From an uncultured bacterium (GTDB lineage: Bacteria > Bacillota > Clostridia > Oscillospirales > Oscillospiraceae): a stretch of DNA of 64,000 nt. The stretch covers positions 42,739 through 106,738 of the forward strand of contig CAOKLO010000003.1 in the NCBI GenBank assembly GCA_948469375.1. Reading direction: 5' to 3'. The position numbers and the translations under genes were made by a program. The notes under the pieces are model-generated. The model was not told where the DNA came from, did not search any database, and was given only the letters and a program-made list of their open reading frames with translations. Positions 1-64,000 of this stretch are shown piece after piece (position 1 is the first letter of the stretch; each line of letters begins with the position of its first letter).

Positions 1-1
1 G

Positions 2-1135
2 CTGTGCTACTCTGCCATCACCGTGCTGAACTTTACCGCCCTCGTGTTCTGTTGGAAGTACGATATTCAAGAAATGCTGCTGGCCTTCTGCTCCGGCATA
101 GCGGCCTATCAATTTACCAATAAGCTCTATCCCCTGCTGCAAAACCTGCGGGGGATCAACGACCGGGAGACGCTGGCATTGCTCCACTCCGATCCAGAGA
201 TATCGAATCTGGACTGGGCCATCTTTTTTGGCTTCCATCTGCTGTCCATTGTGTTGCTGGCCGCGCTGTTTACGCCAAAAAATCGGTTGGTTCACAACCG
301 GCGCACCACACGCAATGTCATTGTCCTGTCCATTGCCACGGTGACGATGGTAAATATCCTGATTTGTGTCTCCCGGGTGTACGAAGGGGAAAGCCCCATG
401 CTCAATGTTGTGACAAAGATCCTCTATGTAGGCCTCAGCTTCACCATCCTGACGATCTGCGCGGGCATCTTTTCCCAAAGTGAGCAGGAGGAGCAGATCG
501 GTATCCTCCACCAGCTTTGGCGGCAGGATCGGGCGCAGTTTGAATCCGTCAAGGCCAACATGGATGTCATCAACATGAAGTGCCATGACCTCAAGCACAT
601 TCTGGACAAGATCGAGGACAAGCTCACCGAAGAGGAGGCCGCCTCCCTGCGGGAGGCCATCCAGTTCTACGACGCCAACATCAAGACCGGCAACGAGGTG
701 CTGGATGTGGTCCTGTGCGAAAAGGCAATGACCTGTCAAAAAAACGGCATTTCCTTTTCCTGCATGGCTGACGGCGGCAAGCTGGATTTTCTCACACCAG
801 TGCAGACCTACTCCCTGTTTGGTAACATCATTGATAACGCAGTCGAGGCCGTGAAACCGCTTCCTTTGGAAGACCGGGTGATCTCCCTCTCCTGCCGCGA
901 GGAGGAGGACGTGCTGGTTATTGAGGAGTCCAACTACTTCCAGGGCGACTTGGAACTGGCCCATGGCCTGCCCGTCACCAGCAAGGGAGACAGCTCCCAT
1001 CACGGCTTCGGCACGAAAAGCATCCAATATATCGCGGCGCAGTACGGCGGTGCGATGGATATCAAAGTGGTGGACAATATGTTCTTCCTCACGGTTCGCT
1101 TCCCCCTTGGCCGAAACAGGGATAAAACCGCATAA
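2..1135 (+). CDS. GHKL-type sensor histidine kinase, 5' end missing
   Basis: Membrane sensor kinase of the AgrC/GHKL class, expected to phosphorylate a response regulator not present here. The frame is open to the left edge, so the gene begins before the window. Hydrophobic membrane segments fill the first third, followed by a coiled linker. The H-box is CHDLKHI, the N-box is NIIDNAVEAV and the G-box is HGFGTKSI, all in the order usual for GHKL ATPase domains. The first GTG at 23 is internal to a hydrophobic stretch and is unlikely to be the real start. A strong hairpin terminator follows directly. Family call is firm; the signal sensed is unknown. Confidence 0.85.
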   Translation: MCYSAITVLNFTALVFCWKYDIQEMLLAFCSGIAAYQFTNKLYPLLQNLRGINDRETLALLHSDPEISNLDWAIFFGFHLLSIVLLAALFTPKNRLVHNRRTTRNVIVLSIATVTMVNILICVSRVYEGESPMLNVVTKILYVGLSFTILTICAGIFSQSEQEEQIGILHQLWRQDRAQFESVKANMDVINMKCHDLKHILDKIEDKLTEEEAASLREAIQFYDANIKTGNEVLDVVLCEKAMTCQKNGISFSCMADGGKLDFLTPVQTYSLFGNIIDNAVEAVKPLPLEDRVISLSCREEEDVLVIEESNYFQGDLELAHGLPVTSKGDSSHHGFGTKSIQYIAAQYGGAMDIKVVDNMFFLTVRFPLGRNRDKTA

Positions 1136-1139
1136 TAGG

Positions 1140-1173
1140 AAAGCCGGAACCACTCAGCGGTCCCGGCTTTTTT
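1140..1173 (+). terminator. intrinsic terminator after the sensor kinase
   Basis: AAAGCCGG and CCGGCTTT arms with an inner ACC/GGT pair enclose a short loop and run into a T tract. It lies between two convergent genes and may also stop the opposite transcript. Confidence 0.85.
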
Positions 1174-1179
1174 GTGCTC

Positions 1180-3597
1180 CTATCGGATGGTGATGACATA
1201 CTCCCCGGCCCGGGCGATGGTTACCCTCCCGCCGTCCACAGAGCAGTCCCCGCCAGTAACGGTGATGTCCATGCCCATACTCTCTGGCACAATCACCGTC
1301 CCCACGGCGTCGATGGCATTCACGGTGATCGTCCGGCCTTCCGCTGTAGTTTCCAGCTTGACACCGATCTCCCCCTTGGGAGTCCAGACGGTGCAGTCAA
1401 AGCTGCCCAGCGTACCGCAGGGAGCAATCTCATATTTCTCAAACCCCGCCTCGGTGGGGCGGATCCCGGCCGCGTACTTGGACAGGATGTACAGCGGCGC
1501 GGCAGTCCAGCCGTGGTTGACGGTGCCGGTCTCCCCGTCGAAGGTCTCCCACAGAGTGTCATACTCATCACTGAGCATAGGGGCATAGCGGTCTCGCATC
1601 CGCTGGAGGGCCAAGTCGGTTCGGCCCATCACGCACAGGGCCTCCAGCACGTACTTCTCGATAAAGGGGCTGGCCTGGTAGGTACTCATAATGACATCAG
1701 AGATCAGAGCATAGTCTTCCTCCCCCGCCAAACCGGACAGAGCCAGCATGGCGTTGGCGCGGTCATCCACGTACTTGCTGTCCGAACTCTTGAAGCCCTC
1801 CTCCGTGTAGTAGGCGGCCCGCCAGTTTTCCTTCATGGAGTCCATCCGCTCGGTGAGGAACTCCGTCCCCTCGGTGATGCCCAGGTCGTCGGCTATGGAC
1901 TTAGTGACGGTGAGGGCGTAGTAGTAGATGCCCGCCTGAAGCAGCCTGGTGTCGATGCAGTCCCCCCAGTCGTTCCACGTCCAGGAGCCGTCCCGGTACA
2001 CCGGCAGGCCGTTTTCCATCTCCACCATCTTCAGGTAGTTGAGGAAAGCTGTGCAATAGGCCGCCGCCGTTTCCCTATCCCCGGAGTGGAGCCAGTAGTG
2101 GTACACGCTGGTCATAAAGATAAGGCTCTGGTTGGGGATCTCCTGGGGCTTCGCACTGGGGGCGCGGCTGGGGATGGCCCCGTCCGTCCGCGTCCAGGCC
2201 ACGCAGGCCAGGATGGCCTTTTTCGTCATGTCCAGCCCCGCCTGGTCATAGCTGTACAGCGCCGCGTCGATTTGGTTGGAGGCATCCCCCATGTAGGGAC
2301 CCCGTTCCCGCTCGGGGCAGTCCATGTATGTATCCCGCATACAGATTGCCAGGGTGTTGAGTGACTCCTGCCACAGCTGGTCCAGCCCGGCATCCGAGGA
2401 GACGAAGGCCCCCGCCCACTCCCCGTTGAAGCCGCTGGCGCGGTAGCCCAGCCGGGTAAAGGTCACCCCGGCCTCCGCCTCGATGATGAGCTTGGAACCG
2501 CTACGCCAGGGATAATTCTCATAGTGCTGGATCCCCTCGGCGGTGACATAGGTGTCCTTGAAGTTGGGCATATCCTGCTTGTCGGTGTAGGTGTCGGTGT
2601 AGAAGGTCAACTTTTTGCCCGCCGGAGCCTCCAACTCAAAATAGGGAGTGAATTGGATGTTGCCCGGCAGTTCCAGCACCAGGGTTGTATCTTGGGCCAA
2701 CGCCTTGCCTACATAGTCCGTGGAGTTGGCAAAGTCAGTAATTTCTTCAAATTTGACGGGTGCGATCATGGCGGAGTAGAGGTCGCCGAAGGGCAAGTCT
2801 CCGGCCTTGGAGATCGGCGTGGCGTTCTCCCACTGGCTGTCATCATAGCCCTCGCTCATAAACTCACCCAGGTCGTCCCGTGCATCAAAGTAGACGTTAC
2901 GTTCCGCCAGCATGGAGGACTGGGTATAGCCTGGGTAATCCGCCCCGGCGGTGACCCGGTTCTTGTAGCCGTTATGCCGGGCGGCTTTCCAGGAGCTATC
3001 CGAGCAGACGGCCACGCCCCCGGCATCCAGTTCAAAGATCAGCCCCGCCTGGGTGTACTCGTCCCCCTCCTCGTCCAGAAGGACGGGGACAATGGAACCG
3101 TCCCCGGAGCGGCCGTTGAAAGCCACCAGCAGTGCGATGGTGTTCTCCCCCTGCTTCAGATTGGTGAGCTCCACTGTATCATAGTAGCTGTCGTAAGGAG
3201 TGGGGCCCCGCTTCAGCGAACCGTCCAGCACGGCCAGCTCCCCGTTGACCCACAGCACGTACTTGTCTACAGCAGAAATAAACGCGGTAGCAGAGGGGAC
3301 GGCCTGATCCAGGTTGAAGGTCTTGCGGAAAGCCACATAGCTGTCCTCTGCGCAGCCCTCAGTCCAGATCCAATTGGCGGTCCAGTCTGTCTTTTTATAC
3401 CTTTCAATGCTATCCAAATACATAAGATCCGAACGGTCTGCCATGCCCCGATCCGGGACAACGTTTTCTACCTCCACTGAGGCAGAAGGAGCGGGTATAA
3501 TGTTATCCTCACTGTTACATCCGGCCAGCAACGAGAACATAGAGGCAGCGCAGATCAGCAACGCAGTACCTCGTGTAAGCCATTCCCTTTTTATCAT
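1180..3597 (-). CDS. GH78-type alpha-L-rhamnosidase lipoprotein
   Basis: Predicted surface glycosidase removing L-rhamnose from plant or microbial glycans. A lysine/arginine-containing N-terminus, hydrophobic core and lipobox LLAGC (Cys27) mark a lipoprotein signal peptide. Around residues 80-200 lies a beta-rich region of the kind seen before GH78 catalytic domains (WIWTEG, VNGELAVLDG). The (alpha/alpha)6 catalytic region carries the family signature DCPERERGPYMGD near residue 430 and later WTWNDWGDCIDTRLLQAGIY. Length of 805 residues fits the family. GAGGAGGAG precedes the ATG. It appears monocistronic, with no sugar transporter nearby. The substrate is inferred from family only. Confidence 0.85.
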   Translation of the reverse strand: MIKREWLTRGTALLICAASMFSLLAGCNSEDNIIPAPSASVEVENVVPDRGMADRSDLMYLDSIERYKKTDWTANWIWTEGCAEDSYVAFRKTFNLDQAVPSATAFISAVDKYVLWVNGELAVLDGSLKRGPTPYDSYYDTVELTNLKQGENTIALLVAFNGRSGDGSIVPVLLDEEGDEYTQAGLIFELDAGGVAVCSDSSWKAARHNGYKNRVTAGADYPGYTQSSMLAERNVYFDARDDLGEFMSEGYDDSQWENATPISKAGDLPFGDLYSAMIAPVKFEEITDFANSTDYVGKALAQDTTLVLELPGNIQFTPYFELEAPAGKKLTFYTDTYTDKQDMPNFKDTYVTAEGIQHYENYPWRSGSKLIIEAEAGVTFTRLGYRASGFNGEWAGAFVSSDAGLDQLWQESLNTLAICMRDTYMDCPERERGPYMGDASNQIDAALYSYDQAGLDMTKKAILACVAWTRTDGAIPSRAPSAKPQEIPNQSLIFMTSVYHYWLHSGDRETAAAYCTAFLNYLKMVEMENGLPVYRDGSWTWNDWGDCIDTRLLQAGIYYYALTVTKSIADDLGITEGTEFLTERMDSMKENWRAAYYTEEGFKSSDSKYVDDRANAMLALSGLAGEEDYALISDVIMSTYQASPFIEKYVLEALCVMGRTDLALQRMRDRYAPMLSDEYDTLWETFDGETGTVNHGWTAAPLYILSKYAAGIRPTEAGFEKYEIAPCGTLGSFDCTVWTPKGEIGVKLETTAEGRTITVNAIDAVGTVIVPESMGMDITVTGGDCSVDGGRVTIARAGEYVITIR

Positions 3598-3793
3598 ATA
3601 CTCTCCTCCTCAAACCGGCCTGCGCTATTTTGCAGAAATATTCGCAGCCTATTCTGCAACAATTATACATATTGTCATATGATAAGAAAGGGCAACCGCA
3701 CAGCCTTGCCATTTTACGGCATAACCTTTTGTGTTGGAGAATCAAAATATTCTATAGGGACAAATTAAACTTCACAACACTACAACAGCAAAA

Positions 3794-3822
3794 GAGGCAA
3801 ATGGTATGAAGCCATTTGTCTC
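3794..3822 (-). terminator. probable terminator hairpin
   Basis: Arms GAGACAAATGG and CCATTTGCCTC on the minus strand (one mismatch), followed by TTTTGC. It lies downstream of the DUF6273 gene and upstream of the rhamnosidase. Confidence 0.55.
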
Positions 3823-3894
3823 GTTTAATCGCTTAAATTCGGTGCTTTGGGGGGAGCTCATCATATTACTTCATAGGGAGATTTTTTCTTCATG

Positions 3895-3928
3895 CAACTA
3901 CCGGCACCCCAACAGGTGCCGGTAGTTG
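3895..3928 (-). terminator. 14-bp perfect hairpin downstream of DUF6273 gene
   Basis: CAACTACCGGCACC pairs perfectly with GGTGCCGGTAGTTG around a 6-nt loop. There is no strong T tract, so it may be an mRNA 3'-end stabiliser rather than a complete terminator. Confidence 0.5.
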
Positions 3929-3986
3929 AAAATTCTTTAATTATTCACTGTCCACCTGACTGTGCAGTTCTCAATACAATTCCCAG

Positions 3987-5129
3987 TTATTCTCCACCGA
4001 TCGATCCTTCCTCCTGTTTTTTCTCTGCCATCCGTTTCGCTCGCCGTTTACGAAGCACTTTCCGAATTACCACCACTATGACAACGATCAGAAGGATCAA
4101 CACGCAGGCGGTAATCACCAGCGCCTTTTTCAGTAGCGCCGTCAAATCCATAACCTCGCCGATAATCGGAAGGCTGGTATCATACTCCCGGTCGTTGTGC
4201 TCGCCATCTTGGAAGCTCAGCCGCCAGATCGTTTTTTCGCCGCACACTGCCAAAACTTCCGCATCCGTGATTTTACTGCTGTCCAGATTGCAGGCCGGAC
4301 GGGCATAGGAATTCATTTCAAATGCAAAATTTCCGTTCACGGGGAAATCCATCACCGCTCCAAAGCTGAATACAAATCCTACATCCAACGGAAATGTAGG
4401 GATATGGGGGGAACGGAGCCAGTAGCCTTCCTCCGTTCCCTTATACTGGGCAACACGGGAACGGGCATCCACAAAACCATACTGCGGATTCGTGATTTCC
4501 TCAGCGGAAAGCAGGAATAACCTGTCGCCGTTCAGGATTTCATCAACCGGGTCAAAATCCACCGTGCCGGTAGAAACCCCGGGAATTGGGATTCCAAAGC
4601 CCGGAATCGCAACGCCTGCATCTGATTTCAGCGTAGGGAGGAGCGCACCGTATTCCGCTTGGGTCAGGTGGGATTGTGCAAAGTCTTCACACCAGATCTG
4701 AATATCGCTGTTCCGATAGTCAGTCGATCCGGGGTGTTCCGCCGCAAAGGTGTCTCCTCTGTCCGCAAAAGAGACAGATACATCCCCACCAATGTCGCGA
4801 AACAGAAGGCTGTCTCCCTTTTCATCCGAAATGAGATTCAGCGCCATAAGGAATATGCCCGGCTCGCCGGTATTGGTATGCTCCGTATCCAAAACCAGCC
4901 ATTTCCCGTCAAAGCCGCAGGCATCATCGCATATGCCAAAGCACACCACATCTCCCGCATGAATTTCCGCTTTTCCCGTTTCAGTGGCAAGAGGATCTGC
5001 GCAGCCTACGGCATAGGCCGGAGCAAGGAACAATATCAGCACCGCACACAGCAGTGCGCCGGCAATCCCCCGAACAGCGATCCTCTTTGCCGTATATACA
5101 GCATTTTTCCAAAATGAGCAGTTCAACAT
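3987..5129 (-). CDS. membrane-anchored DUF6273 extracellular protein
   Basis: The N-terminus has a basic stretch and a long hydrophobic segment ending AYAVGCA, read as a signal sequence. The exported region has the DUF6273 pattern: KWLVLD near residue 75, a tyrosine/tryptophan segment (DIQIWCEDF), DRLFLLSAEEI and EGYWLRSP. A single transmembrane helix near residues 335-358 is followed by a strongly basic cytoplasmic tail. The function of DUF6273 is not known to me. It is last in a leftward transcription unit with the ABC exporter (11-bp gap to the permease), which suggests an accessory role at the outer face of that exporter. Confidence 0.65.
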   Translation of the reverse strand: MLNCSFWKNAVYTAKRIAVRGIAGALLCAVLILFLAPAYAVGCADPLATETGKAEIHAGDVVCFGICDDACGFDGKWLVLDTEHTNTGEPGIFLMALNLISDEKGDSLLFRDIGGDVSVSFADRGDTFAAEHPGSTDYRNSDIQIWCEDFAQSHLTQAEYGALLPTLKSDAGVAIPGFGIPIPGVSTGTVDFDPVDEILNGDRLFLLSAEEITNPQYGFVDARSRVAQYKGTEEGYWLRSPHIPTFPLDVGFVFSFGAVMDFPVNGNFAFEMNSYARPACNLDSSKITDAEVLAVCGEKTIWRLSFQDGEHNDREYDTSLPIIGEVMDLTALLKKALVITACVLILLIVVIVVVIRKVLRKRRAKRMAEKKQEEGSIGGE

Positions 5130-5140
5130 GACAATCCCTC

Positions 5141-7204
5141 CTATTCTGTACGCAGCGCAATGACAGCGTCCTGTTTTGCCGCCCTTTTCGCAGGCAGCAG
5201 CCCGCCTATCATGGTGATGACCACGCTCAACGCGACCAAAACTACTGCATATACGGCGGGCAGGGCTACCGTAAGCGCTCCAATGCCCAGCAGACTTTCC
5301 AGTACGGCATTAATGGGAATTGTCAGCAACGCGGACACCCCTACACCCAGCAAGCCTGCACAGATGCCAACGATAAATGTCTCGGCATTAAATACCTGGG
5401 AAACATTGTGCTTGGATGCTCCCAACGCCCGGAGGATGCCGATCTCTTTCGTCCGCTCCATCACGGAGATGTGCGTGATGATGCCGATCATAATACAGGA
5501 GACAACCAGGGACACCGCCACAAAGGCAATCAAGACATACGAGATCACGTCGACCATTGATGTAATGGAACTGGTCAATAGGGCCACATAGTCGGTATAG
5601 GTAATCTTGCCAGCCTCGTCAGCGCTGTCATTATAGCGCTCAATGCAGGCGGAAACCGCGTTCTTATCCTCAAAGCTGTCGGTATAAATGCTGATGGATG
5701 CGGGCGCATCATAGCTGACTTTGCCGAACTTTTTCATGTTGTCTGCATATGAGGCCCCGTCGATATACTCGTTGTAAACGGACAGCAAGATCTCATTGTC
5801 CGGCGTTTCCGCCAGCCAGACGTCCAACGCCTGCGCCATAGCGGCTTCATCCATATTTGCACTGCCCATATTTGCAGTACCTGTCTGGCCTGCCCCCTGC
5901 ATGGGCTGAAGCTCGCTTTGCTGCTCTACGGGAGCGGTTCCCTGTGCATCTGCGGAGCTGTAATACAAAATCATAGAATAAAGGGATGCCTTATCCGATA
6001 TGCCCATCGCCGAGATATAGGTGGAGGCTTCCACAATTTTTTCAGCATCATCCAGCGTCTCAAATTTTATCCCTGTGAGGACATTGGTTTCCTGATTTGC
6101 TTCTTGGGCAAGGACCACAGCGCTTCCATCTGTCTGTTGGATCACATAGTCTGTCAGCTGGGAGGTATAGGCCACAGCAGTGGAAATAACGGCGTTTGCA
6201 GCATCCTCCCGCGGCTTGACGATACCGCAGATTTTCAGTTCCAGAGCATCCTCCAAAAGCTGCTCTGCATTCAAAGCCTTATCGCCAATATAGGAAAACG
6301 TGCCGTTCTCATGTTCGGCATAATAACTGCTGGGCAAAACAAGATAAAAACGATGGCCGCTGATTTCCTCATAGCTCCAGTCCTTTGCGGTCACTTCTTC
6401 TCCCATTTTGATTTGCTCGGAGGCTTCCTCATAGTCCTCCGCTGTCAGCAGACCCAGTTGATAGAGAGTGCCGGCAGAAAGGGATCGGTTCTCATCCAGA
6501 ACCAACACCACCTCGTCAAAATGCTCTGGCCAGGCCCCGTAAAGCATTTCATAGCTGTCGGTGACGATATGACTGACCATATTGCCGTCAGGACTTGCCA
6601 TCAGCTCGGAGAAATTCTCGGCCCCAGCAGATCCGCCCATCATCATTGACATATCTCCGATTCCGCCTGGCATGGAACTGAATCCCCCGCCGGAACTGAT
6701 TAAGGTCCCAACATCTGCGCCGCTATTAATCAACACTCCGTTCGCGTCATAAGAATAAACATCAAAGCACACATCATAGGTGTAGACAAATCCATTTTCC
6801 CCCAGATACTGATGGATTTCGCTGTTTGGGTCGTCCAAATAGCTCTTGAACGTTGTCAGGTTATTTTCTATGATACTGGCGAATACAGTTTCGCTCAGTT
6901 CAATATCCCGGTAATCCGCGTGTACGCCATCCCGCAGTTCGGATCGCGTGTTTGGCCCGCCGATCCGCTGCCCGCCAGCCATCATGCCAGACATATCAAA
7001 GGTTTCCGCACTGATTGTGATGGGATAAGAGGTCATTGTGTCCTTCTGCATATCTGCGATATAGCGGTTTACACTGGAGGAAAGGGCCAGGATCAATGCA
7101 ATGCCGATGATGCCAATGGAGCCAGCAATAGATGTTAGCAGCGTCCGCCCTTTTTTTGTGCGCAAATTATTAAAGCTGAGCGACAATGCTGTGAGGAGCG
7201 ACAT
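5141..7204 (-). CDS. ABC exporter permease (FtsX/MacB type), separated from its ATPase
   Basis: Permease half of an exporter. A first membrane helix (TLLTSIAGSIGIIGIALIL) is followed by a roughly 500-residue extracytoplasmic region and then the FtsX domain with three helices; its cytoplasmic loop VMERTKEIGILRALGASK is the typical coupling loop. The chosen start is the ATG of MSLLTALSLSFNN. Upstream in-frame codons belong to the inserted element at 7215-7483. In related Clostridia this sequence usually follows the ATPase within one polypeptide, and deleting the element rejoins the two frames here. Whether the permease is translated well from this ATG is unclear because no good ribosome site precedes it. 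Confidence 0.8.
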   Translation of the reverse strand: MSLLTALSLSFNNLRTKKGRTLLTSIAGSIGIIGIALILALSSSVNRYIADMQKDTMTSYPITISAETFDMSGMMAGGQRIGGPNTRSELRDGVHADYRDIELSETVFASIIENNLTTFKSYLDDPNSEIHQYLGENGFVYTYDVCFDVYSYDANGVLINSGADVGTLISSGGGFSSMPGGIGDMSMMMGGSAGAENFSELMASPDGNMVSHIVTDSYEMLYGAWPEHFDEVVLVLDENRSLSAGTLYQLGLLTAEDYEEASEQIKMGEEVTAKDWSYEEISGHRFYLVLPSSYYAEHENGTFSYIGDKALNAEQLLEDALELKICGIVKPREDAANAVISTAVAYTSQLTDYVIQQTDGSAVVLAQEANQETNVLTGIKFETLDDAEKIVEASTYISAMGISDKASLYSMILYYSSADAQGTAPVEQQSELQPMQGAGQTGTANMGSANMDEAAMAQALDVWLAETPDNEILLSVYNEYIDGASYADNMKKFGKVSYDAPASISIYTDSFEDKNAVSACIERYNDSADEAGKITYTDYVALLTSSITSMVDVISYVLIAFVAVSLVVSCIMIGIITHISVMERTKEIGILRALGASKHNVSQVFNAETFIVGICAGLLGVGVSALLTIPINAVLESLLGIGALTVALPAVYAVVLVALSVVITMIGGLLPAKRAAKQDAVIALRTE

Positions 7205-7214
7205 TTTAGCCCGG

Positions 7215-7483
7215 TGTAAGCAGACACGCAAAAGGGGCCAAAATCCGCCACAGAGTATACCAGCCCTCTAGTAAGGGAATACACAGCGCTGCGGCGCTGT
7301 GACACCTCGCAAAAGCGGTCAAATATAGGGATATTCAACCGCTTTTGCGAGGTTTTATTGACTATCTTGCAAAATTGCGGTTTCTTTAACTGGTACCCTT
7401 AACTGGCGAAAATTGGCTCAGTTTGGCGGAAAATGGTCCAGTAGGCATGGCGGAATTTGGTATACTTTTATTGTCTGTTTACA
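7215..7483. mobile_element. 269-bp non-autonomous insertion (MITE-like) splitting the ABC gene
   Basis: Both ends begin TGTAA(G/A)CAGACA as inverted repeats, and about 26 of the terminal 36 bp match. The element is flanked by the 5-bp direct repeat CCCGG (7210-7214 and 7484-7488). Close variants of the 13-mer TGGCGGAAAATGG occur at 7404, 7424 and 7448 and inverted at 7238, a layout of multiple terminal repeats like that of IS21-type ends (inference). Inside are a 15-bp perfect hairpin (CCTCGCAAAAGCGGT arm, about 7304-7352) and a smaller GC hairpin near 7282-7299. There is no transposase frame. It adds a stop codon to the ATPase frame. Confidence 0.85.
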
Positions 7484-8210
7484 CCCGGCCCATGCTTTGA
7501 TACTTTGGTGTCGGGAGCTCCCCCACTTCCGGGGTATAAGGCGCGGAATCGTCCGTAATCCTACCGTCCTGCAGTTTGACAATACGAGTGGAATACCGCT
7601 CCGCCAACTCAGAATTGTGAGTCACCATGACAACCAGACGTTCTTTAGAAACCTCCCGCAGCAGCTCCATGATCTGGAGGCTGGTGGCGGTGTCCAGTGC
7701 TCCGGTGGGCTCGTCGGCCAGAAGGATGCTTGGATTGTTGACCAACGCCCTTGCAATGGCCACTCGCTGCATCTGTCCCCCAGACATTTGATTGGGACGC
7801 TTATGGAGCTGATCCCCCAGCCCCACCTGAGTCAGCACCTGCTCTGCCCTTTGGCGGCGCTCCCTGCGAGAGATGCCGGAGATAGTCAGCGCCAACTCCA
7901 CATTCGCGAGGATGGACTGGTGAGGAATCAAATTGTAGCTTTGGAAAACGAAGCCAACGGTGTGGTTTCGGTAGGAATCCCAGTCCTTATCCCTATATTT
8001 TTTGGTGGAGATGCCGTTGATCATTAATTCGCCACTATCATATTGATCCAGTCCGCCGATGATATTCAGCAACGTGGTTTTACCAGAACCGCTGGGGCCA
8101 AGGATTGAAACAAATTCGCTGTCCCGAAAGCTCAAGCTGACATTGTCTAGGGCCTGCTGGATCAGATAGCCTGTTTTATATTGCTTCTTTATGTTTTGAA
8201 TTTGCAGCAT
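7479..8210 (-). CDS. ABC exporter ATPase, truncated from an ATPase-permease fusion
   Basis: Complete nucleotide-binding domain: Walker A GPSGSGKTT near residue 38, signature SGGQMQRVAIARAL, Walker B ILLADEPTGALD and the H-loop VTHN. This places it in the MacB/LolD group of ATPases that power FtsX-type permeases. The C-terminal codons KYQSMGR are host sequence; the next codon and the TAA come from the inserted element. Without it the frame would continue RAKMSLLTALSL into the permease. The domain itself looks intact, so a split exporter could still assemble. It is transcribed divergently from the two-component genes. Confidence 0.88.
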   Translation of the reverse strand: MLQIQNIKKQYKTGYLIQQALDNVSLSFRDSEFVSILGPSGSGKTTLLNIIGGLDQYDSGELMINGISTKKYRDKDWDSYRNHTVGFVFQSYNLIPHQSILANVELALTISGISRRERRQRAEQVLTQVGLGDQLHKRPNQMSGGQMQRVAIARALVNNPSILLADEPTGALDTATSLQIMELLREVSKERLVVMVTHNSELAERYSTRIVKLQDGRITDDSAPYTPEVGELPTPKYQSMGRV

Positions 8211-8258
8211 AGGTTTCCCTCCTGTTGCCGTTTAGTAACGAGATCATACGCTGTTTTT

Positions 8259-8326
8259 CTCAACTAAAACTCAACCAAATCTCAACTGAACCTCAATTTG
8301 ATGTCGTTGAGGTTCAGTTGAGATTT
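8259..8326. promoter_or_regulatory. probable response-regulator operator: 11-bp repeats and a 20-bp inverted repeat
   Basis: CTCAACT or a close variant starts at 8259, 8270, 8281 and 8292, exactly 11 bp apart. The last two units are mirrored by a perfect 20-bp inverted arm (8277-8296 against 8307-8326). Such one-turn direct repeats are typical of OmpR/PhoB-family binding. The array sits between the exporter operon and the regulator gene. A possible -10 TATACT at 8364-8369 lies downstream without a good -35, as expected of an activated promoter. Confidence 0.7.
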
Positions 8327-8389
8327 TTGGTTTAAAATGCTTCCACAATATTGATATCTTTGCTATACTGTGAAAAAGAGGTGGTAGAA

Positions 8390-9061
8390 ATGTTTCAAAT
8401 CCTGGTGGTAGAGGACGATAATGAGCTGAGGGATCTTTTCTGTGCGGTTCTGACGGAAAATGGATACACTGCGGTTCCGGCTGTAGACGGAATTGAGGCC
8501 TTTGATATTTTGGACGAGACGTATGTCGATTTGATTATTTCGGATATTATGATGCCGCGTATGGACGGGTTTGAGCTGATTAAAGCGTTGCGGGAAGCAC
8601 ATTACAACACGCCTGTTCTGATGATTACAGCAAGATCCGGTGCGGCGGATAAACGAGAAGGTTTCCGCATCGGCACAGATGATTATATGGTCAAGCCAAT
8701 TGATGTCAATGAGATGGTATGGCGAGTGGAGGCCCTGCTGCGCCGATCCCAAATCGCCAGTCAGCGCAGGACAAAGCTGGGCGATACAATTCTTGACTGC
8801 GACACGTTGACCGTCCATACTGGCGGCGAGGAAACAGAGCTCCCTCAGAAGGAGTTCCTCCTCCTGTTCAAGCTGGCGGCCTCTCCCAACCACATATTTA
8901 CGAGGCGTCAGCTCATGGACGATATATGGGGAGTGGACAGCGAAACGGACCCCCATACTCTAGACGTACATATTAGCAGACTTAGAGAGCGTTTCCGTGG
9001 AAATCCAGACTTTGATATTATCACTATCCGAGGACTGGGTTATAAGGTGGTGAAGAAATGA
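8390..9061 (+). CDS. OmpR-family response regulator
   Basis: Receiver domain with acidic pair Glu8-Asp9-Asp10, phosphoacceptor Asp52 in LIISDIMMPRMDG, and the conserved Lys of MVKPID. The C-terminal winged helix has LPQKEFLLLFKL and DVHISRLRERF and ends TIRGLGYKV. The start is the ATG preceded by AGAGGTGG, giving 223 residues. It overlaps the kinase by ATGA. Together with the divergent exporter and the repeat array between them, it probably controls that exporter, as in bacitracin or antimicrobial-peptide response modules (inference). Confidence 0.93.
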   Translation: MFQILVVEDDNELRDLFCAVLTENGYTAVPAVDGIEAFDILDETYVDLIISDIMMPRMDGFELIKALREAHYNTPVLMITARSGAADKREGFRIGTDDYMVKPIDVNEMVWRVEALLRRSQIASQRRTKLGDTILDCDTLTVHTGGEETELPQKEFLLLFKLAASPNHIFTRRQLMDDIWGVDSETDPHTLDVHISRLRERFRGNPDFDIITIRGLGYKVVKK

Positions 9062-10113
9062 AACTGCATCAGCGGACTATAAAAACAGCCGCAATGTTTT
9101 CCATTCTACTCTTCTTGGTTTTGAGCATAACCATGACCCTTTCCACCGCCTTTGCTGTGTTGCTGTTTCGTATCGGTTTTTTGGATTCTCAGCATCTTCT
9201 GCGGGGGCTGTTCGTTACCCCAACGGTCAGCATCGTCATTGGAACAATTTTGTTTAGGCTGATTGGAAAACGCCCGCTAGAGCTGATCCTTGAAATCAGC
9301 AAAGCCACTCAAGAGGTGGCAAAAGGAAATTTCAATATCGAATTGAATGAGGATATACCAGCTTCTGAGATCCGGGAGATGGCCCACAATTTCAACGTAA
9401 TGACCCGAGAGTTAGCTGGGACTGAAATTCTCCGAAATGATTTTATTGAAAACGTGTCCCATGAATTCAAGACACCTTTATCGGCGATTGAGGGATACGC
9501 CACACTGCTGCAGCGCAAAGAGCTTTCCGAAGAAAAACGGACTGAATATACTCGGCGCATCCTGTTTAACACACGGCGGCTTTCCACACTGATCGGTAAT
9601 ATTCTACTTTTGTCGCGGCTGGAACACCAAGAGATTGAAATTCAGAGGGAGTGGTTCTCCCTGGATGAGCAACTGCGGGAGGCTATCCTAATGTTGGAAC
9701 CGCAGTGGAACGGAAAACATCTTGAGTTGGATATTGACCTAGATCCAGTGGACTGTTATGCCAACCGTGATCTACTCCTACAGATTTGGCAAAACCTGCT
9801 TGGAAACGCAATTAAATTTGTCAAGCAAGCCGGAAAAATCCGTGTACTGCTCAGGAAGATAGGAACTGACATTCAAGTTGTAATCCAAGACGACGGGATT
9901 GGCATGGATCAAGCGGTACTCCAACGAATATACGAAAAATTTTATCAAGGTGATACATCCCATAAAACAGCTGGGAATGGGCTGGGCCTTTCACTCACAA
10001 AAAGAATTGTTGACCTTCATGGCGGAAAAATTGAAGCGTCCAGCCAGGTGGGCGTGGGAACTACGTTTGTGGTCACGCTGTCAGCACTTCCAGCTTCTGA
10101 GGAAGCACATTGA
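9058..10113 (+). CDS. sensor histidine kinase, HAMP-HisKA-HATPase
   Basis: Two N-terminal transmembrane helices (about residues 10-35 and 55-72) with a very short external loop, then a HAMP linker, the HisKA box FIENVSHEFKTPLSAIEGYA containing the phosphorylated His, and the ATPase motifs NLLGNAIKF, DDGIGMD and GNGLGLSL. The short sensor loop suggests intramembrane sensing, common in kinases paired with exporters. Translationally coupled to the regulator. Confidence 0.93.
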   Translation: MKLHQRTIKTAAMFSILLFLVLSITMTLSTAFAVLLFRIGFLDSQHLLRGLFVTPTVSIVIGTILFRLIGKRPLELILEISKATQEVAKGNFNIELNEDIPASEIREMAHNFNVMTRELAGTEILRNDFIENVSHEFKTPLSAIEGYATLLQRKELSEEKRTEYTRRILFNTRRLSTLIGNILLLSRLEHQEIEIQREWFSLDEQLREAILMLEPQWNGKHLELDIDLDPVDCYANRDLLLQIWQNLLGNAIKFVKQAGKIRVLLRKIGTDIQVVIQDDGIGMDQAVLQRIYEKFYQGDTSHKTAGNGLGLSLTKRIVDLHGGKIEASSQVGVGTTFVVTLSALPASEEAH

Positions 10114-10358
10114 GCTGTCAGCCGTTCTTGTGCCAGAGCACAGCCTGCCAGTTGCATACAAACCATTATTTTTATTATAGTCTGGCAGTCCACTGCTGCT
10201 TGCCAGAGAAGCTGGAGCAGAACGATACCCAATATTAGGAGACGGAACGGCCAGCTAACAGACCACATCTCGTTAAGAGACAGGCTCCAGGCTCATGCTA
10301 TGGGAAAGGCTTTCTATTTAATTGCATAAGAGGCATCGCAACAAATAAAGAAAACAAT
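10114..10358. other. gene-free junction between two-component system and the large element
   Basis: No supported gene, promoter or inverted repeat seen apart from a U-rich minus-strand tail belonging to the next terminator. This is the most likely place for the left border of the conjugative element, because gene content and base composition change here, but no attachment site could be identified. Confidence 0.4.
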
Positions 10359-10385
10359 GCGGGGGAAGGCTGAACCTTCCCCCGC
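10359..10385 (-). terminator. terminator of the first leftward element operon
   Basis: GCGGGGGAAGG pairs perfectly with CCTTCCCCCGC around CTGAA. On the minus strand it continues into ATTGTTTTCTTTATTT. Confidence 0.9.
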
Positions 10386-10399
10386 ACGCTTATTCCCGT

Positions 10400-11377
10400 T
10401 TATGCCGCCTTTTGAAAGCGAATACTCTGTGCCCTCATTTGGAGCTCCTGCCCCAGGAACTTCAGCGTGGAAAATTCATCGTCCAGCCCGTCCAGCTCCC
10501 GGCGGAGCACATCCTCATAGTGCTTCTTTTTCTCCTCCAACGCCTGGATTTTCAACACCCAGCGATCCATCACCGCCGGGCTCTGACTGCCGGACTTAAT
10601 GAGATAGTCCGCCCGCTCCTGGTAGGTGGCGATCTCCTTTTTCACCGCCGCATAGAATTCCTCGGTCATTTTAGACCGCTGTTTTTCATCGTCGATGATG
10701 TAAAAGCTGTTCACCATCAGCGGTGTCTCCCTGCGGTTGAGCCCGCCCAACAGCCCGATGAACTCCTCGAACACGTCCACCTTGTCCATGTGGGTGCGGG
10801 GCACGAAGTACATATGCCCCGTGATGCTCAGCTTGGTGGCCTCCAGCCCCCGCAAATAGTTGACACAGATGGTTTCGATCTGTTTCCGGTTGGCGCACTT
10901 CTGATAGAGCTCGAACAGCTCCTCCGCCTTGCGGCAGCAGGCCGGCACGTCGATGGCGTCATCCGGCGCCAGGTTTTCCGCCCGGAACACGCCGTCTTTC
11001 TTATCATAGCTGATGTTCGCCAGCTTTTCGTAGTTGTTGGTACGCTGGTTCAGCGTCTCCTTCACCAGCTCCCGGGATAAAATATCGGCGCTGGTGCGCT
11101 TGTTGTCCCGGCAGTAGGCCAGGTAGATGTTGGTTTCCCCCATCGCCGTCACCGGGACGCGCTCCCGGATGTCTCCGGTGGCGGAGCGGAACGCGTCGCC
11201 CACGGACAGCCGGGTGCCGCCGGCGTAGGGGATTCCCATGTCCTCACACAGCTTGGACAGCTCCACCTTGTCCACCAGCAGGTTTGCCAGGGAGAAATAG
11301 AGGAATTTACCCAACATATGGGCTTTATCGCCTTGGGACGTTCCGATGAAATCGTGCATATCAAATACGTTATCCAT
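10400..11377 (-). CDS. DUF6744-like element protein
   Basis: 325 residues, soluble, without signal peptide. It resembles the DUF6744 group of conserved proteins from Clostridia conjugative elements (recalled, not searched). The C-terminal third (about 235-320) is helical and charged with coiled-coil character (EEKKKHYEDVLRRELDGLDDEF). AAGGAGG precedes the ATG. Last gene of the operon, next to the primase-like gene, so a DNA-metabolism role is possible, but no catalytic motif is visible. Confidence 0.6.
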   Translation of the reverse strand: MDNVFDMHDFIGTSQGDKAHMLGKFLYFSLANLLVDKVELSKLCEDMGIPYAGGTRLSVGDAFRSATGDIRERVPVTAMGETNIYLAYCRDNKRTSADILSRELVKETLNQRTNNYEKLANISYDKKDGVFRAENLAPDDAIDVPACCRKAEELFELYQKCANRKQIETICVNYLRGLEATKLSITGHMYFVPRTHMDKVDVFEEFIGLLGGLNRRETPLMVNSFYIIDDEKQRSKMTEEFYAAVKKEIATYQERADYLIKSGSQSPAVMDRWVLKIQALEEKKKHYEDVLRRELDGLDDEFSTLKFLGQELQMRAQSIRFQKAA

Positions 11378-11398
11378 TACTTTGCCCTCCTTATCTTT

Positions 11399-12463
11399 TT
11401 ACATGACCGCCGCCCGGCTGAGAAGGTAGTCATCCACTCCCTTGTACGCCGGATCCCATGTGTATTTCGTGTATTTTAGGCCCTTGATGGCCTGTACTTC
11501 CCTCCGCATCGCCAGCACGGCGTTGCGGACATCGGGGTTCGTCATCTGATCCATGTCCATGGCCTCCACCACCTGGGTGACGCCCAAATCCTTCAGCGTG
11601 CCCTTGAGCCCGCGGATGGCGTTCACGCCGCCCACGCACACAAACAGCGTGTCATGGGCCAGGTAGCTGGCCACGTCCCCCTTCAGCGGGCCCTCCGTCA
11701 GGAAGGCTCGCTTTTGGGTGGTGTCGCCGGTGACGTGAACCCAGGAATAGCTCCGGGTGCCGTTGGGCCTATCCCGGCTGGACAGCCAGCGGTATTTCCT
11801 GCTGGGCTTATCCGCATCGTCCAGTCGGATCTTCATGCCCTGGATCAGCCCGTCCTTGCTGCGGACAGGGATCAGGAAGCCCTTCGGCCCACAAATCGTC
11901 CAGTCGCCGTAGTAGGTGCGGAACCCCGGCAGCCCCAGCAGCTCATGGCCGCTGGAACGGAGCAGGGCGGCCAAAAGCCGCCGCCCCGCGTCCGTCTCCG
12001 GCATACTGCGGTACTGATTCCGCGCGATACGCTCCTCGGACAGCCCCCGCTCCAGCAGGTTTTCCCGGTGCCGGGGCAGCAGCGTGAGATGCTCCAGCAT
12101 AGAGGTATAGGCTTCGTGCCGCCGCTCCAGGGGCATGGGCTGGCGCTCTGTCTCTGTCCGGGCCTTTGCCTGCCGGGGCATGGGATAGACCTTACCCTCC
12201 CGGGTCAGCGCCTGGTATGCCTCCCGGTTGGTCACGCCCATCAGCCGGGCATACAGCGTCACGCTGTTGCCGTGGGCGCCGCACAGGTTGCAGCGGTACA
12301 GATCCGTGCTGGTGTTCAGGCTGAGGTGATACTTTCCCGGCCCGTGGTCGTGGCAGAAGGGGCAGGTGGCCTCCACCTCCCGGTGCTTCAGCGTCCGGGA
12401 GGCGAGGGCCACACCACACCGTCTGGCCGCGTCCACGATGGGAATTTTGTCATACTGCTTCAC
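11399..12463 (-). CDS. DnaG-type primase: CHC2-like zinc finger plus TOPRIM
   Basis: Likely synthesises primers for element replication. A zinc finger of the CHC2 kind is formed by Cys34, Cys37, Cys58 and Cys61 (CPFCHD and YRCNLCGAHGNS). The C-terminal half has TOPRIM signatures: EGPLKGD, a GGVNAIRGLKG strand-turn and the acidic EAMDMDQ. At 354 residues it is shorter than DnaG and lacks a helicase-binding domain. The start is GTG with no close ribosome site; AGGAGGTGA is about 15 nt upstream, so the true start is less certain. It follows the Rad50-like gene by 19 bp. Confidence 0.78.
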   Translation of the reverse strand: MKQYDKIPIVDAARRCGVALASRTLKHREVEATCPFCHDHGPGKYHLSLNTSTDLYRCNLCGAHGNSVTLYARLMGVTNREAYQALTREGKVYPMPRQAKARTETERQPMPLERRHEAYTSMLEHLTLLPRHRENLLERGLSEERIARNQYRSMPETDAGRRLLAALLRSSGHELLGLPGFRTYYGDWTICGPKGFLIPVRSKDGLIQGMKIRLDDADKPSRKYRWLSSRDRPNGTRSYSWVHVTGDTTQKRAFLTEGPLKGDVASYLAHDTLFVCVGGVNAIRGLKGTLKDLGVTQVVEAMDMDQMTNPDVRNAVLAMRREVQAIKGLKYTKYTWDPAYKGVDDYLLSRAAVM

Positions 12464-12482
12464 GGCCAGACGGGATCACCTC

Positions 12483-14291
12483 CTATGCAGCCTGCCGCTC
12501 CGCCAGGGTGATGGGCCGCACCGGCCGCACCGCCAGCGGCGTACCGCCGACGCACTTTGCCATGATGACCTGCCCGGTGGGCCGCACGTTGTTGAGGTCG
12601 TCCACGGACTCCATGTTGTCCACGAATACCGGGTAATTGCGCCCGGTGAGCCGCTTCATCAGCTCGGACACCTCCATCCCCGCCCGGATCTTCTCGGACA
12701 GGGAGAGCCGGTCATAGCGCCGCCCGCCGTAGGTGAATTTGAACACGTCCTTCCGCTCCCCAGTAGTTTTCACCACATCGTAGAGGGAAATCTCCACCCG
12801 GTTCATCTTCAGCGCGGAGAAGGTTAGCTTCGCCCGTTCGCTCACATAGATGGCAACGTCGGCGATCAGCTTTTTCAGCGCCGTGATCTTGTCCTGGGCG
12901 GCTTTGATCTTTCCGTCAAAGTCCTCCGGCTTCTGATCCGCCGCGGCCTGGGCCGCTTTCAAATCGGCAGCGCACTCCCGCAGTTCCTCCCGGCACTCCT
13001 TCAGCCGGGCGTACTCCACCTCAGAGAGGTTGCCGTACTCCAAGTCGGCGGTGAGCTGCTGGATCTGGGCCCGCAGATCATTCGCCGGGCTGTCCTCGGA
13101 CTTTTTTGCCTTGAGGCCGGCCAACTGCCCTTCCAGCTCGGCCACATCATCGGCCTGGAACTGGTCAAAGACCGCCCTGGCCTTCGCGTCATTTTCGTTC
13201 AGTTCATTGAGCTGGGCCCGCTGCTCCTGGCCGGCGGCAATGGTCGCCTTGCTGGACGTTTCCAGTGCCGAGCGCACCTCCACCAGCGTCTCCGCGGTGA
13301 TGAGGCGGCGGCAGGTGGGGCAGGGTTCGCCAGGGATACAGGCATGGAACGCCTGCTTGTCCTGGTTGAACCGCGCGGCAAGCTCCGCCAGCCGGGCGTT
13401 GGCCTCGGCAATGGCCTGGGTGTAGGGGGACTGGTACTGCTCCGCCTTTCGGGCGGCCAGCTTCCGCTCCAGCGCCAAAATCTCAGCGTCCAGGGGAGAG
13501 TCATCCTGAGCCGCCTCATGGTAGCGGGCGCTGAGCTCCACCAGCTGCTGCTCCATGGCCTTTGTGTCCAGGCCGTCGAACCGCTTGGCCTCCAGCTCCT
13601 CCACCTCCTTGGCAAGGGCCGTGTGGCGGGCGGTCAGGGCGGCAATGCTTTGTTCCCGGTTTTCCCCCTGGGTTTCGCTCAGATCCTTCTGCCCCTGGAA
13701 GTAGATGATGGTTTCCTCCAGCTCCCGGATATCCGCCCGCTTTTTCTTCAGGTAGGTGTCCGGGGAGAGAAGCGGTTCGTTTTCCAGGGCTGCCCGGGTG
13801 GCGTCGGAGAGCTGTGCCAGCACCGCCTCATGGGAAATCAGGGGCAGGTGCCGCTCCAGCAGGTTTTTGCCGTCCTCCCCCAGCTCCTCAATGAAATAGA
13901 GAGGATTGAAGATGGACAGGAACACGTCTTTCTCGCCAAACAGCTCGGTGAGATCCATCTGGCGGATCGTGTAGCCGTCATAGAGGATGGACATGGTGCT
14001 TTTGTGCCGGGTACGGGTGAGCACATGGGCCGTGCCCGCCTCATCCACAAAGTTCATGGTGATGGACACGTCGGGCTGGGCCTCGTTGTGCAGCCGGTCA
14101 ATGCCCCGCTCCCCGAAAAAGGGGAGGCCGGTGACAGCAAAGGCGATGGCGTCGGCGATACTGGTCTTGCCCCGGCCGTTGCCGCCGGTGATGACGGTGG
14201 GATTTCCGAACACCAGGTTTGTGGGTTCCCCATAGGACTTGAACCCGGCGATGGTCATGCCGGTGATCTGAAAACTTTTGATTTTTTCCAT
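12483..14291 (-). CDS. Rad50/SbcC/SMC-like ATPase with zinc hook
   Basis: N-terminal Walker A GGNGRGKTS (residues 36-44) follows the AGFKSYG strand typical of RecF/Rad50 ATPases. A central coiled coil (about 180-460) is interrupted by a CPTC motif (Cys324, Cys327) in GEPCPTCRRL, the zinc-hook signature that joins two Rad50 coils. The C-terminal lobe has LSLSEKIRAG, a signature-motif equivalent, and YPVFVDNMES as Walker B-like strand. At 602 residues it is a compact version. No SbcD/Mre11 nuclease gene is adjacent; the neighbour is a Rad52-like annealing protein. Role inferred: end processing or tethering during element replication or recombination. Confidence 0.8.
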   Translation of the reverse strand: MEKIKSFQITGMTIAGFKSYGEPTNLVFGNPTVITGGNGRGKTSIADAIAFAVTGLPFFGERGIDRLHNEAQPDVSITMNFVDEAGTAHVLTRTRHKSTMSILYDGYTIRQMDLTELFGEKDVFLSIFNPLYFIEELGEDGKNLLERHLPLISHEAVLAQLSDATRAALENEPLLSPDTYLKKKRADIRELEETIIYFQGQKDLSETQGENREQSIAALTARHTALAKEVEELEAKRFDGLDTKAMEQQLVELSARYHEAAQDDSPLDAEILALERKLAARKAEQYQSPYTQAIAEANARLAELAARFNQDKQAFHACIPGEPCPTCRRLITAETLVEVRSALETSSKATIAAGQEQRAQLNELNENDAKARAVFDQFQADDVAELEGQLAGLKAKKSEDSPANDLRAQIQQLTADLEYGNLSEVEYARLKECREELRECAADLKAAQAAADQKPEDFDGKIKAAQDKITALKKLIADVAIYVSERAKLTFSALKMNRVEISLYDVVKTTGERKDVFKFTYGGRRYDRLSLSEKIRAGMEVSELMKRLTGRNYPVFVDNMESVDDLNNVRPTGQVIMAKCVGGTPLAVRPVRPITLAERQAA

Positions 14292-14304
14292 GATTTGCTC
14301 CTCA

Positions 14305-15186
14305 CTATGCCGCCTGGGGCTGGATGTCCGCCACTTTGAACTTTTCCAGCATATAGTAGACGACGGTATCCTGCTGCCTCTTTTCCAGCTTCACATCCAC
14401 CAAAACGATGCCCGCGGCCAGCTCCGGGTGCTCTCCCCGGACAAAGGCGTCCAGCCTGTCCCCCTTGGAGGATTCCAGCCGCAGCTGGGTGCTGCTGGAG
14501 TTGATGCCTTTGTTGATCCTGGCTTTGCGGACAATATACGAGATGCTGTCCTTTCCCGGCTTGCCGGCGGATTTGTCCGCCGCCTTCCCGGAGGAGGTAT
14601 CCCCGGGTTTTTCCTGCCCAGCGTCCGGCCTTTGGCCGTCCGGCGCGGACTCCGGCTGGGGCCGCAGGCCGCCTGCGGGGGCTGGGGTCAGGCCCAGCTT
14701 GCCCAGCATTTTTCGGTAGGCGCAGTCCATCTGTTCCTGCTGGTCTTTTTTGATGATCCAGGTCTTGCCCCGCTTTTCCACTTCTACAAACACCACGTCC
14801 ATGTTATACAGCACCCGGCCGATGCCCCACTGGACGGCGGCCCGCTTCATGCTGTCGGACAGGCCGCCCTTCACGGGCTCGATGTCCGAATCCTCGGCGC
14901 CGTCCCACTTGGTGATGAAGCCTTCCCCGTAGCGGATGGAAATACCGCACAGTTGGGCTTCCTTGCCGTTGGCCCCGTGCCAGGGCTTGAAGTCGTTGTA
15001 CCAGTTCTCCGGGCCCACCACATCATCCAGCCGGCCCATGATGGCCCGGTTGGTGACATAGGGGACGGCGATGCCCTTGGTTTCACCCTGGTACTCAAAC
15101 GTCCTTTGCAGCCGCCATTCCAGATCCTCCGGCGCGAAGGGCATGGCCAGCTCGGCCTGAATCTGTCTCGGGTCTTTCCGTTCCAT
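14305..15186 (-). CDS. Rad52/Rad22-like single-strand annealing protein
   Basis: Residues about 5-160 match the Rad52/22 annealing fold: an N-terminal helix (FAPEDLEWRLQRTF), a basic/aromatic segment, CGISIRYGEGF, and the highly characteristic KWDGAEDSDIEPVKGG followed by SDSMKRAAVQWGIGRVLY. The C-terminal part is a variable Pro/Gly/Lys-rich linker and a short conserved tail. The ATG at 15186 is chosen because GGAGGTAATGGC precedes it. Likely anneals SSB-coated strands; an SSB gene is present at 28.8 kb. It overlaps the E2-like gene's end region closely. Confidence 0.85.
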   Translation of the reverse strand: MERKDPRQIQAELAMPFAPEDLEWRLQRTFEYQGETKGIAVPYVTNRAIMGRLDDVVGPENWYNDFKPWHGANGKEAQLCGISIRYGEGFITKWDGAEDSDIEPVKGGLSDSMKRAAVQWGIGRVLYNMDVVFVEVEKRGKTWIIKKDQQEQMDCAYRKMLGKLGLTPAPAGGLRPQPESAPDGQRPDAGQEKPGDTSSGKAADKSAGKPGKDSISYIVRKARINKGINSSSTQLRLESSKGDRLDAFVRGEHPELAAGIVLVDVKLEKRQQDTVVYYMLEKFKVADIQPQAA

Positions 15187-15190
15187 GCCA

Positions 15191-15868
15191 TTACCTCCCA
15201 TTCATAAAGGCGTTCAGCGTTTTGCCGTCCTCCACCAAAATATCAGAGTAGTAGAAGCCGGGGGATTTGTCCTTCATCAGCTCCAGCAGATCCCGGTACC
15301 CGGCGTGGGGCCGGTTATGCGCGGCCATGAAGTAGTCGTTGTTGTTGGGCAGCCGAAGGATGTACCCCATCAGCGTGTGGAGCCTGAACGGGTCTGGGTA
15401 GGCAGGCAGGGCGTTGTTCCCGGTGCAGATCTGCCCGTTCTCACAGTTGACGTTGGAAAATGGGTAGTGATATGTGGGTGTGTCCGGGGTCAGCAGCTCA
15501 TCCTTCACCACGCACAGCCGGCACTTGCCCACCTTGCCCGTTTTGGCCAGATGCTGGAAGGCAAACACCAGCCGGGGAAGGGGAAAATGGAGATATTCCG
15601 TGCCGTAATAGCTGATGTCGGCGTACAATTCCGGGTATCGGATGAAGTAGGTGGTATTTACCTCCTCCAGAATGGCCGCGACGCAGCCCTCCGGCAGCAG
15701 GCCGGTGGCCCGGGCCTTTTCGTCATACCGGCTGCCCAGGATACAGGCGGCCAGGGCTTCCGGCGAAATGTTCTTGCGGGCGACTACGCCGCCCTCCTTT
15801 TGCTGTTCCAGCGCGATCTCCAGCCGCTCGGGCGAAATGCGCAGGACGATATCGCCATTGCATCCCAT
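15191..15868 (-). CDS. prokaryotic E2-like protein (PRTRC system protein B type)
   Basis: Resembles the Prok-E2 group D / PRTRC protein B family. The diagnostic stretch HYPFSNVNCENGQICTGN around residues 134-151 parallels the HPN...G.ICL active-site region of ubiquitin-conjugating enzymes, with Cys148 in the catalytic position. Upstream lies FPLPRLVFAFQHL. The stop of the gene before it and this ATG overlap region are close (TGAATG), and AAGGAGGCGG precedes the start. With an E1-like and a JAB-like gene 5-7 kb upstream in the same operon, it probably forms part of a ubiquitin-type conjugation cassette. Enzymatic activity has not been shown for this protein. Confidence 0.75.
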   Translation of the reverse strand: MGCNGDIVLRISPERLEIALEQQKEGGVVARKNISPEALAACILGSRYDEKARATGLLPEGCVAAILEEVNTTYFIRYPELYADISYYGTEYLHFPLPRLVFAFQHLAKTGKVGKCRLCVVKDELLTPDTPTYHYPFSNVNCENGQICTGNNALPAYPDPFRLHTLMGYILRLPNNNDYFMAAHNRPHAGYRDLLELMKDKSPGFYYSDILVEDGKTLNAFMNGR

Positions 15869-16432
15869 TCAAGCCGCCTCCTTTGTCTCAGTTTCCTGTT
15901 CCATGCCCAGCGCGCGGCGGAGCCGCCGAACCTGGTATTCCAGCGTGCAGCGGACATCCGCCATGGCTCCGGGCAGTCCCTGGATCCCGCAGAACTCTAT
16001 CCCGGACAGGAACACCAGCCGCTTGCGGCCATGCCCGGTGTCACAAATGCGAAAATCATAGTCGTAAATGTAGTAGCCATCCAAACAGCCCTCCAGGTCG
16101 AACGCGCGCAAGACGTCTGTGACGGCCTCATGCCGCAAATCGCTCTCACCTGGCGCAGCGCCGCACGCCGTCTCGTACTGTGCCAGCAGGCGGCAGAATT
16201 CATCCATTAGGGGGTCAAAGATAACGATGGTGTCTATTTCATTTTCCTGATTCCAGTATCCCGTGTAATCAGGAAAAACACAGCCGACCGCTTCCCACGC
16301 AAAATCGTAGAACTCCTCCCGGCCCAGATCGTAACTGCCGCACCGTTCGAGAAACGGTTCCAGAAAACCATTGTCCGCCAGACGCTTGGCGGTGCACAGA
16401 ATCTGGAATACATTGTCGTCCAATATATCCAT
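15869..16432 (-). CDS. conserved element protein of unknown function
   Basis: 187 residues, acidic, no signal peptide, no recognised motif. It is rich in Tyr and Asp (GYYIYDYDF) and in scattered Cys without a zinc pattern. Start taken at the ATG after GAGGTGCGCC. Placed directly before the E2-like gene, so co-expressed with it. Confidence 0.6.
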   Translation of the reverse strand: MDILDDNVFQILCTAKRLADNGFLEPFLERCGSYDLGREEFYDFAWEAVGCVFPDYTGYWNQENEIDTIVIFDPLMDEFCRLLAQYETACGAAPGESDLRHEAVTDVLRAFDLEGCLDGYYIYDYDFRICDTGHGRKRLVFLSGIEFCGIQGLPGAMADVRCTLEYQVRRLRRALGMEQETETKEAA

Positions 16433-16440
16433 GGCGCACC

Positions 16441-16734
16441 TCAACAAAATTGCCGGGCAGAGCGAGCGACAGGCGCGATGGCGCCGATGCGCTCCGCCGT
16501 CTGCCCCAAAGCCTGGGCAATCCGATATACGGCGTCGTTGTATTCAGCCAGCGCCGAAATGTCGTCTTCGTCAAAGGCGCCGTAGTCGATGGCGCGCAAG
16601 GGTACTGGCTCCCCCCGCAAAAGGGGGAGAAGCACCTGGCTTATCAAATACTCGTTGCAGCTGGCCTGGGGCAAAACCGTCCCCTCCTGTTCCAGTATCA
16701 GCCGCATGACCAGCAGATCCAAGTCCAGCTTCAT
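16441..16734 (-). CDS. small helical protein of unknown function
   Basis: 97 residues, mostly helical by composition (LLVMRLILEQEG, DISALAEYNDAVYRIAQAL). Lies in the operon between two other small genes with gaps of about 10 bp, which supports it being real. Function unknown. Confidence 0.55.
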   Translation of the reverse strand: MKLDLDLLVMRLILEQEGTVLPQASCNEYLISQVLLPLLRGEPVPLRAIDYGAFDEDDISALAEYNDAVYRIAQALGQTAERIGAIAPVARSARQFC

Positions 16735-16746
16735 GCCGCCACCCCC

Positions 16747-17031
16747 TCAGTAGTCGCTGGGGAGCAGGACGGTGGTGGCGGAGCGGTCGGATTCCGTGAT
16801 GATCCAGAACTTTACGTTGTCCTGGGTATGGTAGACAGAGAACAGCCTGTCGCCATTGAGCAGAGCTTCCTCGTTGAGCTCCCCGTCCGACTGGCACACA
16901 TCGCCCCAGTCGCCCTGCAGGTGCCGCTTGATGGCGGCGTCTACCTCCATGTGGGGAAGCACATCCTTCGCGTTGCGGGTGATCATCAATCTGCCCGGAT
17001 GGAACCGGGGGTTTACAGCAATTACACTCAT
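16747..17031 (-). CDS. small plasmid/ICE-type protein of unknown function
   Basis: 94 residues, beginning MSVIAVNPRFHPGRLMITRN and ending RSATTVLLPSDY. This family recurs in conjugative elements and plasmids, sometimes mislabelled as restriction-related; no catalytic motif is visible. TAGGAGGATTCTTT precedes the ATG. It sits just downstream of the methylase gene. Confidence 0.65.
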   Translation of the reverse strand: MSVIAVNPRFHPGRLMITRNAKDVLPHMEVDAAIKRHLQGDWGDVCQSDGELNEEALLNGDRLFSVYHTQDNVKFWIITESDRSATTVLLPSDY

Positions 17032-17042
17032 AAAGAATCCTC

Positions 17043-18458
17043 CTACGTCAGCGCCTTGAAGCCGTTTGGCGTCAAGATGTTGAAAATCATTTTGTTGGTA
17101 ATGGTTTCGTGCAGTTCGGTGCCGGTGTGCCGGCCCTTGGGGTCAAACTGTTCCTCGGTCTCCTTGCGGGTCACCTTCACGATCCGGCCCTTGATGATGT
17201 GGGGCGTGTCGCATTCAATCAGGCCGTTGATCATCCCGGAGCCGCCGATCAGCCCGATTTGGCTGATGGACAGGGGCAGCGGCGGGCGCTTCACCCCGCT
17301 GTCCAGCTCGCTGCGGGCCATCATCCGCTGGAAGCTGTCCGAATGGCTCAACTGCCGCTCCAGCTCCTTCTCGTTGAACTTCTCCCCCCGGAAGGTCTTT
17401 ACCTCCAGCAGTCTGGCCGGGAGGGGGTAGCGCCCCTCGGGCAGTTCGGTCAGGCAGGGGATCGAGTCAGGGTGCGCGGCAAACCATTCCAGCCAGCGGG
17501 TGTCCTGGGGCTCCGTGTCGCGCTGCTTCCGCGTGCCCAAAATGGCCACCTGCTTGAATTTTTTGAACTCGGCGTCGGTAAACCGCCACAGGCCCAGGTT
17601 TTCAAAATTGTCCGCCAGCACCCGGCAGATATCCGGGGTGAGCCGGTAGTAAGGGACGACGTATACCAGCAGGCCGCCCATAGCCAGCGCGCCCAGGCTC
17701 TCAATGAGGAACCGCTTCTCATGCCGCGCCCTGCCGCCGCTCTCATTGAGCACGGACAGGTAGGGCGGGTTGAGGAACAGCAGATGGAAAGCGTTGGCGC
17801 TGACCTGGCTGAAAAAGAAGCTGCCGAAGCCCACCCGATGTAAACGGGTCTGGGCCTCATCGGCCCGGGCGTTGTCCAGTTCCACGCCGTAGGTGTAGCA
17901 GTTGTTCCCGTCGGCGATCTGCCGCAGGGCCTTGCCGCAGCCGCAGCAGGGGTCCAGCAGATTGGTGGTGACCCCCTCCGGGAACTGAATGCCCTTCAAA
18001 ATCAGCGCGATGTTGTCCGGGTCGGTGGGGTAGTACCCCAGCTTGATGTTGTTCATCAGCCGCCCCACCACCCTGGCGTTGGTGGTTCCATCCACGGGAA
18101 GCTGGGCGGCGAAGCCGTTCAGCGCGTCATACACCGGGCGGTAGGTATTGCTCAGCAGGTTAAACCCCAGCAGGCCCTCCTTCAGCTGGCCCGCGTTGGC
18201 GGCCAGTTGGTATTCTTCCGTCTCCATCAGCAGGAGCTGGGCCTCGCCCAATGCCTCCGCCAGCCGTTGCCTTGTATTTTGCAGATCGTTGTAATCGTCC
18301 CGCGCAGCGGCAAGATCGGTATTTCGGTGCCGCTCCACCCTGGCCCGGCACAGCACCATGGTCTGGGTGAGCCGGGGGACTTCGCTTTGAAGTCCCCGCA
18401 GCCCCTCCAGGGCATAGCTGCGCGGTTCGGTTTGGGGCGCGTTAGGCTGCCCGCCCAT
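17043..18458 (-). CDS. N6-adenine-type DNA methylase (DUF6094-like)
   Basis: A helical N-terminal region (residues 1-130) is followed by a class I methyltransferase fold: SAM-binding motif LLDPCCGCGKAL (169-180), acidic GVELDN (about 193-198) and the catalytic NPPY (232-235) of N6-adenine methylases. The C-terminal 170 residues include a proline-rich beta segment of unknown role. The start is the ATG spaced 6 nt after GGAGG. No restriction endonuclease neighbours it, so it may protect or mark the element (inference). The family is common in large Clostridia elements. Confidence 0.8.
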   Translation of the reverse strand: MGGQPNAPQTEPRSYALEGLRGLQSEVPRLTQTMVLCRARVERHRNTDLAAARDDYNDLQNTRQRLAEALGEAQLLLMETEEYQLAANAGQLKEGLLGFNLLSNTYRPVYDALNGFAAQLPVDGTTNARVVGRLMNNIKLGYYPTDPDNIALILKGIQFPEGVTTNLLDPCCGCGKALRQIADGNNCYTYGVELDNARADEAQTRLHRVGFGSFFFSQVSANAFHLLFLNPPYLSVLNESGGRARHEKRFLIESLGALAMGGLLVYVVPYYRLTPDICRVLADNFENLGLWRFTDAEFKKFKQVAILGTRKQRDTEPQDTRWLEWFAAHPDSIPCLTELPEGRYPLPARLLEVKTFRGEKFNEKELERQLSHSDSFQRMMARSELDSGVKRPPLPLSISQIGLIGGSGMINGLIECDTPHIIKGRIVKVTRKETEEQFDPKGRHTGTELHETITNKMIFNILTPNGFKALT

Positions 18459-18891
18459 AGCCACCCTCCTCCCGCACCGCCGCCAACAGGAACAGCAGGT
18501 CGGGATAGCTCATCTCCGCCAAATCCCGGCGGGTGAGATACAGGTTGCGCCCGCCGGTGTAATCCTTGCTGTGGCGGACGGTGCGGTAGAGCAGCACCCG
18601 CTCCCGGTCACAGCAGGGCTGGGACAGCTGAACATACAGCCCATTGGTCTGCCACATCCCGATCAGGGAGCAGTCCCCGGACACGGCGATGCCGCCGGGG
18701 TTGGATCGCGCCTCGGCGTCCCTCAGACCCAGGTCCTTGCCCAGTGCCCGGAGAAACGTCCGGCCCATGTTCAAAAATTGCTTCTTCGCGCCGTTGGGGC
18801 CGCTCTCGTTTTCGCCCCAGATGTAGGACAGATCCTGAGAAAACAGCTTGGCCAGCCTGCGCATATTCTTTTCCTGTGATTTGTGGGACAT
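18442..18891 (-). CDS. unknown element protein upstream of the methylase
   Basis: 149 residues. The N-terminus is basic (HKSQEKNMRRLAKLFSQDL), and the C-terminal part has YLTRRDLAEMSYPDLLFLL. Start taken at the second ATG, because AAGGAGG is only 2 nt from the first. It overlaps the methylase gene by 17 bp, indicating coupled translation. No known motif. Confidence 0.6.
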   Translation of the reverse strand: MSHKSQEKNMRRLAKLFSQDLSYIWGENESGPNGAKKQFLNMGRTFLRALGKDLGLRDAEARSNPGGIAVSGDCSLIGMWQTNGLYVQLSQPCCDRERVLLYRTVRHSKDYTGGRNLYLTRRDLAEMSYPDLLFLLAAVREEGGYGRAA

Positions 18892-18957
18892 TTTCATGAC
18901 CTCCTTAAAATTGAGAGGACAGGAAACGGCCGCTTCCTGCCTCCGGTTCGCCCGCAG

Positions 18958-19488
18958 TTAAGCGGCGGGCTTGTTTTCCTTCTCAGTTTCCAGGTGGACA
19001 ACCGGCGTGGGGTTCTTGACCTCGTACTCCGCGTCCACCACGTCCTCAGCGGGAGCGGTGAAGCGCAGCCACCAGGCACGCAGGCTGGACGCCAGCAGAA
19101 AGCGGAACAGGCTCCGTTTTTTCTGCTTAAGGTTGATGATCTCGTCAGCGTCCACGTCATGGACGTAGCTGAGCACTACCGACAGCTGGCTTGCCTGCAC
19201 ATAGTCCGCGGACAACAGGCACGACACGGCGGCGCTTTCCGACGCAAACAGCTCAGAGGTCTCTACGCGCTTGGCAATCAAACGCCGGCAGGACACTCTT
19301 ACCGAACTCAGCTCATCCGCGCGAATGTCGTCCGCCGAAATACTGCTGGCCGTAACAGAGCCGCTTCCAATAATTTTTTTTGCCCTGAGGTCATAGGTCA
19401 CCTTCAGGCACCCCTCTACCACCAGGCACTCGGTGGTAAGGTTATCATAGGACATGGTTTCACCGCGGGGGATGTACACAATTTTCAT
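18958..19488 (-). CDS. bactofilin-like beta-repeat protein
   Basis: 176 residues. After a short lead, residues about 15-115 show repeating short strands (LVVEGCLKV, IIGSGSVTA, SSISADDIRA, DELSSVRVS) with the periodic hydrophobic/small pattern of right-handed beta-helix or bactofilin folds. A basic aromatic segment (SLFRFLLASSLRAWWLRF) could touch the membrane. The ATG follows AGGAGGAAGCTGAAC. A polymer-forming role is inferred only from the repeat pattern. Confidence 0.55.
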   Translation of the reverse strand: MKIVYIPRGETMSYDNLTTECLVVEGCLKVTYDLRAKKIIGSGSVTASSISADDIRADELSSVRVSCRRLIAKRVETSELFASESAAVSCLLSADYVQASQLSVVLSYVHDVDADEIINLKQKKRSLFRFLLASSLRAWWLRFTAPAEDVVDAEYEVKNPTPVVHLETEKENKPAA

Positions 19489-19501
19489 GTTCAGCTTCCT
19501 C

Positions 19502-19975
19502 CTATTTCTGATAGTTTCGGAGAATGGGATCCCCGTTCTTCTCGTGCAGGTTATAGTGGGCGTCAAACACCAAATGATGGTTTTCCTCGCCGGTAGCGCC
19601 GCAGTCCAGACAGTGCCAGGTCAGGATGAAGTTCCACTCCGAGGAACCCTCGTGGTCGTACTTGATCCTGCCGCCGCACACCGGGCAGACGCCGGGTTCG
19701 TCCGAGCTGCTGGCCCCGGCGCGGATGCCGCACTGGGAGATGTACGGGATCAAATCGTTGGGATCCATCTCGGCCAGCTTCCGCGCTGTTTCGATGATGT
19801 GATCCCGCTTTTCCGCCGCGAACAGCCCGGATATCTCAAGGGCCGCAGCGCCGGAAAGATCCTCCTTGGAGCCTGCGCTGAGCACGGTGGCCCCGTAGCC
19901 CAGATACAGATTCAAGGCGATCAAAAACGAAATGGTATCCTTGCGGTAGAGCCTGCTAAATTCCTTGAAATCCAT
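19502..19975 (-). CDS. zinc-ribbon protein of unknown function
   Basis: 157 residues: a helical N-terminal half and a C-terminal zinc ribbon formed by CPVCGG and WHCLDCGA. AGGAGGAAACA precedes the ATG. Located between the beta-clamp and the bactofilin-like gene with about 10-bp spacing. Function unknown. Confidence 0.6.
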   Translation of the reverse strand: MDFKEFSRLYRKDTISFLIALNLYLGYGATVLSAGSKEDLSGAAALEISGLFAAEKRDHIIETARKLAEMDPNDLIPYISQCGIRAGASSSDEPGVCPVCGGRIKYDHEGSSEWNFILTWHCLDCGATGEENHHLVFDAHYNLHEKNGDPILRNYQK

Positions 19976-19984
19976 TGTTTCCTC

Positions 19985-21088
19985 CTATGCCGCCCTGCTG
20001 GCTTCTCCCAGCCGGACGGGCATGACCAGGGCCCGGTCGCCGCGTCCCTGGGCCTCAATGATGATGGGGCCCAGGGAGCCGGCGCTGACCTTCATGTTCA
20101 CTGACGGCTCCTTTTCAAACTGCTTCAGGGCGTCCGTCATGTAATCCAGGCTGAACCCAAATTCCACGCCTTCGCAGCCGATGGCGGAGATTTTCGTGGC
20201 GTACCGCTCCCCCATGCTCTCGGCCAGCAGCGCGCCGCCGCTGAAGCGCACCAGGTGGGCGCGGTTTCCCCGCAGGGACTGCTTCAGATACTTCAGCTCC
20301 GCCAGGAACTCCTTCGGGGACACCTGGAACTCCGCCCGGAACTTGTCCGTGAGGGCACTGTCCAGCTTATACAGCTCGCCCTCGGGCAGACAGAACACCA
20401 GCGACGTCATGCCGTCGGTCACCCTGGCGAACCGCTCCCCCAGCTGGACGGAGACCTCCTGATCCCCGAACAGCTTCAAATGCTCCAGCGCGTCCGGGGC
20501 CGCCATGAAGGGCGCGGGTACCTCCAGCTCCGGGTCGGTGTCCCAGGCCATACGGCAGCCGTCCAGGGTGTAGACACGGTTCCCGCTGAACTGCACGCTG
20601 ATCAGGCAGGCCCTGGCCTCCTCTTTGCGAGGAATCCCCACAGCGTACTTCACCCGCTCCACACGGGCGTACAGCCTGGCGGCGTTGACGTTGAAGCTGT
20701 GCATAGGCTCCCACGCCTGCTGCTCAGGAAAATCATCGGGTAGGAACGGGTGCAGCTCCGCAGACCGGGGCCCGCAGGACAGCGCCAGCTTGATCCGCCG
20801 CCGGTCGCCTTCCCCCGTTTCCGTCTGCTCCATGGCCAATTCGCCCTCAAACTGCCGGAAGGCCCGGGCGCTCTCGCGGGGCCGATCCAGCAAAAAGGCA
20901 AAGCTGTCGCCCTGGGCCGGCATCCCTACGGACAGCCAGGTGTTCAGGTTGGTGGAGGCCAAGGTGCAGCGGCCCTCCTCGAACCGAACCAGCACCGCGT
21001 TCAGCACCGGGATAACCGATTTGTGGATCAGGCCGCTCACCTGATCCAATGCCTGGGCGAAGGTTTTTGCGTTTACCGTTGCTCTCAT
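19985..21088 (-). CDS. DNA polymerase III beta-clamp homologue (first of two)
   Basis: 367 residues, the usual DnaN length. It shows the family opening (FAQALDQVSGLIHKSVIPVLNAVLVRFEEGRCTL) and three repeated domains, with the DnaN-like end MPVRLGE. Sequence is divergent from chromosomal clamps, so it is probably an element-specific sliding clamp. Its ATG overlaps the TGA of the E1-like gene (ATGA), so translation is coupled to the ubiquitin-type cassette. A second, different clamp is encoded at 35.7-36.9 kb. Confidence 0.8.
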   Translation of the reverse strand: MRATVNAKTFAQALDQVSGLIHKSVIPVLNAVLVRFEEGRCTLASTNLNTWLSVGMPAQGDSFAFLLDRPRESARAFRQFEGELAMEQTETGEGDRRRIKLALSCGPRSAELHPFLPDDFPEQQAWEPMHSFNVNAARLYARVERVKYAVGIPRKEEARACLISVQFSGNRVYTLDGCRMAWDTDPELEVPAPFMAAPDALEHLKLFGDQEVSVQLGERFARVTDGMTSLVFCLPEGELYKLDSALTDKFRAEFQVSPKEFLAELKYLKQSLRGNRAHLVRFSGGALLAESMGERYATKISAIGCEGVEFGFSLDYMTDALKQFEKEPSVNMKVSAGSLGPIIIEAQGRGDRALVMPVRLGEASRAA

Positions 21089-21864
21089 GCCGCTTTCTTC
21101 CTCCTTGTACTTGTTTTTTGCAGCTCAGGCCGCACATTGACGGTCTGGGTGGAAAAGGTCACCTGCCGCACGGTGCTGCTGCCCGTGGCCAGGATGTTGT
21201 AGATCATGTCCACCACCGCCATGGCCGCCGTGATGTTGGCCGCCATGCTCTGGGGGGCAGACACCGACGCCTCGGAGCAGGACAGCTCCGTGGGGAACTT
21301 GTCCGTTTCCTCCAGCACGTCCGGGTAGACGATGCCGATGGGCGGGTAGTAGGTTCTGCCGCCCCGGCGCACGCCGCACACCACCTGCCCGGTGAACTCG
21401 CCGTTGCCGCTGTCGATGTAGATCAGTTCTTCGGATTGGTAGAACACCCGGTGGCACATCTGCCGGGACTTGTTGTTGTCCACGGCGCCGATGAGGATGA
21501 CCAATTCCGGCGTCCGCACGTTGTATTCGTGGCCGGGCTGGCGCATCCAGAGATGCTCCGGTTTCAGCAGGCCGCGAAGCTGCACCTCATCCTCCACGAA
21601 AGAGGGCACATACTCCGTCTCCATGCCGAACACGGCGGAATACCGCTCCGCCAGCACCCTGGCCTTGTTCTCCCCCAGGTCGGCGGGGGTGAAGTTCTGC
21701 CGCACCAGGTTCTTTTCCTCCACCACGTCGCCGTCGCAGAGGATGAACCGAACCGGGCGTTTCAGCGAGTACAGCAGGCGGTACAGGTGGGGCGCGATGT
21801 GCCCCCCGGTGCCGCCCGCGCCCAGCATGACGATCTTCACTGGGCGGGTCATAGAAAACTTCAT
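21085..21864 (-). CDS. E1/ThiF-like adenylyltransferase (PRTRC ThiF type)
   Basis: Predicted to adenylate the C-terminus of a ubiquitin-like protein. Rossmann motif LGAGGTGG at residues 14-21, the ATP-site residues Asp44/Asp46 with Asn52, Arg55 and Gln56 (DGDVVEEKNLVRQNF), and the candidate catalytic Cys196 in ELSCSEAS, followed by AANITAAMAVV as in E1/PRTRC ThiF proteins. The true start is the ATG at 21864, overlapping the JAB gene's TAA as TAATG. 259 residues. Forms one coupled unit with the JAB and beta-clamp genes. Confidence 0.85.
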   Translation of the reverse strand: MKFSMTRPVKIVMLGAGGTGGHIAPHLYRLLYSLKRPVRFILCDGDVVEEKNLVRQNFTPADLGENKARVLAERYSAVFGMETEYVPSFVEDEVQLRGLLKPEHLWMRQPGHEYNVRTPELVILIGAVDNNKSRQMCHRVFYQSEELIYIDSGNGEFTGQVVCGVRRGGRTYYPPIGIVYPDVLEETDKFPTELSCSEASVSAPQSMAANITAAMAVVDMIYNILATGSSTVRQVTFSTQTVNVRPELQKTSTRRKKAA

Positions 21865-23261
21865 TAGACAATCCCCTGACACCGAAGCCGCTCAGCCAAA
21901 GGATGCAGCACCGGCGGGGCGCTTCTGCGCAGCAGCTTCACCTGAGTGCGCCACTCGGCGGGGAACGCCGCGCCAAAGCTCTCCAGCACGCACCCCGGGG
22001 GCAGCGTCAGGTAGGTGCCGCCGCAGGACATCCGCACCGTGATATCGGGGAAGAACTTGTCCAGGCGGCCCACCACGATGTAGATGCGGGTGGCCCGTTC
22101 GTCCTCATCGTCCACGGGGGAGAACTTGGCCTCCATGCTGTTGTGGCTGTGTATGTCGATGTAGTGGAGATACCGCTCCTCCGGCAGATCGTCCCGGTTC
22201 AGTTTGGCGTCGATGTGGGCTTTGGTCACCGTCTGCTCAGGGACGCGCACCACAAATTCCTGCTCCTGCTTGTCCCATAGGATGTGGGCCAGCGCCTCAA
22301 ATTCCTCGGGGCCGGTCATGCAGCACCGAAAGAAGGAGATGATCTGGGCCAGCAGCTCCATAGGAACCAGCGGGAGGGCCGGGGTAAACCCGGCCCTGAC
22401 CGATTCCAGGTCGATCACGCTGTCTTTCGGGGCGATGAACTCGCCCAGCTCGTTTTTGCGCAGCTCGTACACCCTGCCGTCTGCGCAGGGGATGGTGCAG
22501 ATGGCCTTGTCCGACGCCCGGGCCTCCTCCAGCGAGGCGAACACGCCCTTATAGGCGGCGATGCCCTTGCTTTGGGCGGTGACACGGGGCTTCACCAGGC
22601 AGTCCGGGTTCTTGTCCTTGGCCTTCTTGAGGTTGTCCAGAAACGCCTTGGACAGCTCGATCTCCGACTTGACGGAGGAGATGGTGGTGCCCTTGGGGTC
22701 GGTGATGGTTTTGACCGTCTTGCCGTACTCCACCGTCCAGGACACCTTCTTGCCCTCGCCCAGCTCGGGGAAATCCGCCGACTTGGCGATGCGAAGCTCC
22801 TCAAAAGTCATGCCGGGGTCGGTGATGTCCTCTCGGGCGCTGCCGTAGTGGAACACCGGGGCCTTCTCGAACAGAGATTTGGCCGCCTTTTGCTCGGTCT
22901 TGGCCTCCTGCTCCGCCATGGCGGCGGCCAGGGGGTCGATGTCCAGCGGGGGCTGGGTCGCCGGGGCTGCGGAAGCCGCCGCAGGCGCAGGGGCCGGGGC
23001 GGGCTGCACAGGCTGGACGCTCTGAAACGGGGGCGGCGCAGATGCTGCGGGCTGCGCCTGCTCGGCGGGCGTAGCCGTCTGGGGCTGTCCCTGCGGGATG
23101 GATGCGGCGGGCGCGGCCTGCTGAGCCAGCGCCGCTTCAAAGGGGTTCACTTCGCCGGGGGTTCCGCCGTCAGGCGCGCCGCCGAAGATGGCATTGATGT
23201 CTAGGCCCTCGCCGCCGGACAGCTCCGCAAAGGGGAATCCGCTGTTGCTTTGTTCACTCAT
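21864..23261 (-). CDS. JAB/JAMM-domain metallopeptidase-like protein (PRTRC protein A type)
   Basis: 465 residues, first gene of the operon. Residues 30-125 are low-complexity Pro/Ala/Gln. A middle domain (150-300) has no motif I recognise. The C-terminal domain carries the JAMM zinc-site pattern: His371-Ser-His373, Ser381 and Asp384 in DIHSHNSMEAKFSPVDD. This is the predicted deconjugating or Ub-tail-processing enzyme of the cassette. The start is the ATG after GAGAGGAG. An in-frame GTG at 23390 would read through the leader's terminator hairpin and is rejected. Confidence 0.8.
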   Translation of the reverse strand: MSEQSNSGFPFAELSGGEGLDINAIFGGAPDGGTPGEVNPFEAALAQQAAPAASIPQGQPQTATPAEQAQPAASAPPPFQSVQPVQPAPAPAPAAASAAPATQPPLDIDPLAAAMAEQEAKTEQKAAKSLFEKAPVFHYGSAREDITDPGMTFEELRIAKSADFPELGEGKKVSWTVEYGKTVKTITDPKGTTISSVKSEIELSKAFLDNLKKAKDKNPDCLVKPRVTAQSKGIAAYKGVFASLEEARASDKAICTIPCADGRVYELRKNELGEFIAPKDSVIDLESVRAGFTPALPLVPMELLAQIISFFRCCMTGPEEFEALAHILWDKQEQEFVVRVPEQTVTKAHIDAKLNRDDLPEERYLHYIDIHSHNSMEAKFSPVDDEDERATRIYIVVGRLDKFFPDITVRMSCGGTYLTLPPGCVLESFGAAFPAEWRTQVKLLRRSAPPVLHPLAERLRCQGIV

Positions 23262-23289
23262 AGTCTTTTCTCCTCTCGTTTTTGGGGAC

Positions 23290-23332
23290 AAAAAAAGACC
23301 GCGAACCGCCCAATGGGGCAACTCACAGTCTT
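23290..23332 (-). terminator. leader attenuator hairpin, copy 1
   Basis: On the minus strand a 17-bp stem (AAGACTGTGAGTTGCCC with GGGCGGTTCGCGGTCTT, G-U pairs allowed) closes a 4-nt loop and is followed by seven T. It lies between the leader promoter and the first gene, so full-length transcription needs readthrough. Confidence 0.8.
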
Positions 23333-23342
23333 CTTGTCCAGA

Positions 23343-23503
23343 TATTTTGTTCTTCCAGGCCGCTTCAGTCCGGCGGAGGGCAGACTTCACCCCTTTCCAC
23401 GCCGTTCCTCCCTCGCTTACTCCGCCCTAACTTACTCCGCCCTGAAATACAGGTTCATTGTACCATGCCGGGGCGCGGGCGGATAGGTGGAGGGGTTCCA
23501 CCT
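23343..23503 (-). repeat. 161-bp duplicated operon leader, copy 1
   Basis: Matches 40018-40178 in the same orientation with three visible differences. It contains a tandem AGGGCGGAGTAAG repeat (two copies and a third partial), the promoter, the operator half and the leader frame. It precedes the JAB-E1-clamp operon. Confidence 0.95.
23365..23400 (-). CDS. putative leader peptide VERGEVCPPPD, copy 1
   Basis: GTG-started 11-codon frame, 5-6 nt after GGGAGGA, ending Cys-Pro-Pro-Pro-Asp-TGA. Pro-Pro-Asp is a known EF-P-dependent stalling motif. The stop lies about 33 nt before the attenuator stem. Retained in the second leader copy. Translation is not proven. Confidence 0.4.
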   Translation of the reverse strand: MERGEVCPPPD

Positions 23504-23505
23504 AT
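23457..23505 (-). promoter_or_regulatory. extended -10 promoter and inverted-repeat operator, copy 1
   Basis: TGGTACAAT gives a TGn-extended -10 (TACAAT at 23457-23462) with a weak -35. A 9-bp inverted repeat, ATAGGTGGA and TCCACCTAT separated by 5 nt (23483-23505), covers the -35 region, as expected for a repressor site. Confidence 0.6.
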
Positions 23506-23519
23506 TTTAATCGAACATA

Positions 23520-23548
23520 TGGACAGTTTGATTCCCCCGGTGTATAAT
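23520..23548 (+). promoter_or_regulatory. sigma-70-like promoter for the DUF4317 gene
   Basis: TGGACA (23520-23525), 17-bp spacer, TATAAT (23543-23548). Points away from the leader promoter of the leftward operon. Confidence 0.75.
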
Positions 23549-23622
23549 AAGGCGGTCATTTTAATTGCGCGGCTCCATAGTTTCATCACCGCGCAAAATC
23601 CATTTTAAACTGCGAGGTCACC

Positions 23623-24771
23623 ATGAATCAGAAAGAGATCAGCGAACTGAAGCGCCGCTTCCGGCTGGGCAAGAACGCCATCAGCCATATCTGCGGCTGC
23701 TATGTGAACAGCAAAAAGGAGATCGTTTCCTACCTGAACGAACCGTTAGACCGGATGCCCGAGGAGGAGGCGGAGAAATACTTAACTTTGCTGAAAAAGG
23801 CCCTGTCCGGTACCCTGGGCCGGAACCTCATCGACATTGTGTTCTCCACCCAGCAGGTGGCGGACAGCGACGAGCACCGGCGGCTTATGGCCCTGCGGGA
23901 CTCCAAGCTGAAGGACAGCGAAGTGCGGCAGGAGTTCTATCAGACTGTCATCGACACACTGGACATGGGGGAGAGCAATTACCTCATCCTGCTGGCCCAT
24001 GACGCCTACGATGTGCCCCACCGGGGCAGGGACGGCGAGGATCGGGCGGACGAGGGCGACACCGTATTTTCTTACATCGTGTGCTGCGTCTGCCCGGTGA
24101 AGGACGGCAAGCCGGAGCTGGGCTACTGCGCTGGGGAGAACGAGTTCCACAACAGCGCCCCCAGCCAGATCGTCGCGCCGCCGGAGCTGGGCTTTCTGTT
24201 CCCGGCCTTCGACGATAGGGCGGCCAACATCTACAACGCCCTCGCCTATGCCCGCAAGCCGGACGAGCTGCACCAGGAGTTTTTGGACGCCATCTTCCAT
24301 ACCGAGCCGCCTATGTCCGCCGGGGAACAGCGGGAGGCGTTCCAGACTGCCCTCCGGGAGGGGCTGGAAGGAGCCTGCGGCCTGGAGGTGGTGCAGGCGG
24401 TCCACGAACAGCTGACCGCTAAAATTGAGGAGCACCGGGAGACCAAAGACCCGGAGCCCCTGGCCGTCACCGCCAAGGACGTGGCCGCCATTCTGCGGGA
24501 CTGCGGCGCAGCGGAACCGCAGATTACCGCATTCTGCGAAAAGTGCGTGGAGCTGTTCGGCGAGGGCGCGGCCCTCAGCCCCGCCAACCTCATCGACAGC
24601 AAACGGTTCGAGGTCAAGACTGCTGACGTGACCATCGCCATGCCGCCGGAGCAGAGCTACCTGGTGGAGACACGGATGATCGACGGGAAAAAGTATCTGC
24701 TCATTCCCGCCGGGGAAGGGCTGGAGGTCAATGGGATGCCAGTGGACTGGGTTCAAACTGAAAGCGAATAA
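23623..24771 (+). CDS. DUF4317 family protein
   Basis: 382 residues, soluble. The N-terminus (ELKRRFRLGKNAISHICGCYVNSKKEIVSYL) and EEAEKYLTLLKKALSGTLGRNLIDIVFSTQQV are the hallmark of DUF4317, a widespread Clostridia family of unknown function. Later segments NYLILLAHDAYDVPHRGRDG and SYIVCCVCPVKDGKPELGY also fit. Own promoter upstream; a small DUF6465 gene follows. It opposes the backbone operons in direction. No catalytic residues can be assigned. Confidence 0.85.
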   Translation: MNQKEISELKRRFRLGKNAISHICGCYVNSKKEIVSYLNEPLDRMPEEEAEKYLTLLKKALSGTLGRNLIDIVFSTQQVADSDEHRRLMALRDSKLKDSEVRQEFYQTVIDTLDMGESNYLILLAHDAYDVPHRGRDGEDRADEGDTVFSYIVCCVCPVKDGKPELGYCAGENEFHNSAPSQIVAPPELGFLFPAFDDRAANIYNALAYARKPDELHQEFLDAIFHTEPPMSAGEQREAFQTALREGLEGACGLEVVQAVHEQLTAKIEEHRETKDPEPLAVTAKDVAAILRDCGAAEPQITAFCEKCVELFGEGAALSPANLIDSKRFEVKTADVTIAMPPEQSYLVETRMIDGKKYLLIPAGEGLEVNGMPVDWVQTESE

Positions 24772-24860
24772 AGAAGCATATTCTCTTGCCTTTTTGGTTA
24801 TCACCATATATAATGTGCTGGAAACTTGACCCAGCAAATTATCAAACAAAGGTGATTATC

Positions 24861-25193
24861 ATGGATAAGGAAAAGACAGTCAGCACAGCCACCGAGCCAG
24901 CGGCAAAAAAGAAGGGCGGCAGAAAGCCCATGTCGGCGGAGGAAAAGGCGTCCGCCGCGAAAGCCCGCGCTGAGAGCAAGGCAAAGGCGGACAACCTCAA
25001 GCCCGCTGTCATCGTGCAGTTCCAGGGCAGTGAGGTGGAGCTCGACGCGCTGGTGGAGGCGGCGAAAGCCGACTTCCGGCAGGAAAAGAAGCGCACGCCC
25101 ATCACCGACTTGAAGCTGTACGTCAAACCGGAGGAGCGCACGGCCTACTATGTGGTGAACGAGAAGTTCAGGGGAAGCATATCCTTTCAGTAA
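24861..25193 (+). CDS. DUF6465-like small protein
   Basis: 110 residues. A Lys/Ala-rich basic N-terminal tail (residues 1-48) is followed by a compact domain with predicted order strand-strand-helix-strand-strand-strand: AVIVQFQ, SEVEL, DALVEAAKADFRQ, DLKLYVKPEE, TAYYVVN, FRGSISF. This looks like DUF6465 from Clostridia. The order resembles a beta-grasp fold, an inference only. The ATG at 24861 follows AAAGGTG. A strong terminator follows the gene. Confidence 0.7.
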   Translation: MDKEKTVSTATEPAAKKKGGRKPMSAEEKASAAKARAESKAKADNLKPAVIVQFQGSEVELDALVEAAKADFRQEKKRTPITDLKLYVKPEERTAYYVVNEKFRGSISFQ

Positions 25194-25216
25194 ACCCGGT
25201 ATTGTCAGAAACGCGT

Positions 25217-25251
25217 GAAGCCCCACAATGCAAACAGCATTGTGGGGCTTC
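25217..25251 (+). terminator. terminator between convergent genes
   Basis: Perfect 15-bp stem GAAGCCCCACAATGC / GCATTGTGGGGCTTC with AAACA loop, then ATTTTCG. Confidence 0.88.
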
Positions 25252-25269
25252 ATTTTCGTACGTTCTTAA

Positions 25270-25716
25270 TTATCCGTCCAGCACAATCCCCTGGCGGCAG
25301 CACTCCGCCAGATAGTCCCGGGGCTGGTAATAAAACGCGGCGTTGTAATCGGAAAGCCGCTCGTCGATCCATGAGGTATAGACCGCCAGCAGCGTCTCCA
25401 CCACGTCGTCCTCCCCAGACACGTCCTCGATCAGCCGGGCGTACACCTTGCCCATCGTCCACACATCGGGCACGGCGTAGCAGGACTCGCTTACATTGTC
25501 ATAGTCCCCGGCGGTCAGGTCAAACTCTCCGATAGCGTCGTCCGCCACCTTTGCAATCGGCTCACAGTGGAGAACATCGGCGTGCTCATAGATGATCCGC
25601 ACACCGTTTTTGCCCAGATCCGCCGCGATATCCCCCCGCTTCCTGTGAAGGATGCGGCCAAGCTGCTCTATCAGGGAGCAGGTGAAAAACAGCGCGCTGT
25701 CATTTCGCTTTCCCAT
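25270..25716 (-). CDS. DUF3791-like partner of the DUF3990 protein
   Basis: 148 residues. The N-terminal 55 residues (FFTCSLIEQLGRILHRKRGDIAADLGKNGVRIIYEHADVLHC, in two adjoining segments) match the DUF3791 pattern of small proteins often encoded next to DUF3990. The rest is acidic and unassigned. It overlaps the DUF3990 gene; an alternative ATG is at 25725, only 2 nt after the GAGGAG. Possibly the antitoxin or immunity partner. Confidence 0.55.
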   Translation of the reverse strand: MGKRNDSALFFTCSLIEQLGRILHRKRGDIAADLGKNGVRIIYEHADVLHCEPIAKVADDAIGEFDLTAGDYDNVSESCYAVPDVWTMGKVYARLIEDVSGEDDVVETLLAVYTSWIDERLSDYNAAFYYQPRDYLAECCRQGIVLDG

Positions 25717-26170
25717 CGACAACATAACTCCTCTCGAACCGCAGGGCGGCCAGCGCTTTGGCGGTGTGAAAACTAATCTGATGGGTTGGGTGCTTAAACC
25801 TCGCCAACTCCCAGAAAGCCGCACGGCTGATCTCCCCATCCAGAAAACTCTGGACATAGTTAAAAATTGTGTCGTCCGCCATGGGGCCTTCCACTACATC
25901 GTATCCGTGAGGCACACCGCTGCGGCAGGCTGCGATAAAGCTCAGCCATTCGTCCGACATCTCCGGGAATCGTTTAGCCGTTAGCTCTGCGCAATCATCG
26001 AAGGAATAGACATTGACCACACCCTTTCCTCCGAACCGCACAGACCAGCGGGCCGCCTGCTCCTCCATCTCGGTGCAGTAGAAGCCCCAGAAGAAATCCT
26101 TATGGAATTTTTGGACCCGGATCTCCGGGTATCTTACCTCAATCCGGCTTCCATGAAACAAGGTACGCAT
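25700..26170 (-). CDS. DUF3990 protein, putative ADP-ribosyltransferase-fold toxin
   Basis: 156 residues: LFHGSRIEV at the N-terminus, DFFWGFYCTEMEEQAARW, VNVYSFDD, EWLSFIAACR, YDVVEGPMADD and HQISFHTAKAL. These match DUF3990, which I recall as related to the ADP-ribosyl clan (His of FHGS and Tyr of FYCT being the expected NAD-site residues). It has its own promoter and an overlapping DUF3791-like gene, a toxin-antitoxin-like arrangement. The biochemical activity is not established. Confidence 0.65.
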   Translation of the reverse strand: MRTLFHGSRIEVRYPEIRVQKFHKDFFWGFYCTEMEEQAARWSVRFGGKGVVNVYSFDDCAELTAKRFPEMSDEWLSFIAACRSGVPHGYDVVEGPMADDTIFNYVQSFLDGEISRAAFWELARFKHPTHQISFHTAKALAALRFERSYVVDGKAK

Positions 26171-26199
26171 CAAGCGCCACCATCCCTTCGGCAGTTCCT

Positions 26200-26228
26200 A
26201 TTATAGCCGTTTTTATCCGCATTCGCAA
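26200..26228 (-). promoter_or_regulatory. promoter of the DUF3990/DUF3791 pair
   Basis: On the minus strand TTGCGA, 17-bp spacer, TATAAT. Starts about 30 bp before the DUF3990 ATG. Confidence 0.7.
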
Positions 26229-26239
26229 CCATATTTATT

Positions 26240-27823
26240 TTACACCCGGCTGCGTACCAGCTCCCGCACGATCTCATCTCCCAGCAGCTCGCTGGTGCGG
26301 TAGATATTTTGGCAGAATTTCTCCAGGCTGAACGTCATTCCCGGACTGCCCTTGTCCAGCAGCACCCCGGTGACAGTGAACCGCCGATTGGCCTGCTCAG
26401 TCCGAAGCCGCTCCACATAAGCGTCCGGCAAAGCACACTCGCCGTCCGTGATAAAAATGATGTCGGCGTTTTCAAGGTCTTCCTCATCCATCAGGCGCAT
26501 GGCGTCATTCATGGGCGTCTGGAAGTCGGTGCCGCCGCCTAAAAAGGTTTCCGCAGCGTCTACCTTTTCCGCCATGGCATAGCCCCCGGGCCGGAACACC
26601 TCCGTTTTGAAGCTCCCCGGTCCAGAAAAGTGGATCAGGGCGAAGCGCCGCCCGCTGTCCGCCGCAATCTCCAGCAGGGTCAGCGCCACGGCTTTCCCCC
26701 AAGCAGCGGGGTCGCCCTCGGTGGAGTCGGACTCATCCAGACAGCAGATGATATCCCCCATGCCTTTGTAGATGGGCTCCCGGCGCTGGTACTGCTTGAT
26801 CTGCCCCCGCTGATACTTGCGCAGGAACAGCGGGGTGGTCTGGGGTGAGGCCAGCATGGCAAGCTCCGAGGTAAGGGCCCGGGACAGATCCCTGCCCAGC
26901 TCCAGGGAGTATTTCTCGCCCCGGCCATAGGCGTAGCCGTTGCGCTTGCCCTGGGCGAAGATCTCCCGGAACCGGCCCAGATACTTGGAGATATCCCGCA
27001 GAACCGTGCTTTTGCGAACCAGCGCCAGCAGTTCAGCGTTGGCCTCGTTCTTTACCATGTTGCCGGGCTCGTCGCTCCAGGCGCCGATGATGCTCCGTAC
27101 TTCTTCCGCCTTTTCAGCGGCGGCGTTCACCGCCATGGCTACCACAGCGGCCACATCGTCTTCGTTCCTGGCCGTGCTGGCATCCACCAGTTTGCCCACG
27201 GCCTCCACCTGGCGGCGCTTGCCCTCCGCCTGGTTGGCGGCATCCACCACGGACTGCTCCAATAGCTGATCGCGTCCCTTCATGGCCTGCATTCGTTCCA
27301 ACAGACTGGCCAGATCTTTCCGCGCTTCCTGCTCAGCGTTTTCCAGCTTCTCCAACGTGCTCAGCGCGTTTTTCTCCCCGCTGATGTTGGAGAGCAGGCT
27401 GTCCAGCTCCCCGGCGGCGCGGGCCACAAACTCGGACGCCGCCTCATAGGCGGGCAGCTCCCGGCCCTCGCACACCGCTTTCAGCGTGGGGTAGTCCTCG
27501 CTCTGAGTGATGTACTCCAAAATCGGGCCATTGAATTTCCGGGCGGCCGTAGACAGCAGTTTATTGTCGTTCCTCCTGGGCATTAGAGAGTAAAAGGACT
27601 GGAACACGTCCCGGGACAGGGCTGGGAAGGATGACAGCTTTTTTGCCGCCTCCCCCTCGGTCTGCTCCAGGTCGTCATCCCCATCCCGCAGGTCGGCATA
27701 GATGCTGTCTTCCAGCTTGGTGGAGTGCAGTACCCGGTCGGTGGCGGCCCGCTCCCTGGACGGCTCAATAGCCGCCCAGGGGGAACGCAGTACATCTTCA
27801 ATCGTGCGGTAGGGCTTGCGCAT
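26240..27823 (-). CDS. VWA-domain protein (CoxE/ViaA-like)
   Basis: 527 residues. A long helical N-terminal region (1-300) is followed by a von Willebrand A domain with the metal-site motif DESDS in ICCLDESDSTEG, a conserved Thr in GGGTDFQTP and FITDGEC. Such proteins pair with MoxR-type AAA ATPases; one is encoded 1.4 kb upstream in the same operon. The ATG overlaps the stop of the preceding 58-residue gene (TAATG). Likely an AAA-VWA remodelling pair; the target is unknown. Confidence 0.78.
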   Translation of the reverse strand: MRKPYRTIEDVLRSPWAAIEPSRERAATDRVLHSTKLEDSIYADLRDGDDDLEQTEGEAAKKLSSFPALSRDVFQSFYSLMPRRNDNKLLSTAARKFNGPILEYITQSEDYPTLKAVCEGRELPAYEAASEFVARAAGELDSLLSNISGEKNALSTLEKLENAEQEARKDLASLLERMQAMKGRDQLLEQSVVDAANQAEGKRRQVEAVGKLVDASTARNEDDVAAVVAMAVNAAAEKAEEVRSIIGAWSDEPGNMVKNEANAELLALVRKSTVLRDISKYLGRFREIFAQGKRNGYAYGRGEKYSLELGRDLSRALTSELAMLASPQTTPLFLRKYQRGQIKQYQRREPIYKGMGDIICCLDESDSTEGDPAAWGKAVALTLLEIAADSGRRFALIHFSGPGSFKTEVFRPGGYAMAEKVDAAETFLGGGTDFQTPMNDAMRLMDEEDLENADIIFITDGECALPDAYVERLRTEQANRRFTVTGVLLDKGSPGMTFSLEKFCQNIYRTSELLGDEIVRELVRSRV

Positions 27824-27999
27824 TACGCATCCCCGCCTTCCTGCCGATGGCTGTAGATCCACTCCCGCAGGACATAGACGGCCTGAGCGTGGTTGAAGCC
27901 CAGCTCCGGGAACTCCTGCTGGAGATAGGGAACCGCGCCGTACATATTGGTGACACCGGATTCCCGCAGGGCATCTAAGTAGTCAAAGTATTGTTTCAT
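27823..27999 (-). CDS. 58-residue protein upstream of the VWA gene
   Basis: MKQYFDYLDALRESGVTN opens the frame and it ends EWIYSHRQEGGDA. Its start overlaps the upstream stop (ATGA) and its stop overlaps the VWA start (TAATG), a tight double coupling that supports a real gene. Small, aromatic, no known motif. Confidence 0.6.
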   Translation of the reverse strand: MKQYFDYLDALRESGVTNMYGAVPYLQQEFPELGFNHAQAVYVLREWIYSHRQEGGDA

Positions 28000-28709
28000 T
28001 TCGTTTCCTCATCCTTCGTAAACATATGCAGATACAGGCTGCACTCTTTGGGTTGAGCGATGAGCCTAATCCAGAAATTACATACCTCACCTACCAAATA
28101 GAAATTGGATTCATCCTCTGACCGTAAGTTTGCCTGCGCCTCAGGATGAGACCAGCAGAACCGGCGCAGGGCAGTCCAATCACGTAACGCATCGTTGGCG
28201 GTCAAAGCCCTGTAGACGCGATCCATTTCGGACTTCATTTCCGCTGTCGCCTTTTTCCAGTAACCATACCATAGAATTTTCCAGCCATGTCTCCCATCAT
28301 GATCCGCATGAAGATCTCCAACTTCCCATCGGGGATTGCGGGGATCGTCCTTCCCGGAAATATAAGAGTCGTCCATGTCCGTGAACACATAGGGGAAAGG
28401 GCACGTAGTTTCCAGCTGCCCCAGAATACCGCCACAGGCAGAAGTATCCAGGAATTCGTCCACTTTGCCCCAAAGCCAGGCGGTAGTTCCCTTACAGCAC
28501 ATTTCTGGGTTAAGACACGCACTTGATTTTGCAAACTCGCACATAAGACATGGTGCCGAAGTATAGTTTTGAGCCATATTTTCTCCCAGCCACGCAGCAA
28601 AATCACTCAGGACTGGGCTCATCGTTTCAGGTTTTATTTTCCCGGCGCAGTCGCCGCATACCACATAGCCGGACGTTACATCTTTCTTGCACAGTAAACA
28701 GGTTGCCAT
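27996..28709 (-). CDS. cysteine-rich zinc-finger protein of unknown function
   Basis: 237 residues. The N-terminus has CLLCKKDVTSGYVVCGDC, a treble-clef-like four-Cys zinc site. A second Cys cluster (CLMCEFAKSSACLNPEMCC) follows near residue 55. The remainder is acidic and aromatic. AAGGAGAATAAGCT precedes the ATG. Lies between SSB and the VWA unit. No function assigned. Confidence 0.6.
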   Translation of the reverse strand: MATCLLCKKDVTSGYVVCGDCAGKIKPETMSPVLSDFAAWLGENMAQNYTSAPCLMCEFAKSSACLNPEMCCKGTTAWLWGKVDEFLDTSACGGILGQLETTCPFPYVFTDMDDSYISGKDDPRNPRWEVGDLHADHDGRHGWKILWYGYWKKATAEMKSEMDRVYRALTANDALRDWTALRRFCWSHPEAQANLRSEDESNFYLVGEVCNFWIRLIAQPKECSLYLHMFTKDEETK

Positions 28710-28767
28710 AGCTTATTCTCCTTCTTTAAGATACGGCGGGAGGGTTGCCCCCTCCCGCCGCTGTTTC

Positions 28768-29226
28768 TCAGAACGGCAGATCGCCATCGTCATCCGCCAG
28801 ATCCGCAAAGCCATTGTCAGAGCCGGCGCCGAAATCACCAGGCAGCTGGAAATCGTCATCCTTCCCCGCCTTGGCCTTGCCCCCGGCGCTGTCGCCGTCC
28901 TTGGGCTTGCTGTCGCCGAAATAGACGCTGGACACCAGCACCTCCGCGCTGCGGCGCTTATTCCCCTCCTTGTCCGTCCAGTCCCGGAGCTGCAGCCTGC
29001 CCTCCACCACGGCCATGCGGCCCTTGGCGAAATACTTGTCCACAAATTCGCCGGTGGAGCGCCAGGCCACGCAGTCGATGAAGTCGGTCTTGCGTTCGCC
29101 GGTCTCCTTGTCCTTGAAATCCCGATCCACCGCCACGGTGAAGCTGGCTACGGCTGTGCCCGCTTGGGTGTGCCGCAGTTCCGGATCTCGGGTCAGACGG
29201 CCCATAATTACGATGTGGTTCAACAT
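28768..29226 (-). CDS. ssb: single-stranded DNA-binding protein
   Basis: 152 residues. The OB-fold starts MLNHIVIMGRLTRDPELRHT, continues VASFTVAVDRDF and FIDCVAWRSTGEFVDKYFAKG, and has a flexible Gly/Lys/Asp linker ending DDDGDLPF, the acidic tip that recruits replication and repair partners. AAGGAGGACAAAATC precedes the ATG. An element copy, presumably used with the primase, Rad52-like protein and helicase. Confidence 0.95.
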   Translation of the reverse strand: MLNHIVIMGRLTRDPELRHTQAGTAVASFTVAVDRDFKDKETGERKTDFIDCVAWRSTGEFVDKYFAKGRMAVVEGRLQLRDWTDKEGNKRRSAEVLVSSVYFGDSKPKDGDSAGGKAKAGKDDDFQLPGDFGAGSDNGFADLADDDGDLPF

Positions 29227-29247
29227 GATTTTGTCCTCCTTGTATTT

Positions 29248-30642
29248 TTATTGCAGCGCCGCCAGCTGCCCCAGCGGCGTATAGGTGAAACCCACGGCTT
29301 CGTGGGCCTGCTTGTTGATCCGCTCCATATCCGCCAGCAGTTCATCCGTCAGCGCCGTTTCGCCGTCCGACTGGGCGGACGCAGCCAGCTTCTGCTGCTC
29401 GCCGTACAGACGCACCAGCTCGCCCCGCAGCTTGATGAGGGCCTTGCTGCCCGCATTGGGCTTGTTGGTGTCAGCGCGGTTGGCGTCAAACTCCGTCTGC
29501 ACATCCATGGCCATGGCCCGGACGCCGCTCACCTTGTCCTGCATGGGGTTGACGCACATACGGTTCAGCGTCGATTCCACCACAGGACGGTCAGCGGGCT
29601 TCTGCCAGAGGTAGTTCTTCAGCGCCAGCAGATCCTGGGACTCCACCTGGGCATGGCCGGACAGCCACGCCTTGGCCTGGGCGATGGGATAGTAGTTGAG
29701 ATACTTTCGGTCAGACACCGGAATGCCGTCCTTGCGGAGCTGGCACAGGATATCGTCCGCCAGCTCATTGGCGGCATCGGGCACCGGGATCGCCGCCACC
29801 TCCGCCTGCATCTGCCCCAGTTCATCCAGCGTGATGGACGCAGTAATTTGTCCGGCGCGCCCCGCCTGCTTGTCCGCCAGCACCGCCAGCCGCTTGGTGC
29901 GGCCTGAGATGTTGTCCGTCACCACCTTCAGCTCCAGCCGGTCATAGAGGGCTTCCAGGATCTTCTCTTGGGGATCGCTGAAGTTGGGGATCTCGTTGGA
30001 CGCCGCAAAGAAGGAGATGGTGGGTATGGGATAAGTACGGCCCTCGTTGGTGTACTTGCGCTCGTTGAGGGCGGTGAGCAGGGAGTTGAGTACCCCGTCA
30101 TTGCACTTGAAGATCTCATCCAGGAATGCGATGTCCGCCTCCGGCAGCTTGCCCGAAGTGTTCACCTGGGGCTCACCGACATGGAGCGCCGCCAGCGCCG
30201 CCCGATAATCCGCCAGCGCCGCCGTGTGCGCCCTCAGCAGTTCATAAGTTGACGGCGAATCCTTTTGGCTGGAAAAGCTTTCTACAAAGCACTCCAGCTT
30301 TGAACGCAGATGCTGGTAGAGCTCATCACCGCTCACAACGGACTCCGGGACGGAGCCGGGAAGCAGGCTGGACAGATCCACGCGCCCAAAAAGCTGTTCC
30401 TCGTCGGTCTGCTTGGACAATAGGCGTTCAAACTGCCGGGCCCCGGTGATGCGGGCGCGGAACTGGTTGATGGCGTAGCTCTTGGCCTGGCCGGGCGCGC
30501 CCAGGATGAACAAGTTCTTCCGGGTGAGCAGGGCGATGGCGATGGCCTCCACCAGCTCCTCCCGCTCCGCGACCTGGGCATTTACGTCGGCCATGACGGC
30601 CAGCATACGGTCACACAGGGTCTGGGTATTTTGATTCGGCAT
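29248..30642 (-). CDS. MoxR/RavA-type AAA+ ATPase
   Basis: 464 residues. Walker A GAPGQAKS at 48-55, Walker B IAFLDEIF with the following CNDGVLNSLLTALNERKYTNEGR, and sensor-1-like FFAASNEIP, all typical of MoxR ATPases. The C-terminal third is helical with a coiled-coil (KALIKLRGELVRLYGEQQKL). Pairs with the VWA protein; SSB is encoded between them. GAGAGGAGC precedes the ATG. Confidence 0.88.
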   Translation of the reverse strand: MPNQNTQTLCDRMLAVMADVNAQVAEREELVEAIAIALLTRKNLFILGAPGQAKSYAINQFRARITGARQFERLLSKQTDEEQLFGRVDLSSLLPGSVPESVVSGDELYQHLRSKLECFVESFSSQKDSPSTYELLRAHTAALADYRAALAALHVGEPQVNTSGKLPEADIAFLDEIFKCNDGVLNSLLTALNERKYTNEGRTYPIPTISFFAASNEIPNFSDPQEKILEALYDRLELKVVTDNISGRTKRLAVLADKQAGRAGQITASITLDELGQMQAEVAAIPVPDAANELADDILCQLRKDGIPVSDRKYLNYYPIAQAKAWLSGHAQVESQDLLALKNYLWQKPADRPVVESTLNRMCVNPMQDKVSGVRAMAMDVQTEFDANRADTNKPNAGSKALIKLRGELVRLYGEQQKLAASAQSDGETALTDELLADMERINKQAHEAVGFTYTPLGQLAALQ

Positions 30643-30657
30643 GGTTTTTTGCTCCTC

Positions 30658-31122
30658 TCATTCTACTGATAGTCCGCTGGATTTCAGATATTCGCTGTAG
30701 CACTGTGAGCACGACAGGTTGTTTCTCCGGCGAAATCCCGCTGTTTGCAAGAGCGCCGTATACAACAGGGCGTCCCGCTCACTTTGGAAAGCCTCCGTTT
30801 TTGCCGCGCAGCCGCAGAACACGCATCGCTCCAGCACCACGGCCCAGTTTCCGCCAGACCGCCCGATCTCATAGCGGCAGGGCAGTCGGCACAGCACTTC
30901 CTCCGGCATATGGAATAGCGCCGCGAACCTCTGTGGAAAGCTGTCCGGCCGTTGGCTCAGCTCCGTGAGTTCCGAGCGCGTCTTGGTCAGCTGGAAGCGC
31001 AGGAACCTGACGTCCTGTTCCAAGCTGTCATCCATTTGCTCCGCGTCCGCCCATTGGGGTTCGTCCAGTGTGAACAGCCAACGTAGCGCCTCGCGCATAC
31101 GCCGGACAATCGAAGTCGCCAT
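30658..31122 (-). CDS. unknown protein with two CxxC pairs
   Basis: 154 residues. Helical N-terminal half (DVRFLRFQLTKTRSELTELSQ). The C-terminal half has CVFCGC and CSQCYSEYL, probably one zinc site. The second ATG is chosen after GGAGG. Upstream of the MoxR gene by 15 bp. Confidence 0.55.
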   Translation of the reverse strand: MATSIVRRMREALRWLFTLDEPQWADAEQMDDSLEQDVRFLRFQLTKTRSELTELSQRPDSFPQRFAALFHMPEEVLCRLPCRYEIGRSGGNWAVVLERCVFCGCAAKTEAFQSERDALLYTALLQTAGFRRRNNLSCSQCYSEYLKSSGLSVE

Positions 31123-31125
31123 CAC

Positions 31126-31485
31126 TCACGCCGCCTCCAGCTGCCGGTACAACTCGCTGTCCTCCCGAATGGCATCCAGGGAGATAATGTTCCCCTTGCG
31201 GAACTCCTTCGGGGCCCCGGTCATGCCGGTCAGGCGGCGCACCTCTTTGCAGTTGAGCAGCTCATACTTCAGCTGGGCGTAGATGCGCTTTTTCAGCGGC
31301 CCTTTGGACGGGTCGTAGGTGTCCACACAGCGGATCAGCCGGATGGCCAGCTGCTGGTACACATCGTCCCGCTCCAAGCGGGCGGCCTGAATCAGCGACC
31401 AGTTCTGCCAGATCACGGTGTTGATGCAGTGAAGGTGCTCCTCCACGATACGGTTGCGAAGCTCATAAGAAATATTGTCTTTCAT
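31126..31485 (-). CDS. sigma-70 region-2-like small protein
   Basis: 119 residues. The segment RIVEEHLHCINTVIWQNW, then RDDVYQQLAIRLIRCVDTYDP and KRIYAQLKYELLNC follows the pattern of sigma-70 region 2 (core-binding helices and the aromatic -10-recognition helix). No region 4 is present. AAAGGAGCTAAACAAA precedes the ATG. It may act as a truncated sigma factor or anti-terminator for element genes (inference). Confidence 0.55.
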   Translation of the reverse strand: MKDNISYELRNRIVEEHLHCINTVIWQNWSLIQAARLERDDVYQQLAIRLIRCVDTYDPSKGPLKKRIYAQLKYELLNCKEVRRLTGMTGAPKEFRKGNIISLDAIREDSELYRQLEAA

Positions 31486-31509
31486 TTTGTTTAGCTCCTT
31501 TGTATTTGG

Positions 31510-31534
31510 GGGCCTGTGCCCTAAACACAGGCCC
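31510..31534 (-). other. intercistronic hairpin
   Basis: GGGCCTGTG and CACAGGCCC form a 9-bp perfect stem with a 7-nt loop, without a T tract. It lies between two operon genes and may be an mRNA processing or stability element. Confidence 0.45.
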
Positions 31535-31554
31535 AATTTGATTGCCGGCCTGTA

Positions 31555-32100
31555 TCAAGCCGCGATAACCCGGTATTTCAGCGCCAGCTCGCCCCTGACG
31601 CTTTTATCAAAGACGAGCTCCCGCCCGGTGCCGGGGTCGATCTGCCTACGCCGATCACGAATCAGGTACTCATATCCCCTGCTTCCCCTGTGACGGCGGG
31701 CATTCTGCCGCCCGGCGCTGCTGGAAAAGCTCCGAAAAAAGCCCACCATGCTCCAATAACCGGCGTTCGGGGACTTGGCCGCTTTGCGAGCCCAGCCGTC
31801 CATGGCTTCCTGTTCGTCCTCCGTAGCCGGGCGGCATCCGCCCTTATAAATGGAGAGAATATCGCCGTCCAGCTCAAACTGAGCGGCCCGCTCCACCCGA
31901 AGCTGGGACGTTTTCTGGTTGGGATCATTCAGTCCTTCCGTGGTATTGAGCGCCAGGTCAAAGCCATAACTGCGCACAGCGGCGATGCGGCGGGGGCCGC
32001 ACAGCCAAGGCGCGAAGCCCGACGTTTCCCCGTTGCGCCAGAGCAACTCCAGGAAAATGGGCCGCTCCTGTGTGATCCTCTTAAATTTGTTTAGCGTCAT
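31555..32100 (-). CDS. conserved element protein of unknown function
   Basis: 181 residues. Starts MTLNKFKRITQERPIFLELLW after AAAGGAAGCTAAAC. A basic C-terminal region (RQNARRHRGSRGYEYLIRDRRRQ) might bind nucleic acid. No known motif. Part of the second leftward operon. Confidence 0.55.
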   Translation of the reverse strand: MTLNKFKRITQERPIFLELLWRNGETSGFAPWLCGPRRIAAVRSYGFDLALNTTEGLNDPNQKTSQLRVERAAQFELDGDILSIYKGGCRPATEDEQEAMDGWARKAAKSPNAGYWSMVGFFRSFSSSAGRQNARRHRGSRGYEYLIRDRRRQIDPGTGRELVFDKSVRGELALKYRVIAA

Positions 32101-32122
32101 GTTTAGCTTCCTTTCTTTGCCT

Positions 32123-32416
32123 CTATGGTGCTTTTTCAACGATCTTCCAGCAGAAATTCAGAATTACACCCGCGGGCAGGTTCTTAAACTGCTCCTGCCG
32201 TTCCGGGGAAAGGGCGCCATACACCTGACAGACCACATTCGCCGTCACGGCGTCCAGCCAGATCCAACCGCTACCTTGTTCAAAGGGTTCGCACAGGTCG
32301 TACCGCCCGGACGCGTCGCTGCTGGGGCGAACCATGTGCAGGCCCTCGGCCCGCACGATCTCACAGCATTCCAAAAATGTCAGGCCGCTCCTCATGCCGC
32401 CGTCAGGCTCATTCAT
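32123..32416 (-). CDS. small unknown protein
   Basis: 97 residues, beginning MNEPDGGMRSGLTFLECCEI. It ends with a hydrophobic/aromatic segment (LPAGVILNFCWKIVEK). The start overlaps the previous gene's end by 8 bp. No domain recognised. Confidence 0.5.
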   Translation of the reverse strand: MNEPDGGMRSGLTFLECCEIVRAEGLHMVRPSSDASGRYDLCEPFEQGSGWIWLDAVTANVVCQVYGALSPERQEQFKNLPAGVILNFCWKIVEKAP

Positions 32417-33308
32417 GGCTGCTGGCCTCCCCGGCGTTTTTCTGTTCAAGCTGCCGCTGGTATTCCGCTTCCAGTTCTTTCTGCGGGGTATAGCGATGCA
32501 GATTCTGATTGACATATTCGCCGGCGTGGTGCATCAGCGTGCCGCACAGTTCACCCATGACCTTGGCGCTCTCCAGATCCCGCTTCAGCGTTTTCAGCGT
32601 GCCCACATGAAGGGAATACCGCTGGGATCCGTCGAACTTTCCCTGGAGGTAGCAGTCGATATAGATGCCTTCGCTGCCGTAGCTGAGGATGGGCACAAAG
32701 TCAAACTCATAGGCGGTGAGCGTCACCCCTTCCCTGATGCCGCTTTCGTGCTCGCAGGGCAGATAGTAGTCCAGGATGGCCCCGGCCCTGTCAAAATCAC
32801 CGCTCGCTTTTGCCACGCGGATGACGCTGCTGAACAGGCCGCCGCCGGTGTCCCGAAAGACCTCGGTGGGCTTCTCCGGCGGGAAGTTCTTTTCCAGCCA
32901 GAGCCGGGCCTGCTCCCGATCCCAGTCATGGAACAACCTAAAGAATTGCCGGCTGCGCTGGAACTGATGCCGCTCATCCCGGCTCGCATAAAATCTGCTG
33001 CGTTCCTCACATCGACCGTAGTAGCCCACCTGCTTCAAAAATTTGTCATAGGGGTGGGCCGTCTGCACCGTGTCATAGATGGCCTGGAACAGGGCGTCCC
33101 CGGTCAGCCCCTTCGGCAGCGGGATAACCTCCTCCAACTCACCATCGCAGTCCTTACAGCGGCCCATCAGGCTGACACCCCAGCACTCGCTGAGATTGAA
33201 ATAGGACAGCGCCCAGCGGTCGGGAATAAAGTGGTCGTTGTAGAAATTGGCGGCGGCATCGGGCCGGCCCGCCAGATGATAGCAGCATTTGCAGTATCTA
33301 TTTACCAT
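32409..33308 (-). CDS. zinc-finger family protein, paralogue 1
   Basis: 299 residues. The N-terminal Cys motifs (YCKCCYHL and GRCKDCDGEL) frame a segment FYNDHFIPDRWALSYFNLSE that is shared with the next two paralogues. The C-terminal part (KFDGSQRYSLHVGTLKTLK, then VMGELCGTLMHHAG) parallels the end of paralogue 2. Start taken at the ATG giving an 8-nt spacing to AAGGAG. Function unknown; tandem duplication is evident. Confidence 0.6.
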   Translation of the reverse strand: MVNRYCKCCYHLAGRPDAAANFYNDHFIPDRWALSYFNLSECWGVSLMGRCKDCDGELEEVIPLPKGLTGDALFQAIYDTVQTAHPYDKFLKQVGYYGRCEERSRFYASRDERHQFQRSRQFFRLFHDWDREQARLWLEKNFPPEKPTEVFRDTGGGLFSSVIRVAKASGDFDRAGAILDYYLPCEHESGIREGVTLTAYEFDFVPILSYGSEGIYIDCYLQGKFDGSQRYSLHVGTLKTLKRDLESAKVMGELCGTLMHHAGEYVNQNLHRYTPQKELEAEYQRQLEQKNAGEASSHE

Positions 33309-34179
33309 TTTCATTCTCCTTCTCAGGTTGCCGCTTCGGTCGTTTCAAAGGTTTGTACGGAACGTAGCGGTCCAGGTTGCTTCTGCGGTAGACTTTGCCG
33401 TAATACAGCAAGGCCCCGGTCAACGAACCCATGACAAGGCTGGTATCGCGGTCATCACACGCAGTCTTGACGGTTCCGGCCAACAGCTTGTGGCTGCCTG
33501 CCCTGTCGAAAACCCCGTCGAGACAGCACTCAATACACAACCCGCCGCTCGCTCCGGCCTTTAACTCAGGTACAAAGCTGAACTGAGGGTGGCAGATCGC
33601 CAGCTCCGGCGGCCAGGTGGGGCAGACCGGTTCACAGGTGATAAAGGCACTCTGTTGGGGCCAGACGCCGGCGGACTGCACCAGCTTGATCACTCCGTAG
33701 AAAAACTCTGTTGTGGTCTCCCTGGGCGCATCCTGGGCGGGCATATGCTCCTTTGCCCAGCGCCGGGCAATCAGCTGATCCACACCCTCGTGGAAAAGAC
33801 CGGCAAACTGCTCGACACGCTCCGCTTTCGTCATCTGATCCTGACGCCAGTACCATTCCAGCCGCGGGGGAACACCGCCCCGGTAAATGCCGTAGGCATC
33901 CTGTCCGGCGTAGGGCCGGTACCGCAGCATGGATACGCATACCTCCCGCAGAAGGCTGTCGTGGGTGCTGCTGCCGGCAATATCCTCGCCCGTACGCATA
34001 AAGCCGCCGCACTGGCTGCACTCCCCGGTGATGTACAGCGTCCGCCGTTCTTCCCGCTCCAGCAGGGTGGTGTATTCCAGCCTCCAGCCGGTGGGGACAA
34101 AATGTGTGGAGTAAAAATCCGTGAGGTCGCCAAAATCACGGCTCCGATGCCCCGGGCACTCACACCAACGCTCACTCAT
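33298..34179 (-). CDS. zinc-finger family protein, paralogue 2
   Basis: 293 residues. Shares with paralogue 1 an N-terminal FYSTHFVPTGWRLEYTTLLE-type segment, a GECSQCGGF zinc motif and a C-terminal VFDRAGSHKLLAGTVKT...VMGSLTGALLYYGK arrangement. Ends in a basic KRPKRQPEKENENGK tail. Start overlaps the upstream stop (ATGA). Unknown function. Confidence 0.6.
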   Translation of the reverse strand: MSERWCECPGHRSRDFGDLTDFYSTHFVPTGWRLEYTTLLEREERRTLYITGECSQCGGFMRTGEDIAGSSTHDSLLREVCVSMLRYRPYAGQDAYGIYRGGVPPRLEWYWRQDQMTKAERVEQFAGLFHEGVDQLIARRWAKEHMPAQDAPRETTTEFFYGVIKLVQSAGVWPQQSAFITCEPVCPTWPPELAICHPQFSFVPELKAGASGGLCIECCLDGVFDRAGSHKLLAGTVKTACDDRDTSLVMGSLTGALLYYGKVYRRSNLDRYVPYKPLKRPKRQPEKENENGK

Positions 34180-34739
34180 CCCTGCTCACCGCCTTCCGCA
34201 GACGGGTCAGGTTCAGACGACTGCACCCGCGAACGGTCAAAAGAGTACAGGGGAATTAGCCTGTCATAGTTCAAATAATAAAAATAGTAGGGTTTCAGAC
34301 CGTCGTCGATTTCAATGACCTCTCCATATTCCAGCTCCATCCCAGCGTCGGAAAAAATCTGTTCCACAGGTTCCCTTTGCATGGCGTCATAAAGCTGCTT
34401 GGCGGTCATGCGGAGATCCGCTTCACAGCGCAGTTTATAACGGCGTTCTGAGGGGGAGATATGCGCGCCCGGCTTGTAGTCCCGTCGGTTGAGACACCAT
34501 TCCAGGAACTCGCTCTCCTGGTTCACAAAGCCGTAGACGCGGCACATTGGCGGAGAGATCAGCCTGAGGCACCACTTGGGCGGTTTGTACTTCGGGTCAG
34601 ACCGCTTGAACCGCTTGGACTTCCGTTGCTTTGGGAATCCGTTGCAATAACGCGTTTGGCCCACAGCCTCACCTACAGTTTGGTGGTACTGGCAGCCAGG
34701 GCAGGTCGGCCCCGGGAAGGTATATTCCATCTTCGCCAT
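34176..34739 (-). CDS. conserved element protein with Cys motifs
   Basis: 187 residues. An N-terminal CPGCQYHQTVGEAVGQTRYC could bind zinc, followed by a highly basic stretch (KQRKSKRFKRSDPKYKPPKW) and WCLRLISPPMCRVY. The pattern is familiar from Clostridia elements but I cannot name a family. GAGGGAACATAA precedes the ATG. Confidence 0.55.
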   Translation of the reverse strand: MAKMEYTFPGPTCPGCQYHQTVGEAVGQTRYCNGFPKQRKSKRFKRSDPKYKPPKWCLRLISPPMCRVYGFVNQESEFLEWCLNRRDYKPGAHISPSERRYKLRCEADLRMTAKQLYDAMQREPVEQIFSDAGMELEYGEVIEIDDGLKPYYFYYLNYDRLIPLYSFDRSRVQSSEPDPSAEGGEQG

Positions 34740-35153
34740 TTATGTTCCCTCTCCGGTGTCAGTGCCATGATGGGCCAGCCATTTGTTCACACGCTCCCGG
34801 TCGGCCTCATGGAACAACGACACAAACAGATCGGTGAAACACTCCGCGCCAGCCGGAAGATGTTCGGGGGCATCGCGCCACATCTGGAACGTCCGGCGGA
34901 AAACCTCCGACAGCAGCTCATCCGGTGTGCCCTGGGCGGGCAGATCATCCCCGTAGCACAGGCGCTTCCCGCAGGCGCGGCACCGCCCAATCCGGCACAG
35001 GCGGCGGCCTTCCGGCCGCTCCAATGTGGTATACTCCAGCTCAAAGCCTGTAAACTCAAAATTGCAAATAATATGGTGTATCCGTGCGGCCAGATCGTCC
35101 TTTCCCCAGTCAACACAGGTACACAACAGCTCCTCGCGATCACAGCCCCGCAT
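34740..35153 (-). CDS. short relative of the zinc-finger paralogues
   Basis: 137 residues. Residues about 30-85 (GFELEYTTLERPEGRRLCRIGRC, ACGKRLCYGDDLPAQGTPDEL, in two adjoining parts) align by eye with the N-terminal region of paralogue 2, but the C-terminal domain is absent. Start is the ATG spaced 7 nt after GGAGG. Either a truncated copy or a minimal domain protein. Confidence 0.5.
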   Translation of the reverse strand: MRGCDREELLCTCVDWGKDDLAARIHHIICNFEFTGFELEYTTLERPEGRRLCRIGRCRACGKRLCYGDDLPAQGTPDELLSEVFRRTFQMWRDAPEHLPAGAECFTDLFVSLFHEADRERVNKWLAHHGTDTGEGT

Positions 35154-35653
35154 CACGCTGCCTCCTCGTTGTTTGTTTTTTCACACAGTTCGATCACCTT
35201 CTGGCACTGATCCATCTCGAACCCGCCGATGTGGGCGCGGTCTGGCCGCAGATGGAGTTCTCCCGCCAGCCAGCGGTACGCCCCCGTCCGGGTCATGCGC
35301 CCACTTTTCCAGAGGGCGTCGAACACACGGTGGGCCTCCATCCGCTTCAGCCGCAGCACCTCGTTGGCCACATTGCCCAGGGGCCGGGTCGTGCCCTTGT
35401 GGCAGCCCACCCGGGCGTTGCAGTTCTGGCACTGGTAGAGGTACTCGCCCTCCATGCCCAGCCGCCGGGTGGATTCGCCGTAGACCATTTTGGCGGGGAT
35501 CAGCTTGATGACGCCGCCGCAGTAGCGGCAGATCGTCGGAAGAAATTCCGCTCTGCTGCGTCCTTGCCGCGTTGCGGCAGGGACTGCGCCCGCTTCATTC
35601 CTTCCTCCTCTCCCCACCGGACCCGCTTCGCTGGGCTCCGGCGGGGGCCCCAT
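35153..35653 (-). CDS. DUF3268 zinc-finger protein
   Basis: 166 residues. After a Pro/Gly/Arg-rich lead, the domain shows CRYCGGVIKLIPAKMVYGES, YQCQNCNARVGCHKGTTRPLG, LKRMEAHRVFDALWKSGRMTR and RAHIGGF, the ordered pattern of DUF3268. Two CxxC pairs bind zinc. Common in phages and conjugative elements; function unknown. Start at ATG after AAGGATAAAAAA. Confidence 0.72.
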   Translation of the reverse strand: MGPPPEPSEAGPVGRGGRNEAGAVPAATRQGRSRAEFLPTICRYCGGVIKLIPAKMVYGESTRRLGMEGEYLYQCQNCNARVGCHKGTTRPLGNVANEVLRLKRMEAHRVFDALWKSGRMTRTGAYRWLAGELHLRPDRAHIGGFEMDQCQKVIELCEKTNNEEAA

Positions 35654-35680
35654 TTTTTTATCCTTCAAACTCCTCACCCC

Positions 35681-36877
35681 CTACGCCGCCTTTTTGACGG
35701 TTTTAGCTTTAGAGGATTTGGCTTTGGGAGATTTGGCCTTTGCCGCCTTCTCCGGCTTGGCTTTTGGCGTCTCCTGCACCACCACCGGGGTGGCAGCGGG
35801 TTCCCGCATGGCGGTCTGCATATAGTAGGCCCCTTCGGTGGACAGATCCAGCATCCCAGCCTGGGCGATGCCCAAGGTGGCGGTGCCGGACAGCGAGCGC
35901 AGGCAGGCCGTCAGATCCTCGATCAGATACCAGTATTCGCCCCAGGGCGTCCCGGTCAGCGGCACCGTGTCCAGCTGTTCGCTGGCCGCGCCCAGCTCCC
36001 CCTTGCAGGAAAAGGTGATCCGCCCGCCGTCAAAGGCCAGCTTCACCCGGCCCTTGGGGTCTACCGCCGCCACGGTTTTCAGCGTCCGGCGCAGGTCGGC
36101 CACGTCGGTGAGCAGCGTGAACTGGTTGCGGATGTTGTTCATCAGCCGGTCCGTGTCCATGTAGTCGCCCTCCATCAGCATGGCCCCGAACGTGAGCCCC
36201 GGGCGCTGGAACACCAGGAACCTCCCGGCCACGCCCACATAGAACTCATCTCCGTCCGAACACAGCCCGGCCAGCTTTTCCAGAGAGTTGGCGGGCAGCA
36301 GCAGGCTGATGTTCCCGGTGGATTTGTCGTCGCCCTTGGCGGTGACCAGGCACCGGCCGTTGTAGCCCACGCCCTTCAGCCCCTCCTGGGTGAACATCAG
36401 GTTCACACAGCGCATCAAGGGCCTGTCCTTATCTTCCTTTGTGGCGAACATGGTTTGTCTCGCCATAGACGGGATGCCGGACAGCTTTACCGTGTCCTCC
36501 GGGAACGGGAGTTCTATTTTGGGGAACTCGCCCCGTTCCCCGATGCTCCAGTTGTAGACTGTCTCCCCGCTGTTCAGCGTGAGCACGCGGGTTCCAGGCT
36601 TGCGGCGCAGCTGCGCCGTCTCGCCGGACATCAGCCCCAGCATCCCCGCCAGCAGCTTGGCGTTCATAACGACAGCATCATCCTCTCCAGCCGTACAAGC
36701 CAGCTTCTGCTCCAGGGAAGTCTCAATGTTGGTGGCGGTGAGGGTAAGCGTGCCTGCGGCAGCGTCCGCCTCCAAAAGCACCCCCTTCAGCGGTTCCAGG
36801 GGGGCGTCCTCCGACGCGATGGCCGAGGCCTTCTGGACGGCGCTCAACAGCTCCGCCCGGTTTATTGTGATGTTCAA
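35681..36877 (-). CDS. DNA polymerase III beta-clamp homologue (second)
   Basis: 398 residues with a TTG start positioned 6 nt after AAAGGAGG. The DnaN-like features are MNITINRAELLSAVQKASAIA, EPLKGVLLEADAAAGTLTLTATNIE and a three-domain length of about 350. The extra C-terminal tail is Lys/Ala/Pro-rich (KAAKAKSPKAKSSKAKTVK) and could bind DNA non-specifically. Different in sequence from the clamp at 20-21 kb. Follows the large helicase gene by 11 bp. Presumably an element-specific processivity factor. Confidence 0.82.
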   Translation of the reverse strand: MNITINRAELLSAVQKASAIASEDAPLEPLKGVLLEADAAAGTLTLTATNIETSLEQKLACTAGEDDAVVMNAKLLAGMLGLMSGETAQLRRKPGTRVLTLNSGETVYNWSIGERGEFPKIELPFPEDTVKLSGIPSMARQTMFATKEDKDRPLMRCVNLMFTQEGLKGVGYNGRCLVTAKGDDKSTGNISLLLPANSLEKLAGLCSDGDEFYVGVAGRFLVFQRPGLTFGAMLMEGDYMDTDRLMNNIRNQFTLLTDVADLRRTLKTVAAVDPKGRVKLAFDGGRITFSCKGELGAASEQLDTVPLTGTPWGEYWYLIEDLTACLRSLSGTATLGIAQAGMLDLSTEGAYYMQTAMREPAATPVVVQETPKAKPEKAAKAKSPKAKSSKAKTVKKAA

Positions 36878-36888
36878 AATTGCCTCCT

Positions 36889-39800
36889 TTACGCGGCAAA
36901 GCCGTCGAGGGTAAATTGATTTTCGTCCACGACAGGCTTCTTCGGTTTCTTTTTCTTCTTTTGTTCTTCCAGCGTCCGTTCCAACAGGCCGTCGTAGGTC
37001 TGGCGCTGCACACGGGCGCTCTCAGTTCTGATGGTAGGCGCCTCCAGGGCCGGGGCTTCCGTCACAGGCTGGGCCGCGGGCCGCGCACGCCGCTCGGGGT
37101 TGATGACCGCCATCTTTTTGAACGCGGCGGCGATATCCTCCACATTGTCCTTGATGCCCAGGGACAGCTCCTTCGCCATCTGGGAGGTCAGGTCGCGCAC
37201 GTCGCTCATGGCGGCAAGCCCCTCCTCGGACAGGGTGCCCTCGATGATGCCCGCCACCGCCAGCTTGGACGCCATCAGCTTCATGGCCTTGGCCTGCATG
37301 GTGTCCTTGTAGTACAGCAGATAGACCTCCACCCGGGGCGCGGCCTGGTTGATGCGCCAGCTCCGGCGCGACGCCTGCCGCAGGGTGAACAGGTTGAATC
37401 CCATGCTGTAAAAAATGAGGGTGGTGAAATCATTCAAATCCAGCCCTGTTTCCACACATTTTTGATTGGTGATCAGCACCTGAAGCCCTGAGCGCACCCG
37501 CTTCTCCACCCATTCCTCCCGCTTGTTTGGCGGGACGGTGGTGGCGAGGATCTCCGTCCGGTAGCCGGCCTGGGTGAGCAGCTTGAGCAGCTTCTGCTGG
37601 GAATCGGTGCGCGTCCAGCTGGTGTAGACCAGCACCCGGCCCCCGGCGGCGACCTTGTCCCGGACGATTTCCAGCACCTTTTCCTCTTTGGGCAGGATGT
37701 CCTCAAAACAGGCCGCGTTGGCGGGCTTCACGATCACATCGCCGTCAATGGGGTGGACGATCTCCGGCTGGTCATAGGGCTGATCCGGGTAGACGGTGAG
37801 CAGGTTCAAGTAAGCGGACAGCAGCTTATTGGCCGCCTTGCGGTCAGATTTCAACACCTTCTGCAAAATGTGCTCCGCGTATTCGTAGCCCTCCCGCACC
37901 TTCTCCGGCATATCCAGCGGCACAGGGATCTCCTCATAGTCCGGCAGATCCTTCCCCATGTCGGACAGGGACAGGAACGCCGTGTACTCCAGCAGGAACC
38001 GGGAGTACACCAGCGGCGACACCCCGGGCAGCTTTTTGCTCCTGAGCTTGTGTTTGATGGTGCGGCGGTTGGAGTTGTAATCGGACTCCACGATCTCGTA
38101 GATGTTCTCCACCACGCCGTACTCCTCATCGAACCAGGCGGGCTTGTTGTAGGGCTTGTCGTCCTTCCGCATCAGACCGGGCACCAGGCGGTACAACAGG
38201 TGGAAAATGCCCGAGCTGTACCCGTTGATGAGGGTGGCGGTCATGCCCACGAACATCTTGGACACGCCGTACAGCTCACCCATGGCGTCCCCCTGGCCGC
38301 TGGCATTGTTGTATTCGTGGAGCTCGTCACAGAGCAGGCCGTCGATGCGGCCCCGGTACTTCTTTTTGATGTAGGTGCTCAGCGCGTACCGGCGGCAGGC
38401 GCCCTGCACCGGCTCATAGCCGTCCGGGTGTGCCGCGATTTCCTCCAGCCGGGACAGGATACGCTCATTTTTTGTCCGGCTTTTGTGCTGCGCGGCCATT
38501 TCCCGGTACACCCAGCCGTAATCGGTAATCTTGGCCCATTTGATCTGGCGTCCCGGATTGATAGCGGACCACAGCTGGCTTCCGCAGCTTTTGCAGATGT
38601 GGTTGCCCCGGTGCTCCCGCTGAAAATAGAACTGGTCCGCGTTCACTTCGTATTTTGTGCCGTCATCGCTGATGGTCATCTGCACCACCTCACCGCAGTC
38701 CGGGCAGCGGAAGCCCCCGGCCATGCGGTCATAGGTGACGGCGGGATAGCGCATATAGCCATCCCGGGCCTTCTCCTTGCTGAACACGGCGTACACGTTT
38801 TTATCGCCGGCCTCATAGGCCCGGTACAGCCGGTCAAAGTCCGTAATGCTCTTGACCACCATGGCGAAGGTGTTGGGCAGGGTCTCTCCGATCTCCCGCA
38901 CCCACTTTTTTGTGACGTGGGACGGGGCCATCACGAGGTTGAAGGTCTTGCTTCTGGGAGAAAGGGCGGCGTGCATTCCCTGGAGCGCACCCAGGGCGGT
39001 AGCGCCGATTTTCGTTTTGCCACTGCCACATTCCGCCACGATCAAGGCGGTTTTTTTACGCTTCAACTGACGCTTGACGGCCTCCGCCACCGCCAGCTGG
39101 GCGTCATACAGGGAATAGCCCGCGTTGGCCTGGATGGTGTCGTTTACCGCCAGCACCTCCTCGGACAGCGGCTCCGCTGCCGGGTCGAACAGGGGCTTGA
39201 ACTGCCCCCGGATGCGCTGGGCCACGGTGGCGCCAAAGGTGTTGAGGTAGCCGGTGACGTTCTCCACGCCGTCGAAGCCGTCCGGCTGGCCGGGCACAGT
39301 GCCAGGGATGGCGATGGCCCCGCTTTTCAGGCCGTCCTCCAAAATTTCCACCATGTTGGCATCCTCCGGCTTCAGGTTCAGCACATAGGCGTCCAGCTTC
39401 TCCTTCAGCGAGAACACCTCCAGCTGCCGCAGGTCTCCACGGGCGATCAGTGTGTCCAGCACATAGTCCCGGAACTCGGGGATGAGGGGCGCGGCGGTCT
39501 TGCTGTCCAGCTCACGAAACAGGCTGTTCCGGTCTCCGGCGGGACAGAACAGGTAGCACTTCCGGGGCTGGATCTCCTGCTGGGTTCCGGCTTCCGCTTC
39601 ACTGTCCTCCCCATCGTCCTGGGGCTCGGCGGTGAGGGCGTCGTCGCCGGCCATCAGCGTGGCGGTGGCATAAACACCGTCGTGGGCCAGCTGCCGCCGG
39701 TACTTCTTCGGGATGCTCTTCAGATTCCGCTTTTTGTCGTTCTGCACGGTCTCAATGGTGGCCCCGCCGTAGATGGCGTCCGCCATGGCCCGCACCATCT

Positions 39801-39939
39801 CCGGGTAGCCGCCGAAGCGGATGGCGGTGATGGTGCTGCTCCCTCCGGCGCTTTCCACCATAATGGTGTCGGCGTATGCGGTGAGCCGGACATTTGATTT
39901 GGGATCGAAATAGGATAGCTCAATCAATCTGCTTGACAT
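36889..39939 (-). CDS. large SF2 (SNF2/DEAD-like) helicase
   Basis: 1016 residues, first gene of the second leftward operon. A 290-residue N-terminal extension is followed by the ATP site AECGSGKTK (302-310), an inserted four-Cys zinc ribbon (CPDCGEVV near 413, CKSCGSQLW near 448), the DEAD-box equivalent LLCDELHEY near 538, RVLVYTSWTRTDSQQKLLKLL and ITNQKCVETGLDL with RQASRRSWRINQ as motifs V-VI. The C-terminus is Lys-rich. Such helicases occur in large conjugative elements and phages; role inferred as DNA remodelling or replication. Confidence 0.85.
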   Translation of the reverse strand: MSSRLIELSYFDPKSNVRLTAYADTIMVESAGGSSTITAIRFGGYPEMVRAMADAIYGGATIETVQNDKKRNLKSIPKKYRRQLAHDGVYATATLMAGDDALTAEPQDDGEDSEAEAGTQQEIQPRKCYLFCPAGDRNSLFRELDSKTAAPLIPEFRDYVLDTLIARGDLRQLEVFSLKEKLDAYVLNLKPEDANMVEILEDGLKSGAIAIPGTVPGQPDGFDGVENVTGYLNTFGATVAQRIRGQFKPLFDPAAEPLSEEVLAVNDTIQANAGYSLYDAQLAVAEAVKRQLKRKKTALIVAECGSGKTKIGATALGALQGMHAALSPRSKTFNLVMAPSHVTKKWVREIGETLPNTFAMVVKSITDFDRLYRAYEAGDKNVYAVFSKEKARDGYMRYPAVTYDRMAGGFRCPDCGEVVQMTISDDGTKYEVNADQFYFQREHRGNHICKSCGSQLWSAINPGRQIKWAKITDYGWVYREMAAQHKSRTKNERILSRLEEIAAHPDGYEPVQGACRRYALSTYIKKKYRGRIDGLLCDELHEYNNASGQGDAMGELYGVSKMFVGMTATLINGYSSGIFHLLYRLVPGLMRKDDKPYNKPAWFDEEYGVVENIYEIVESDYNSNRRTIKHKLRSKKLPGVSPLVYSRFLLEYTAFLSLSDMGKDLPDYEEIPVPLDMPEKVREGYEYAEHILQKVLKSDRKAANKLLSAYLNLLTVYPDQPYDQPEIVHPIDGDVIVKPANAACFEDILPKEEKVLEIVRDKVAAGGRVLVYTSWTRTDSQQKLLKLLTQAGYRTEILATTVPPNKREEWVEKRVRSGLQVLITNQKCVETGLDLNDFTTLIFYSMGFNLFTLRQASRRSWRINQAAPRVEVYLLYYKDTMQAKAMKLMASKLAVAGIIEGTLSEEGLAAMSDVRDLTSQMAKELSLGIKDNVEDIAAAFKKMAVINPERRARPAAQPVTEAPALEAPTIRTESARVQRQTYDGLLERTLEEQKKKKKPKKPVVDENQFTLDGFAA

Positions 39940-39966
39940 TCATCTGCGCACTTCCCTTCTGGACGC

Positions 39967-40008
39967 AAAAAAAGACCGTGACTACCCTGCTGGGCAATTC
40001 ACAGTCTT
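39967..40008 (-). terminator. leader attenuator hairpin, copy 2
   Basis: Minus-strand stem AAGACTGTGA / TCACGGTCTT plus CCC/GGG at the loop, with an internal loop between, followed by seven T. Same position relative to promoter and first gene as copy 1. Confidence 0.78.
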
Positions 40009-40017
40009 CATGGTCCG

Positions 40018-40178
40018 TATTTTGTTCTTCCAGGCCGCTTTAGTCCGGCGGAGGGCAGACTTCACCCCTTTCCACGCCAGTCCTCCCTCGCTTACTCCGC
40101 CCTAACTTACTCCGCCCTGAAATACAGGTTCATTGTACCATGCCGGGGCGCGGGCGGATAGGTGGAGGGGTTCCACCT
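40018..40178 (-). repeat. 161-bp duplicated operon leader, copy 2
   Basis: Direct repeat of 23343-23503, with three differences over 161 bp. It precedes the helicase-clamp operon. Confidence 0.95.
40040..40075 (-). CDS. putative leader peptide VERGEVCPPPD, copy 2
   Basis: Same 11 residues as copy 1, GTG start after GGGAGGA. Here the stop is TAA where copy 1 has TGA, so the one base change in this stretch keeps the frame's end. Translation is not proven. Confidence 0.4.
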   Translation of the reverse strand: MERGEVCPPPD

Positions 40179-40180
40179 TT
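40132..40180 (-). promoter_or_regulatory. extended -10 promoter and operator, copy 2
   Basis: TGGTACAAT as in copy 1 (TACAAT at 40132-40137). The operator arms ATAGGTGGA and TCCACCT are kept for 7 bp; the outer two bases no longer pair. Confidence 0.58.
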
Positions 40181-40207
40181 TGTAGGATGAGCATATGCGG
40201 GCTGCTG

Positions 40208-40236
40208 TTGCAAAAAAAGAGGATTTATACTATAAT
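40208..40236 (+). promoter_or_regulatory. promoter of the methyltransferase gene
   Basis: TTGCAA (40208-40213), 17-bp spacer, TATAAT (40231-40236). It lies inside the longest open frame and so rules out the upstream ATG at 40195 as start. Confidence 0.75.
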
Positions 40237-40275
40237 GCTTTAGCTCGATATCTTTTGCCCATGGAGGTGCCGGAA

Positions 40276-41028
40276 TTGAGTGGACTGGGACAAAATTATT
40301 ATGGCAGCTTGTGTGCTGAGATGTATGATATCCTGCACAGGACAGCCCCAGCGGATGAACTTGCGTTTTACCTCTCCTATGCGGAAAAGGGGCAGAAGAT
40401 TCTGGAGCCCTTATGCGGAAACGGCCGCTTCCTTGTGCCGTTCCTGGAACAGGGCTTTGATATCACCGGACTTGACCTGTCCGAGGAGATGCTGGCTAAG
40501 CTGAGACAGAGAGCTCCTGGCGCACAGGCTTTCCGGGCGGACATTACCACGTATTCGGGCCGGGAGACCTATGATTACATTTTCGTCCCATCCTGCTCCA
40601 TATCCCTGTTCACCGATATCAAGCAGTGCAAACAAGTCCTGCGCAAATTGAACGCGCTGCTGGCAAAGGGCGGCAGGCTGGTTTTTTCTGTGGATACCAT
40701 CGCAAGCAGGTGTACGGATGACGGCGATTATCAGACCACGGCTTCGGTAAAAACGCGGGAGGGCTTTGACCTGATCTTAAAGAGCAAAAACCATTATGAT
40801 GAGCGCAGCCAAACGCAATTTTCGCCGGGGATCTATGAACTGTATCGGGAGGGGGAGCTCCTGAGCCAGGAACGGATGGATTTTCAGACCCATCTGTACC
40901 AAGCTGGAGAAATGGAACAGTACCTGCGGGAAAGCGGTTTTTCCGCTGTGCTGTCGTATTCCTCCTACCATAAAACGCCCGTGTCCGGCGACGATTATGA
41001 GATACTGCTATATGAATGCAGCCTCTGA
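40276..41028 (+). CDS. class I SAM-dependent methyltransferase
   Basis: 250 residues from a TTG start 8 nt after GGAGG (an ATG at 40261 is the alternative). Opening YGSLCAEMYDILH, SAM motif ILEPLCGNGRFLVPFLEQGF, acidic GLDLSEEML, then ADITTY and a GGRLVFSVDT post-motif. Small-molecule or protein methyltransferase of the kind with a YGELC...YD opening; substrate unknown. Monocistronic with its own promoter and terminator. AT content is higher than that of the neighbouring backbone. Confidence 0.82.
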   Translation: MSGLGQNYYGSLCAEMYDILHRTAPADELAFYLSYAEKGQKILEPLCGNGRFLVPFLEQGFDITGLDLSEEMLAKLRQRAPGAQAFRADITTYSGRETYDYIFVPSCSISLFTDIKQCKQVLRKLNALLAKGGRLVFSVDTIASRCTDDGDYQTTASVKTREGFDLILKSKNHYDERSQTQFSPGIYELYREGELLSQERMDFQTHLYQAGEMEQYLRESGFSAVLSYSSYHKTPVSGDDYEILLYECSL

Positions 41029-41059
41029 TACCTGAAAACTGCCCGCTTTCAAAATGGGA

Positions 41060-41105
41060 AACGGTTCTGCACTTCAAAAAACAGGAAGCGCGGAACCGTT
41101 CTTTT
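41060..41105 (+). terminator. terminator after the methyltransferase
   Basis: AACGGTTC and GAACCGTT arms with additional GC pairs around an A-rich loop, then CTTTTTC. Confidence 0.7.
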
Positions 41106-41141
41106 TCCCCTGATAAGCGGAAGGCTTTCACCATGGCGGCG

Positions 41142-42005
41142 CTATTTCCAGAACCCGATGAACTCTGTCCCGGTATCCGGAACCAGGGAGATCATATGCT
41201 CCGGCGATCCCTGGGGTTCGCTGTCCTCTCCCATCATTTTCAAAAGGATGCCCAGTCCGTCGTGCAGCCCCGCCTGTTCCTGGGCGTTGTAGGCCGCGGC
41301 ATACATGGGGGCATACTTCCAGATGGCGTTCATCAGCTCCGGCCTGCGGATCAGGCCCGTTTCCAACCACTCAGGGCGCACCTTCAGCAGCTCAAAAATC
41401 GCGGTACAGCTGGCCCTTTCTTCAAAAAACAGGTAACTCAGCTCCACATCATCGGCTTTGCTGTGGATCAATTTCTTCCCGGCCTGGACTATGCCGTCTG
41501 AAAATTCCGTAGTCCAAACCGGGTGGCAGACCGCTAAAGCAGTTTTGCATTGGCTGGTTTCCAGCCAGTATACCCCATTGTCCAGCACCCTGTACCGAAG
41601 TGTCCACCCCCAGGGGGTGTAGGGCGGCACAGGGAATGAGCCGAAGTATGTGGGACACAGCTCCATGCCCTCCATGGCGGCATCAGCCAGCGACCAGCCC
41701 TCAAGGGGTGGGCTGCCATGGCGGGATTGGTTTTTGCACAGCTCGTATAGGATGGCCGTCCACCCACCCTCATCCGGCGGGTCGATGGCGTACAGCAGGC
41801 CGGGTATGCCGTCCAAGGCCGTGCCCAGGGCGAGGGCTTCCCGGGAGATGGGCGCGTCCGGCAAGACCAGGTAGTATTCGCTGCAAGGGTATGCGCTGTC
41901 CGGGTCTGGCTGGACGGTGAGGGAGTAGACGCCGGGGCATAATTCCTCCCAGCCTGTGACCTCGCCCAATTCGTATCGCAATGCTGACAGAAGTTCTTCG
42001 TCCAT
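41142..42005 (-). CDS. unknown soluble protein
   Basis: 287 residues, acidic, many Trp/Tyr/Pro, no signal peptide. Starts MDEELLSALRYELGEVTGWE after GAGAGAGA. Segments such as PTYFGSFPVPPYTPWGWTLRY suggest a beta-rich fold. No known family recognised. Transcribed from its own promoter (42057-42086), facing the methyltransferase. Confidence 0.6.
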   Translation of the reverse strand: MDEELLSALRYELGEVTGWEELCPGVYSLTVQPDPDSAYPCSEYYLVLPDAPISREALALGTALDGIPGLLYAIDPPDEGGWTAILYELCKNQSRHGSPPLEGWSLADAAMEGMELCPTYFGSFPVPPYTPWGWTLRYRVLDNGVYWLETSQCKTALAVCHPVWTTEFSDGIVQAGKKLIHSKADDVELSYLFFEERASCTAIFELLKVRPEWLETGLIRRPELMNAIWKYAPMYAAAYNAQEQAGLHDGLGILLKMMGEDSEPQGSPEHMISLVPDTGTEFIGFWK

Positions 42006-42056
42006 TTCATTCTCTCTCTTTCTCGCTGCTCGCAATAATTAGTCATCTTTGGGATA

Positions 42057-42086
42057 ATCCTATCAAAAAATATATGCTACTGTCAA
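42057..42086 (-). promoter_or_regulatory. promoter of the 41142-42005 gene
   Basis: Minus-strand TTGACA (consensus -35), 18-bp spacer, TAGGAT. Confidence 0.7.
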
Positions 42087-42117
42087 TACCAAAGTAGTCA
42101 TGTTAAGGATAGGATGA

Positions 42118-42375
42118 ATGTGGATGAAATTATTGGCTATGGACGGGAAATGCAATGCCTGTGGGGATCGAGTTCGTCTGGCACGGGAAAAAACAGGGCT
42201 TTCTCAAGAGGCACTAGCGGCAAAGGTGCAGTTAAAAGGGCATTCACTGACACAAAAAGCAGTCAGTCGGATTGAAACTGGAGTCCGTGTTGTGCCGGAT
42301 TACGAAATACCATTGTTGGCAGAAGCATTGGGAGTTGATCCATTGTGGCTTCTGGGCCTTTCCGATATACCATAA
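42118..42375 (+). CDS. XRE-family DNA-binding protein
   Basis: 85 residues. Helix-turn-helix VRLAREKTGLSQEALAAKVQ with QKAVSRIETGVRVVPDYEIPLLAEALGVDPLWLLG, the usual Cro/C1 layout. A CNAC pair precedes the domain. It is 10 bp upstream of the WYL regulator, likely one transcript. Confidence 0.82.
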   Translation: MWMKLLAMDGKCNACGDRVRLAREKTGLSQEALAAKVQLKGHSLTQKAVSRIETGVRVVPDYEIPLLAEALGVDPLWLLGLSDIP

Positions 42376-42385
42376 AACAGCGGCT

Positions 42386-43280
42386 ATGAAAATCGACCGC
42401 CTGATGGGGATCGTCACGATCCTGCTGCAACAGGGCAAAGTTACTGCGCCGGAGCTGGCCCGGCGCTTCGAGGTGTCCCGGCGCACCATCAACCGGGACA
42501 TCGAGGACATCTGCCGGGCGGGCATCCCCTTGGTCACCATCCGGGGCTATGGGGGCGGCGTGTCCATCGCGGAGGGGTTCACCCTGAACCGGGCGCTGCT
42601 CACCAGGGACGAGCTCCAGGCGATCCTCTCCGGGGTGAAAGGGCTGGACAGTGTATGGGACGCGCCCCGGTTCCCCGCGCTGGCCGAAAAGCTGTCCGGC
42701 GGACTCCCTGACGATATCCTCATCGACCTGGCCTCCTATTACCAGGAGCCGCTGACGCAAAAAATCGCCGTCATCCGAACGGCCATCCGGGACAGGCGGC
42801 TCCTCTCATTTGACTACTACTACGAAAAGGGCGAGTGCCGCCGCACCATGGAGCCCTATAAGCTGGTATATCAGTGGTCTGCCTGGTATGTGTGGGGCTG
42901 GTGCCTGGACCGTGAAGCGTTTCGCCTGTTCAAGCTGAACCGACTCTGGGAGCTGGAACTGGGGGCGGGGCCCTTTGCGGCCCGGGAGCTCCCCCCCGGA
43001 GGAGATGGACTTTGACCGCCGCTTTTCCGCCGGGGCATACCGCCTCAAGGCCTTGTTTGATAAGGGCGAGAAGTACCGGCTCATTGAGGAATACGGCCCA
43101 GAATGTTACCGGGAAACCCCGGATGGGCTGCTACTGGAGCGGGAGTTCGCCAGCCGATCCAATATGCGGGAATGGGTGCTCAGCTTTGGGGGGCGGGCGG
43201 AGGTGCTGGAGCCGGATGAACTGCGGACGGATCTGCTGCGGCAGGCGGAGGCCATGCTGAAAAAATACCGAGGGACATGA
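42386..43280 (+). pseudogene. WYL-domain HTH regulator with a +1 frameshift
   Basis: The N-terminal HTH (VTILLQQGKVTAPELARRFE, VSRRTINRDIEDICRAGIP) and WYL domain (LLSFDYYYEKGECRRTMEPYKL, YVWGWCLDREAFRLFKLNR) are intact. In a run of seven C at 42991-42997 the frame shifts; with six C it would continue LPPEEMDFDRRFSAGAY to the stop at 43280. As read, the protein ends at 43015 (209 residues). It may be a true disruption, a phase-variable tract or a base-call error. Confidence 0.75.
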
Positions 43281-43334
43281 CATACTGATGTCGTGTCCCT
43301 TTTGGTACAATAGGCGCAGAAAGGGGAGATTGCC

Positions 43335-43607
43335 ATGATCGAATCAAGGTGCGGCCTGCTGTGCGCCCAGTGTGCCTACCGGGAGCAGATGAACTGCCCC
43401 GGCTGCGTACATATGGACAAGCCCTTCTGGGGGGACAGCTGCCCGGTAAAAGCCTGCTGCGAGGGCAAAGGGCACCGCCACTGTGGGGAATGCGGGGAAT
43501 TTCCCTGCGGGCTGCTCCATCAGTTTGCCTATGATGAGAAGCAGGGGGACGGCGGCAAACGCATTGAGCAGTGCAGATGCTGGAGCGGGGAGACCTCCGC
43601 AGTCTAA
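43335..43607 (+). CDS. DUF3795 cysteine-rich protein
   Basis: 90 residues with Cys pattern CGLLCAQCAYREQMNCPGC, KACCEGKGHRHCGECGEFPC, typical of DUF3795 (predicted metal-binding, function unknown). AAGGGGAGATTGCC precedes the ATG. Last gene of the XRE-WYL-DUF3795 group; a hairpin terminator follows. Confidence 0.75.
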   Translation: MIESRCGLLCAQCAYREQMNCPGCVHMDKPFWGDSCPVKACCEGKGHRHCGECGEFPCGLLHQFAYDEKQGDGGKRIEQCRCWSGETSAV

Positions 43608-43612
43608 AGGAA

Positions 43613-43650
43613 AAGGCCCGGACCGTCAAAAACTGACGATCCGGGCCCTT
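43613..43650. terminator. bidirectional terminator between convergent units
   Basis: GGCCCGGA and TCCGGGCC arms with an inner GTCA/TGAC pair, flanked by AAAA on the left and TTTT on the right, so it works for both directions. Confidence 0.85.
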
Positions 43651-43655
43651 TTCTG

Positions 43656-45005
43656 TCACCACTTGCTCAAAATTTTGCCGTACATCTGCCGCTTGTCCCG
43701 CTCAAACCGCTGCACCACCAGCGTGACGTGATCCCCGGACTGGAACTCGGAGTCCTCATGCTGGTAGGAGTAGTTGCACATACACACCGTGCCGTCGGGC
43801 AGATTGCAGAACACCCCGCCGCCGTACTTCCCGGCGATCACCGCGTACCGGCGGCTGCCCACGGGATGGCGCTGCTCCGCGCCCTCGAAGGGGTTGGCCT
43901 CCGTCTCCTTCACCGAGATCAGCAAATTCCGCTGGGCGGCGTCATAGCCCTTCACGATGCAGTCCAGCTCATCGCCGGGATGGTACTCCGCCCGAAGATC
44001 GGCGATGGCGGTGTAGCTCAGATCACGCTGGGTGAGATCCACGTCATGGCCGTAGCACTCCGCCAGACAGCGGCGCGGCCCCACCGCCAGCAGGCGGCAC
44101 TTCACCCGGGAACCCTCCCGGCACAGGTCGGGCCGGTGGGCAAAGAAATACCGCTGGGCACGGGATGCCTGCCGCCGGGACGCGATGGCGTAGCCCCCCT
44201 CGCGATCCACCTTGGTGATGATGAAGTCGATGCTGGCGCCCATCATGTTCTGAAGGACGTAGTCCGGGCGGGCCTCCCCCATCCACATCTCGGTGCCGGG
44301 GATGTAAACCGGCACCCGGTAGACCAGCACCATCACGCAGTACATGGTGCGCCGTTCCACCCGGCCGGTCTCCCGGTTTCGCACATTCATGGAGTGGGGA
44401 TCCGCGCCGATGACCGTGCCGGACAGGGCACTGTGGCCGCGGAAGGAGGCATAGATGGAGTTCCACGCCTGCCGTTCCTCCTGGGAAAGCCCCCGATCCA
44501 GCTCGTGGAAGTCCAGGGCGAAGAAGCTCTGGCGCTCCGTCAGGGACGGCACAGGGGGGGCATCCCCGTCCGGCGGCTCCGGGGGCGGGGCATCGTCCCC
44601 GGCCTGGGCAGAAACGGCGCGGGTGGACGGATCATCCTCCGTCGGCTTACCCCCATCGGGCCCCGGTTCCTGCGTGTCCAAAGGCTGCCCATCCCCCGGT
44701 GCGGTGTCGGGCGGCTCCATGGGGGGAGCTTCCTCCGGGCCGCTGTCCGGCGGGCCCGGGGGTGTGGCCGCGTCCACCGCCATCACCTCCTCGGCCTTTC
44801 CATCGCCGTCCCTCGGCAGGTCGGGGACATCGCCGGACACAGCATTGCCCGGTTCCCCAAACTCCGGGGGCGGGCTGCCATCGGGCGCGCCCATGTCCTT
44901 GGGCAGTTCCCCCGGTGGGGCGGTGGCTTCCTCCCCGGCTTGCTCCACCGTCATGGCGGCAGTCTGCTCGGGTTCCTCTGCGGGATTGACTTTCTTTTTA
45001 GGCAT
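43656..45005 (-). CDS. S1-like RNA-binding protein with acidic proline-rich N-terminus
   Basis: 449 residues. Residues 1-130 are low-complexity Pro/Glu/Asp/Gly. The C-terminal half contains S1-type beta-barrel modules: HPGDELDCIVKGYDAAQRNLLISVKE and RRYAVIAGKYGGGVFCNLPDG...FQSGDHVTLVVQRF. The ATG is spaced 8 nt after GGAGG. It lies downstream of the RepA-like and DUF5697-like genes. A possible post-transcriptional regulator on the element; family frequent in Clostridia elements. Confidence 0.65.
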   Translation of the reverse strand: MPKKKVNPAEEPEQTAAMTVEQAGEEATAPPGELPKDMGAPDGSPPPEFGEPGNAVSGDVPDLPRDGDGKAEEVMAVDAATPPGPPDSGPEEAPPMEPPDTAPGDGQPLDTQEPGPDGGKPTEDDPSTRAVSAQAGDDAPPPEPPDGDAPPVPSLTERQSFFALDFHELDRGLSQEERQAWNSIYASFRGHSALSGTVIGADPHSMNVRNRETGRVERRTMYCVMVLVYRVPVYIPGTEMWMGEARPDYVLQNMMGASIDFIITKVDREGGYAIASRRQASRAQRYFFAHRPDLCREGSRVKCRLLAVGPRRCLAECYGHDVDLTQRDLSYTAIADLRAEYHPGDELDCIVKGYDAAQRNLLISVKETEANPFEGAEQRHPVGSRRYAVIAGKYGGGVFCNLPDGTVCMCNYSYQHEDSEFQSGDHVTLVVQRFERDKRQMYGKILSKW

Positions 45006-45031
45006 ACTGATTTCCTCCAAAAATTTATTTT

Positions 45032-45571
45032 TTACGGCCCGTTAGAGCCATAAAAGCGATGTGTCCCGTCCGGCTGACGGGCGGCAAAAAAGTGCTTGGG
45101 CGGCAGCATCAGCCCTTTGGGTGGCTCGCCGCTGTCTGCAATCCAAACGATGCGCTCCGCCTTACCCCGCTCCAGCAGTTCGGCGGGCGCGGCGTCCAGC
45201 GAGGCCACAGTGAAGGGCCGGATCCCATCATCCCCGTAGGCAAAGCACAGCTGCCGGGGCGGCTCCCGGCTGGCGCTGAACTCCTGGGGCTTGCCCCCGG
45301 TGAGCTCGATCATCACGTCAATGGCCTCCAGGCGGCGGGCGTCCGGCTGGGCATTGGACAGCCAAACCAGCCCATCGTCCAGTCGAACATCGGCGGTGCC
45401 CGCACGCAGCTGCCGAAGCATGGCGTCCATGCGGGCCTGGGTGACTTCAAAGCCGTCCTGCTGGAACCGTCCCCGCACCAGGGCATGGAGCTGCCGCCGC
45501 CGGACACAGTTCAGCTTTTTCAGCGTGTCCAGGATAAATTTCTGCTGTATGGACAAAAACATGGCCGTCAC
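45032..45571 (-). CDS. DUF5697-like element protein
   Basis: 179 residues. Opens with a helical winged-helix-like region (FILDTLKKLNCVRRRQLHALVRGRF) and ends FAARQPDGTHRFYGSNGP. Recalled as DUF5697 from Clostridia elements. Start overlaps the stop of the RepA-like gene (ATGA), so the two are coupled. Possibly a DNA-binding partner of the initiator. Confidence 0.6.
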   Translation of the reverse strand: MTAMFLSIQQKFILDTLKKLNCVRRRQLHALVRGRFQQDGFEVTQARMDAMLRQLRAGTADVRLDDGLVWLSNAQPDARRLEAIDVMIELTGGKPQEFSASREPPRQLCFAYGDDGIRPFTVASLDAAPAELLERGKAERIVWIADSGEPPKGLMLPPKHFFAARQPDGTHRFYGSNGP

Positions 45572-46566
45572 CTCCCAGGCGGTTGTCGAAGGCCGTTCAA
45601 ATATGGGTCTACCATCAGGTCACTCTCGCTTTCCGCAATGCAGTTGAAAATCGTGGCCATGGTGTAGGCGGTGGAGTTTTTCACCGGCCTGTCCAGGTTG
45701 GCGTGGAGCTTGGCCTCGGCGGTCTGCAAAATCGTGTAGTCCAGCAGCTTCAGCCTGGCCCGCACCCGGCTTTGAGGGAGCGTAGCGTTGCCCACCCGAA
45801 AGCTGTCCGCGTAAAAAAGCCGCTCAATGGCGTTCTCAAACACCCGGGCGGTTTCGCTGGAGAAACACTGGAGCTCACAGGCGTCCAAAATGCCCGTGAG
45901 CTCCGCTTCCCCGTCCGTCGGCCCGTCCCCGCGCGGGACAGACGGACTGACATCAGGTTGACTGGGGTAAGTATGACTAAGATCTTTATAACTTGGCCGC
46001 ACTTTCTGCGGTTCTGAAACCTCGGCATTTGCGGTTCTTGAGCCGCAGCTTTCGCGGTTCTTGCCGCCCATATCCTGCGGTTCTTGGGAGGACGTGGGAA
46101 AGTCCGGGCCGTCAAGAACCTCGGAATCGGCGGTTCTTGAGGCACCGCCAGCCGGGTCTACAAAGGGGGCGCTGGTGTAGTCCGGGTCGTCCTGAGGATC
46201 CACGGTAGCCAGGTAAATTTGGTTGGCATCGCCCCGGCCGCACCGCTTCTCCCAGATCAGGTTCAGCTCCTTCAGTGTGCGGAAGGCCGCCGTCACCCGC
46301 TGCTCACACACCCGCAGCTCCCGCGCCAACTCCTTCCGGGGGAAGATGACGAACACCTCCCCGAAATCATTCACCCAGCCGTTCCTGCGGGAGAGCTGGA
46401 AGCGGTTGAGTAAAAAGGTGTAGGCCACCTTGGCGTCCAAACTCATGTCGGCATAGCGCGGATCGGAAAACAACCAGCGGGGCATCTGCATATGGTAAAT
46501 ACTTTGCACGTCCGTCTGCCGCATCAGCGGGAAGGACGGGCGCTCTTTCATGGTCGCGGCCCTCAT
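45568..46566 (-). CDS. RepA_N-type replication initiator
   Basis: 332 residues. The N-terminal domain MPRWLFSDPRYADMSLDAKV, AYTFLLNRFQLSRRNGWVND, FVIFPRKELARELRVCEQRVT and LKELNLIWEKRCG is the RepA N-terminal winged-helix domain of Gram-positive plasmid initiators. The C-terminal part is variable, with a helical end. GGAGGTATTTTC precedes the ATG. Suggests plasmid-like replication of the element. The gene diverges from the toxin-antitoxin pair. Confidence 0.85.
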   Translation of the reverse strand: MRAATMKERPSFPLMRQTDVQSIYHMQMPRWLFSDPRYADMSLDAKVAYTFLLNRFQLSRRNGWVNDFGEVFVIFPRKELARELRVCEQRVTAAFRTLKELNLIWEKRCGRGDANQIYLATVDPQDDPDYTSAPFVDPAGGASRTADSEVLDGPDFPTSSQEPQDMGGKNRESCGSRTANAEVSEPQKVRPSYKDLSHTYPSQPDVSPSVPRGDGPTDGEAELTGILDACELQCFSSETARVFENAIERLFYADSFRVGNATLPQSRVRARLKLLDYTILQTAEAKLHANLDRPVKNSTAYTMATIFNCIAESESDLMVDPYLNGLRQPPGR

Positions 46567-46599
46567 GAAAATACCTCCATTCGGCGGGCCAACTGGCCC

Positions 46600-46628
46600 T
46601 TGATATTTTGATAAAATTCTGATAAAAT
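46600..46628 (+). promoter_or_regulatory. promoter of the Phd/RelE pair
   Basis: TTGATA, 17-bp spacer, TAAAAT, followed by AAAGGAGGGG before the ATG. Direct repeats of TGATAAAAT here could be the antitoxin's operator. Confidence 0.75.
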
Positions 46629-46653
46629 AAAGGCAGTAAAAGGAGGGGTTCTT

Positions 46654-46926
46654 ATGATGCACATTCGTCCTGTCTCAGATTTGAGAAACAAGTTTCCCGA
46701 AATTGAACAGACAGTATTGAAGAACGGGGAACCCGTTTACTTGACAAAAAACGGCTACGGTTCCATGGTGCTTCTCAGTTTGGAACAGTACGCCGCGCTG
46801 ACTGATGATGTGGAACTGGCGTTGGATGAGGCGGATAAGGCGGCGGAGCTTTCCGACGCACGCTATACCGGCCAGGAAGTATTCAGCCGGATAAGGGGGC
46901 GTATCCGTGAACGGAAGGCGCTATAA
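46654..46926 (+). CDS. Phd/YefM-family antitoxin
   Basis: 90 residues. MHIRPVSDLRNKFPEIEQTV and GEPVYLTKNGYGSMVLLSLEQY are the DNA-binding Phd/YefM fold; the C-terminal helix (ELSDARYTGQEVFSRI) would wrap the toxin. Overlaps the toxin gene by 20 bp. Likely autoregulated and an element stabiliser. Confidence 0.9.
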   Translation: MMHIRPVSDLRNKFPEIEQTVLKNGEPVYLTKNGYGSMVLLSLEQYAALTDDVELALDEADKAAELSDARYTGQEVFSRIRGRIRERKAL

Positions 46927-47221
46927 GCTGAATATTCTCCCCCTGTTTGAGGATGACTTGAATGAGATCGTGGATTATATCACCTATCGTTTGAGGAATC
47001 CCCTGGCTGCGGAACACCTGGTGGACGAGGTGGAAAGGGCCATTGAGGATCGGCTGGACTGTGCGGAATCCTTTGAACCGTACCGCTCCAGCCGTGAGCG
47101 CAAATGCCCCTATTACCGCATCCAGGTCAAGAATTTCTCCATCTTTTACGTGGTGATCGGCAATACCATGGAAGTGCGCCGCATGATTTACAGCCGGCGC
47201 AATTTGAAAGATCTGATTTGA
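46907..47221 (+). CDS. RelE/ParE-superfamily toxin
   Basis: 104 residues from a GTG start. YKLNILPLFEDDLNEIVDYI, NPLAAEHLVDEVERAIEDRL, PYYRIQVKNFSIFYVVIGNTMEVRRMIYSRRN (in adjoining parts) is the RelE/ParE fold. The Tyr/Arg-rich end would fit an mRNA interferase, but ParE-like gyrase poisoning cannot be excluded. Confidence 0.9.
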   Translation: MNGRRYKLNILPLFEDDLNEIVDYITYRLRNPLAAEHLVDEVERAIEDRLDCAESFEPYRSSRERKCPYYRIQVKNFSIFYVVIGNTMEVRRMIYSRRNLKDLI

Positions 47222-47226
47222 AGCGG

Positions 47227-47253
47227 CCCGCCGGGGTTTACCTCCCCGGCGGG
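47227..47253. terminator. hairpin at the toxin/VirD4 convergent ends
   Basis: CCCGCCGGGG / CCCCGGCGGG perfect 10-bp stem followed by ATTTCTT. Overlaps the last codons of the VirD4 gene. Confidence 0.6.
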
Positions 47254-49319
47254 ATTTCTTCGTCCTCAACATCCCCGCCCACTACGCCGTCAGGCCCCAG
47301 CTCCACCATACCCAGGCCCTGGCCTTGGTCGGTGAACTGATATTCCACACCCTGGGACGGGTTGGGCCCATCCTCCGGATCCGGCTGCTTTGGCGGCGCG
47401 GGCGGCTCCTGTCCGGGTACATCCGGCGGGACCGCCTTTTTTGACGCTTTGACCTGCTCCTGTTCCTCCCGCAATCTCCACTCCGGCGTGTAGTCTGCCA
47501 CCCGGCAGGACTTCAACTCACTGTACCCCGGCAGCTCCTCCGGCGACAGCTTATAAAGCAGCGCGGGCTTCCTGCCCTGGAACAGGGCGATACACTGGCG
47601 GCGATCCAGACGTAATATTTCATCCGGCTGCATCAGCTCCCGCTGGGTGTTGCTGCGGGTCTGGGAATAGGGCCGGGTGTTGCCGTAGACGAAGCCGTAG
47701 AGCGGCGGCTGGGGCTTGGATTGGCTGGTGAGGGAAATGGTCACCTTGCCGCACTTTTTGGAGATGTAGTCCGCCGAGGTCCAGTCGTTGCACCCCATGT
47801 AAAGTGTCTGATCGAAGGTGGCCAGTTGGTTCTCCCACTCCTTGCCGGGGTACTTTTCCTGCCACTGGGACAGGCTCTGCACCACTACCTGGCAGCTCAT
47901 GTTGAAGCCACGAATGCTGTTCAGCGCGTCGGCGATGCCGTCCATGTAACCGATGTTGCAGTATTCGTCCAGACAGAAGTTTACCAGCACCGGCAGGCGG
48001 CCGCCCTTCCCCTCCAGCCGGGCGTAGTCAGACAGCCGGGGCAGGGCCAAGGAGAAAAACAGGGAGCTGAGGAAGCGGTAGGCGCTGTCCTGGGCGGAGA
48101 TGATAACAAAATAGGCGCAGGGCTTCTGCCCCGGCAGCAGCAGATCCACATCGTGGTTCCGGGTGATGGCGTCCACCAGCTTGTTTTGGAAGATGGCCAG
48201 ACGGTTGCCCAGGCCGATGGCGATGCTCCCCCACAGGTTTTCCTTGGCCTTGAGAAACAGACCGTGGTGGCCCTTGGCCGGATGATCCGGGGGAAGCTGG
48301 GCCAGGGTGCGGTTGATGTCCTGGATACTCTGATGGGCCAGCATTTGGTACACATCTCCCAGCCCCCGCTTTTCGATGGGGAGCAGATTACCTTTGCTGT
48401 CCTTCAGGTTCACCACATAATGGATCAGCGCCATGAGCAGGTTCAGCTCCGCGCGGCTCCAGAAGTCGTCCGCCTCCCGTGGGCCGGAGGTGTTCTGGAT
48501 GATGGTGTTGGCCACCGTCTGGGCCAGCTGAGGCTCCTTGTCCAGCCCATACAGGCAGTTCCAGCCATCGGAGTGGGCCATATCCAGAAAATTCACCGCC
48601 TTGACGTAGTGGCCGTGCTCCTTGAAGTAGGGGGACAGCTTTTCAAAAAGCTCGCCCTTGGGATCTGTTATGTAAACTGATTCTCTGCGCTGGGCACAGC
48701 CCATCAAAAACGGGATGATGAAGCCACGGGATTTCCCGCTGCCGGGAGCGCCGATGCACAGCAGATTGTTGTTGTCCCCCGGCACCATGCGGTGGGCGGC
48801 ATAGAGGGCGTACTTGTCCGGGTCATCCGGGCGCTTTTTGTACTTGCCCAGCATCATGCCCTTTACCTCAGCCACACTCCCCACCTCCAGAAACTCCCCC
48901 ATCTCCTTCCGGGTCAGGAAGCCAGAGGAACCATGGGTGCCGTCGGGCAGGATGTCGAAGCCCCGGCTGTCCCGGGTGGCCTTGTAGCCGGAAAACCACT
49001 TGTACCCCGTCCCAGTGAACAGACATACCAGCAGGGCAATGACGGCGGTGGCCCCCAGGCCGAAGGGCGTGAACAGCACAAACCAGTTGCGGAAGGGGTT
49101 GAACACCCAGATGCTCTCCACCACTTCATCCCCCGCCTTGTGGAAGGTTGAGGCGATGCCAAGTCGGATGGAGTTCAGCAGCATTCCATAGAGATACCAG
49201 CCTGCCAGCCCTGCGGCGGCGTAGAATGGCAGCTTCTTTTTATGGCGCTCATACCAGGGGCCGATTTGGGGTTCAAGGCGATCTTCCAGTTTTTCGATGA
49301 GCTTGGATAAGCGGGGCAT
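47238..49319 (-). CDS. VirD4/TraG-type coupling protein
   Basis: 693 residues. Links DNA substrate to the mating channel. N-terminal amphipathic helix, two transmembrane helices (about 30-55 and 85-110), Walker A GAPGSGKSRGF, the TraG pattern SVYITDPKGELFEKLSPYF, Walker B-like VLVNFCLDEYCNIGYMDGIADAL, and QVVVQSLSQWQEKYPG. The tail is Pro/Asp/Glu-rich. The start is the ATG 9 nt after AAAGGAG, overlapping the upstream gene by 47 bp. Confidence 0.93.
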   Translation of the reverse strand: MPRLSKLIEKLEDRLEPQIGPWYERHKKKLPFYAAAGLAGWYLYGMLLNSIRLGIASTFHKAGDEVVESIWVFNPFRNWFVLFTPFGLGATAVIALLVCLFTGTGYKWFSGYKATRDSRGFDILPDGTHGSSGFLTRKEMGEFLEVGSVAEVKGMMLGKYKKRPDDPDKYALYAAHRMVPGDNNNLLCIGAPGSGKSRGFIIPFLMGCAQRRESVYITDPKGELFEKLSPYFKEHGHYVKAVNFLDMAHSDGWNCLYGLDKEPQLAQTVANTIIQNTSGPREADDFWSRAELNLLMALIHYVVNLKDSKGNLLPIEKRGLGDVYQMLAHQSIQDINRTLAQLPPDHPAKGHHGLFLKAKENLWGSIAIGLGNRLAIFQNKLVDAITRNHDVDLLLPGQKPCAYFVIISAQDSAYRFLSSLFFSLALPRLSDYARLEGKGGRLPVLVNFCLDEYCNIGYMDGIADALNSIRGFNMSCQVVVQSLSQWQEKYPGKEWENQLATFDQTLYMGCNDWTSADYISKKCGKVTISLTSQSKPQPPLYGFVYGNTRPYSQTRSNTQRELMQPDEILRLDRRQCIALFQGRKPALLYKLSPEELPGYSELKSCRVADYTPEWRLREEQEQVKASKKAVPPDVPGQEPPAPPKQPDPEDGPNPSQGVEYQFTDQGQGLGMVELGPDGVVGGDVEDEEIPPGR

Positions 49320-50394
49320 CCGCCACATCTCCTTTCGAGGTTGTGAATTGGGTGCGCGGGGGAACATAGGGCGAGGGCTTTCTACCGGTGACGGCGGAGA
49401 TCGCCTCGGGGGTGAGTACAAACACCCGTGCCAGATTTTTGTCCCGGCAGCGGGGGAACAGCACCTGCTCCGCCTGCCCCTCCAGAGCGGCCATGGCGAT
49501 CTGGGGGAAGCCCTGGCTTCTGGCTGTGCGGATGGCTGCGTTGATCCGGCGCAGATCCATATCCGCCGCCAAGACGAAGGGCACACCCTGGAACATGGCG
49601 TCCCACTCGGGCACGTCATCAGGGGGCGGGCGGTACTGGCCTTTCAGCGCCGCCTGGGTGAGCTTCCTGCGGTAGTCCGGCACGGCCATGATCTGGAGCT
49701 GCACCGCTCCGGTGGCGTCGCAGGACAGCAGATGGACGGGGAGCTGAAGGCAGCGGTACGCGCCGCTGTAGGTGAGCAGTTTGGTGTCCTTCCGCTCCAT
49801 GGGGCGGTCCAGCTCGCTGAGGACGCTCTTGTAACTGTCCCCAGCAAACATAAAAGCGCGGTTCATGTCTCGGAACCGGGCGGTTTGGTTGGAGAACGCC
49901 GCCAGCTCATCCATCAGCGCCAGCTTGCCGATGCCGGGGCAGACGTAGTGCATGGCGTACAGACTGTCCCCCAAGCGGGCCAGGGCGGCCACCCGGGTGC
50001 TGCCCCAGGGGTTGGAGCCACGGCTCCGGGCAATGGTCGGAAGAAACAAAGAAGCGGCACTGTCCAACTCCTCCGGCCCGAGGGTGAAGGGATCGACCCC
50101 GCCGTGGTAGGCGGTCACCACCAGCCGAGACACCCGGACACGCCGCTCGATCAGCGGCGGATGGTAGGCCCGGGTGGTCTGGGGAACCGCGCCGTCCAGC
50201 AGATGTTCCAGAAGGAGCTGCCCCTTGCTGGTGAGCAGCAGCGCCCCGCTCTTTTCGTGCCGCCGGATGAGGCCCAGGCCCATGAGGTTTTTCCGCTCGG
50301 CATCTGAGGCGATCCCCCTCAAGTCCCTGGGTTGGATGAACTGGCACCAACACAGCAGCTTCAAAATGTCAACGTCCCGATGGCTGAAAATCAC
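49273..50394 (-). CDS. winged-helix-containing conjugation-region protein
   Basis: 373 residues from a GTG preceded by GGAGGGAGG. The first 80 residues (HRDVDILKLLCWCQFIQPRDL, RKNLMGLGLIRRHEKSGALL, LTSKGQLLLEHLL) look like a winged helix of replication-relaxation or MarR-like type. The rest is mixed alpha/beta with VLAADMDLRRINAAIRTARSQGF. No nuclease motif recognised. Adjacent to VirD4, so possibly an accessory DNA-binding factor for transfer. Confidence 0.55.
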   Translation of the reverse strand: MIFSHRDVDILKLLCWCQFIQPRDLRGIASDAERKNLMGLGLIRRHEKSGALLLTSKGQLLLEHLLDGAVPQTTRAYHPPLIERRVRVSRLVVTAYHGGVDPFTLGPEELDSAASLFLPTIARSRGSNPWGSTRVAALARLGDSLYAMHYVCPGIGKLALMDELAAFSNQTARFRDMNRAFMFAGDSYKSVLSELDRPMERKDTKLLTYSGAYRCLQLPVHLLSCDATGAVQLQIMAVPDYRRKLTQAALKGQYRPPPDDVPEWDAMFQGVPFVLAADMDLRRINAAIRTARSQGFPQIAMAALEGQAEQVLFPRCRDKNLARVFVLTPEAISAVTGRKPSPYVPPRTQFTTSKGDVADAPLIQAHRKTGRSP

Positions 50395-50439
50395 GCATAC
50401 CGCGCCTCCCTCCATATTCCTGCGTGCGCCGAAAACGCC

Positions 50440-50670
50440 CTTGCGCCGGTATCGGCGCAAGAACTTTTTCGGCGCTTTCCCAAGCCTCCTATGGGGAGCC
50501 AATCTGATGGCTCCCCATAGAAGTCAGCTTTTTTCGCTTACCGCGTTTTTGCCGCCGCCCCGAAAGCCTTTGTTTTCAGCGGCTTGGAGCGGCGGACACC
50601 CATCAGATTTTTACAAACCCGCCAACCGGTCGAAAATGGCCCAAACTGAACCAAAACCTGATGGGTGTCC
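50440..50670. other. non-coding segment with three inverted repeats
   Basis: CTTGCGCC/GGCGCAAG (50440-50461), a perfect 13-bp hairpin CTATGGGGAGCCA/TGGCTCCCCATAG (50489-50520), and a spaced 13-bp pair GGACACCCATCAG (50594-50606) / CTGATGGGTGTCC (50658-50670). About 300 bp here have no gene. Location between VirB4-side and VirD4-side genes makes a transfer origin or leader-RNA role possible. Confidence 0.5.
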
Positions 50671-50690
50671 CGGTCACTTTTTAGGGCACT

Positions 50691-51368
50691 TCAGCTCCAG
50701 CCTCCATTGTAAAAATGCTTCACCTCGTAGTCCCCGGAGTGGAACGCGAAGAAGTCCGCCGCGTCGGACAGATCCAACAGGGTGATGTGACACACGTCCA
50801 ACTCGCTACGCCCGGACAGCAGCGCCAGGCCCAGGGTGTGCTGGTCGTCGTCCGGGATGAGCCTGCCCTTGATGGCGTTGCTCACCGCCTTCCACCCCTT
50901 GTTGTCCTGGTCGAAAATGTGGCGGCCCTTGGCGCTGGTGAACTCGTCGATCACCAGCAGCGCCCGGTTGAAAAAGGGCAGCTTGCAGCCCTGCGCCTCG
51001 TAGTCGTCCAGCAGGCGGCGGATGGTGTCGCTGAGCCACTCCGGGGGCTGGAACCGGCAGTGGGGCAGCAGGGTGTTCAGCGTGATGTGGAGCCAGTTAT
51101 ACCCCAGCAGCTCCACCGACCCGGCAATCTCCATGGGCGGGAGGACGGGCCGGGAGCCGTAGCCCCCGGTGCCTGTGCTGTACCGCTCACACAGCTTCCG
51201 AACCTCCAGCGCCGCGCTCTCAAACTGCGCCGCCGTCTGCTCCAACGCCTTTTGGAGCTTGTCCGGGTCTGGTGTTCCGCCGTCCGCCAGCGCGGCCAGC
51301 ACCCCTGTTTGGCAAAAGGCGTTGTTGGCCAGCTTCTGGAGGTGGGCGGCATCCTGCCGAAAACTCAT
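50691..51368 (-). CDS. DUF6100-like element protein
   Basis: 225 residues. Helical N-terminus (DAAHLQKLANNAFCQTGVLAAL), then GSVELLGYNWLHITLNTLLPHCRF and ALLVIDEFTSAKG. Recalled as a DUF6100-type protein near VirB4 in Clostridia elements. Its ATG overlaps the VirB4 stop. Unknown function, probably transfer-related. Confidence 0.6.
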   Translation of the reverse strand: MSFRQDAAHLQKLANNAFCQTGVLAALADGGTPDPDKLQKALEQTAAQFESAALEVRKLCERYSTGTGGYGSRPVLPPMEIAGSVELLGYNWLHITLNTLLPHCRFQPPEWLSDTIRRLLDDYEAQGCKLPFFNRALLVIDEFTSAKGRHIFDQDNKGWKAVSNAIKGRLIPDDDQHTLGLALLSGRSELDVCHITLLDLSDAADFFAFHSGDYEVKHFYNGGWS

Positions 51369-53308
51369 TTGCCGCCCTCCTTCCGCCGGACGCGCAGGTC
51401 GGTGGGGGAGGTGGTGATGGCATCATACTCTTTCTCGGTGGCATGGAACTGCACCGGCACATGATTGTACCCGATGCACAGCAGGCCCTCCCCCCGGCGG
51501 AACCGGGTGATTTGCCGCACCTCATCCTCAGACAGGTTCAGCACCCCTTGGATGAGCCGGGCCTCCTGTTCCTCCATCTGCATCACCAGCTTGATCCGGC
51601 TGGAGTCCAGAATGCCCTTGCCGTATTTGCCGCCGTCCAGCCCAAACAGATCCTGCATCCCCTGGGTGGAGGTGATGGCGATGCCGCCCAAGCCGCGAAT
51701 AGTCTTGACCATTTCTTGCACAAAGCCTGCCGCTAAGGGGTTGGAGTTGGCCCCCACCAGGGACCACAGCTCATCGGCGATGAGGGCGGACAGGTCGCTG
51801 CCCGCGTCCATGATGAGATCGTTGGCAATGTCGGTGGCCCAGAAGATGCCGGGGAGCAGCAAATCGTCCGGCATCCCGGAGGTGTCCAGCACGATGTACT
51901 TGTTGTCCAGGTCGATCTCGTTGCGCTGGCCCATGGCGGAGGCCGAGCCGGTAACATAGCGGGCCAGCACCACAGCCAGGTGCTTGGTGTCCGGGTTCTG
52001 GGAGAGCACATCGTACCAGTCCGGCAGGATGGGCATTTCCACAAACCGGCCGTTTTCATCGGTGATGGTAGCGTTGTCAAAGGTGATCCCATACCGCCGG
52101 TAGCACTCCACCAGGGAGGAATCCAGCAGGTTTTTGTCCTCATCAGAGAGGTCACGTTTCTGGAGCGAATACCAGATAATCAGCCGGGATATCTTGTCCG
52201 CCAGCACCGAATCATCCCGAGCGGCCATGTCCCGCAGACCGGCATAGCTGTCCAGCGATTTGCGCCGGACGGCCATGATGTTGGGGCAGTCCTTGGAGGA
52301 CGGGGACAGGCGGAGGTACAGCCCGCCCAGCAGCTCGCACAGGGGGCGGAACTCGTGGCCCTTCTTGGGCACGATGAAGATCACCCTTCTCCCCTGCTGG
52401 CGCAGCCGCCCGCCCAGGCACTGAAGCGTGAAGGTCTTACCCGCGCCGGAGGAGCCGCCGATCCAGCAGTTGCCGTTGGTGTACTTGTAGTCGTCATAGG
52501 GGTCAAGAAACACGGGGGATCGGTTGTAGAGGTTCAGCCCCAGGAAGATGCCGTTGCGGTCGCTGAGCTCGTAGGAGGCAAAGGGAAACGCCGCCGCCAC
52601 GCCGGAGGTGAGGGCGTTGCGCCGGGATTTGCGCTCCACGTCCGCGTCCAGGGCCAGCAGGGGGAGCGCCGAGAGGAATGCCTGCTCGTTTCGGTAGTCG
52701 CAGCGGCGGGCGATCATGTCGATGGACACGCACAGCTTTTCCACCGCCGTCACCCGCTGTTCCAGGGTTTCCGGGTCGTCCGCCGTCACCTCCACCAGGG
52801 TGTGCATATAGTAAAAGTCCTCGTTTTGCCGATTCATGGCATCCTTCAGATACAGCCCGGAGTTGATGGCGCTGTCCAACTCCTCGAAGTCCTGGCGGGT
52901 GTCCCCCACATCCCGCATCCGGGAGCGGTTCACCATGGTGGTCTGGGAAATCTTCGAGAGGATTTTTTCTTTACTCTGACGTTTCACCGTAAAACTGAGG
53001 CTGACGCCCTCCCCGGCCTCCACCAGCGGGGCCAGCCAGCAGGAACCCACGGTGGTGGAGTAGCCGTAGCCTGCCACATAGAGGTAGGCGTGGTACACCC
53101 CGTCCACCAGGATATAGTCCCGGTTCTTGGTGTCGATGGCGGTAGGGGACAGGATATCCAGGATGGTAGTGGAGCCCGCCTCCAGCTCGGACAGGTCGGG
53201 CTTTTCCTCGCCAAATAGTAGCCGCTTAATGGGGTTTTGCTTGGGTTCGGCGGTGTCCGTTTTCTTTTTGGCCCGCTTGACTGGGGCCTTTGTTGCTTTC
53301 TTTTGCAT
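51365..53308 (-). CDS. VirB4/TraE-type conjugation ATPase
   Basis: 647 residues. Energises the mating channel. N-terminal mixed domain (PIKRLLFGEE onward), Walker A GGSSGAGKTFTLQ near residue 285, SDLSALIADELWSLVGANSNP as Walker B, and TSTQGMQDL as the motif following. The ATG of MQKKATK is chosen since AGGAAC lies upstream of it; a GTG five codons earlier lacks a ribosome site. Next to the VirB4-N-terminal-like gene across an inserted cargo gene. Confidence 0.93.
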   Translation of the reverse strand: MQKKATKAPVKRAKKKTDTAEPKQNPIKRLLFGEEKPDLSELEAGSTTILDILSPTAIDTKNRDYILVDGVYHAYLYVAGYGYSTTVGSCWLAPLVEAGEGVSLSFTVKRQSKEKILSKISQTTMVNRSRMRDVGDTRQDFEELDSAINSGLYLKDAMNRQNEDFYYMHTLVEVTADDPETLEQRVTAVEKLCVSIDMIARRCDYRNEQAFLSALPLLALDADVERKSRRNALTSGVAAAFPFASYELSDRNGIFLGLNLYNRSPVFLDPYDDYKYTNGNCWIGGSSGAGKTFTLQCLGGRLRQQGRRVIFIVPKKGHEFRPLCELLGGLYLRLSPSSKDCPNIMAVRRKSLDSYAGLRDMAARDDSVLADKISRLIIWYSLQKRDLSDEDKNLLDSSLVECYRRYGITFDNATITDENGRFVEMPILPDWYDVLSQNPDTKHLAVVLARYVTGSASAMGQRNEIDLDNKYIVLDTSGMPDDLLLPGIFWATDIANDLIMDAGSDLSALIADELWSLVGANSNPLAAGFVQEMVKTIRGLGGIAITSTQGMQDLFGLDGGKYGKGILDSSRIKLVMQMEEQEARLIQGVLNLSEDEVRQITRFRRGEGLLCIGYNHVPVQFHATEKEYDAITTSPTDLRVRRKEGGK

Positions 53309-53391
53309 CGAGTTGTTCCTCACTTAATGAAATTTGAAAACGCTTGCCTAAAATTATCGTGTGCGGTAAGATATTTTTAAAAACAGCCTCA

Positions 53392-53420
53392 TTGCACCAC
53401 ACGCTAAAACGGGGTATGCT
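53392..53420 (+). promoter_or_regulatory. promoter of the alkyltransferase-like gene
   Basis: TTGCAC, 17-bp spacer, TATGCT; AGGAGGTG and ATG follow closely. Confidence 0.68.
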
Positions 53421-53440
53421 TAACGTAGGAGGTGACGAAT

Positions 53441-53920
53441 ATGGCGAATGAAGATAAAAAAGATTTCAATGCTATGCTGCATGACAGCAAAGATATGCCA
53501 AAATTTCAGACGATCACTGACGCAAAAAGCATTGAAAAATATGGCGGAGACAGAATGTATTTTGCGCCGCCAATCGAGTATGACAAGGTAATGAAGCGAG
53601 TCCCGTATGGGAAAGTAACCACTGTCGGAAAAATACGGGAATACTTTGCCGCGTTGAGCGGTGCGGATTTTACGGAGCCAATTACAGCAGGGATTTTTGT
53701 GTCTATCGCGGCATGGGCGAGCTATCAGCGGACTACCGACGAAACGCCTTATTGGAGGACGCTGAAAGCGGACGGCGAATTAAACGCAAAGTATCCCGGG
53801 GGCGTTGAGGCACAAAAGGCAAAGCTGGAAGCGGAAGGACATATTATTATTCAAAAGGGGCGGAAAAACATTCGGTACTATGTGAAGGACTACGAAAATG
53901 CCGCTTTCGATTTGAATTAA
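53441..53920 (+). CDS. alkyltransferase-like (MGMT fold) protein lacking the acceptor Cys
   Basis: 159 residues. YDKVMKRVPYGKVTTVGKIREYFA is the DNA-binding helix-turn-helix domain of O6-alkylguanine-DNA alkyltransferases. Where the acceptor PCHR would stand, the sequence reads TPYWRTLKADGELNAKYPGG, with no Cys. This resembles alkyltransferase-like proteins that flag damage for excision repair. AGGAGGTG precedes the ATG. It is AT-richer than the conjugation genes around it and interrupts their leftward array, so it looks like inserted cargo. Confidence 0.75.
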   Translation: MANEDKKDFNAMLHDSKDMPKFQTITDAKSIEKYGGDRMYFAPPIEYDKVMKRVPYGKVTTVGKIREYFAALSGADFTEPITAGIFVSIAAWASYQRTTDETPYWRTLKADGELNAKYPGGVEAQKAKLEAEGHIIIQKGRKNIRYYVKDYENAAFDLN

Positions 53921-53936
53921 ACAACTTTCAGTTCAG

Positions 53937-53972
53937 CAGGCGGCTGTCAACATCGGACAGCCGCCTGTTTTT
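53937..53972. terminator. terminator after the alkyltransferase-like gene
   Basis: Perfect 12-bp stem CAGGCGGCTGTC / GACAGCCGCCTG, 7-nt loop, then TTTTT. Confidence 0.9.
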
Positions 53973-53975
53973 GCG

Positions 53976-54647
53976 CTATTCCTCATAAAGTCCGTGGACG
54001 GCGGTGGTCATGTCGAACACGCCCTCCGGGAGCTGCACCCGGCGGCTGGTCCGCTTATTGATGATCTCGTACAGCAGCTTCAAAATGAAGTCGTCCATGA
54101 AGCTGGGCTCCAGCACCTCAAGCTCACAGCCGTCCAGATACCGCCGGGCGGTGTCCGCCTCCTCGTTGAGCCGTTGGACGATGGCGGCGGTGGTGCGGCC
54201 CTTGGCGTACATCCGCCCCTCATACTGGAATATGAGAAAGAAGCGGTGCCGCAGGGCATCGCTGGCAACCCCCTGGCCAATCTCCTTGATGTTGTCCTCG
54301 ATCATCTCCCGGCAGGACTGGTTGGGCTCATGGGCGGCGAACTCCTTCATCCGCTCCACGTAGTCCGCCGTATCGGCGGGCAGGGTACGGGCCTCGATCT
54401 GCAAATCATCCGGCGCGATCTTCAGCCAGGCGGCATAGCTGGAGATGATGTTCTCCCGGTCATTGGGGGATTTCAGATAGATGTTCACCGGCAGCACCTC
54501 CAGGATCTTCACGAAGCGGCCATCCTTGGTAACCACCACGCCGCCTACGACGTTCTTGATAGGAAGCCATGCCTGGATGCTGTCCCGAAAGGGTTCGTCG
54601 GCGGGAGCCTTTGCCCCGCCGACGAACAGCAGTTGTTTCAAATCCAT
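53976..54647 (-). CDS. VirB4 N-terminal-domain-like conjugation protein
   Basis: 223 residues, no Walker motifs. DSIQAWLPIKNVVGGVVVTK, GRFVKILEVLPVNIYLKS and FFLIFQYEGRMYAKGR resemble the N-terminal domain of VirB4/TraC-family proteins. Lies between PrgI and VirB4, as in many Firmicutes conjugation operons. Probably a channel-assembly subunit; the call is by similarity of pattern and position. Confidence 0.6.
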   Translation of the reverse strand: MDLKQLLFVGGAKAPADEPFRDSIQAWLPIKNVVGGVVVTKDGRFVKILEVLPVNIYLKSPNDRENIISSYAAWLKIAPDDLQIEARTLPADTADYVERMKEFAAHEPNQSCREMIEDNIKEIGQGVASDALRHRFFLIFQYEGRMYAKGRTTAAIVQRLNEEADTARRYLDGCELEVLEPSFMDDFILKLLYEIINKRTSRRVQLPEGVFDMTTAVHGLYEE

Positions 54648-54650
54648 GGT

Positions 54651-54950
54651 TCAGTTTTTTCCTCCTCTGTATGTCATAAGCCGGCGTTTTTTCCGCCAGC
54701 GCCACCAGGCGGCGATCCAGCGGGTGAGGCTGTCGTCCCGCACGCCAATGAGCCCGAAGCCCCCCAGGGGAACCACGATGATGAGCGTCACCGTAATCTT
54801 GGCGGTCAGTTCCAGGGGCAGCAGCACGAGACAGAAGTACAGTACCGGCAGCACCAGGATCACAGCCTCCACCAGGTTGCGCAGCTCGAACAGGCCTATC
54901 ACCCGGCCCGCGTCGGTGAAGTTGGCGGGGATGTAGTAGGTCTCATTCAC
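54651..54950 (-). CDS. PrgI-family (VirB3-like) membrane protein
   Basis: 99 residues. YYIPANFTDAGRVIGLFELR is followed by two transmembrane helices (EAVILVLPVLYFCLVLLPL and TVTLIIVVPLGGFGLIGV) and a basic tail RWRKKRRLMTYRGG. Inner-membrane subunit of Gram-positive type IV secretion. Overlaps the XRE gene by 8 bp. Confidence 0.85.
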   Translation of the reverse strand: MNETYYIPANFTDAGRVIGLFELRNLVEAVILVLPVLYFCLVLLPLELTAKITVTLIIVVPLGGFGLIGVRDDSLTRWIAAWWRWRKKRRLMTYRGGKN

Positions 54951-55209
54951 GCTGTTCCACCACCTTTTCCAGCAGACGACCCCGGAGGGGCTTCAGCTCC
55001 CGCTCCAGGGCCTGAGCCGTGCTGGCCCGGTGGGAGATCACCACCTCCAGCGCCGACAACAGCTGCCGCTCCAGCCGGGGGGTGGGCGGGATCAGGCCCA
55101 GCTCTGCCCGGCTGAGGTATTGATTGGACAGCCCGCAGGCGTCGGCCAGCTCGGTGAGACAGACGCCGTGCCGGTGCCGCAGGGCGCGCAGATTGGTTTC
55201 ATGTTCCAT
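54943..55209 (-). CDS. XRE-type HTH protein in the conjugation operon
   Basis: 88 residues. LRALRHRHGVCLTELADACGLSNQYLSRAE (as two joined helices) is an XRE helix-turn-helix; a C-terminal coiled segment (TAQALERELKPLRGRLLEKV) may dimerise. The ATG follows GGAGTGAAGCGT. Being inside the transfer operon, it may act as its regulator. Confidence 0.72.
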   Translation of the reverse strand: MEHETNLRALRHRHGVCLTELADACGLSNQYLSRAELGLIPPTPRLERQLLSALEVVISHRASTAQALERELKPLRGRLLEKVVEQRE

Positions 55210-55244
55210 ACGCTTCACTCCAAACAGTTGATTTCATCCGCCGC

Positions 55245-56480
55245 CTACCGCGAGAACGCCCAGAAGGGCCCGCCCGCGCCGGCCCGGGAGGCCGCCTCGT
55301 TGACGACGGTGCGAAGGGGCCACTCCTGATCGCTCCGCTTCACGCTGGCGGGGTCGGCCACCAGCACCTTGCCCTCCTCGGTGATGCCCCGCAGGACGAT
55401 GAAGTGGCCGGTGGTGGTGAAATGGCCCGGGGCCATAATGGCGATGACCAGCTTGCCCGATTCCAGCGCCTCCACCAGCTTTTTGCTGTCCTTGCCGATT
55501 TTGTCAACGGTGAGGCCGTAGTGCTCGCCGCCGTTGGGGATCAGGCTGTGGTAGCTCCCGTTGCCCTCACAGCGGTAGCCATTCTGGGCGGACCACTGGG
55601 CCACGTCATAGGGCGTTACCTTGTTGTCCGTCATGGACGCCACCACCATGGCCAGGGCGGTGGGGCCGCAGCCCTCCCAGCCGATGGTGCCGGTACGGCC
55701 ATAGAGCTTATTGCCCCACCGGGCGTCCGTCTGGTTGTAGTAGACCACGGGGGTGTCGGTGCTGGAAAAGACGATATCGCCGTAGTCGGTGTTGTACTTG
55801 CCCGGGCCGTCGGTGTCGCCGGGGCTGATGCTCTGGCCGTCCGCCAGCACCGAGTAGAGCAGGGCCGCCCAGTCCTTTTCCTCCTGGGTGAAACCCAGCT
55901 TGTCCATGTACGCGTCCGGCGTCAGATCCCGAACTGAGATGTGCAGGACGCGGTCTGTGATGGAAGCGGTATAGGTCAGCTTGTCGGAAAGTAGCTTTTC
56001 AATGGTGGGTTCATCCATGACGTTGAGATCCTGCTTGTATCGGACGGAGCCGATGGCGATGAGCCAGTAGTGGTTCACATTGCCCAGGGACTTTTCCACC
56101 TCATAATCATCGTAGTCGGGCACATCCTCCGTCATGAAATTCGGGAGAATGCTCTCCACCAGCCGGTCGATGATGGATTGGTTTTTCCGGTCGATGTTCT
56201 GATAGATCGTTTCCAGCCCATGGGCTGACGCGGTAAAATCCATGACATCAGGCGTGGTGGAGCTGTCATAGCCGAAAAAGATGTTGGGCAGGACGGTGAA
56301 CAACAGCATGGGAATGAGGAGCAGCAGGGCCAATGCCCCGGCAATTATTTTAATCAGGTAAGGGGCTGACTCCTGGGCGGCGGCGAGGGCCGCACCCTTG
56401 GCCCCGGTGGTTGCCAGGGCAGCTGCGATATGCGCCGCCGCCCTGGCCGCACCGCCGGCCCGGTTTTCGTTTTCACCCAT
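55245..56480 (-). CDS. membrane-anchored C39-like peptidase in the VirB1 position
   Basis: 411 residues. Ala-rich cytoplasmic lead, one transmembrane helix (KIIAGALALLLLIPMLLFTV), a long external spacer, and a C-terminal C39-like papain fold: WEGCGPTALAMVV (Cys), GHFIVLRGI (His) and VADPAS (Asp). The domain is expected outside the membrane and could cleave peptide crossbridges to open the wall for the pilus. The ATG follows GGAGAGGAGGG. It overlaps the VirB6-like gene. Confidence 0.8.
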   Translation of the reverse strand: MGENENRAGGAARAAAHIAAALATTGAKGAALAAAQESAPYLIKIIAGALALLLLIPMLLFTVLPNIFFGYDSSTTPDVMDFTASAHGLETIYQNIDRKNQSIIDRLVESILPNFMTEDVPDYDDYEVEKSLGNVNHYWLIAIGSVRYKQDLNVMDEPTIEKLLSDKLTYTASITDRVLHISVRDLTPDAYMDKLGFTQEEKDWAALLYSVLADGQSISPGDTDGPGKYNTDYGDIVFSSTDTPVVYYNQTDARWGNKLYGRTGTIGWEGCGPTALAMVVASMTDNKVTPYDVAQWSAQNGYRCEGNGSYHSLIPNGGEHYGLTVDKIGKDSKKLVEALESGKLVIAIMAPGHFTTTGHFIVLRGITEEGKVLVADPASVKRSDQEWPLRTVVNEAASRAGAGGPFWAFSR

Positions 56481-58599
56481 GACTGTTCCCTCCTCTCCTG
56501 TTGGGCGGTGGACGGTGGACGGGCTTCGCCCGCGTCGTCCGGGCTTTGGCCGTCCGGGGCTGTCCCGCCGCCTGTTTGCCGGCGGGCGCGGTTCCTGCAC
56601 CGCCGGGGCGAACCGTGGGAGCGCCACCCTTTACCGGGGTAGACGCAGGTTTGGCAGATGTGCGCAGTTCCTGCCGAGCCGTGCTGGGAGATGTGCCTCC
56701 TGCCGGGGGCGCCGCTGTGGCCGGGGGAGCATTCCTGCCGGGCCGGGATGCAGATTCAGCGGGCCGCTGGGTACTGCGGGTCGGTTTTCCTGGGTTGCCG
56801 GCCTGGGACGCGCCGGAAGCCGCCGGAGTGCCGGGTGTTTTCGGGGCAACGCCCGAATCTCCCCGGCGGGTGGCGCGGGTATCGCCCGGCTTGGGCGGGG
56901 ACTTGGATGCCGCCGGGCCGCCGGGATGGGGCGGTCTGGGCGCGGTGGGCGGTGCTTTCCCGCCGGACGCACCCGCTCTGCCGCCGTTCGTGGTCACATT
57001 GGTCTGGGCTGATGTCTGGCTGGTGCTGTTCACCGTGCTGCCGCCCGCGGAATGGGTAGATCGGGTGGACTGGGAGTGCGTTCCCGTTCCTGCCGCGCCG
57101 GGCCGAGGGCTGTTGGGTTGCTTCGGCGCGGTGGCTTTCGGTGCCGTTCCTGCCGCGCCGGAATGGGACACACCGGGCCGCTGGGAACTGCCTGACCCCG
57201 CCGCACCAGGCGCAGGCGTGTTGGCCGCGCCGGAGGGCGGCACATAGCTGTGGGGGTGGCCGGTTCCAGGGGGCACAGAGCTTCTCCGGGTCTGCTGGGG
57301 TCGCCCGCCGCCCCGGGCAGTATTCGCCGCGGCGCTGCTGGTATGTTTCTGCTGGGCGGATGCCTGGGAGGAATTTTCCTGCCGGGTGCTGGTCTGCTGG
57401 GCGGAACTTTGCTGGCCGGTGCTGTGGTATGTATACCTGCCGCCGCCACGCGATCCGCCGAAGTTCTGGGAACTGTCCCCGGAAGTCTGACTGCCGCTGG
57501 AACGGCCCCCGCCTCGCCCGCCGCCAAAGGAGCCGCCGGGCCTCTCGCCGCCTTGCGCTTCGTTCCCGGAAGTCGGGCCACCGCTGGAGCGTCCGCCGCC
57601 CCGGGCGCTGCCGAAGCGTCCTCCGCCGCCGGCGGAAAAGCGGGAACCGAACCGGGAACCGCTGAACCCGCTGCCGGTTCTCGTGCCGGAAGCGGACGCG
57701 CCAGCAGTTCTCCCGCCGCCAAAGCCGCCACCTGTGAAGCCCTTTGCCACGCCGCTCACCGCTGTGCGCACCACCGTGTAGGCCAGCATACCGGGCAGGG
57801 TTCGCCCGGGGCCGCCGGTGATGGCCGGGTTCAGGCCGATGCGGGTGATGATGGCGTCCGACTTTTTTGCCACCTTCACGATGGCGAAGATGAGCACCAT
57901 CCAGGGCAAAACGTCCAGCCCGGAGGGCACTGTGGACACCACCGAGAACAGCATTTTGAAGCAAACCAGATTGGTGACCATCAGCAGGCACATGGAGCCG
58001 AACATCCGGCACCAGCCGGTGAAAATGGACGCGGTATTTTTGCTGCCGCCCATGGCAAAGGCCAGGGGCGCGGTGAGGGTAAGCATGGCCAGGATCACAT
58101 ACCGCTCGGCGATCTCAATGAGCAGCCCCAGCACCTTGAACATGACGATGACACTGCAAATGATGGCCATGAGCCAGGAGGCGGTGAGCGTCCCAAAGAC
58201 GCTTTCATCCACCAGGGACACGTTGGTGGCGTCCGGGATGCTCAGCAGATCCATGATGCTGGAGGTGAGATCCAACCCAATACGGCAGATCTGGGGGCTG
58301 GCCAGCAGCAGGAAGGCAAACACAAAGGTGCGGGCAAACAGCAGCTTGGGGTCTTCCCCCTCAAAGCCCAGGCCCGCCGCCATGCTTTTCAGCGCCTGGA
58401 ACACCAGATTGCCCAGCAGCAGCGCCCAGCCCGCCGCCATCAGCACCCGGGCCATGTCGTCCATGATGGGGATGTGGGACTGGATGTAGGCAAAATCCAG
58501 CCCCATGATGTCCAGCAGCCCTCCGGCGATGAATCCCCAGATGTCTACGATCAGGCTGTAGATCCACTCGAAGAAGCCGCGAAATAAAAGCTCCAGCAT
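56473..58599 (-). CDS. VirB6/TrbL-like polytopic membrane protein
   Basis: 708 residues. The first 280 hold several transmembrane helices (VLMAAGWALLLGNLVF, TFVFAFLLLASPQI, SWLMAIICSVIVMFKVLGLLI, YVILAMLTLTAPLAFAMGG). The remaining 400 residues are Gly/Ser, then Pro/Thr/Gln-rich low complexity, probably disordered. This architecture fits the CD1107/TrbL-like channel proteins of Firmicutes elements. The tail might span the cell wall or act inside; topology is not certain. Confidence 0.78.
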   Translation of the reverse strand: MLELLFRGFFEWIYSLIVDIWGFIAGGLLDIMGLDFAYIQSHIPIMDDMARVLMAAGWALLLGNLVFQALKSMAAGLGFEGEDPKLLFARTFVFAFLLLASPQICRIGLDLTSSIMDLLSIPDATNVSLVDESVFGTLTASWLMAIICSVIVMFKVLGLLIEIAERYVILAMLTLTAPLAFAMGGSKNTASIFTGWCRMFGSMCLLMVTNLVCFKMLFSVVSTVPSGLDVLPWMVLIFAIVKVAKKSDAIITRIGLNPAITGGPGRTLPGMLAYTVVRTAVSGVAKGFTGGGFGGGRTAGASASGTRTGSGFSGSRFGSRFSAGGGGRFGSARGGGRSSGGPTSGNEAQGGERPGGSFGGGRGGGRSSGSQTSGDSSQNFGGSRGGGRYTYHSTGQQSSAQQTSTRQENSSQASAQQKHTSSAAANTARGGGRPQQTRRSSVPPGTGHPHSYVPPSGAANTPAPGAAGSGSSQRPGVSHSGAAGTAPKATAPKQPNSPRPGAAGTGTHSQSTRSTHSAGGSTVNSTSQTSAQTNVTTNGGRAGASGGKAPPTAPRPPHPGGPAASKSPPKPGDTRATRRGDSGVAPKTPGTPAASGASQAGNPGKPTRSTQRPAESASRPGRNAPPATAAPPAGGTSPSTARQELRTSAKPASTPVKGGAPTVRPGGAGTAPAGKQAAGQPRTAKARTTRAKPVHRPPPNRRGGNSHG

Positions 58600-58603
58600 G
58601 GCG

Positions 58604-58990
58604 TCACGGCGTCAGGGTGTTGAAGCCGGAGAACTGCGGGGTGATGTAGGCGATGAAGGCCCCGATGCCGTTGATGATGGCCCAGGCCACCCAAATGCGC
58701 TTGAGCCAGTCCCACGCCTGATCCGCCTTGTGCTGGTTGCCGGTGAGCTTTACGCCGATGACCGCCACGGTGGACATGAGACCCGCCAGCACGGTGCTGA
58801 TTCCGGCGATGTGGTTGTATACGTCCACAATGATATTCTGGGCCACCGTCCACATATCGTTGCCGCCGGTGTTGGTGGCGGCCATGGCGGGCATGGCAAG
58901 GGCGGCGCACAGCAGCACCGCCGCCATAGTGTGGATGTAAACGCGAGGGAGCTTGGGGCACAAACGGCCCCAGAAGTTTTTCGTTTTCAT
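58604..58990 (-). CDS. VirB2/TrbC-like pilin candidate
   Basis: 128 residues: a signal peptide ending PAMAATN near residue 40, then two hydrophobic helices (IAGISTVLAGLMSTVAVIGVKLTG and IWVAWAIINGIGAFIAYI) separated by a short charged loop, the layout of VirB2/TrbC pilins. First recognised gene of this transfer operon segment, 4 bp before the VirB6-like gene. Confidence 0.7.
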   Translation of the reverse strand: MKTKNFWGRLCPKLPRVYIHTMAAVLLCAALAMPAMAATNTGGNDMWTVAQNIIVDVYNHIAGISTVLAGLMSTVAVIGVKLTGNQHKADQAWDWLKRIWVAWAIINGIGAFIAYITPQFSGFNTLTP

Positions 58991-59011
58991 TTGTCCTCCT
59001 TGGTGCGCCGC

Positions 59012-59040
59012 TTGATGGCAGGCGGCGGATTTGCTATAAT
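59012..59040 (+). promoter_or_regulatory. promoter of the acetyltransferase gene
   Basis: TTGATG, 17-bp spacer, TATAAT. Confidence 0.75.
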
Positions 59041-59067
59041 GGCGAAAATGATTTTGAGGTGATTTGC

Positions 59068-59598
59068 GTGGTGCAGTACAGAACCCTCCGCCCGGACGAG
59101 CTGTGCCGGGAGCTCTTTCGCGGTTTCATCCGGCGTCAGGTCGTGACTAAGTGCTGGCGGCGGGAAGATGGCAAATGGGTCATCCGGGACGACCCGTTCA
59201 TTGATGACTGGTCCGAAGCGGACTATCGGACGCTGGTTTCCTGCCTGCAAAATACACTGGCCACAGGGGGCGTGGTGTACGGCGCTTTTGTGGATGGCAC
59301 GCTGAAGGGCTTCGCCTCCGTGGAGCCTGACTTTTTGGGCAGCGGCGGCCAATATCTCGACTTGTCCAGCATCCATGTGTCCGAGGATGCCAGAGGTTCG
59401 GGAATCGGGAAAGCCCTGTTTTTCATGGCAAAGGAATGGGCCAGGGAAAAAGGGGCGAAAAAGCTGTATATCTCCGCCCATTCTGCTGTGGAAAGCCAGG
59501 CGTTTTATCAGAGAATGGGGTGCGTTGAGGCGTTGGAGTATAACCAGCGCCACGTTGATGCGGAGCCCTTTGACTGCCAGCTGGAGTGCGTGCTATAG
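59068..59598 (+). CDS. GNAT-family acetyltransferase
   Basis: 176 residues from a GTG about 8 nt after TGAGGTG. Core GNAT motifs: YLDLSSIHVSEDARGSGIGKALF (acetyl-CoA binding, pattern R-G-x-G-I-G), AREKGAKKLYISAHSAVESQAFYQRMGC. Substrate unknown; possible drug or small-molecule acetylation. Own promoter, opposite to the transfer operon. Confidence 0.85.
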   Translation: MVQYRTLRPDELCRELFRGFIRRQVVTKCWRREDGKWVIRDDPFIDDWSEADYRTLVSCLQNTLATGGVVYGAFVDGTLKGFASVEPDFLGSGGQYLDLSSIHVSEDARGSGIGKALFFMAKEWAREKGAKKLYISAHSAVESQAFYQRMGCVEALEYNQRHVDAEPFDCQLECVL

Positions 59599-59802
59599 GG
59601 TGCGCTGCATCGAGTGCGGCCTGTTTTCCTGCGGGTTCCTCCTCTGCTGGGCCGCCTCCAGCATGGCCAGCAGCTGGGCGGCCTCGGCGCAGTAGCGTGG
59701 GGGATAATACCTGGGCACGCAAGTGCGTTCAATCAGGAACGCGGCACGATCCAGGGCGGGGTAGGTAGGGTCTATGGAAATCACGTCCTTGTCAAAGCGC
59801 AC
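59593..59802 (-). CDS. small protein of unknown function (uncertain)
   Basis: 69 residues from a GTG: VISIDPTYPALDRAAFLIER, then YYPPRYCAEAAQLLAMLEAAQ. Composition looks protein-like and it follows the backbone direction, but there is no strong ribosome site and no known family. Could be an artefact. Confidence 0.4.
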   Translation of the reverse strand: MRFDKDVISIDPTYPALDRAAFLIERTCVPRYYPPRYCAEAAQLLAMLEAAQQRRNPQENRPHSMQRTL

Positions 59803-59817
59803 CGCCCCTGCTATAAT
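59789..59817 (+). promoter_or_regulatory. promoter of the zinc-ribbon/GIY-YIG group
   Basis: TTGTCA, 17-bp spacer, TATAAT, about 18 bp before the ATG. Confidence 0.72.
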
Positions 59818-59834
59818 GATGAGCGGTGATTGAA

Positions 59835-60335
59835 ATGATATTTACCTGTGACAACTGCGGCTTTATTTTCAGTCGCAGTGAGGAAACGGAGCAGTGCCCG
59901 GACTGCGGAAAATACGAAGTCCGCCCTGCCAGCGAAGAAGAACAGCAAGAATTTGCCCAGCGTATGGCGGAGTTGAGCCGGAGCGAGCATTCAGAGCAGC
60001 CCCGTATCCCCGACATGGAGGACACCGAGCTCTCCATGTTCAGCTCCTTTTCCTTCCGCCTTCCCGCCACAGCCCTGCAAATCGACAGCGGCATGATCGT
60101 AGACATCGCAGTGGAATACGGCGAAAATCCTGCGAACCGCAGCGAGTTGGTCGGGAATGCGTGGGTGCGGCAGGAGGGCGGGCGTTCCGCCGCCTTCCTC
60201 ATGTCCGTCCATCTGCCCGTGAAACCGGACGAAGCACCGAAGGAACAGGTGAACCGCATATTTGCCTCGTTGAACGGGGACGATGCCTTCAGGACAAAGC
60301 TGTTTGATTTCATCGTCCAACAGCCGAAGATGTAA
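59835..60335 (+). CDS. zinc-ribbon protein of unknown function
   Basis: 166 residues. CDNCGFIFSRSEETEQCPDCGKYEVRP is a rubredoxin-like zinc ribbon. The rest is acidic, with LPVKPDEAPKEQVNRIFASL near the end. Start at the ATG rather than the GTG nine bases earlier. First gene of a two- or three-gene group. Confidence 0.68.
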   Translation: MIFTCDNCGFIFSRSEETEQCPDCGKYEVRPASEEEQQEFAQRMAELSRSEHSEQPRIPDMEDTELSMFSSFSFRLPATALQIDSGMIVDIAVEYGENPANRSELVGNAWVRQEGGRSAAFLMSVHLPVKPDEAPKEQVNRIFASLNGDDAFRTKLFDFIVQQPKM

Positions 60336-60348
60336 GGAGGCGCAGAAG

Positions 60349-60693
60349 ATGGACAAAGCGCAGAGAAAAGCGATGGTTGAGCAATGGAAGCTCCGCCGCC
60401 CGGAGATGGGGGTCATCTCAATCCGGTGCAAGGCCACCGGCGAAGCGTTTTTAGGGGCGTCAAAGGATACCAAAGCCGACTTCAACAGCAACCGGGCCAA
60501 GCTCTCCATGGGCAGCCATCCCAACAAGCGTCTGGCAGCCCTGTGGGAGCAGTACGGCGAGGAAGGCTTTGAATGGTCGGTACTCAAGATCCTGGACTAT
60601 GAAAATCCCGAGGACGATCACACCGCCGAGCTGGAGAAGCTGCGGGAGCAATGTCTGGCCGAGGACGAGAAGGCGGTCAAGATCTGGAAGTAA
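60349..60693 (+). CDS. GIY-YIG-fold small protein
   Basis: 114 residues. KAMVEQWKLRRPEMGVISIRC, GEAFLGASKDTKADFNSNR, GSHPNKRLAALWEQYGEEGF and WSVLKILDY fit a small Clostridia family of GIY-YIG relatives, but the catalytic Tyr pair is degenerate (GVISIR, EAFLG), so nuclease activity is doubtful. AAGGAGGCGCAGAAG precedes the ATG. Confidence 0.65.
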   Translation: MDKAQRKAMVEQWKLRRPEMGVISIRCKATGEAFLGASKDTKADFNSNRAKLSMGSHPNKRLAALWEQYGEEGFEWSVLKILDYENPEDDHTAELEKLREQCLAEDEKAVKIWK

Positions 60694-60790
60694 TGGCAGA
60701 CATGAGACATTCCCTTTGAACCCCCGCATGGATCGCGAGTAGCCGCACAGCGTCCCCGCCGCAACGGAGAGGAAATGGAGGAGTGCCCGT

Positions 60791-61123
60791 ATGAGCATTG
60801 TGGTGAACCTGTATTACACGGGAACAGATGGGAGCGCCCGCAGATTTGCGGAGGAAATGGAAGCCAGCGGGACGGCTGATTTGATCCGCAAGGAGAACGG
60901 GAATGAGCAGTACCGTTATTTCTTCCCCATGGACGATCCCGAAACGGTTTTGCTGATCGACGCCTGGAGAGACCAGGCAGCCATTGATGCGCACCATGCG
61001 TCCCCGATGATGGCGATGATCGCCCAGCTCCGGGAAAAATATGATCTGCATATGCGGGTGGAGCGGTATGTTACGGATGAAGATGGCATCCCTTCCGCAG
61101 ATACACAATTTATCAGGCATTAG
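60791..61123 (+). CDS. ABM-domain putative quinol monooxygenase
   Basis: 110 residues with ferredoxin-like ABM pattern: MSIVVNLYYTGTDGSARRFA, YRYFFPMDDPETVLLIDAWR and HHASPMMAMIAQLREKYDLHM. Small dimeric oxygenases or heme/quinone-handling proteins share it. Close to the group upstream; no separate promoter seen. Confidence 0.7.
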   Translation: MSIVVNLYYTGTDGSARRFAEEMEASGTADLIRKENGNEQYRYFFPMDDPETVLLIDAWRDQAAIDAHHASPMMAMIAQLREKYDLHMRVERYVTDEDGIPSADTQFIRH

Positions 61124-61127
61124 ACAG

Positions 61128-61159
61128 GCGGGACGGCCCTCAAAAAAGAGCCGTCCCGC
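61128..61159. terminator. hairpin between convergent genes
   Basis: GCGGGACGGC / GCCGTCCCGC perfect 10-bp stem with an A-rich 12-nt loop; T-rich only weakly after the stem. Confidence 0.65.
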
Positions 61160-61167
61160 TGTTGGTT

Positions 61168-64000
61168 TTAGTACCCCGTCTGGGGCAGGGTGGGCACAGG
61201 CCCCAGCCTGCGCACGATGGTGAGCCAGGTGGCCTGGGCGGTCTGCCAGGTGCCCTGGTACTTGCCGCCCACGTCGGCCCGATTGATGATCTGATAGTTG
61301 TTGGCAACAGTGCCCAGTACCTGCACCGTCAGGGTGGGGCTGGTGGTGGACTGGAAGCCCACGGGCACCTTGCCGAAGTCGAAGTAGACATCGGTGACAT
61401 ACTCCCCCGCCTGCATGGGGATGGCGTTCAGGCTGAAGGAGTAGTTGCTGCTGGTCACCAGATTGGACGCCAGCACCTGATAGCCGGTGCGGTAGTTGGT
61501 CTTATACAGCACCCGGTAGTTAAGCCGTGCGCTGTAGGTGCCGGTGGTCAGCACCGTGGCCCGGGTGGCGTCGGTGGGAATGCGGTCATGCCAGTAGAAC
61601 TCAGAGAGTGGCACGTTGGAGGTGTTGGCCACCGTGATGTCGTACCGCATCTGGCTGCCCGCCAGCACCTGGGCATTGCCCCGCTTGGTGATGGTGACCC
61701 CCAGATTGGAGGGCTTGTCATAGTCGGACAGCTTGATGATCTGGCCCGAATACTCCAAGGTTTCGTCAAAGGTGATGCCGCTGAGCTGCCAGTACGCCGG
61801 GGCAGTCACCTCTTTGATGAGGTAGCGGCCCAAAGGCAGGGGCTTGGACGCCGCCACGCCCCGGGCGTCGGTGGTGATGTAGTCCACCACTTTGCCGCTG
61901 CGGGCCTCACTGATCTCGTAGACCGCACCCTTCAGGGGAGCGCCCGCCGGGGTGCCGGTGACCTCGTTGTACTCGGCGGCGTACTTGCGGATCTGGAACT
62001 GGCCGGTGATGGGGGTGTTTTCCCACTCCACCTCAATGGTCTTGCCCGGCTGGACATAGACGGTCTTGTATTCCTTGTCCAACTCGTATCCAGGGGCGGC
62101 CTCCAGTTCGCGGATATACAGCCGGCCCTTGCCCTGCACGGTGAGGTCGTCGATGTAAATGTAGCCGTTGTCGTCGGTGGTGTACTCACCGATGGGATTC
62201 TTGTTCTGATCGTAGACCAGGAACTTCACCCCATAAATCCCCTCTTTGGTGACGGAATTGATCTTATGGAGGATGACGCCGGAGAACGCCTCATTGGTGA
62301 TGGTCACGCTGGCAGTCTTGCCGTCCACCACAGTGAAATAATGAGGCGTGGGATCCAGTTTATAACCCGACTTTGCCTCGGTCTCCAGGGCGTAGTAGTC
62401 CCCGGCGTCCAGCTTGATGTGCACCCGGCCATCGCTGCCGGTGGTCACGGTCTGCACCAGCCCGCCGTCCATTTTCCTGATTTCAAAGGTGACGCCGCCC
62501 AGCCGTTTCGTCTTGTCCGCCGCGTCCACCTTGATAATCTCGGCGCCGCCGATGGGCGTGTTATAAACCGTGATATACTGGGTGTCGGATGCGTTCACCT
62601 GCACCGTCTGATTTTGCGTGGCCGGATCGACCACATAGCCATCCAGGGGCTTGGTTTCGGAAATGATGATGGTGCCCACGATCCCGGTCAGGCGGATCTC
62701 GCCGTTGGCGTCAGTGGTGTAGAGACCCTTGCTGGACAGATGGCCGTTGTCTGCGTCCACGTAGGAGCCGTCGGCGTAGGTCAACTGGAACTGCACCCCG
62801 CTGAGGGGCTTTTTCGTGATCGAATCCAGCTTTTTGATCACGAGCCCGCCCTGCCGCTGGTTGTAGAAACGGAGCGTCTGCACCTCGCCGGCCTGGATCT
62901 TGATGGATTTAGGCGTGGTGTCCAAAACGAACCCTTCCACCGTCTTGATCTCCTTCGCGGTGACGGTAGCGCCGGGCTCCAGGCCCTCCAGAACGATGCG
63001 GCCATTTTCATCGGTGATGAACTCGCCGTTGGAATTGCCGATGACCGCCCCGCTGGAATCGGTGACCAGGAAGGTCACGCCCTTGATGGGGGTGGTGGTG
63101 CCCTCGATGTACTTCTCGATCACGAGGGTCGTCGAGGGCGTGTTGTAAAACCGCAGGGTTTGGGTGTCGTTGGGGTTTACCACCACCGTCTGGGTCTTGG
63201 TGTTGGGGTCGATGGAATAGCCGGGGATGCTGCGGGTTTCGGTCACAACAAGCGTGCCCACCACCCCGTTGATGGTGATTTTGCCGTCCTTGTCCGTGTA
63301 ATAGAGACCGTTGGAGCTGATCTGGCCATTGGCATCGGGGACGAACTCGCCCGTCGAGGTGGTGACCTTAAATTCCACGCCCTCCAGCGGTTTCCCATCC
63401 AGGGAGCTCTGTTTCAGGATGACCAACGAACCGGCCTTGGAGTTTTTGATGACCACAGTCTGGGTGTCGCCGCCCTGGCCGATGACCACGTTGGTGCTGG
63501 GCGTGTCGATGACGTACCCGCCGTCCGGCGCTTTGATCTCGGTCAGTACATACGCGCCCGGCGCCAAGTTGGTGATCCTGATTTCGCCCTGGGAATCGGT
63601 CACAAAGATGCCGTTTTGGGTGAGCGTGGATGTGCCGATCACGCCGTCCAGACCCACCTCACAGCCAGCGACGGTGGTGATCCTGAACTCGGCCCCGCTC
63701 AAAGGCTTATTGGTGGCAGAATCCCTTTTCTGAATAATCAGTTTACCTTTCGGCTGGTTTTTGAAGGTGAGGGTGACAGTTTTCCCCGCCTTGATTTGAA
63801 TACTTTGGCTCTGCGTGTCCTTGATGAATCCCGGCGGGGCGGTGACCTCGGTGACGATCACAGTCTTGTCGGGCTTGAGGCCGGAAATGCGCACCTCGCC
63901 GTTCTCATCGCTGCGGAAAATGCCGTTGGAATCGCCGATGAGGGTGCCGACGCCATTCACTATAGGTAGGGAATTTTTGAATAGCCGGAAGCATGTTTTC
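61168..64000 (-). CDS. Cna-B/SpaA repeat surface protein, 5' end outside the window
   Basis: At least 943 residues; the frame is open to the right edge. It is made of successive Cna-B-type (SpaA prealbumin-like) modules of about 85-95 residues, each with K-containing first strand (GKLIIQKRD, GSLVILKQS, TLVIEKYIE, GGLVIKKLD, GAEIIKVDA, GVILHKINS), a PLxGVxF strand and an E-containing strand (VTEVTAPPGF, ISETKPLDGY), the residues that form Lys-Asn isopeptide bonds. After these, near residue 740 onward, comes a DUF11-like segment. The C-terminus is VPTLPQTGY-stop: an LPxTG motif with no following membrane helix. Adhesin or mating-surface role inferred. Confidence 0.85.
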   Translation of the reverse strand, partial: KTCFRLFKNSLPIVNGVGTLIGDSNGIFRSDENGEVRISGLKPDKTVIVTEVTAPPGFIKDTQSQSIQIKAGKTVTLTFKNQPKGKLIIQKRDSATNKPLSGAEFRITTVAGCEVGLDGVIGTSTLTQNGIFVTDSQGEIRITNLAPGAYVLTEIKAPDGGYVIDTPSTNVVIGQGGDTQTVVIKNSKAGSLVILKQSSLDGKPLEGVEFKVTTSTGEFVPDANGQISSNGLYYTDKDGKITINGVVGTLVVTETRSIPGYSIDPNTKTQTVVVNPNDTQTLRFYNTPSTTLVIEKYIEGTTTPIKGVTFLVTDSSGAVIGNSNGEFITDENGRIVLEGLEPGATVTAKEIKTVEGFVLDTTPKSIKIQAGEVQTLRFYNQRQGGLVIKKLDSITKKPLSGVQFQLTYADGSYVDADNGHLSSKGLYTTDANGEIRLTGIVGTIIISETKPLDGYVVDPATQNQTVQVNASDTQYITVYNTPIGGAEIIKVDAADKTKRLGGVTFEIRKMDGGLVQTVTTGSDGRVHIKLDAGDYYALETEAKSGYKLDPTPHYFTVVDGKTASVTITNEAFSGVILHKINSVTKEGIYGVKFLVYDQNKNPIGEYTTDDNGYIYIDDLTVQGKGRLYIRELEAAPGYELDKEYKTVYVQPGKTIEVEWENTPITGQFQIRKYAAEYNEVTGTPAGAPLKGAVYEISEARSGKVVDYITTDARGVAASKPLPLGRYLIKEVTAPAYWQLSGITFDETLEYSGQIIKLSDYDKPSNLGVTITKRGNAQVLAGSQMRYDITVANTSNVPLSEFYWHDRIPTDATRATVLTTGTYSARLNYRVLYKTNYRTGYQVLASNLVTSSNYSFSLNAIPMQAGEYVTDVYFDFGKVPVGFQSTTSPTLTVQVLGTVANNYQIINRADVGGKYQGTWQTAQATWLTIVRRLGPVPTLPQTGY

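What the first reader, a model, noticed from the sequence alone, without database searches (positions are those of the whole stretch)
23343..23503. A 161-bp leader is duplicated almost perfectly ahead of two separate leftward operons
Positions 23343-23503 and 40018-40178 match with three differences, far above the similarity of flanking DNA. Both contain the same extended -10 promoter, tandem AGGGCGGAGTAAG repeats and operator. They stand before the JAB-E1-clamp operon and the helicase-clamp operon, so one regulatory signal could fire the two DNA-metabolism modules together. A third copy may precede the transfer operon beyond the window.
Basis: seen in the sequence. Interest (0 to 1): 0.8.

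Follow-up and report, generated by a model that had tools for sequence, protein, structure and literature searches.

The report
Paired leader RNAs gating two operons
A conjugative DNA element of gut bacteria starts its two large DNA-handling operons with nearly the same promoter and leader, each followed by what looks like a transcription stop signal just before the first gene, and several distant relatives repeat this paired design with different leader sequences, which points to a new RNA-based read-through switch.

Summary
The repeat is real: 23343-23503 and 40018-40178 differ at 3 of 161 positions. It is more than a duplicated promoter. On the minus strand each copy is a dyad operator, an extended -10 promoter and a leader of about 106 nt with tandem AGGGCGGAGTAAG repeats; just outside the reported coordinates follow an intrinsic-terminator-like hairpin with seven T and the first gene. 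Of 42 copies examined, 16 precede a JAB-E1 operon, 14 a helicase operon and 8 an xerDC-RNA/recombinase-type locus; four cannot be placed; none was seen before transfer genes. All 30 JAB and helicase copies carry the hairpin. Distant elements (helicase 44-55% identical) have leaders the model does not recognise, yet 6 of 7 seen on both sides repeat the paired layout. Leader and terminator fold apart, so ordinary attenuation is unlikely. Best reading: a cis-acting leader RNA that lets RNA polymerase pass the start-of-operon terminator, working like Tn916 canT, pLS20 conAn or LoaP-dfn. It matches no Rfam family, and nine leader genomes show one NusG gene each. Termination and read-through are inferred, not shown.

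The parts
23484..23504 (-). copy A: dyad operator TAGGTGGAACCCCTCCACCTA, abutting the -35 position
   Evidence: read; dyad shared between paired copies in 8 of 8 genomes; position counted by eye
23457..23465 (-). copy A: extended -10 promoter TGGTACAAT; start of transcription inferred near 23450
   Evidence: recurs in relatives as TGRTAAAAT and similar
23346..23451 (-). copy A: leader RNA (match to model R1)
   Evidence: 121.3 bits (this copy was in the model's alignment)
23431..23443 (-). copy A: repeat 1 AGGGCGGAGTAAG (5' strand of closing helix P1)
23416..23428 (-). copy A: repeat 2 AGGGCGGAGTAAG (5' strand of helix P2)
23400..23413 (-). copy A: degenerate repeat 3 AGGGAGGAACGGCG
23297..23330 (-). 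copy A: terminator-like hairpin, followed by T7 at 23290-23296
   Evidence: -24.6 kcal/mol in its longer form
21864..23261 (-). first gene of operon A (JAB-like protein, 465 aa)
   Evidence: PF14464 19.5 bits, below the curated cut-off of 25
10400..21882 (-). rest of presumed operon A: ThiF/E1, beta-clamp (sub-threshold), DUF6094, Prok-E2_D, Rad52, SMC-like ATPase, DnaG-zinc-ribbon-like protein (sub-threshold), DUF6744
40159..40177 (-). copy B: dyad operator
40132..40140 (-). copy B: extended -10 promoter TGGTACAAT
40021..40126 (-). copy B: leader RNA (match to model R1)
   Evidence: 117.9 bits (in the model's alignment)
40106..40118 (-). copy B: repeat 1
40091..40103 (-). copy B: repeat 2
40075..40088 (-). 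copy B: degenerate repeat 3
39974..40006 (-). copy B: terminator-like hairpin, followed by T7 at 39967-39973
   Evidence: -22.8 kcal/mol in its longer form
36889..39939 (-). first gene of operon B (helicase, 1016 aa)
   Evidence: PF00271 and PF04851
26240..36877 (-). rest of presumed operon B: beta-clamp, DUF3268, small protein 31126-31536 with sub-threshold sigma region 2 similarity, MoxR ATPase, SSB, vWA protein

Best explanation
Each copy is an operator-promoter-leader unit that gates one long operon of a conjugative element. RNA polymerase starts at the extended -10 promoter, whose dyad lets a regulator, presumably element-encoded, act on both promoters. It then transcribes the leader RNA (tandem repeats, a closing helix and a hairpin) and reaches an intrinsic terminator just before the first gene. 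By default transcription stops there. The leader RNA, alone or with a trans factor, acts on the elongating polymerase so that it passes the terminator and transcribes the operon of about 13-14 kb. Two nearly identical leaders switch the JAB-E1-clamp-recombination module and the helicase-clamp-MoxR module together. SHOWN by computation: the repeat, the promoter and leader anatomy, the recurring terminator-like hairpin, the recurrence of the pair in distant elements, likeness of the two copies within most elements, and independent folding of leader and hairpin. INFERRED: that the genes form operons, that the hairpin terminates in vivo, that the leader causes read-through, and that a regulator or trans factor exists.
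For: A hairpin with a T tract stands behind 30 of 30 class A/B leaders and 12 of 12 leaders of six distant elements under a loose rule; the same loose rule finds 49 of 303 ORFs in four stretches. Under a strict rule: 29 of 30 and 7 of 12 (one script hit discounted) against 26 of 303. The terminator's 5' arm pairs with the leader with mean probability at most 0.02 in 30 of 30 (L081 redone), so no competing antiterminator is predicted. Distant leader hairpin: 8 of 19 pairs change on both sides, 93.9% paired against at most 53.5% when slid. Window-type leader: 8 of 21 pairs change on both sides. Six distant elements repeat the paired design. Among 8 elements the best B match of each A leader is its own element's (8 of 8, one tied). 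Dyads shared in 8 of 8 genomes. Precedents: canT, LoaP-dfn, AlpA.
Against: No expression data. The reverse comparison is weaker: best A match of each B leader is its own in 7 of 8 (one tied; G249 prefers G503), and with close relatives included 10 of 13 one way and 8 of 13 the other. The leader is better kept than the terminator hairpin between paired copies in only 7 of 13 elements (rough measure). One element of seven (viral record with L049 and L108) shows no such leader on either side. Control for the window-type structure: sliding partners by +1 still gives 7 pairs with changes on both sides, against 8. Only 2 terminator-like sites lie inside operon B and none inside operon A on the sense strand, so nothing shows a need for protection over kilobases. 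In L083 the terminator is the weaker fold (arm paired 0.27). No trans factor was identified.
Confidence: 0.6

Rival explanations
1. Promoter-loaded antitermination of the lambda Q or AlpA kind: a protein binds the dyad DNA, boards RNA polymerase at the promoter and carries it through the leader terminator; the repeats and leader structure are secondary.
For: AlpA controls two operons, each with a binding site in the promoter and terminators before the first gene (passages). Here too a promoter dyad is shared between paired copies, and the two promoters of plasmid OY725881 share a 20-bp upstream stretch.
Against: The leader itself is kept between copies, and its covarying hairpin and tandem repeats recur in distant elements. 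The AlpA site lies between -35 and -10; the dyad here abuts the -35 position. Dyads were not searched for systematically in the distant elements.
Confidence: 0.16
2. Attenuation with a switch: a protein or small molecule binds the leader and refolds it so that the terminator does or does not form (riboswitch or T-box logic).
For: Leader followed by a terminator is the usual layout of such switches; the repeated units allow alternative pairings within the leader.
Against: No predicted pairing of the terminator arm with the leader. No Rfam match at gathering threshold; at relaxed threshold only an 11.3-bit T-box match (cut-off 93) and snoRNA-like chance matches.
Confidence: 0.1
3. The hairpin is not a working terminator but a 5' stabiliser or processing site, and the conserved unit is mainly a coregulated promoter with DNA repeats (iteron-like operators).
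For: Repeats have a 14-16 bp period; the dyad is conserved; no transcript data; 5 of 12 distant hairpins miss the strict terminator rule.
Against: Long T tract behind a GC-rich stem in 29 of 30 window-type copies under the strict rule; compensatory changes in the leader argue for RNA.
Confidence: 0.11
4. Dispersed mobile repeat without function.
For: Copies also occur in prophage and xerDC contexts.
Against: 38 of 39 copies with downstream DNA sit in sense before one of three recurring targets.
Confidence: 0.03

Closest known systems
canT antiterminator RNA of Tn916 (PLoS Genet 2024, PMC11658703; passages read)
   Same: Cis-acting RNA behind the main promoter of a Gram-positive conjugative element; needed to pass element terminators; works without other element genes
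   Different: Defined on a 452-bp fragment, described as one region, linked to its terminators only after excision; here leaders of about 106 nt come in pairs, each with its own terminator. Sequences not compared here.
conAn of pLS20 (NAR 2021, not held, nothing read; via review PMC8955417, passages read)
   Same: Antitermination at the start of long operons of Gram-positive conjugative plasmids
   Different: conAn has a protein (ConAn1) plus RNA (conAn2) and more than 20 internal terminators; here 2 terminator-like sites were seen inside the operons. R1 does not match bases 1-50000 of the 65,774-bp pLS20 record
LoaP-dfn (mBio 2025, PMC12691694; passages read)
   Same: Two operons share a nearly identical leader RNA hairpin, each with an intrinsic terminator in the leader
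   Different: LoaP is a NusG paralog; nine leader genomes show one NusG-family gene each, none on a leader contig
AlpA of Pseudomonas aeruginosa (Nat Commun 2021, PMC7969949; passages read)
   Same: Two operons, shared promoter site, terminator(s) before each first gene
   Different: A DNA-loaded protein; no leader RNA motif in the passages seen
EAR (B. subtilis eps operon) and put (phage HK022)
   Same: RNA-only antitermination elements, as described in passages of PMC11658703 and PMC8955417
   Different: No Rfam family matches the leader; that Rfam holds EAR is recalled; put sequence not compared
xerDC RNA (Rfam RF03062)
   Same: Lies downstream of the leader in four class C loci
   Different: A separate motif; all four matches are below Rfam's cut-off (35.7-69.8 bits, cut-off 72.5)

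Membership tests
RNA-type antitermination element (canT, put, EAR kind) | transcribed RNA element between promoter and terminator(s) | tested here: met
   anatomy only; transcription itself not observed
RNA-type antitermination element (canT, put, EAR kind) | element causes read-through in cis, independent of terminator sequence | not testable with these tools
   only indirect: no leader-terminator pairing; terminator sequences differ between lineages
RNA-type antitermination element (canT, put, EAR kind) | several terminators bypassed over long distance (processivity) | tested here: inconclusive
   2 terminator-like sites inside operon B, none inside operon A on the sense strand
LoaP-dfn | LoaP, a second NusG-family protein | tested here: not met
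   one NusG-family match in each of 9 genomes; several are incomplete assemblies, so a missed copy is possible
conAn (pLS20) | sequence relation of the RNA to pLS20 | tested here: not met
   R1 has no match at E up to 10 in bases 1-50000 of NC_015148; the remaining 15,774 bases were not searched
conAn (pLS20) | ConAn1 processivity protein | not tested
   ConAn1 was not identified in the record; only four sigma-like proteins were compared with pLS20 bases 1-50000, best E 0.22
any Rfam family | covariance-model match above gathering score | tested here: not met
   0 matches in the window; relaxed scans of 23200-23620 and of 8 distant loci gave nothing near a cut-off
Transcription attenuation by competing hairpins | antiterminator pairing with the terminator arm | tested here: not met
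   (prediction only)

The most novel reading that the evidence does not exclude
A new class of antitermination leader in which each conjugative element runs a private channel: its two (or more) leaders and an unknown element-encoded factor co-diversify, so that one element's factor opens its own two operons and not those of a neighbouring element or prophage in the same cell.
Probability: 0.28. Interest if true: 0.8.

Novelty: new variant of a known kind. Interest (0 to 1): 0.62.

Why it matters
Large conjugative elements must keep costly DNA-processing operons silent and then open several at once. A shared leader with a start-of-operon terminator would be a compact way to do that. Paired leaders that change from lineage to lineage in Clostridia give natural sets of variants with which to test how an RNA instructs RNA polymerase, and whether such signals are specific to each element. 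The leader also marks a group of large gut elements that carry ubiquitin-like (E1, E2, JAB) and sliding-clamp genes, and it ties them to prophage recombinase loci.

Tried and rejected
Dispersed repeat: rejected. Third copy at the transfer operon: looked for in the own genome, behind the examined leader copies and by start-of-gene terminators in plasmid OY725881 (where none of the listed transfer-side hits was followed by a leader search); none found, and the window ends at a contig end. Competing-hairpin attenuation: not supported. LoaP: not supported. Known Rfam RNA: none. pLS20 relation: none in the 50,000 bases fetched. Sigma-like small protein as trans factor: a lead only; Pfam sub-threshold, profile comparison weak. 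Internal terminators as a reason for processive antitermination: few found. My first idea that terminators diverge more than leaders held in 7 of 13 pairs only. A global-alignment identity matrix between lineages was unreliable because of free end gaps and was replaced by local scores. The near-invariance of the repeats in the first 30 loci follows from the search pattern; copies found otherwise are more variable.

The scores for the best explanation and the novel case were lowered slightly for this.

Full report
OBSERVATION. The stretches 23343-23503 and 40018-40178 differ at 3 of 161 positions. The repeat finder extends the match to 167 nt at 97%; the next longest repeat it lists is 37 nt. 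In the own genome (143 contigs) a DNA search finds both copies plus one 46-nt stretch at 89% on contig C27; the covariance model finds the same three and one doubtful 23-bit place, having scored 150 of 1654 candidates. Outside the repeat, similarity falls to chance, except for a hairpin directly downstream of each copy.

ANATOMY. Both copies read on the minus strand: a dyad (GGTGGAACCCCTCCACC) abutting the -35 position, an extended -10 (TGGTACAAT), then, from about 5 nt later, the leader. It has two AGGGCGGAGTAAG units with a period of 15, a degenerate third, a hairpin, and a strand that closes the whole (UUCAGG with CCUGGA). About 20 nt further lies a GC-rich hairpin (-24.6 and -22.8 kcal/mol) followed by seven T, then a likely ribosome-binding site and the first gene. 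Presumed operon A (23261 to 10400) begins with a JAB-like protein and holds E1 (ThiF), a beta-clamp, an E2-like protein, Rad52 and an SMC-like ATPase. Presumed operon B (39939 to 26240) begins with a helicase and holds a beta-clamp, MoxR, SSB and a vWA protein. The JAB, clamp A and DnaG-zinc matches are below Pfam's cut-offs. RepA_N, coupling-protein and VirB4-like genes, and a sub-threshold TrbL match, mark the element as conjugative.

RELATIVES WITH THE SAME LEADER. An exact pattern of the two repeats gave 30 stretches in a collection of 84,980 species genomes; 26 of the 30 titles name Oscillospiraceae or genera that I place there from memory. It gave 1 viral contig, and blastn gave 1 phage-collection record, which holds the helicase gene. 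Model R1 found 4 of 150 genomes of the family, own genome included, under stricter filters, and 35 places in 20 genomes that already had a copy. I examined 42 leader copies; four places (G425:C33, G437:C12, G437:C87, G438:C94) were not examined. Of the 42, 16 precede the JAB gene and 14 the helicase gene within 700 nt, and 8 a class C locus. The other four are truncated (L008, L022), too short downstream (L041) or a doubtful match (L039). Class C is assigned as follows: xerDC RNA, below Rfam's cut-off, behind L003, L004, L017 and L026; integrase domains found behind L017 and L015; L032 by reading its downstream protein, and L009 and L018 by likeness of their downstream DNA. Behind L003 itself no recombinase was identified. 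The repeats look near-invariant in the pattern-selected set by construction; copies found otherwise vary.

TERMINATOR. A hairpin followed by a T tract stands behind 30 of 30 class A and B copies (for L083 the script picked a wrong hairpin and the right one was read in the output). Under a strict rule (five T, at most -12 kcal/mol, within 130 nt) 29 of 30 pass, L080 with its inserted hairpin does not; the same rule finds 26 of 303 ORFs of at least 100 aa in four stretches, leader genes included. In folded leader-plus-terminator RNAs the 5' arm of the terminator pairs with the leader with mean probability at most 0.02 in 29 of 30; L081, a truncated match, gave 0.30 there and 0.00 when its arm was marked correctly. 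In L083 the arm pairs with its own 3' arm only to 0.27. On the sense strand 2 terminator-like sites lie inside operon B and none inside operon A.

STRUCTURE. On 39 leaders (36 distinct) aligned by the model, 83.7% of cells pair and 8 of 21 pairs have changes on both sides; 0 of 500 shuffles reach either. Slid versions pair at most 57.8%, but the +1 slide still shows 7 pairs with changes on both sides; this alignment also leans towards the structure. The distant subtype (8 sequences, MAFFT alignment) has 19 pairs, 8 with changes on both sides, 93.9% paired, slid versions at most 53.5%; the number of further pair types did not exceed shuffles (151 of 500 reached it).

DISTANT ELEMENTS. Helicase relatives at 44-55% identity occur in 6 of 295 genomes of the order and 5 of 391 of the class, own genome included in each, in plasmid OY725881 of Subdoligranulum variabile and in one viral record. 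L048 matched only from residue 229 and was dropped. Of 10 other helicase loci, 9 have a repeat-bearing leader and a hairpin with T tract before the gene, judged by eye; L049 does not. Model R1 does not match these leaders, but they share the plan: repeats with a period near 14-16 (for example GATGGTAAGCAGTTAA), in most a hairpin ending in GTGCGCC, GTCTGCC or GTGCGTC, then the terminator. For the JAB operon, 6 of 7 loci with upstream DNA have the leader of the same element (G503, G489, G588, G249, G220, OY725881). L108 does not, L102 and L109 are cut off, and two JAB fragments in G106 (L112, L113) were not examined. So 6 of 7 elements seen on both sides have the pair; the seventh is the viral record with L049 and L108. 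A loose rule finds the terminator behind 12 of 12 leaders of the six elements, against 49 of 303 ORFs. The strict rule finds 8 of 12 by script, of which one is the leader hairpin of G249.A, so 7 of 12. In four elements the first gene on the JAB side is a small protein; two of these four have sub-threshold sigma region 2 similarity.

CO-DIVERSIFICATION. With local alignment scores among 8 elements (OWN and Flint share the window leader type), the best B leader for each A leader is its own element's in 8 of 8 (OY725881 tied with G588 at 18). In the other direction it is 7 of 8: G249.B prefers G503.A (50 against 32; G249.A carries an insertion), and OY725881 is tied again. Within-element scores are 18-122; between-element A-A and B-B scores average 17.7, maximum 64. 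With close relatives included, 10 of 13 one way and 8 of 13 the other, so at short range the copies behave like ordinary orthologues. The dyad is shared between paired copies in 8 of 8 genomes (one substitution in CATABD.A), with five dyad types among the eight; a second JAB-side copy in CAOJHG and the prophage copy in the own genome carry other dyads.

MECHANISM. A leader that folds apart from its terminator and recurs in pairs before the same two operons is best explained by an RNA, alone or with a factor, that changes the elongating polymerase. In print, canT RNA does this for Tn916 without other element genes (passages of PMC11658703). conAn does it on pLS20 with a protein (passages and outline of PMC8955417; the original paper was not held). 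LoaP acts on two operons through a shared leader hairpin and a leader terminator (passages of PMC12691694). AlpA acts on two operons from promoter sites (passages of PMC7969949). LoaP is unlikely here: nine leader genomes each show one NusG-family gene, none on a leader contig. Termination and read-through were not shown.

NOVELTY. No Rfam family matches. Paper searches on antitermination in conjugative elements listed the systems above and nothing that I recognised as this leader (listings; one search returned none); most subscription papers are outside that library. I file it as a new variant of a known kind: it works like an antitermination leader, but membership in a named family is not claimed.

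Noticed in passing
window 39937-39943 (minus strand) and the other helicase-class loci: The helicase start reads ATGAATG in 14 of 14 class B copies: an upstream ATG opens a very short overlapping frame (MNVKQID-stop in the window), which suggests translational coupling or a leader peptide.
   Followed up: partly
L003 about 1347-1400 and L017 (L094) about 0.5 kb downstream of the leader: A second leader-like element with tandem AGGTAAGA/AGGTCAGA units lies near the AGGGCGGAG leader and resembles the leaders of plasmid OY725881.
   Followed up: partly
L003 about 1888-1990 and 2214-2310; L004, L017, L026 downstream of the leader: A conserved non-coding element without a name here (TGATTGATTCTATGYGCG...) sits between the leader and the xerDC RNA, apparently twice in the own-genome prophage.
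   Followed up: no
L019, L024, L035, L080 leaders: The central loop of the leader carries an inserted hairpin of about 50-60 nt (GCACAGCTC...GAGCTGTGGC and variants) in these elements.
   Followed up: no
window 31126-31536 and first JAB-side genes in L114-L117: Small proteins, three of five with weak sub-threshold sigma-70 region 2 similarity, travel with these elements; candidates for an RNA-polymerase-binding factor.
   Followed up: partly
window 10400-23261: The JAB-side operon joins E1, E2-like and JAB-like genes with a sliding clamp and Rad52 on a conjugative element; plasmid OY725881 and G435 carry similar sets.
   Followed up: partly
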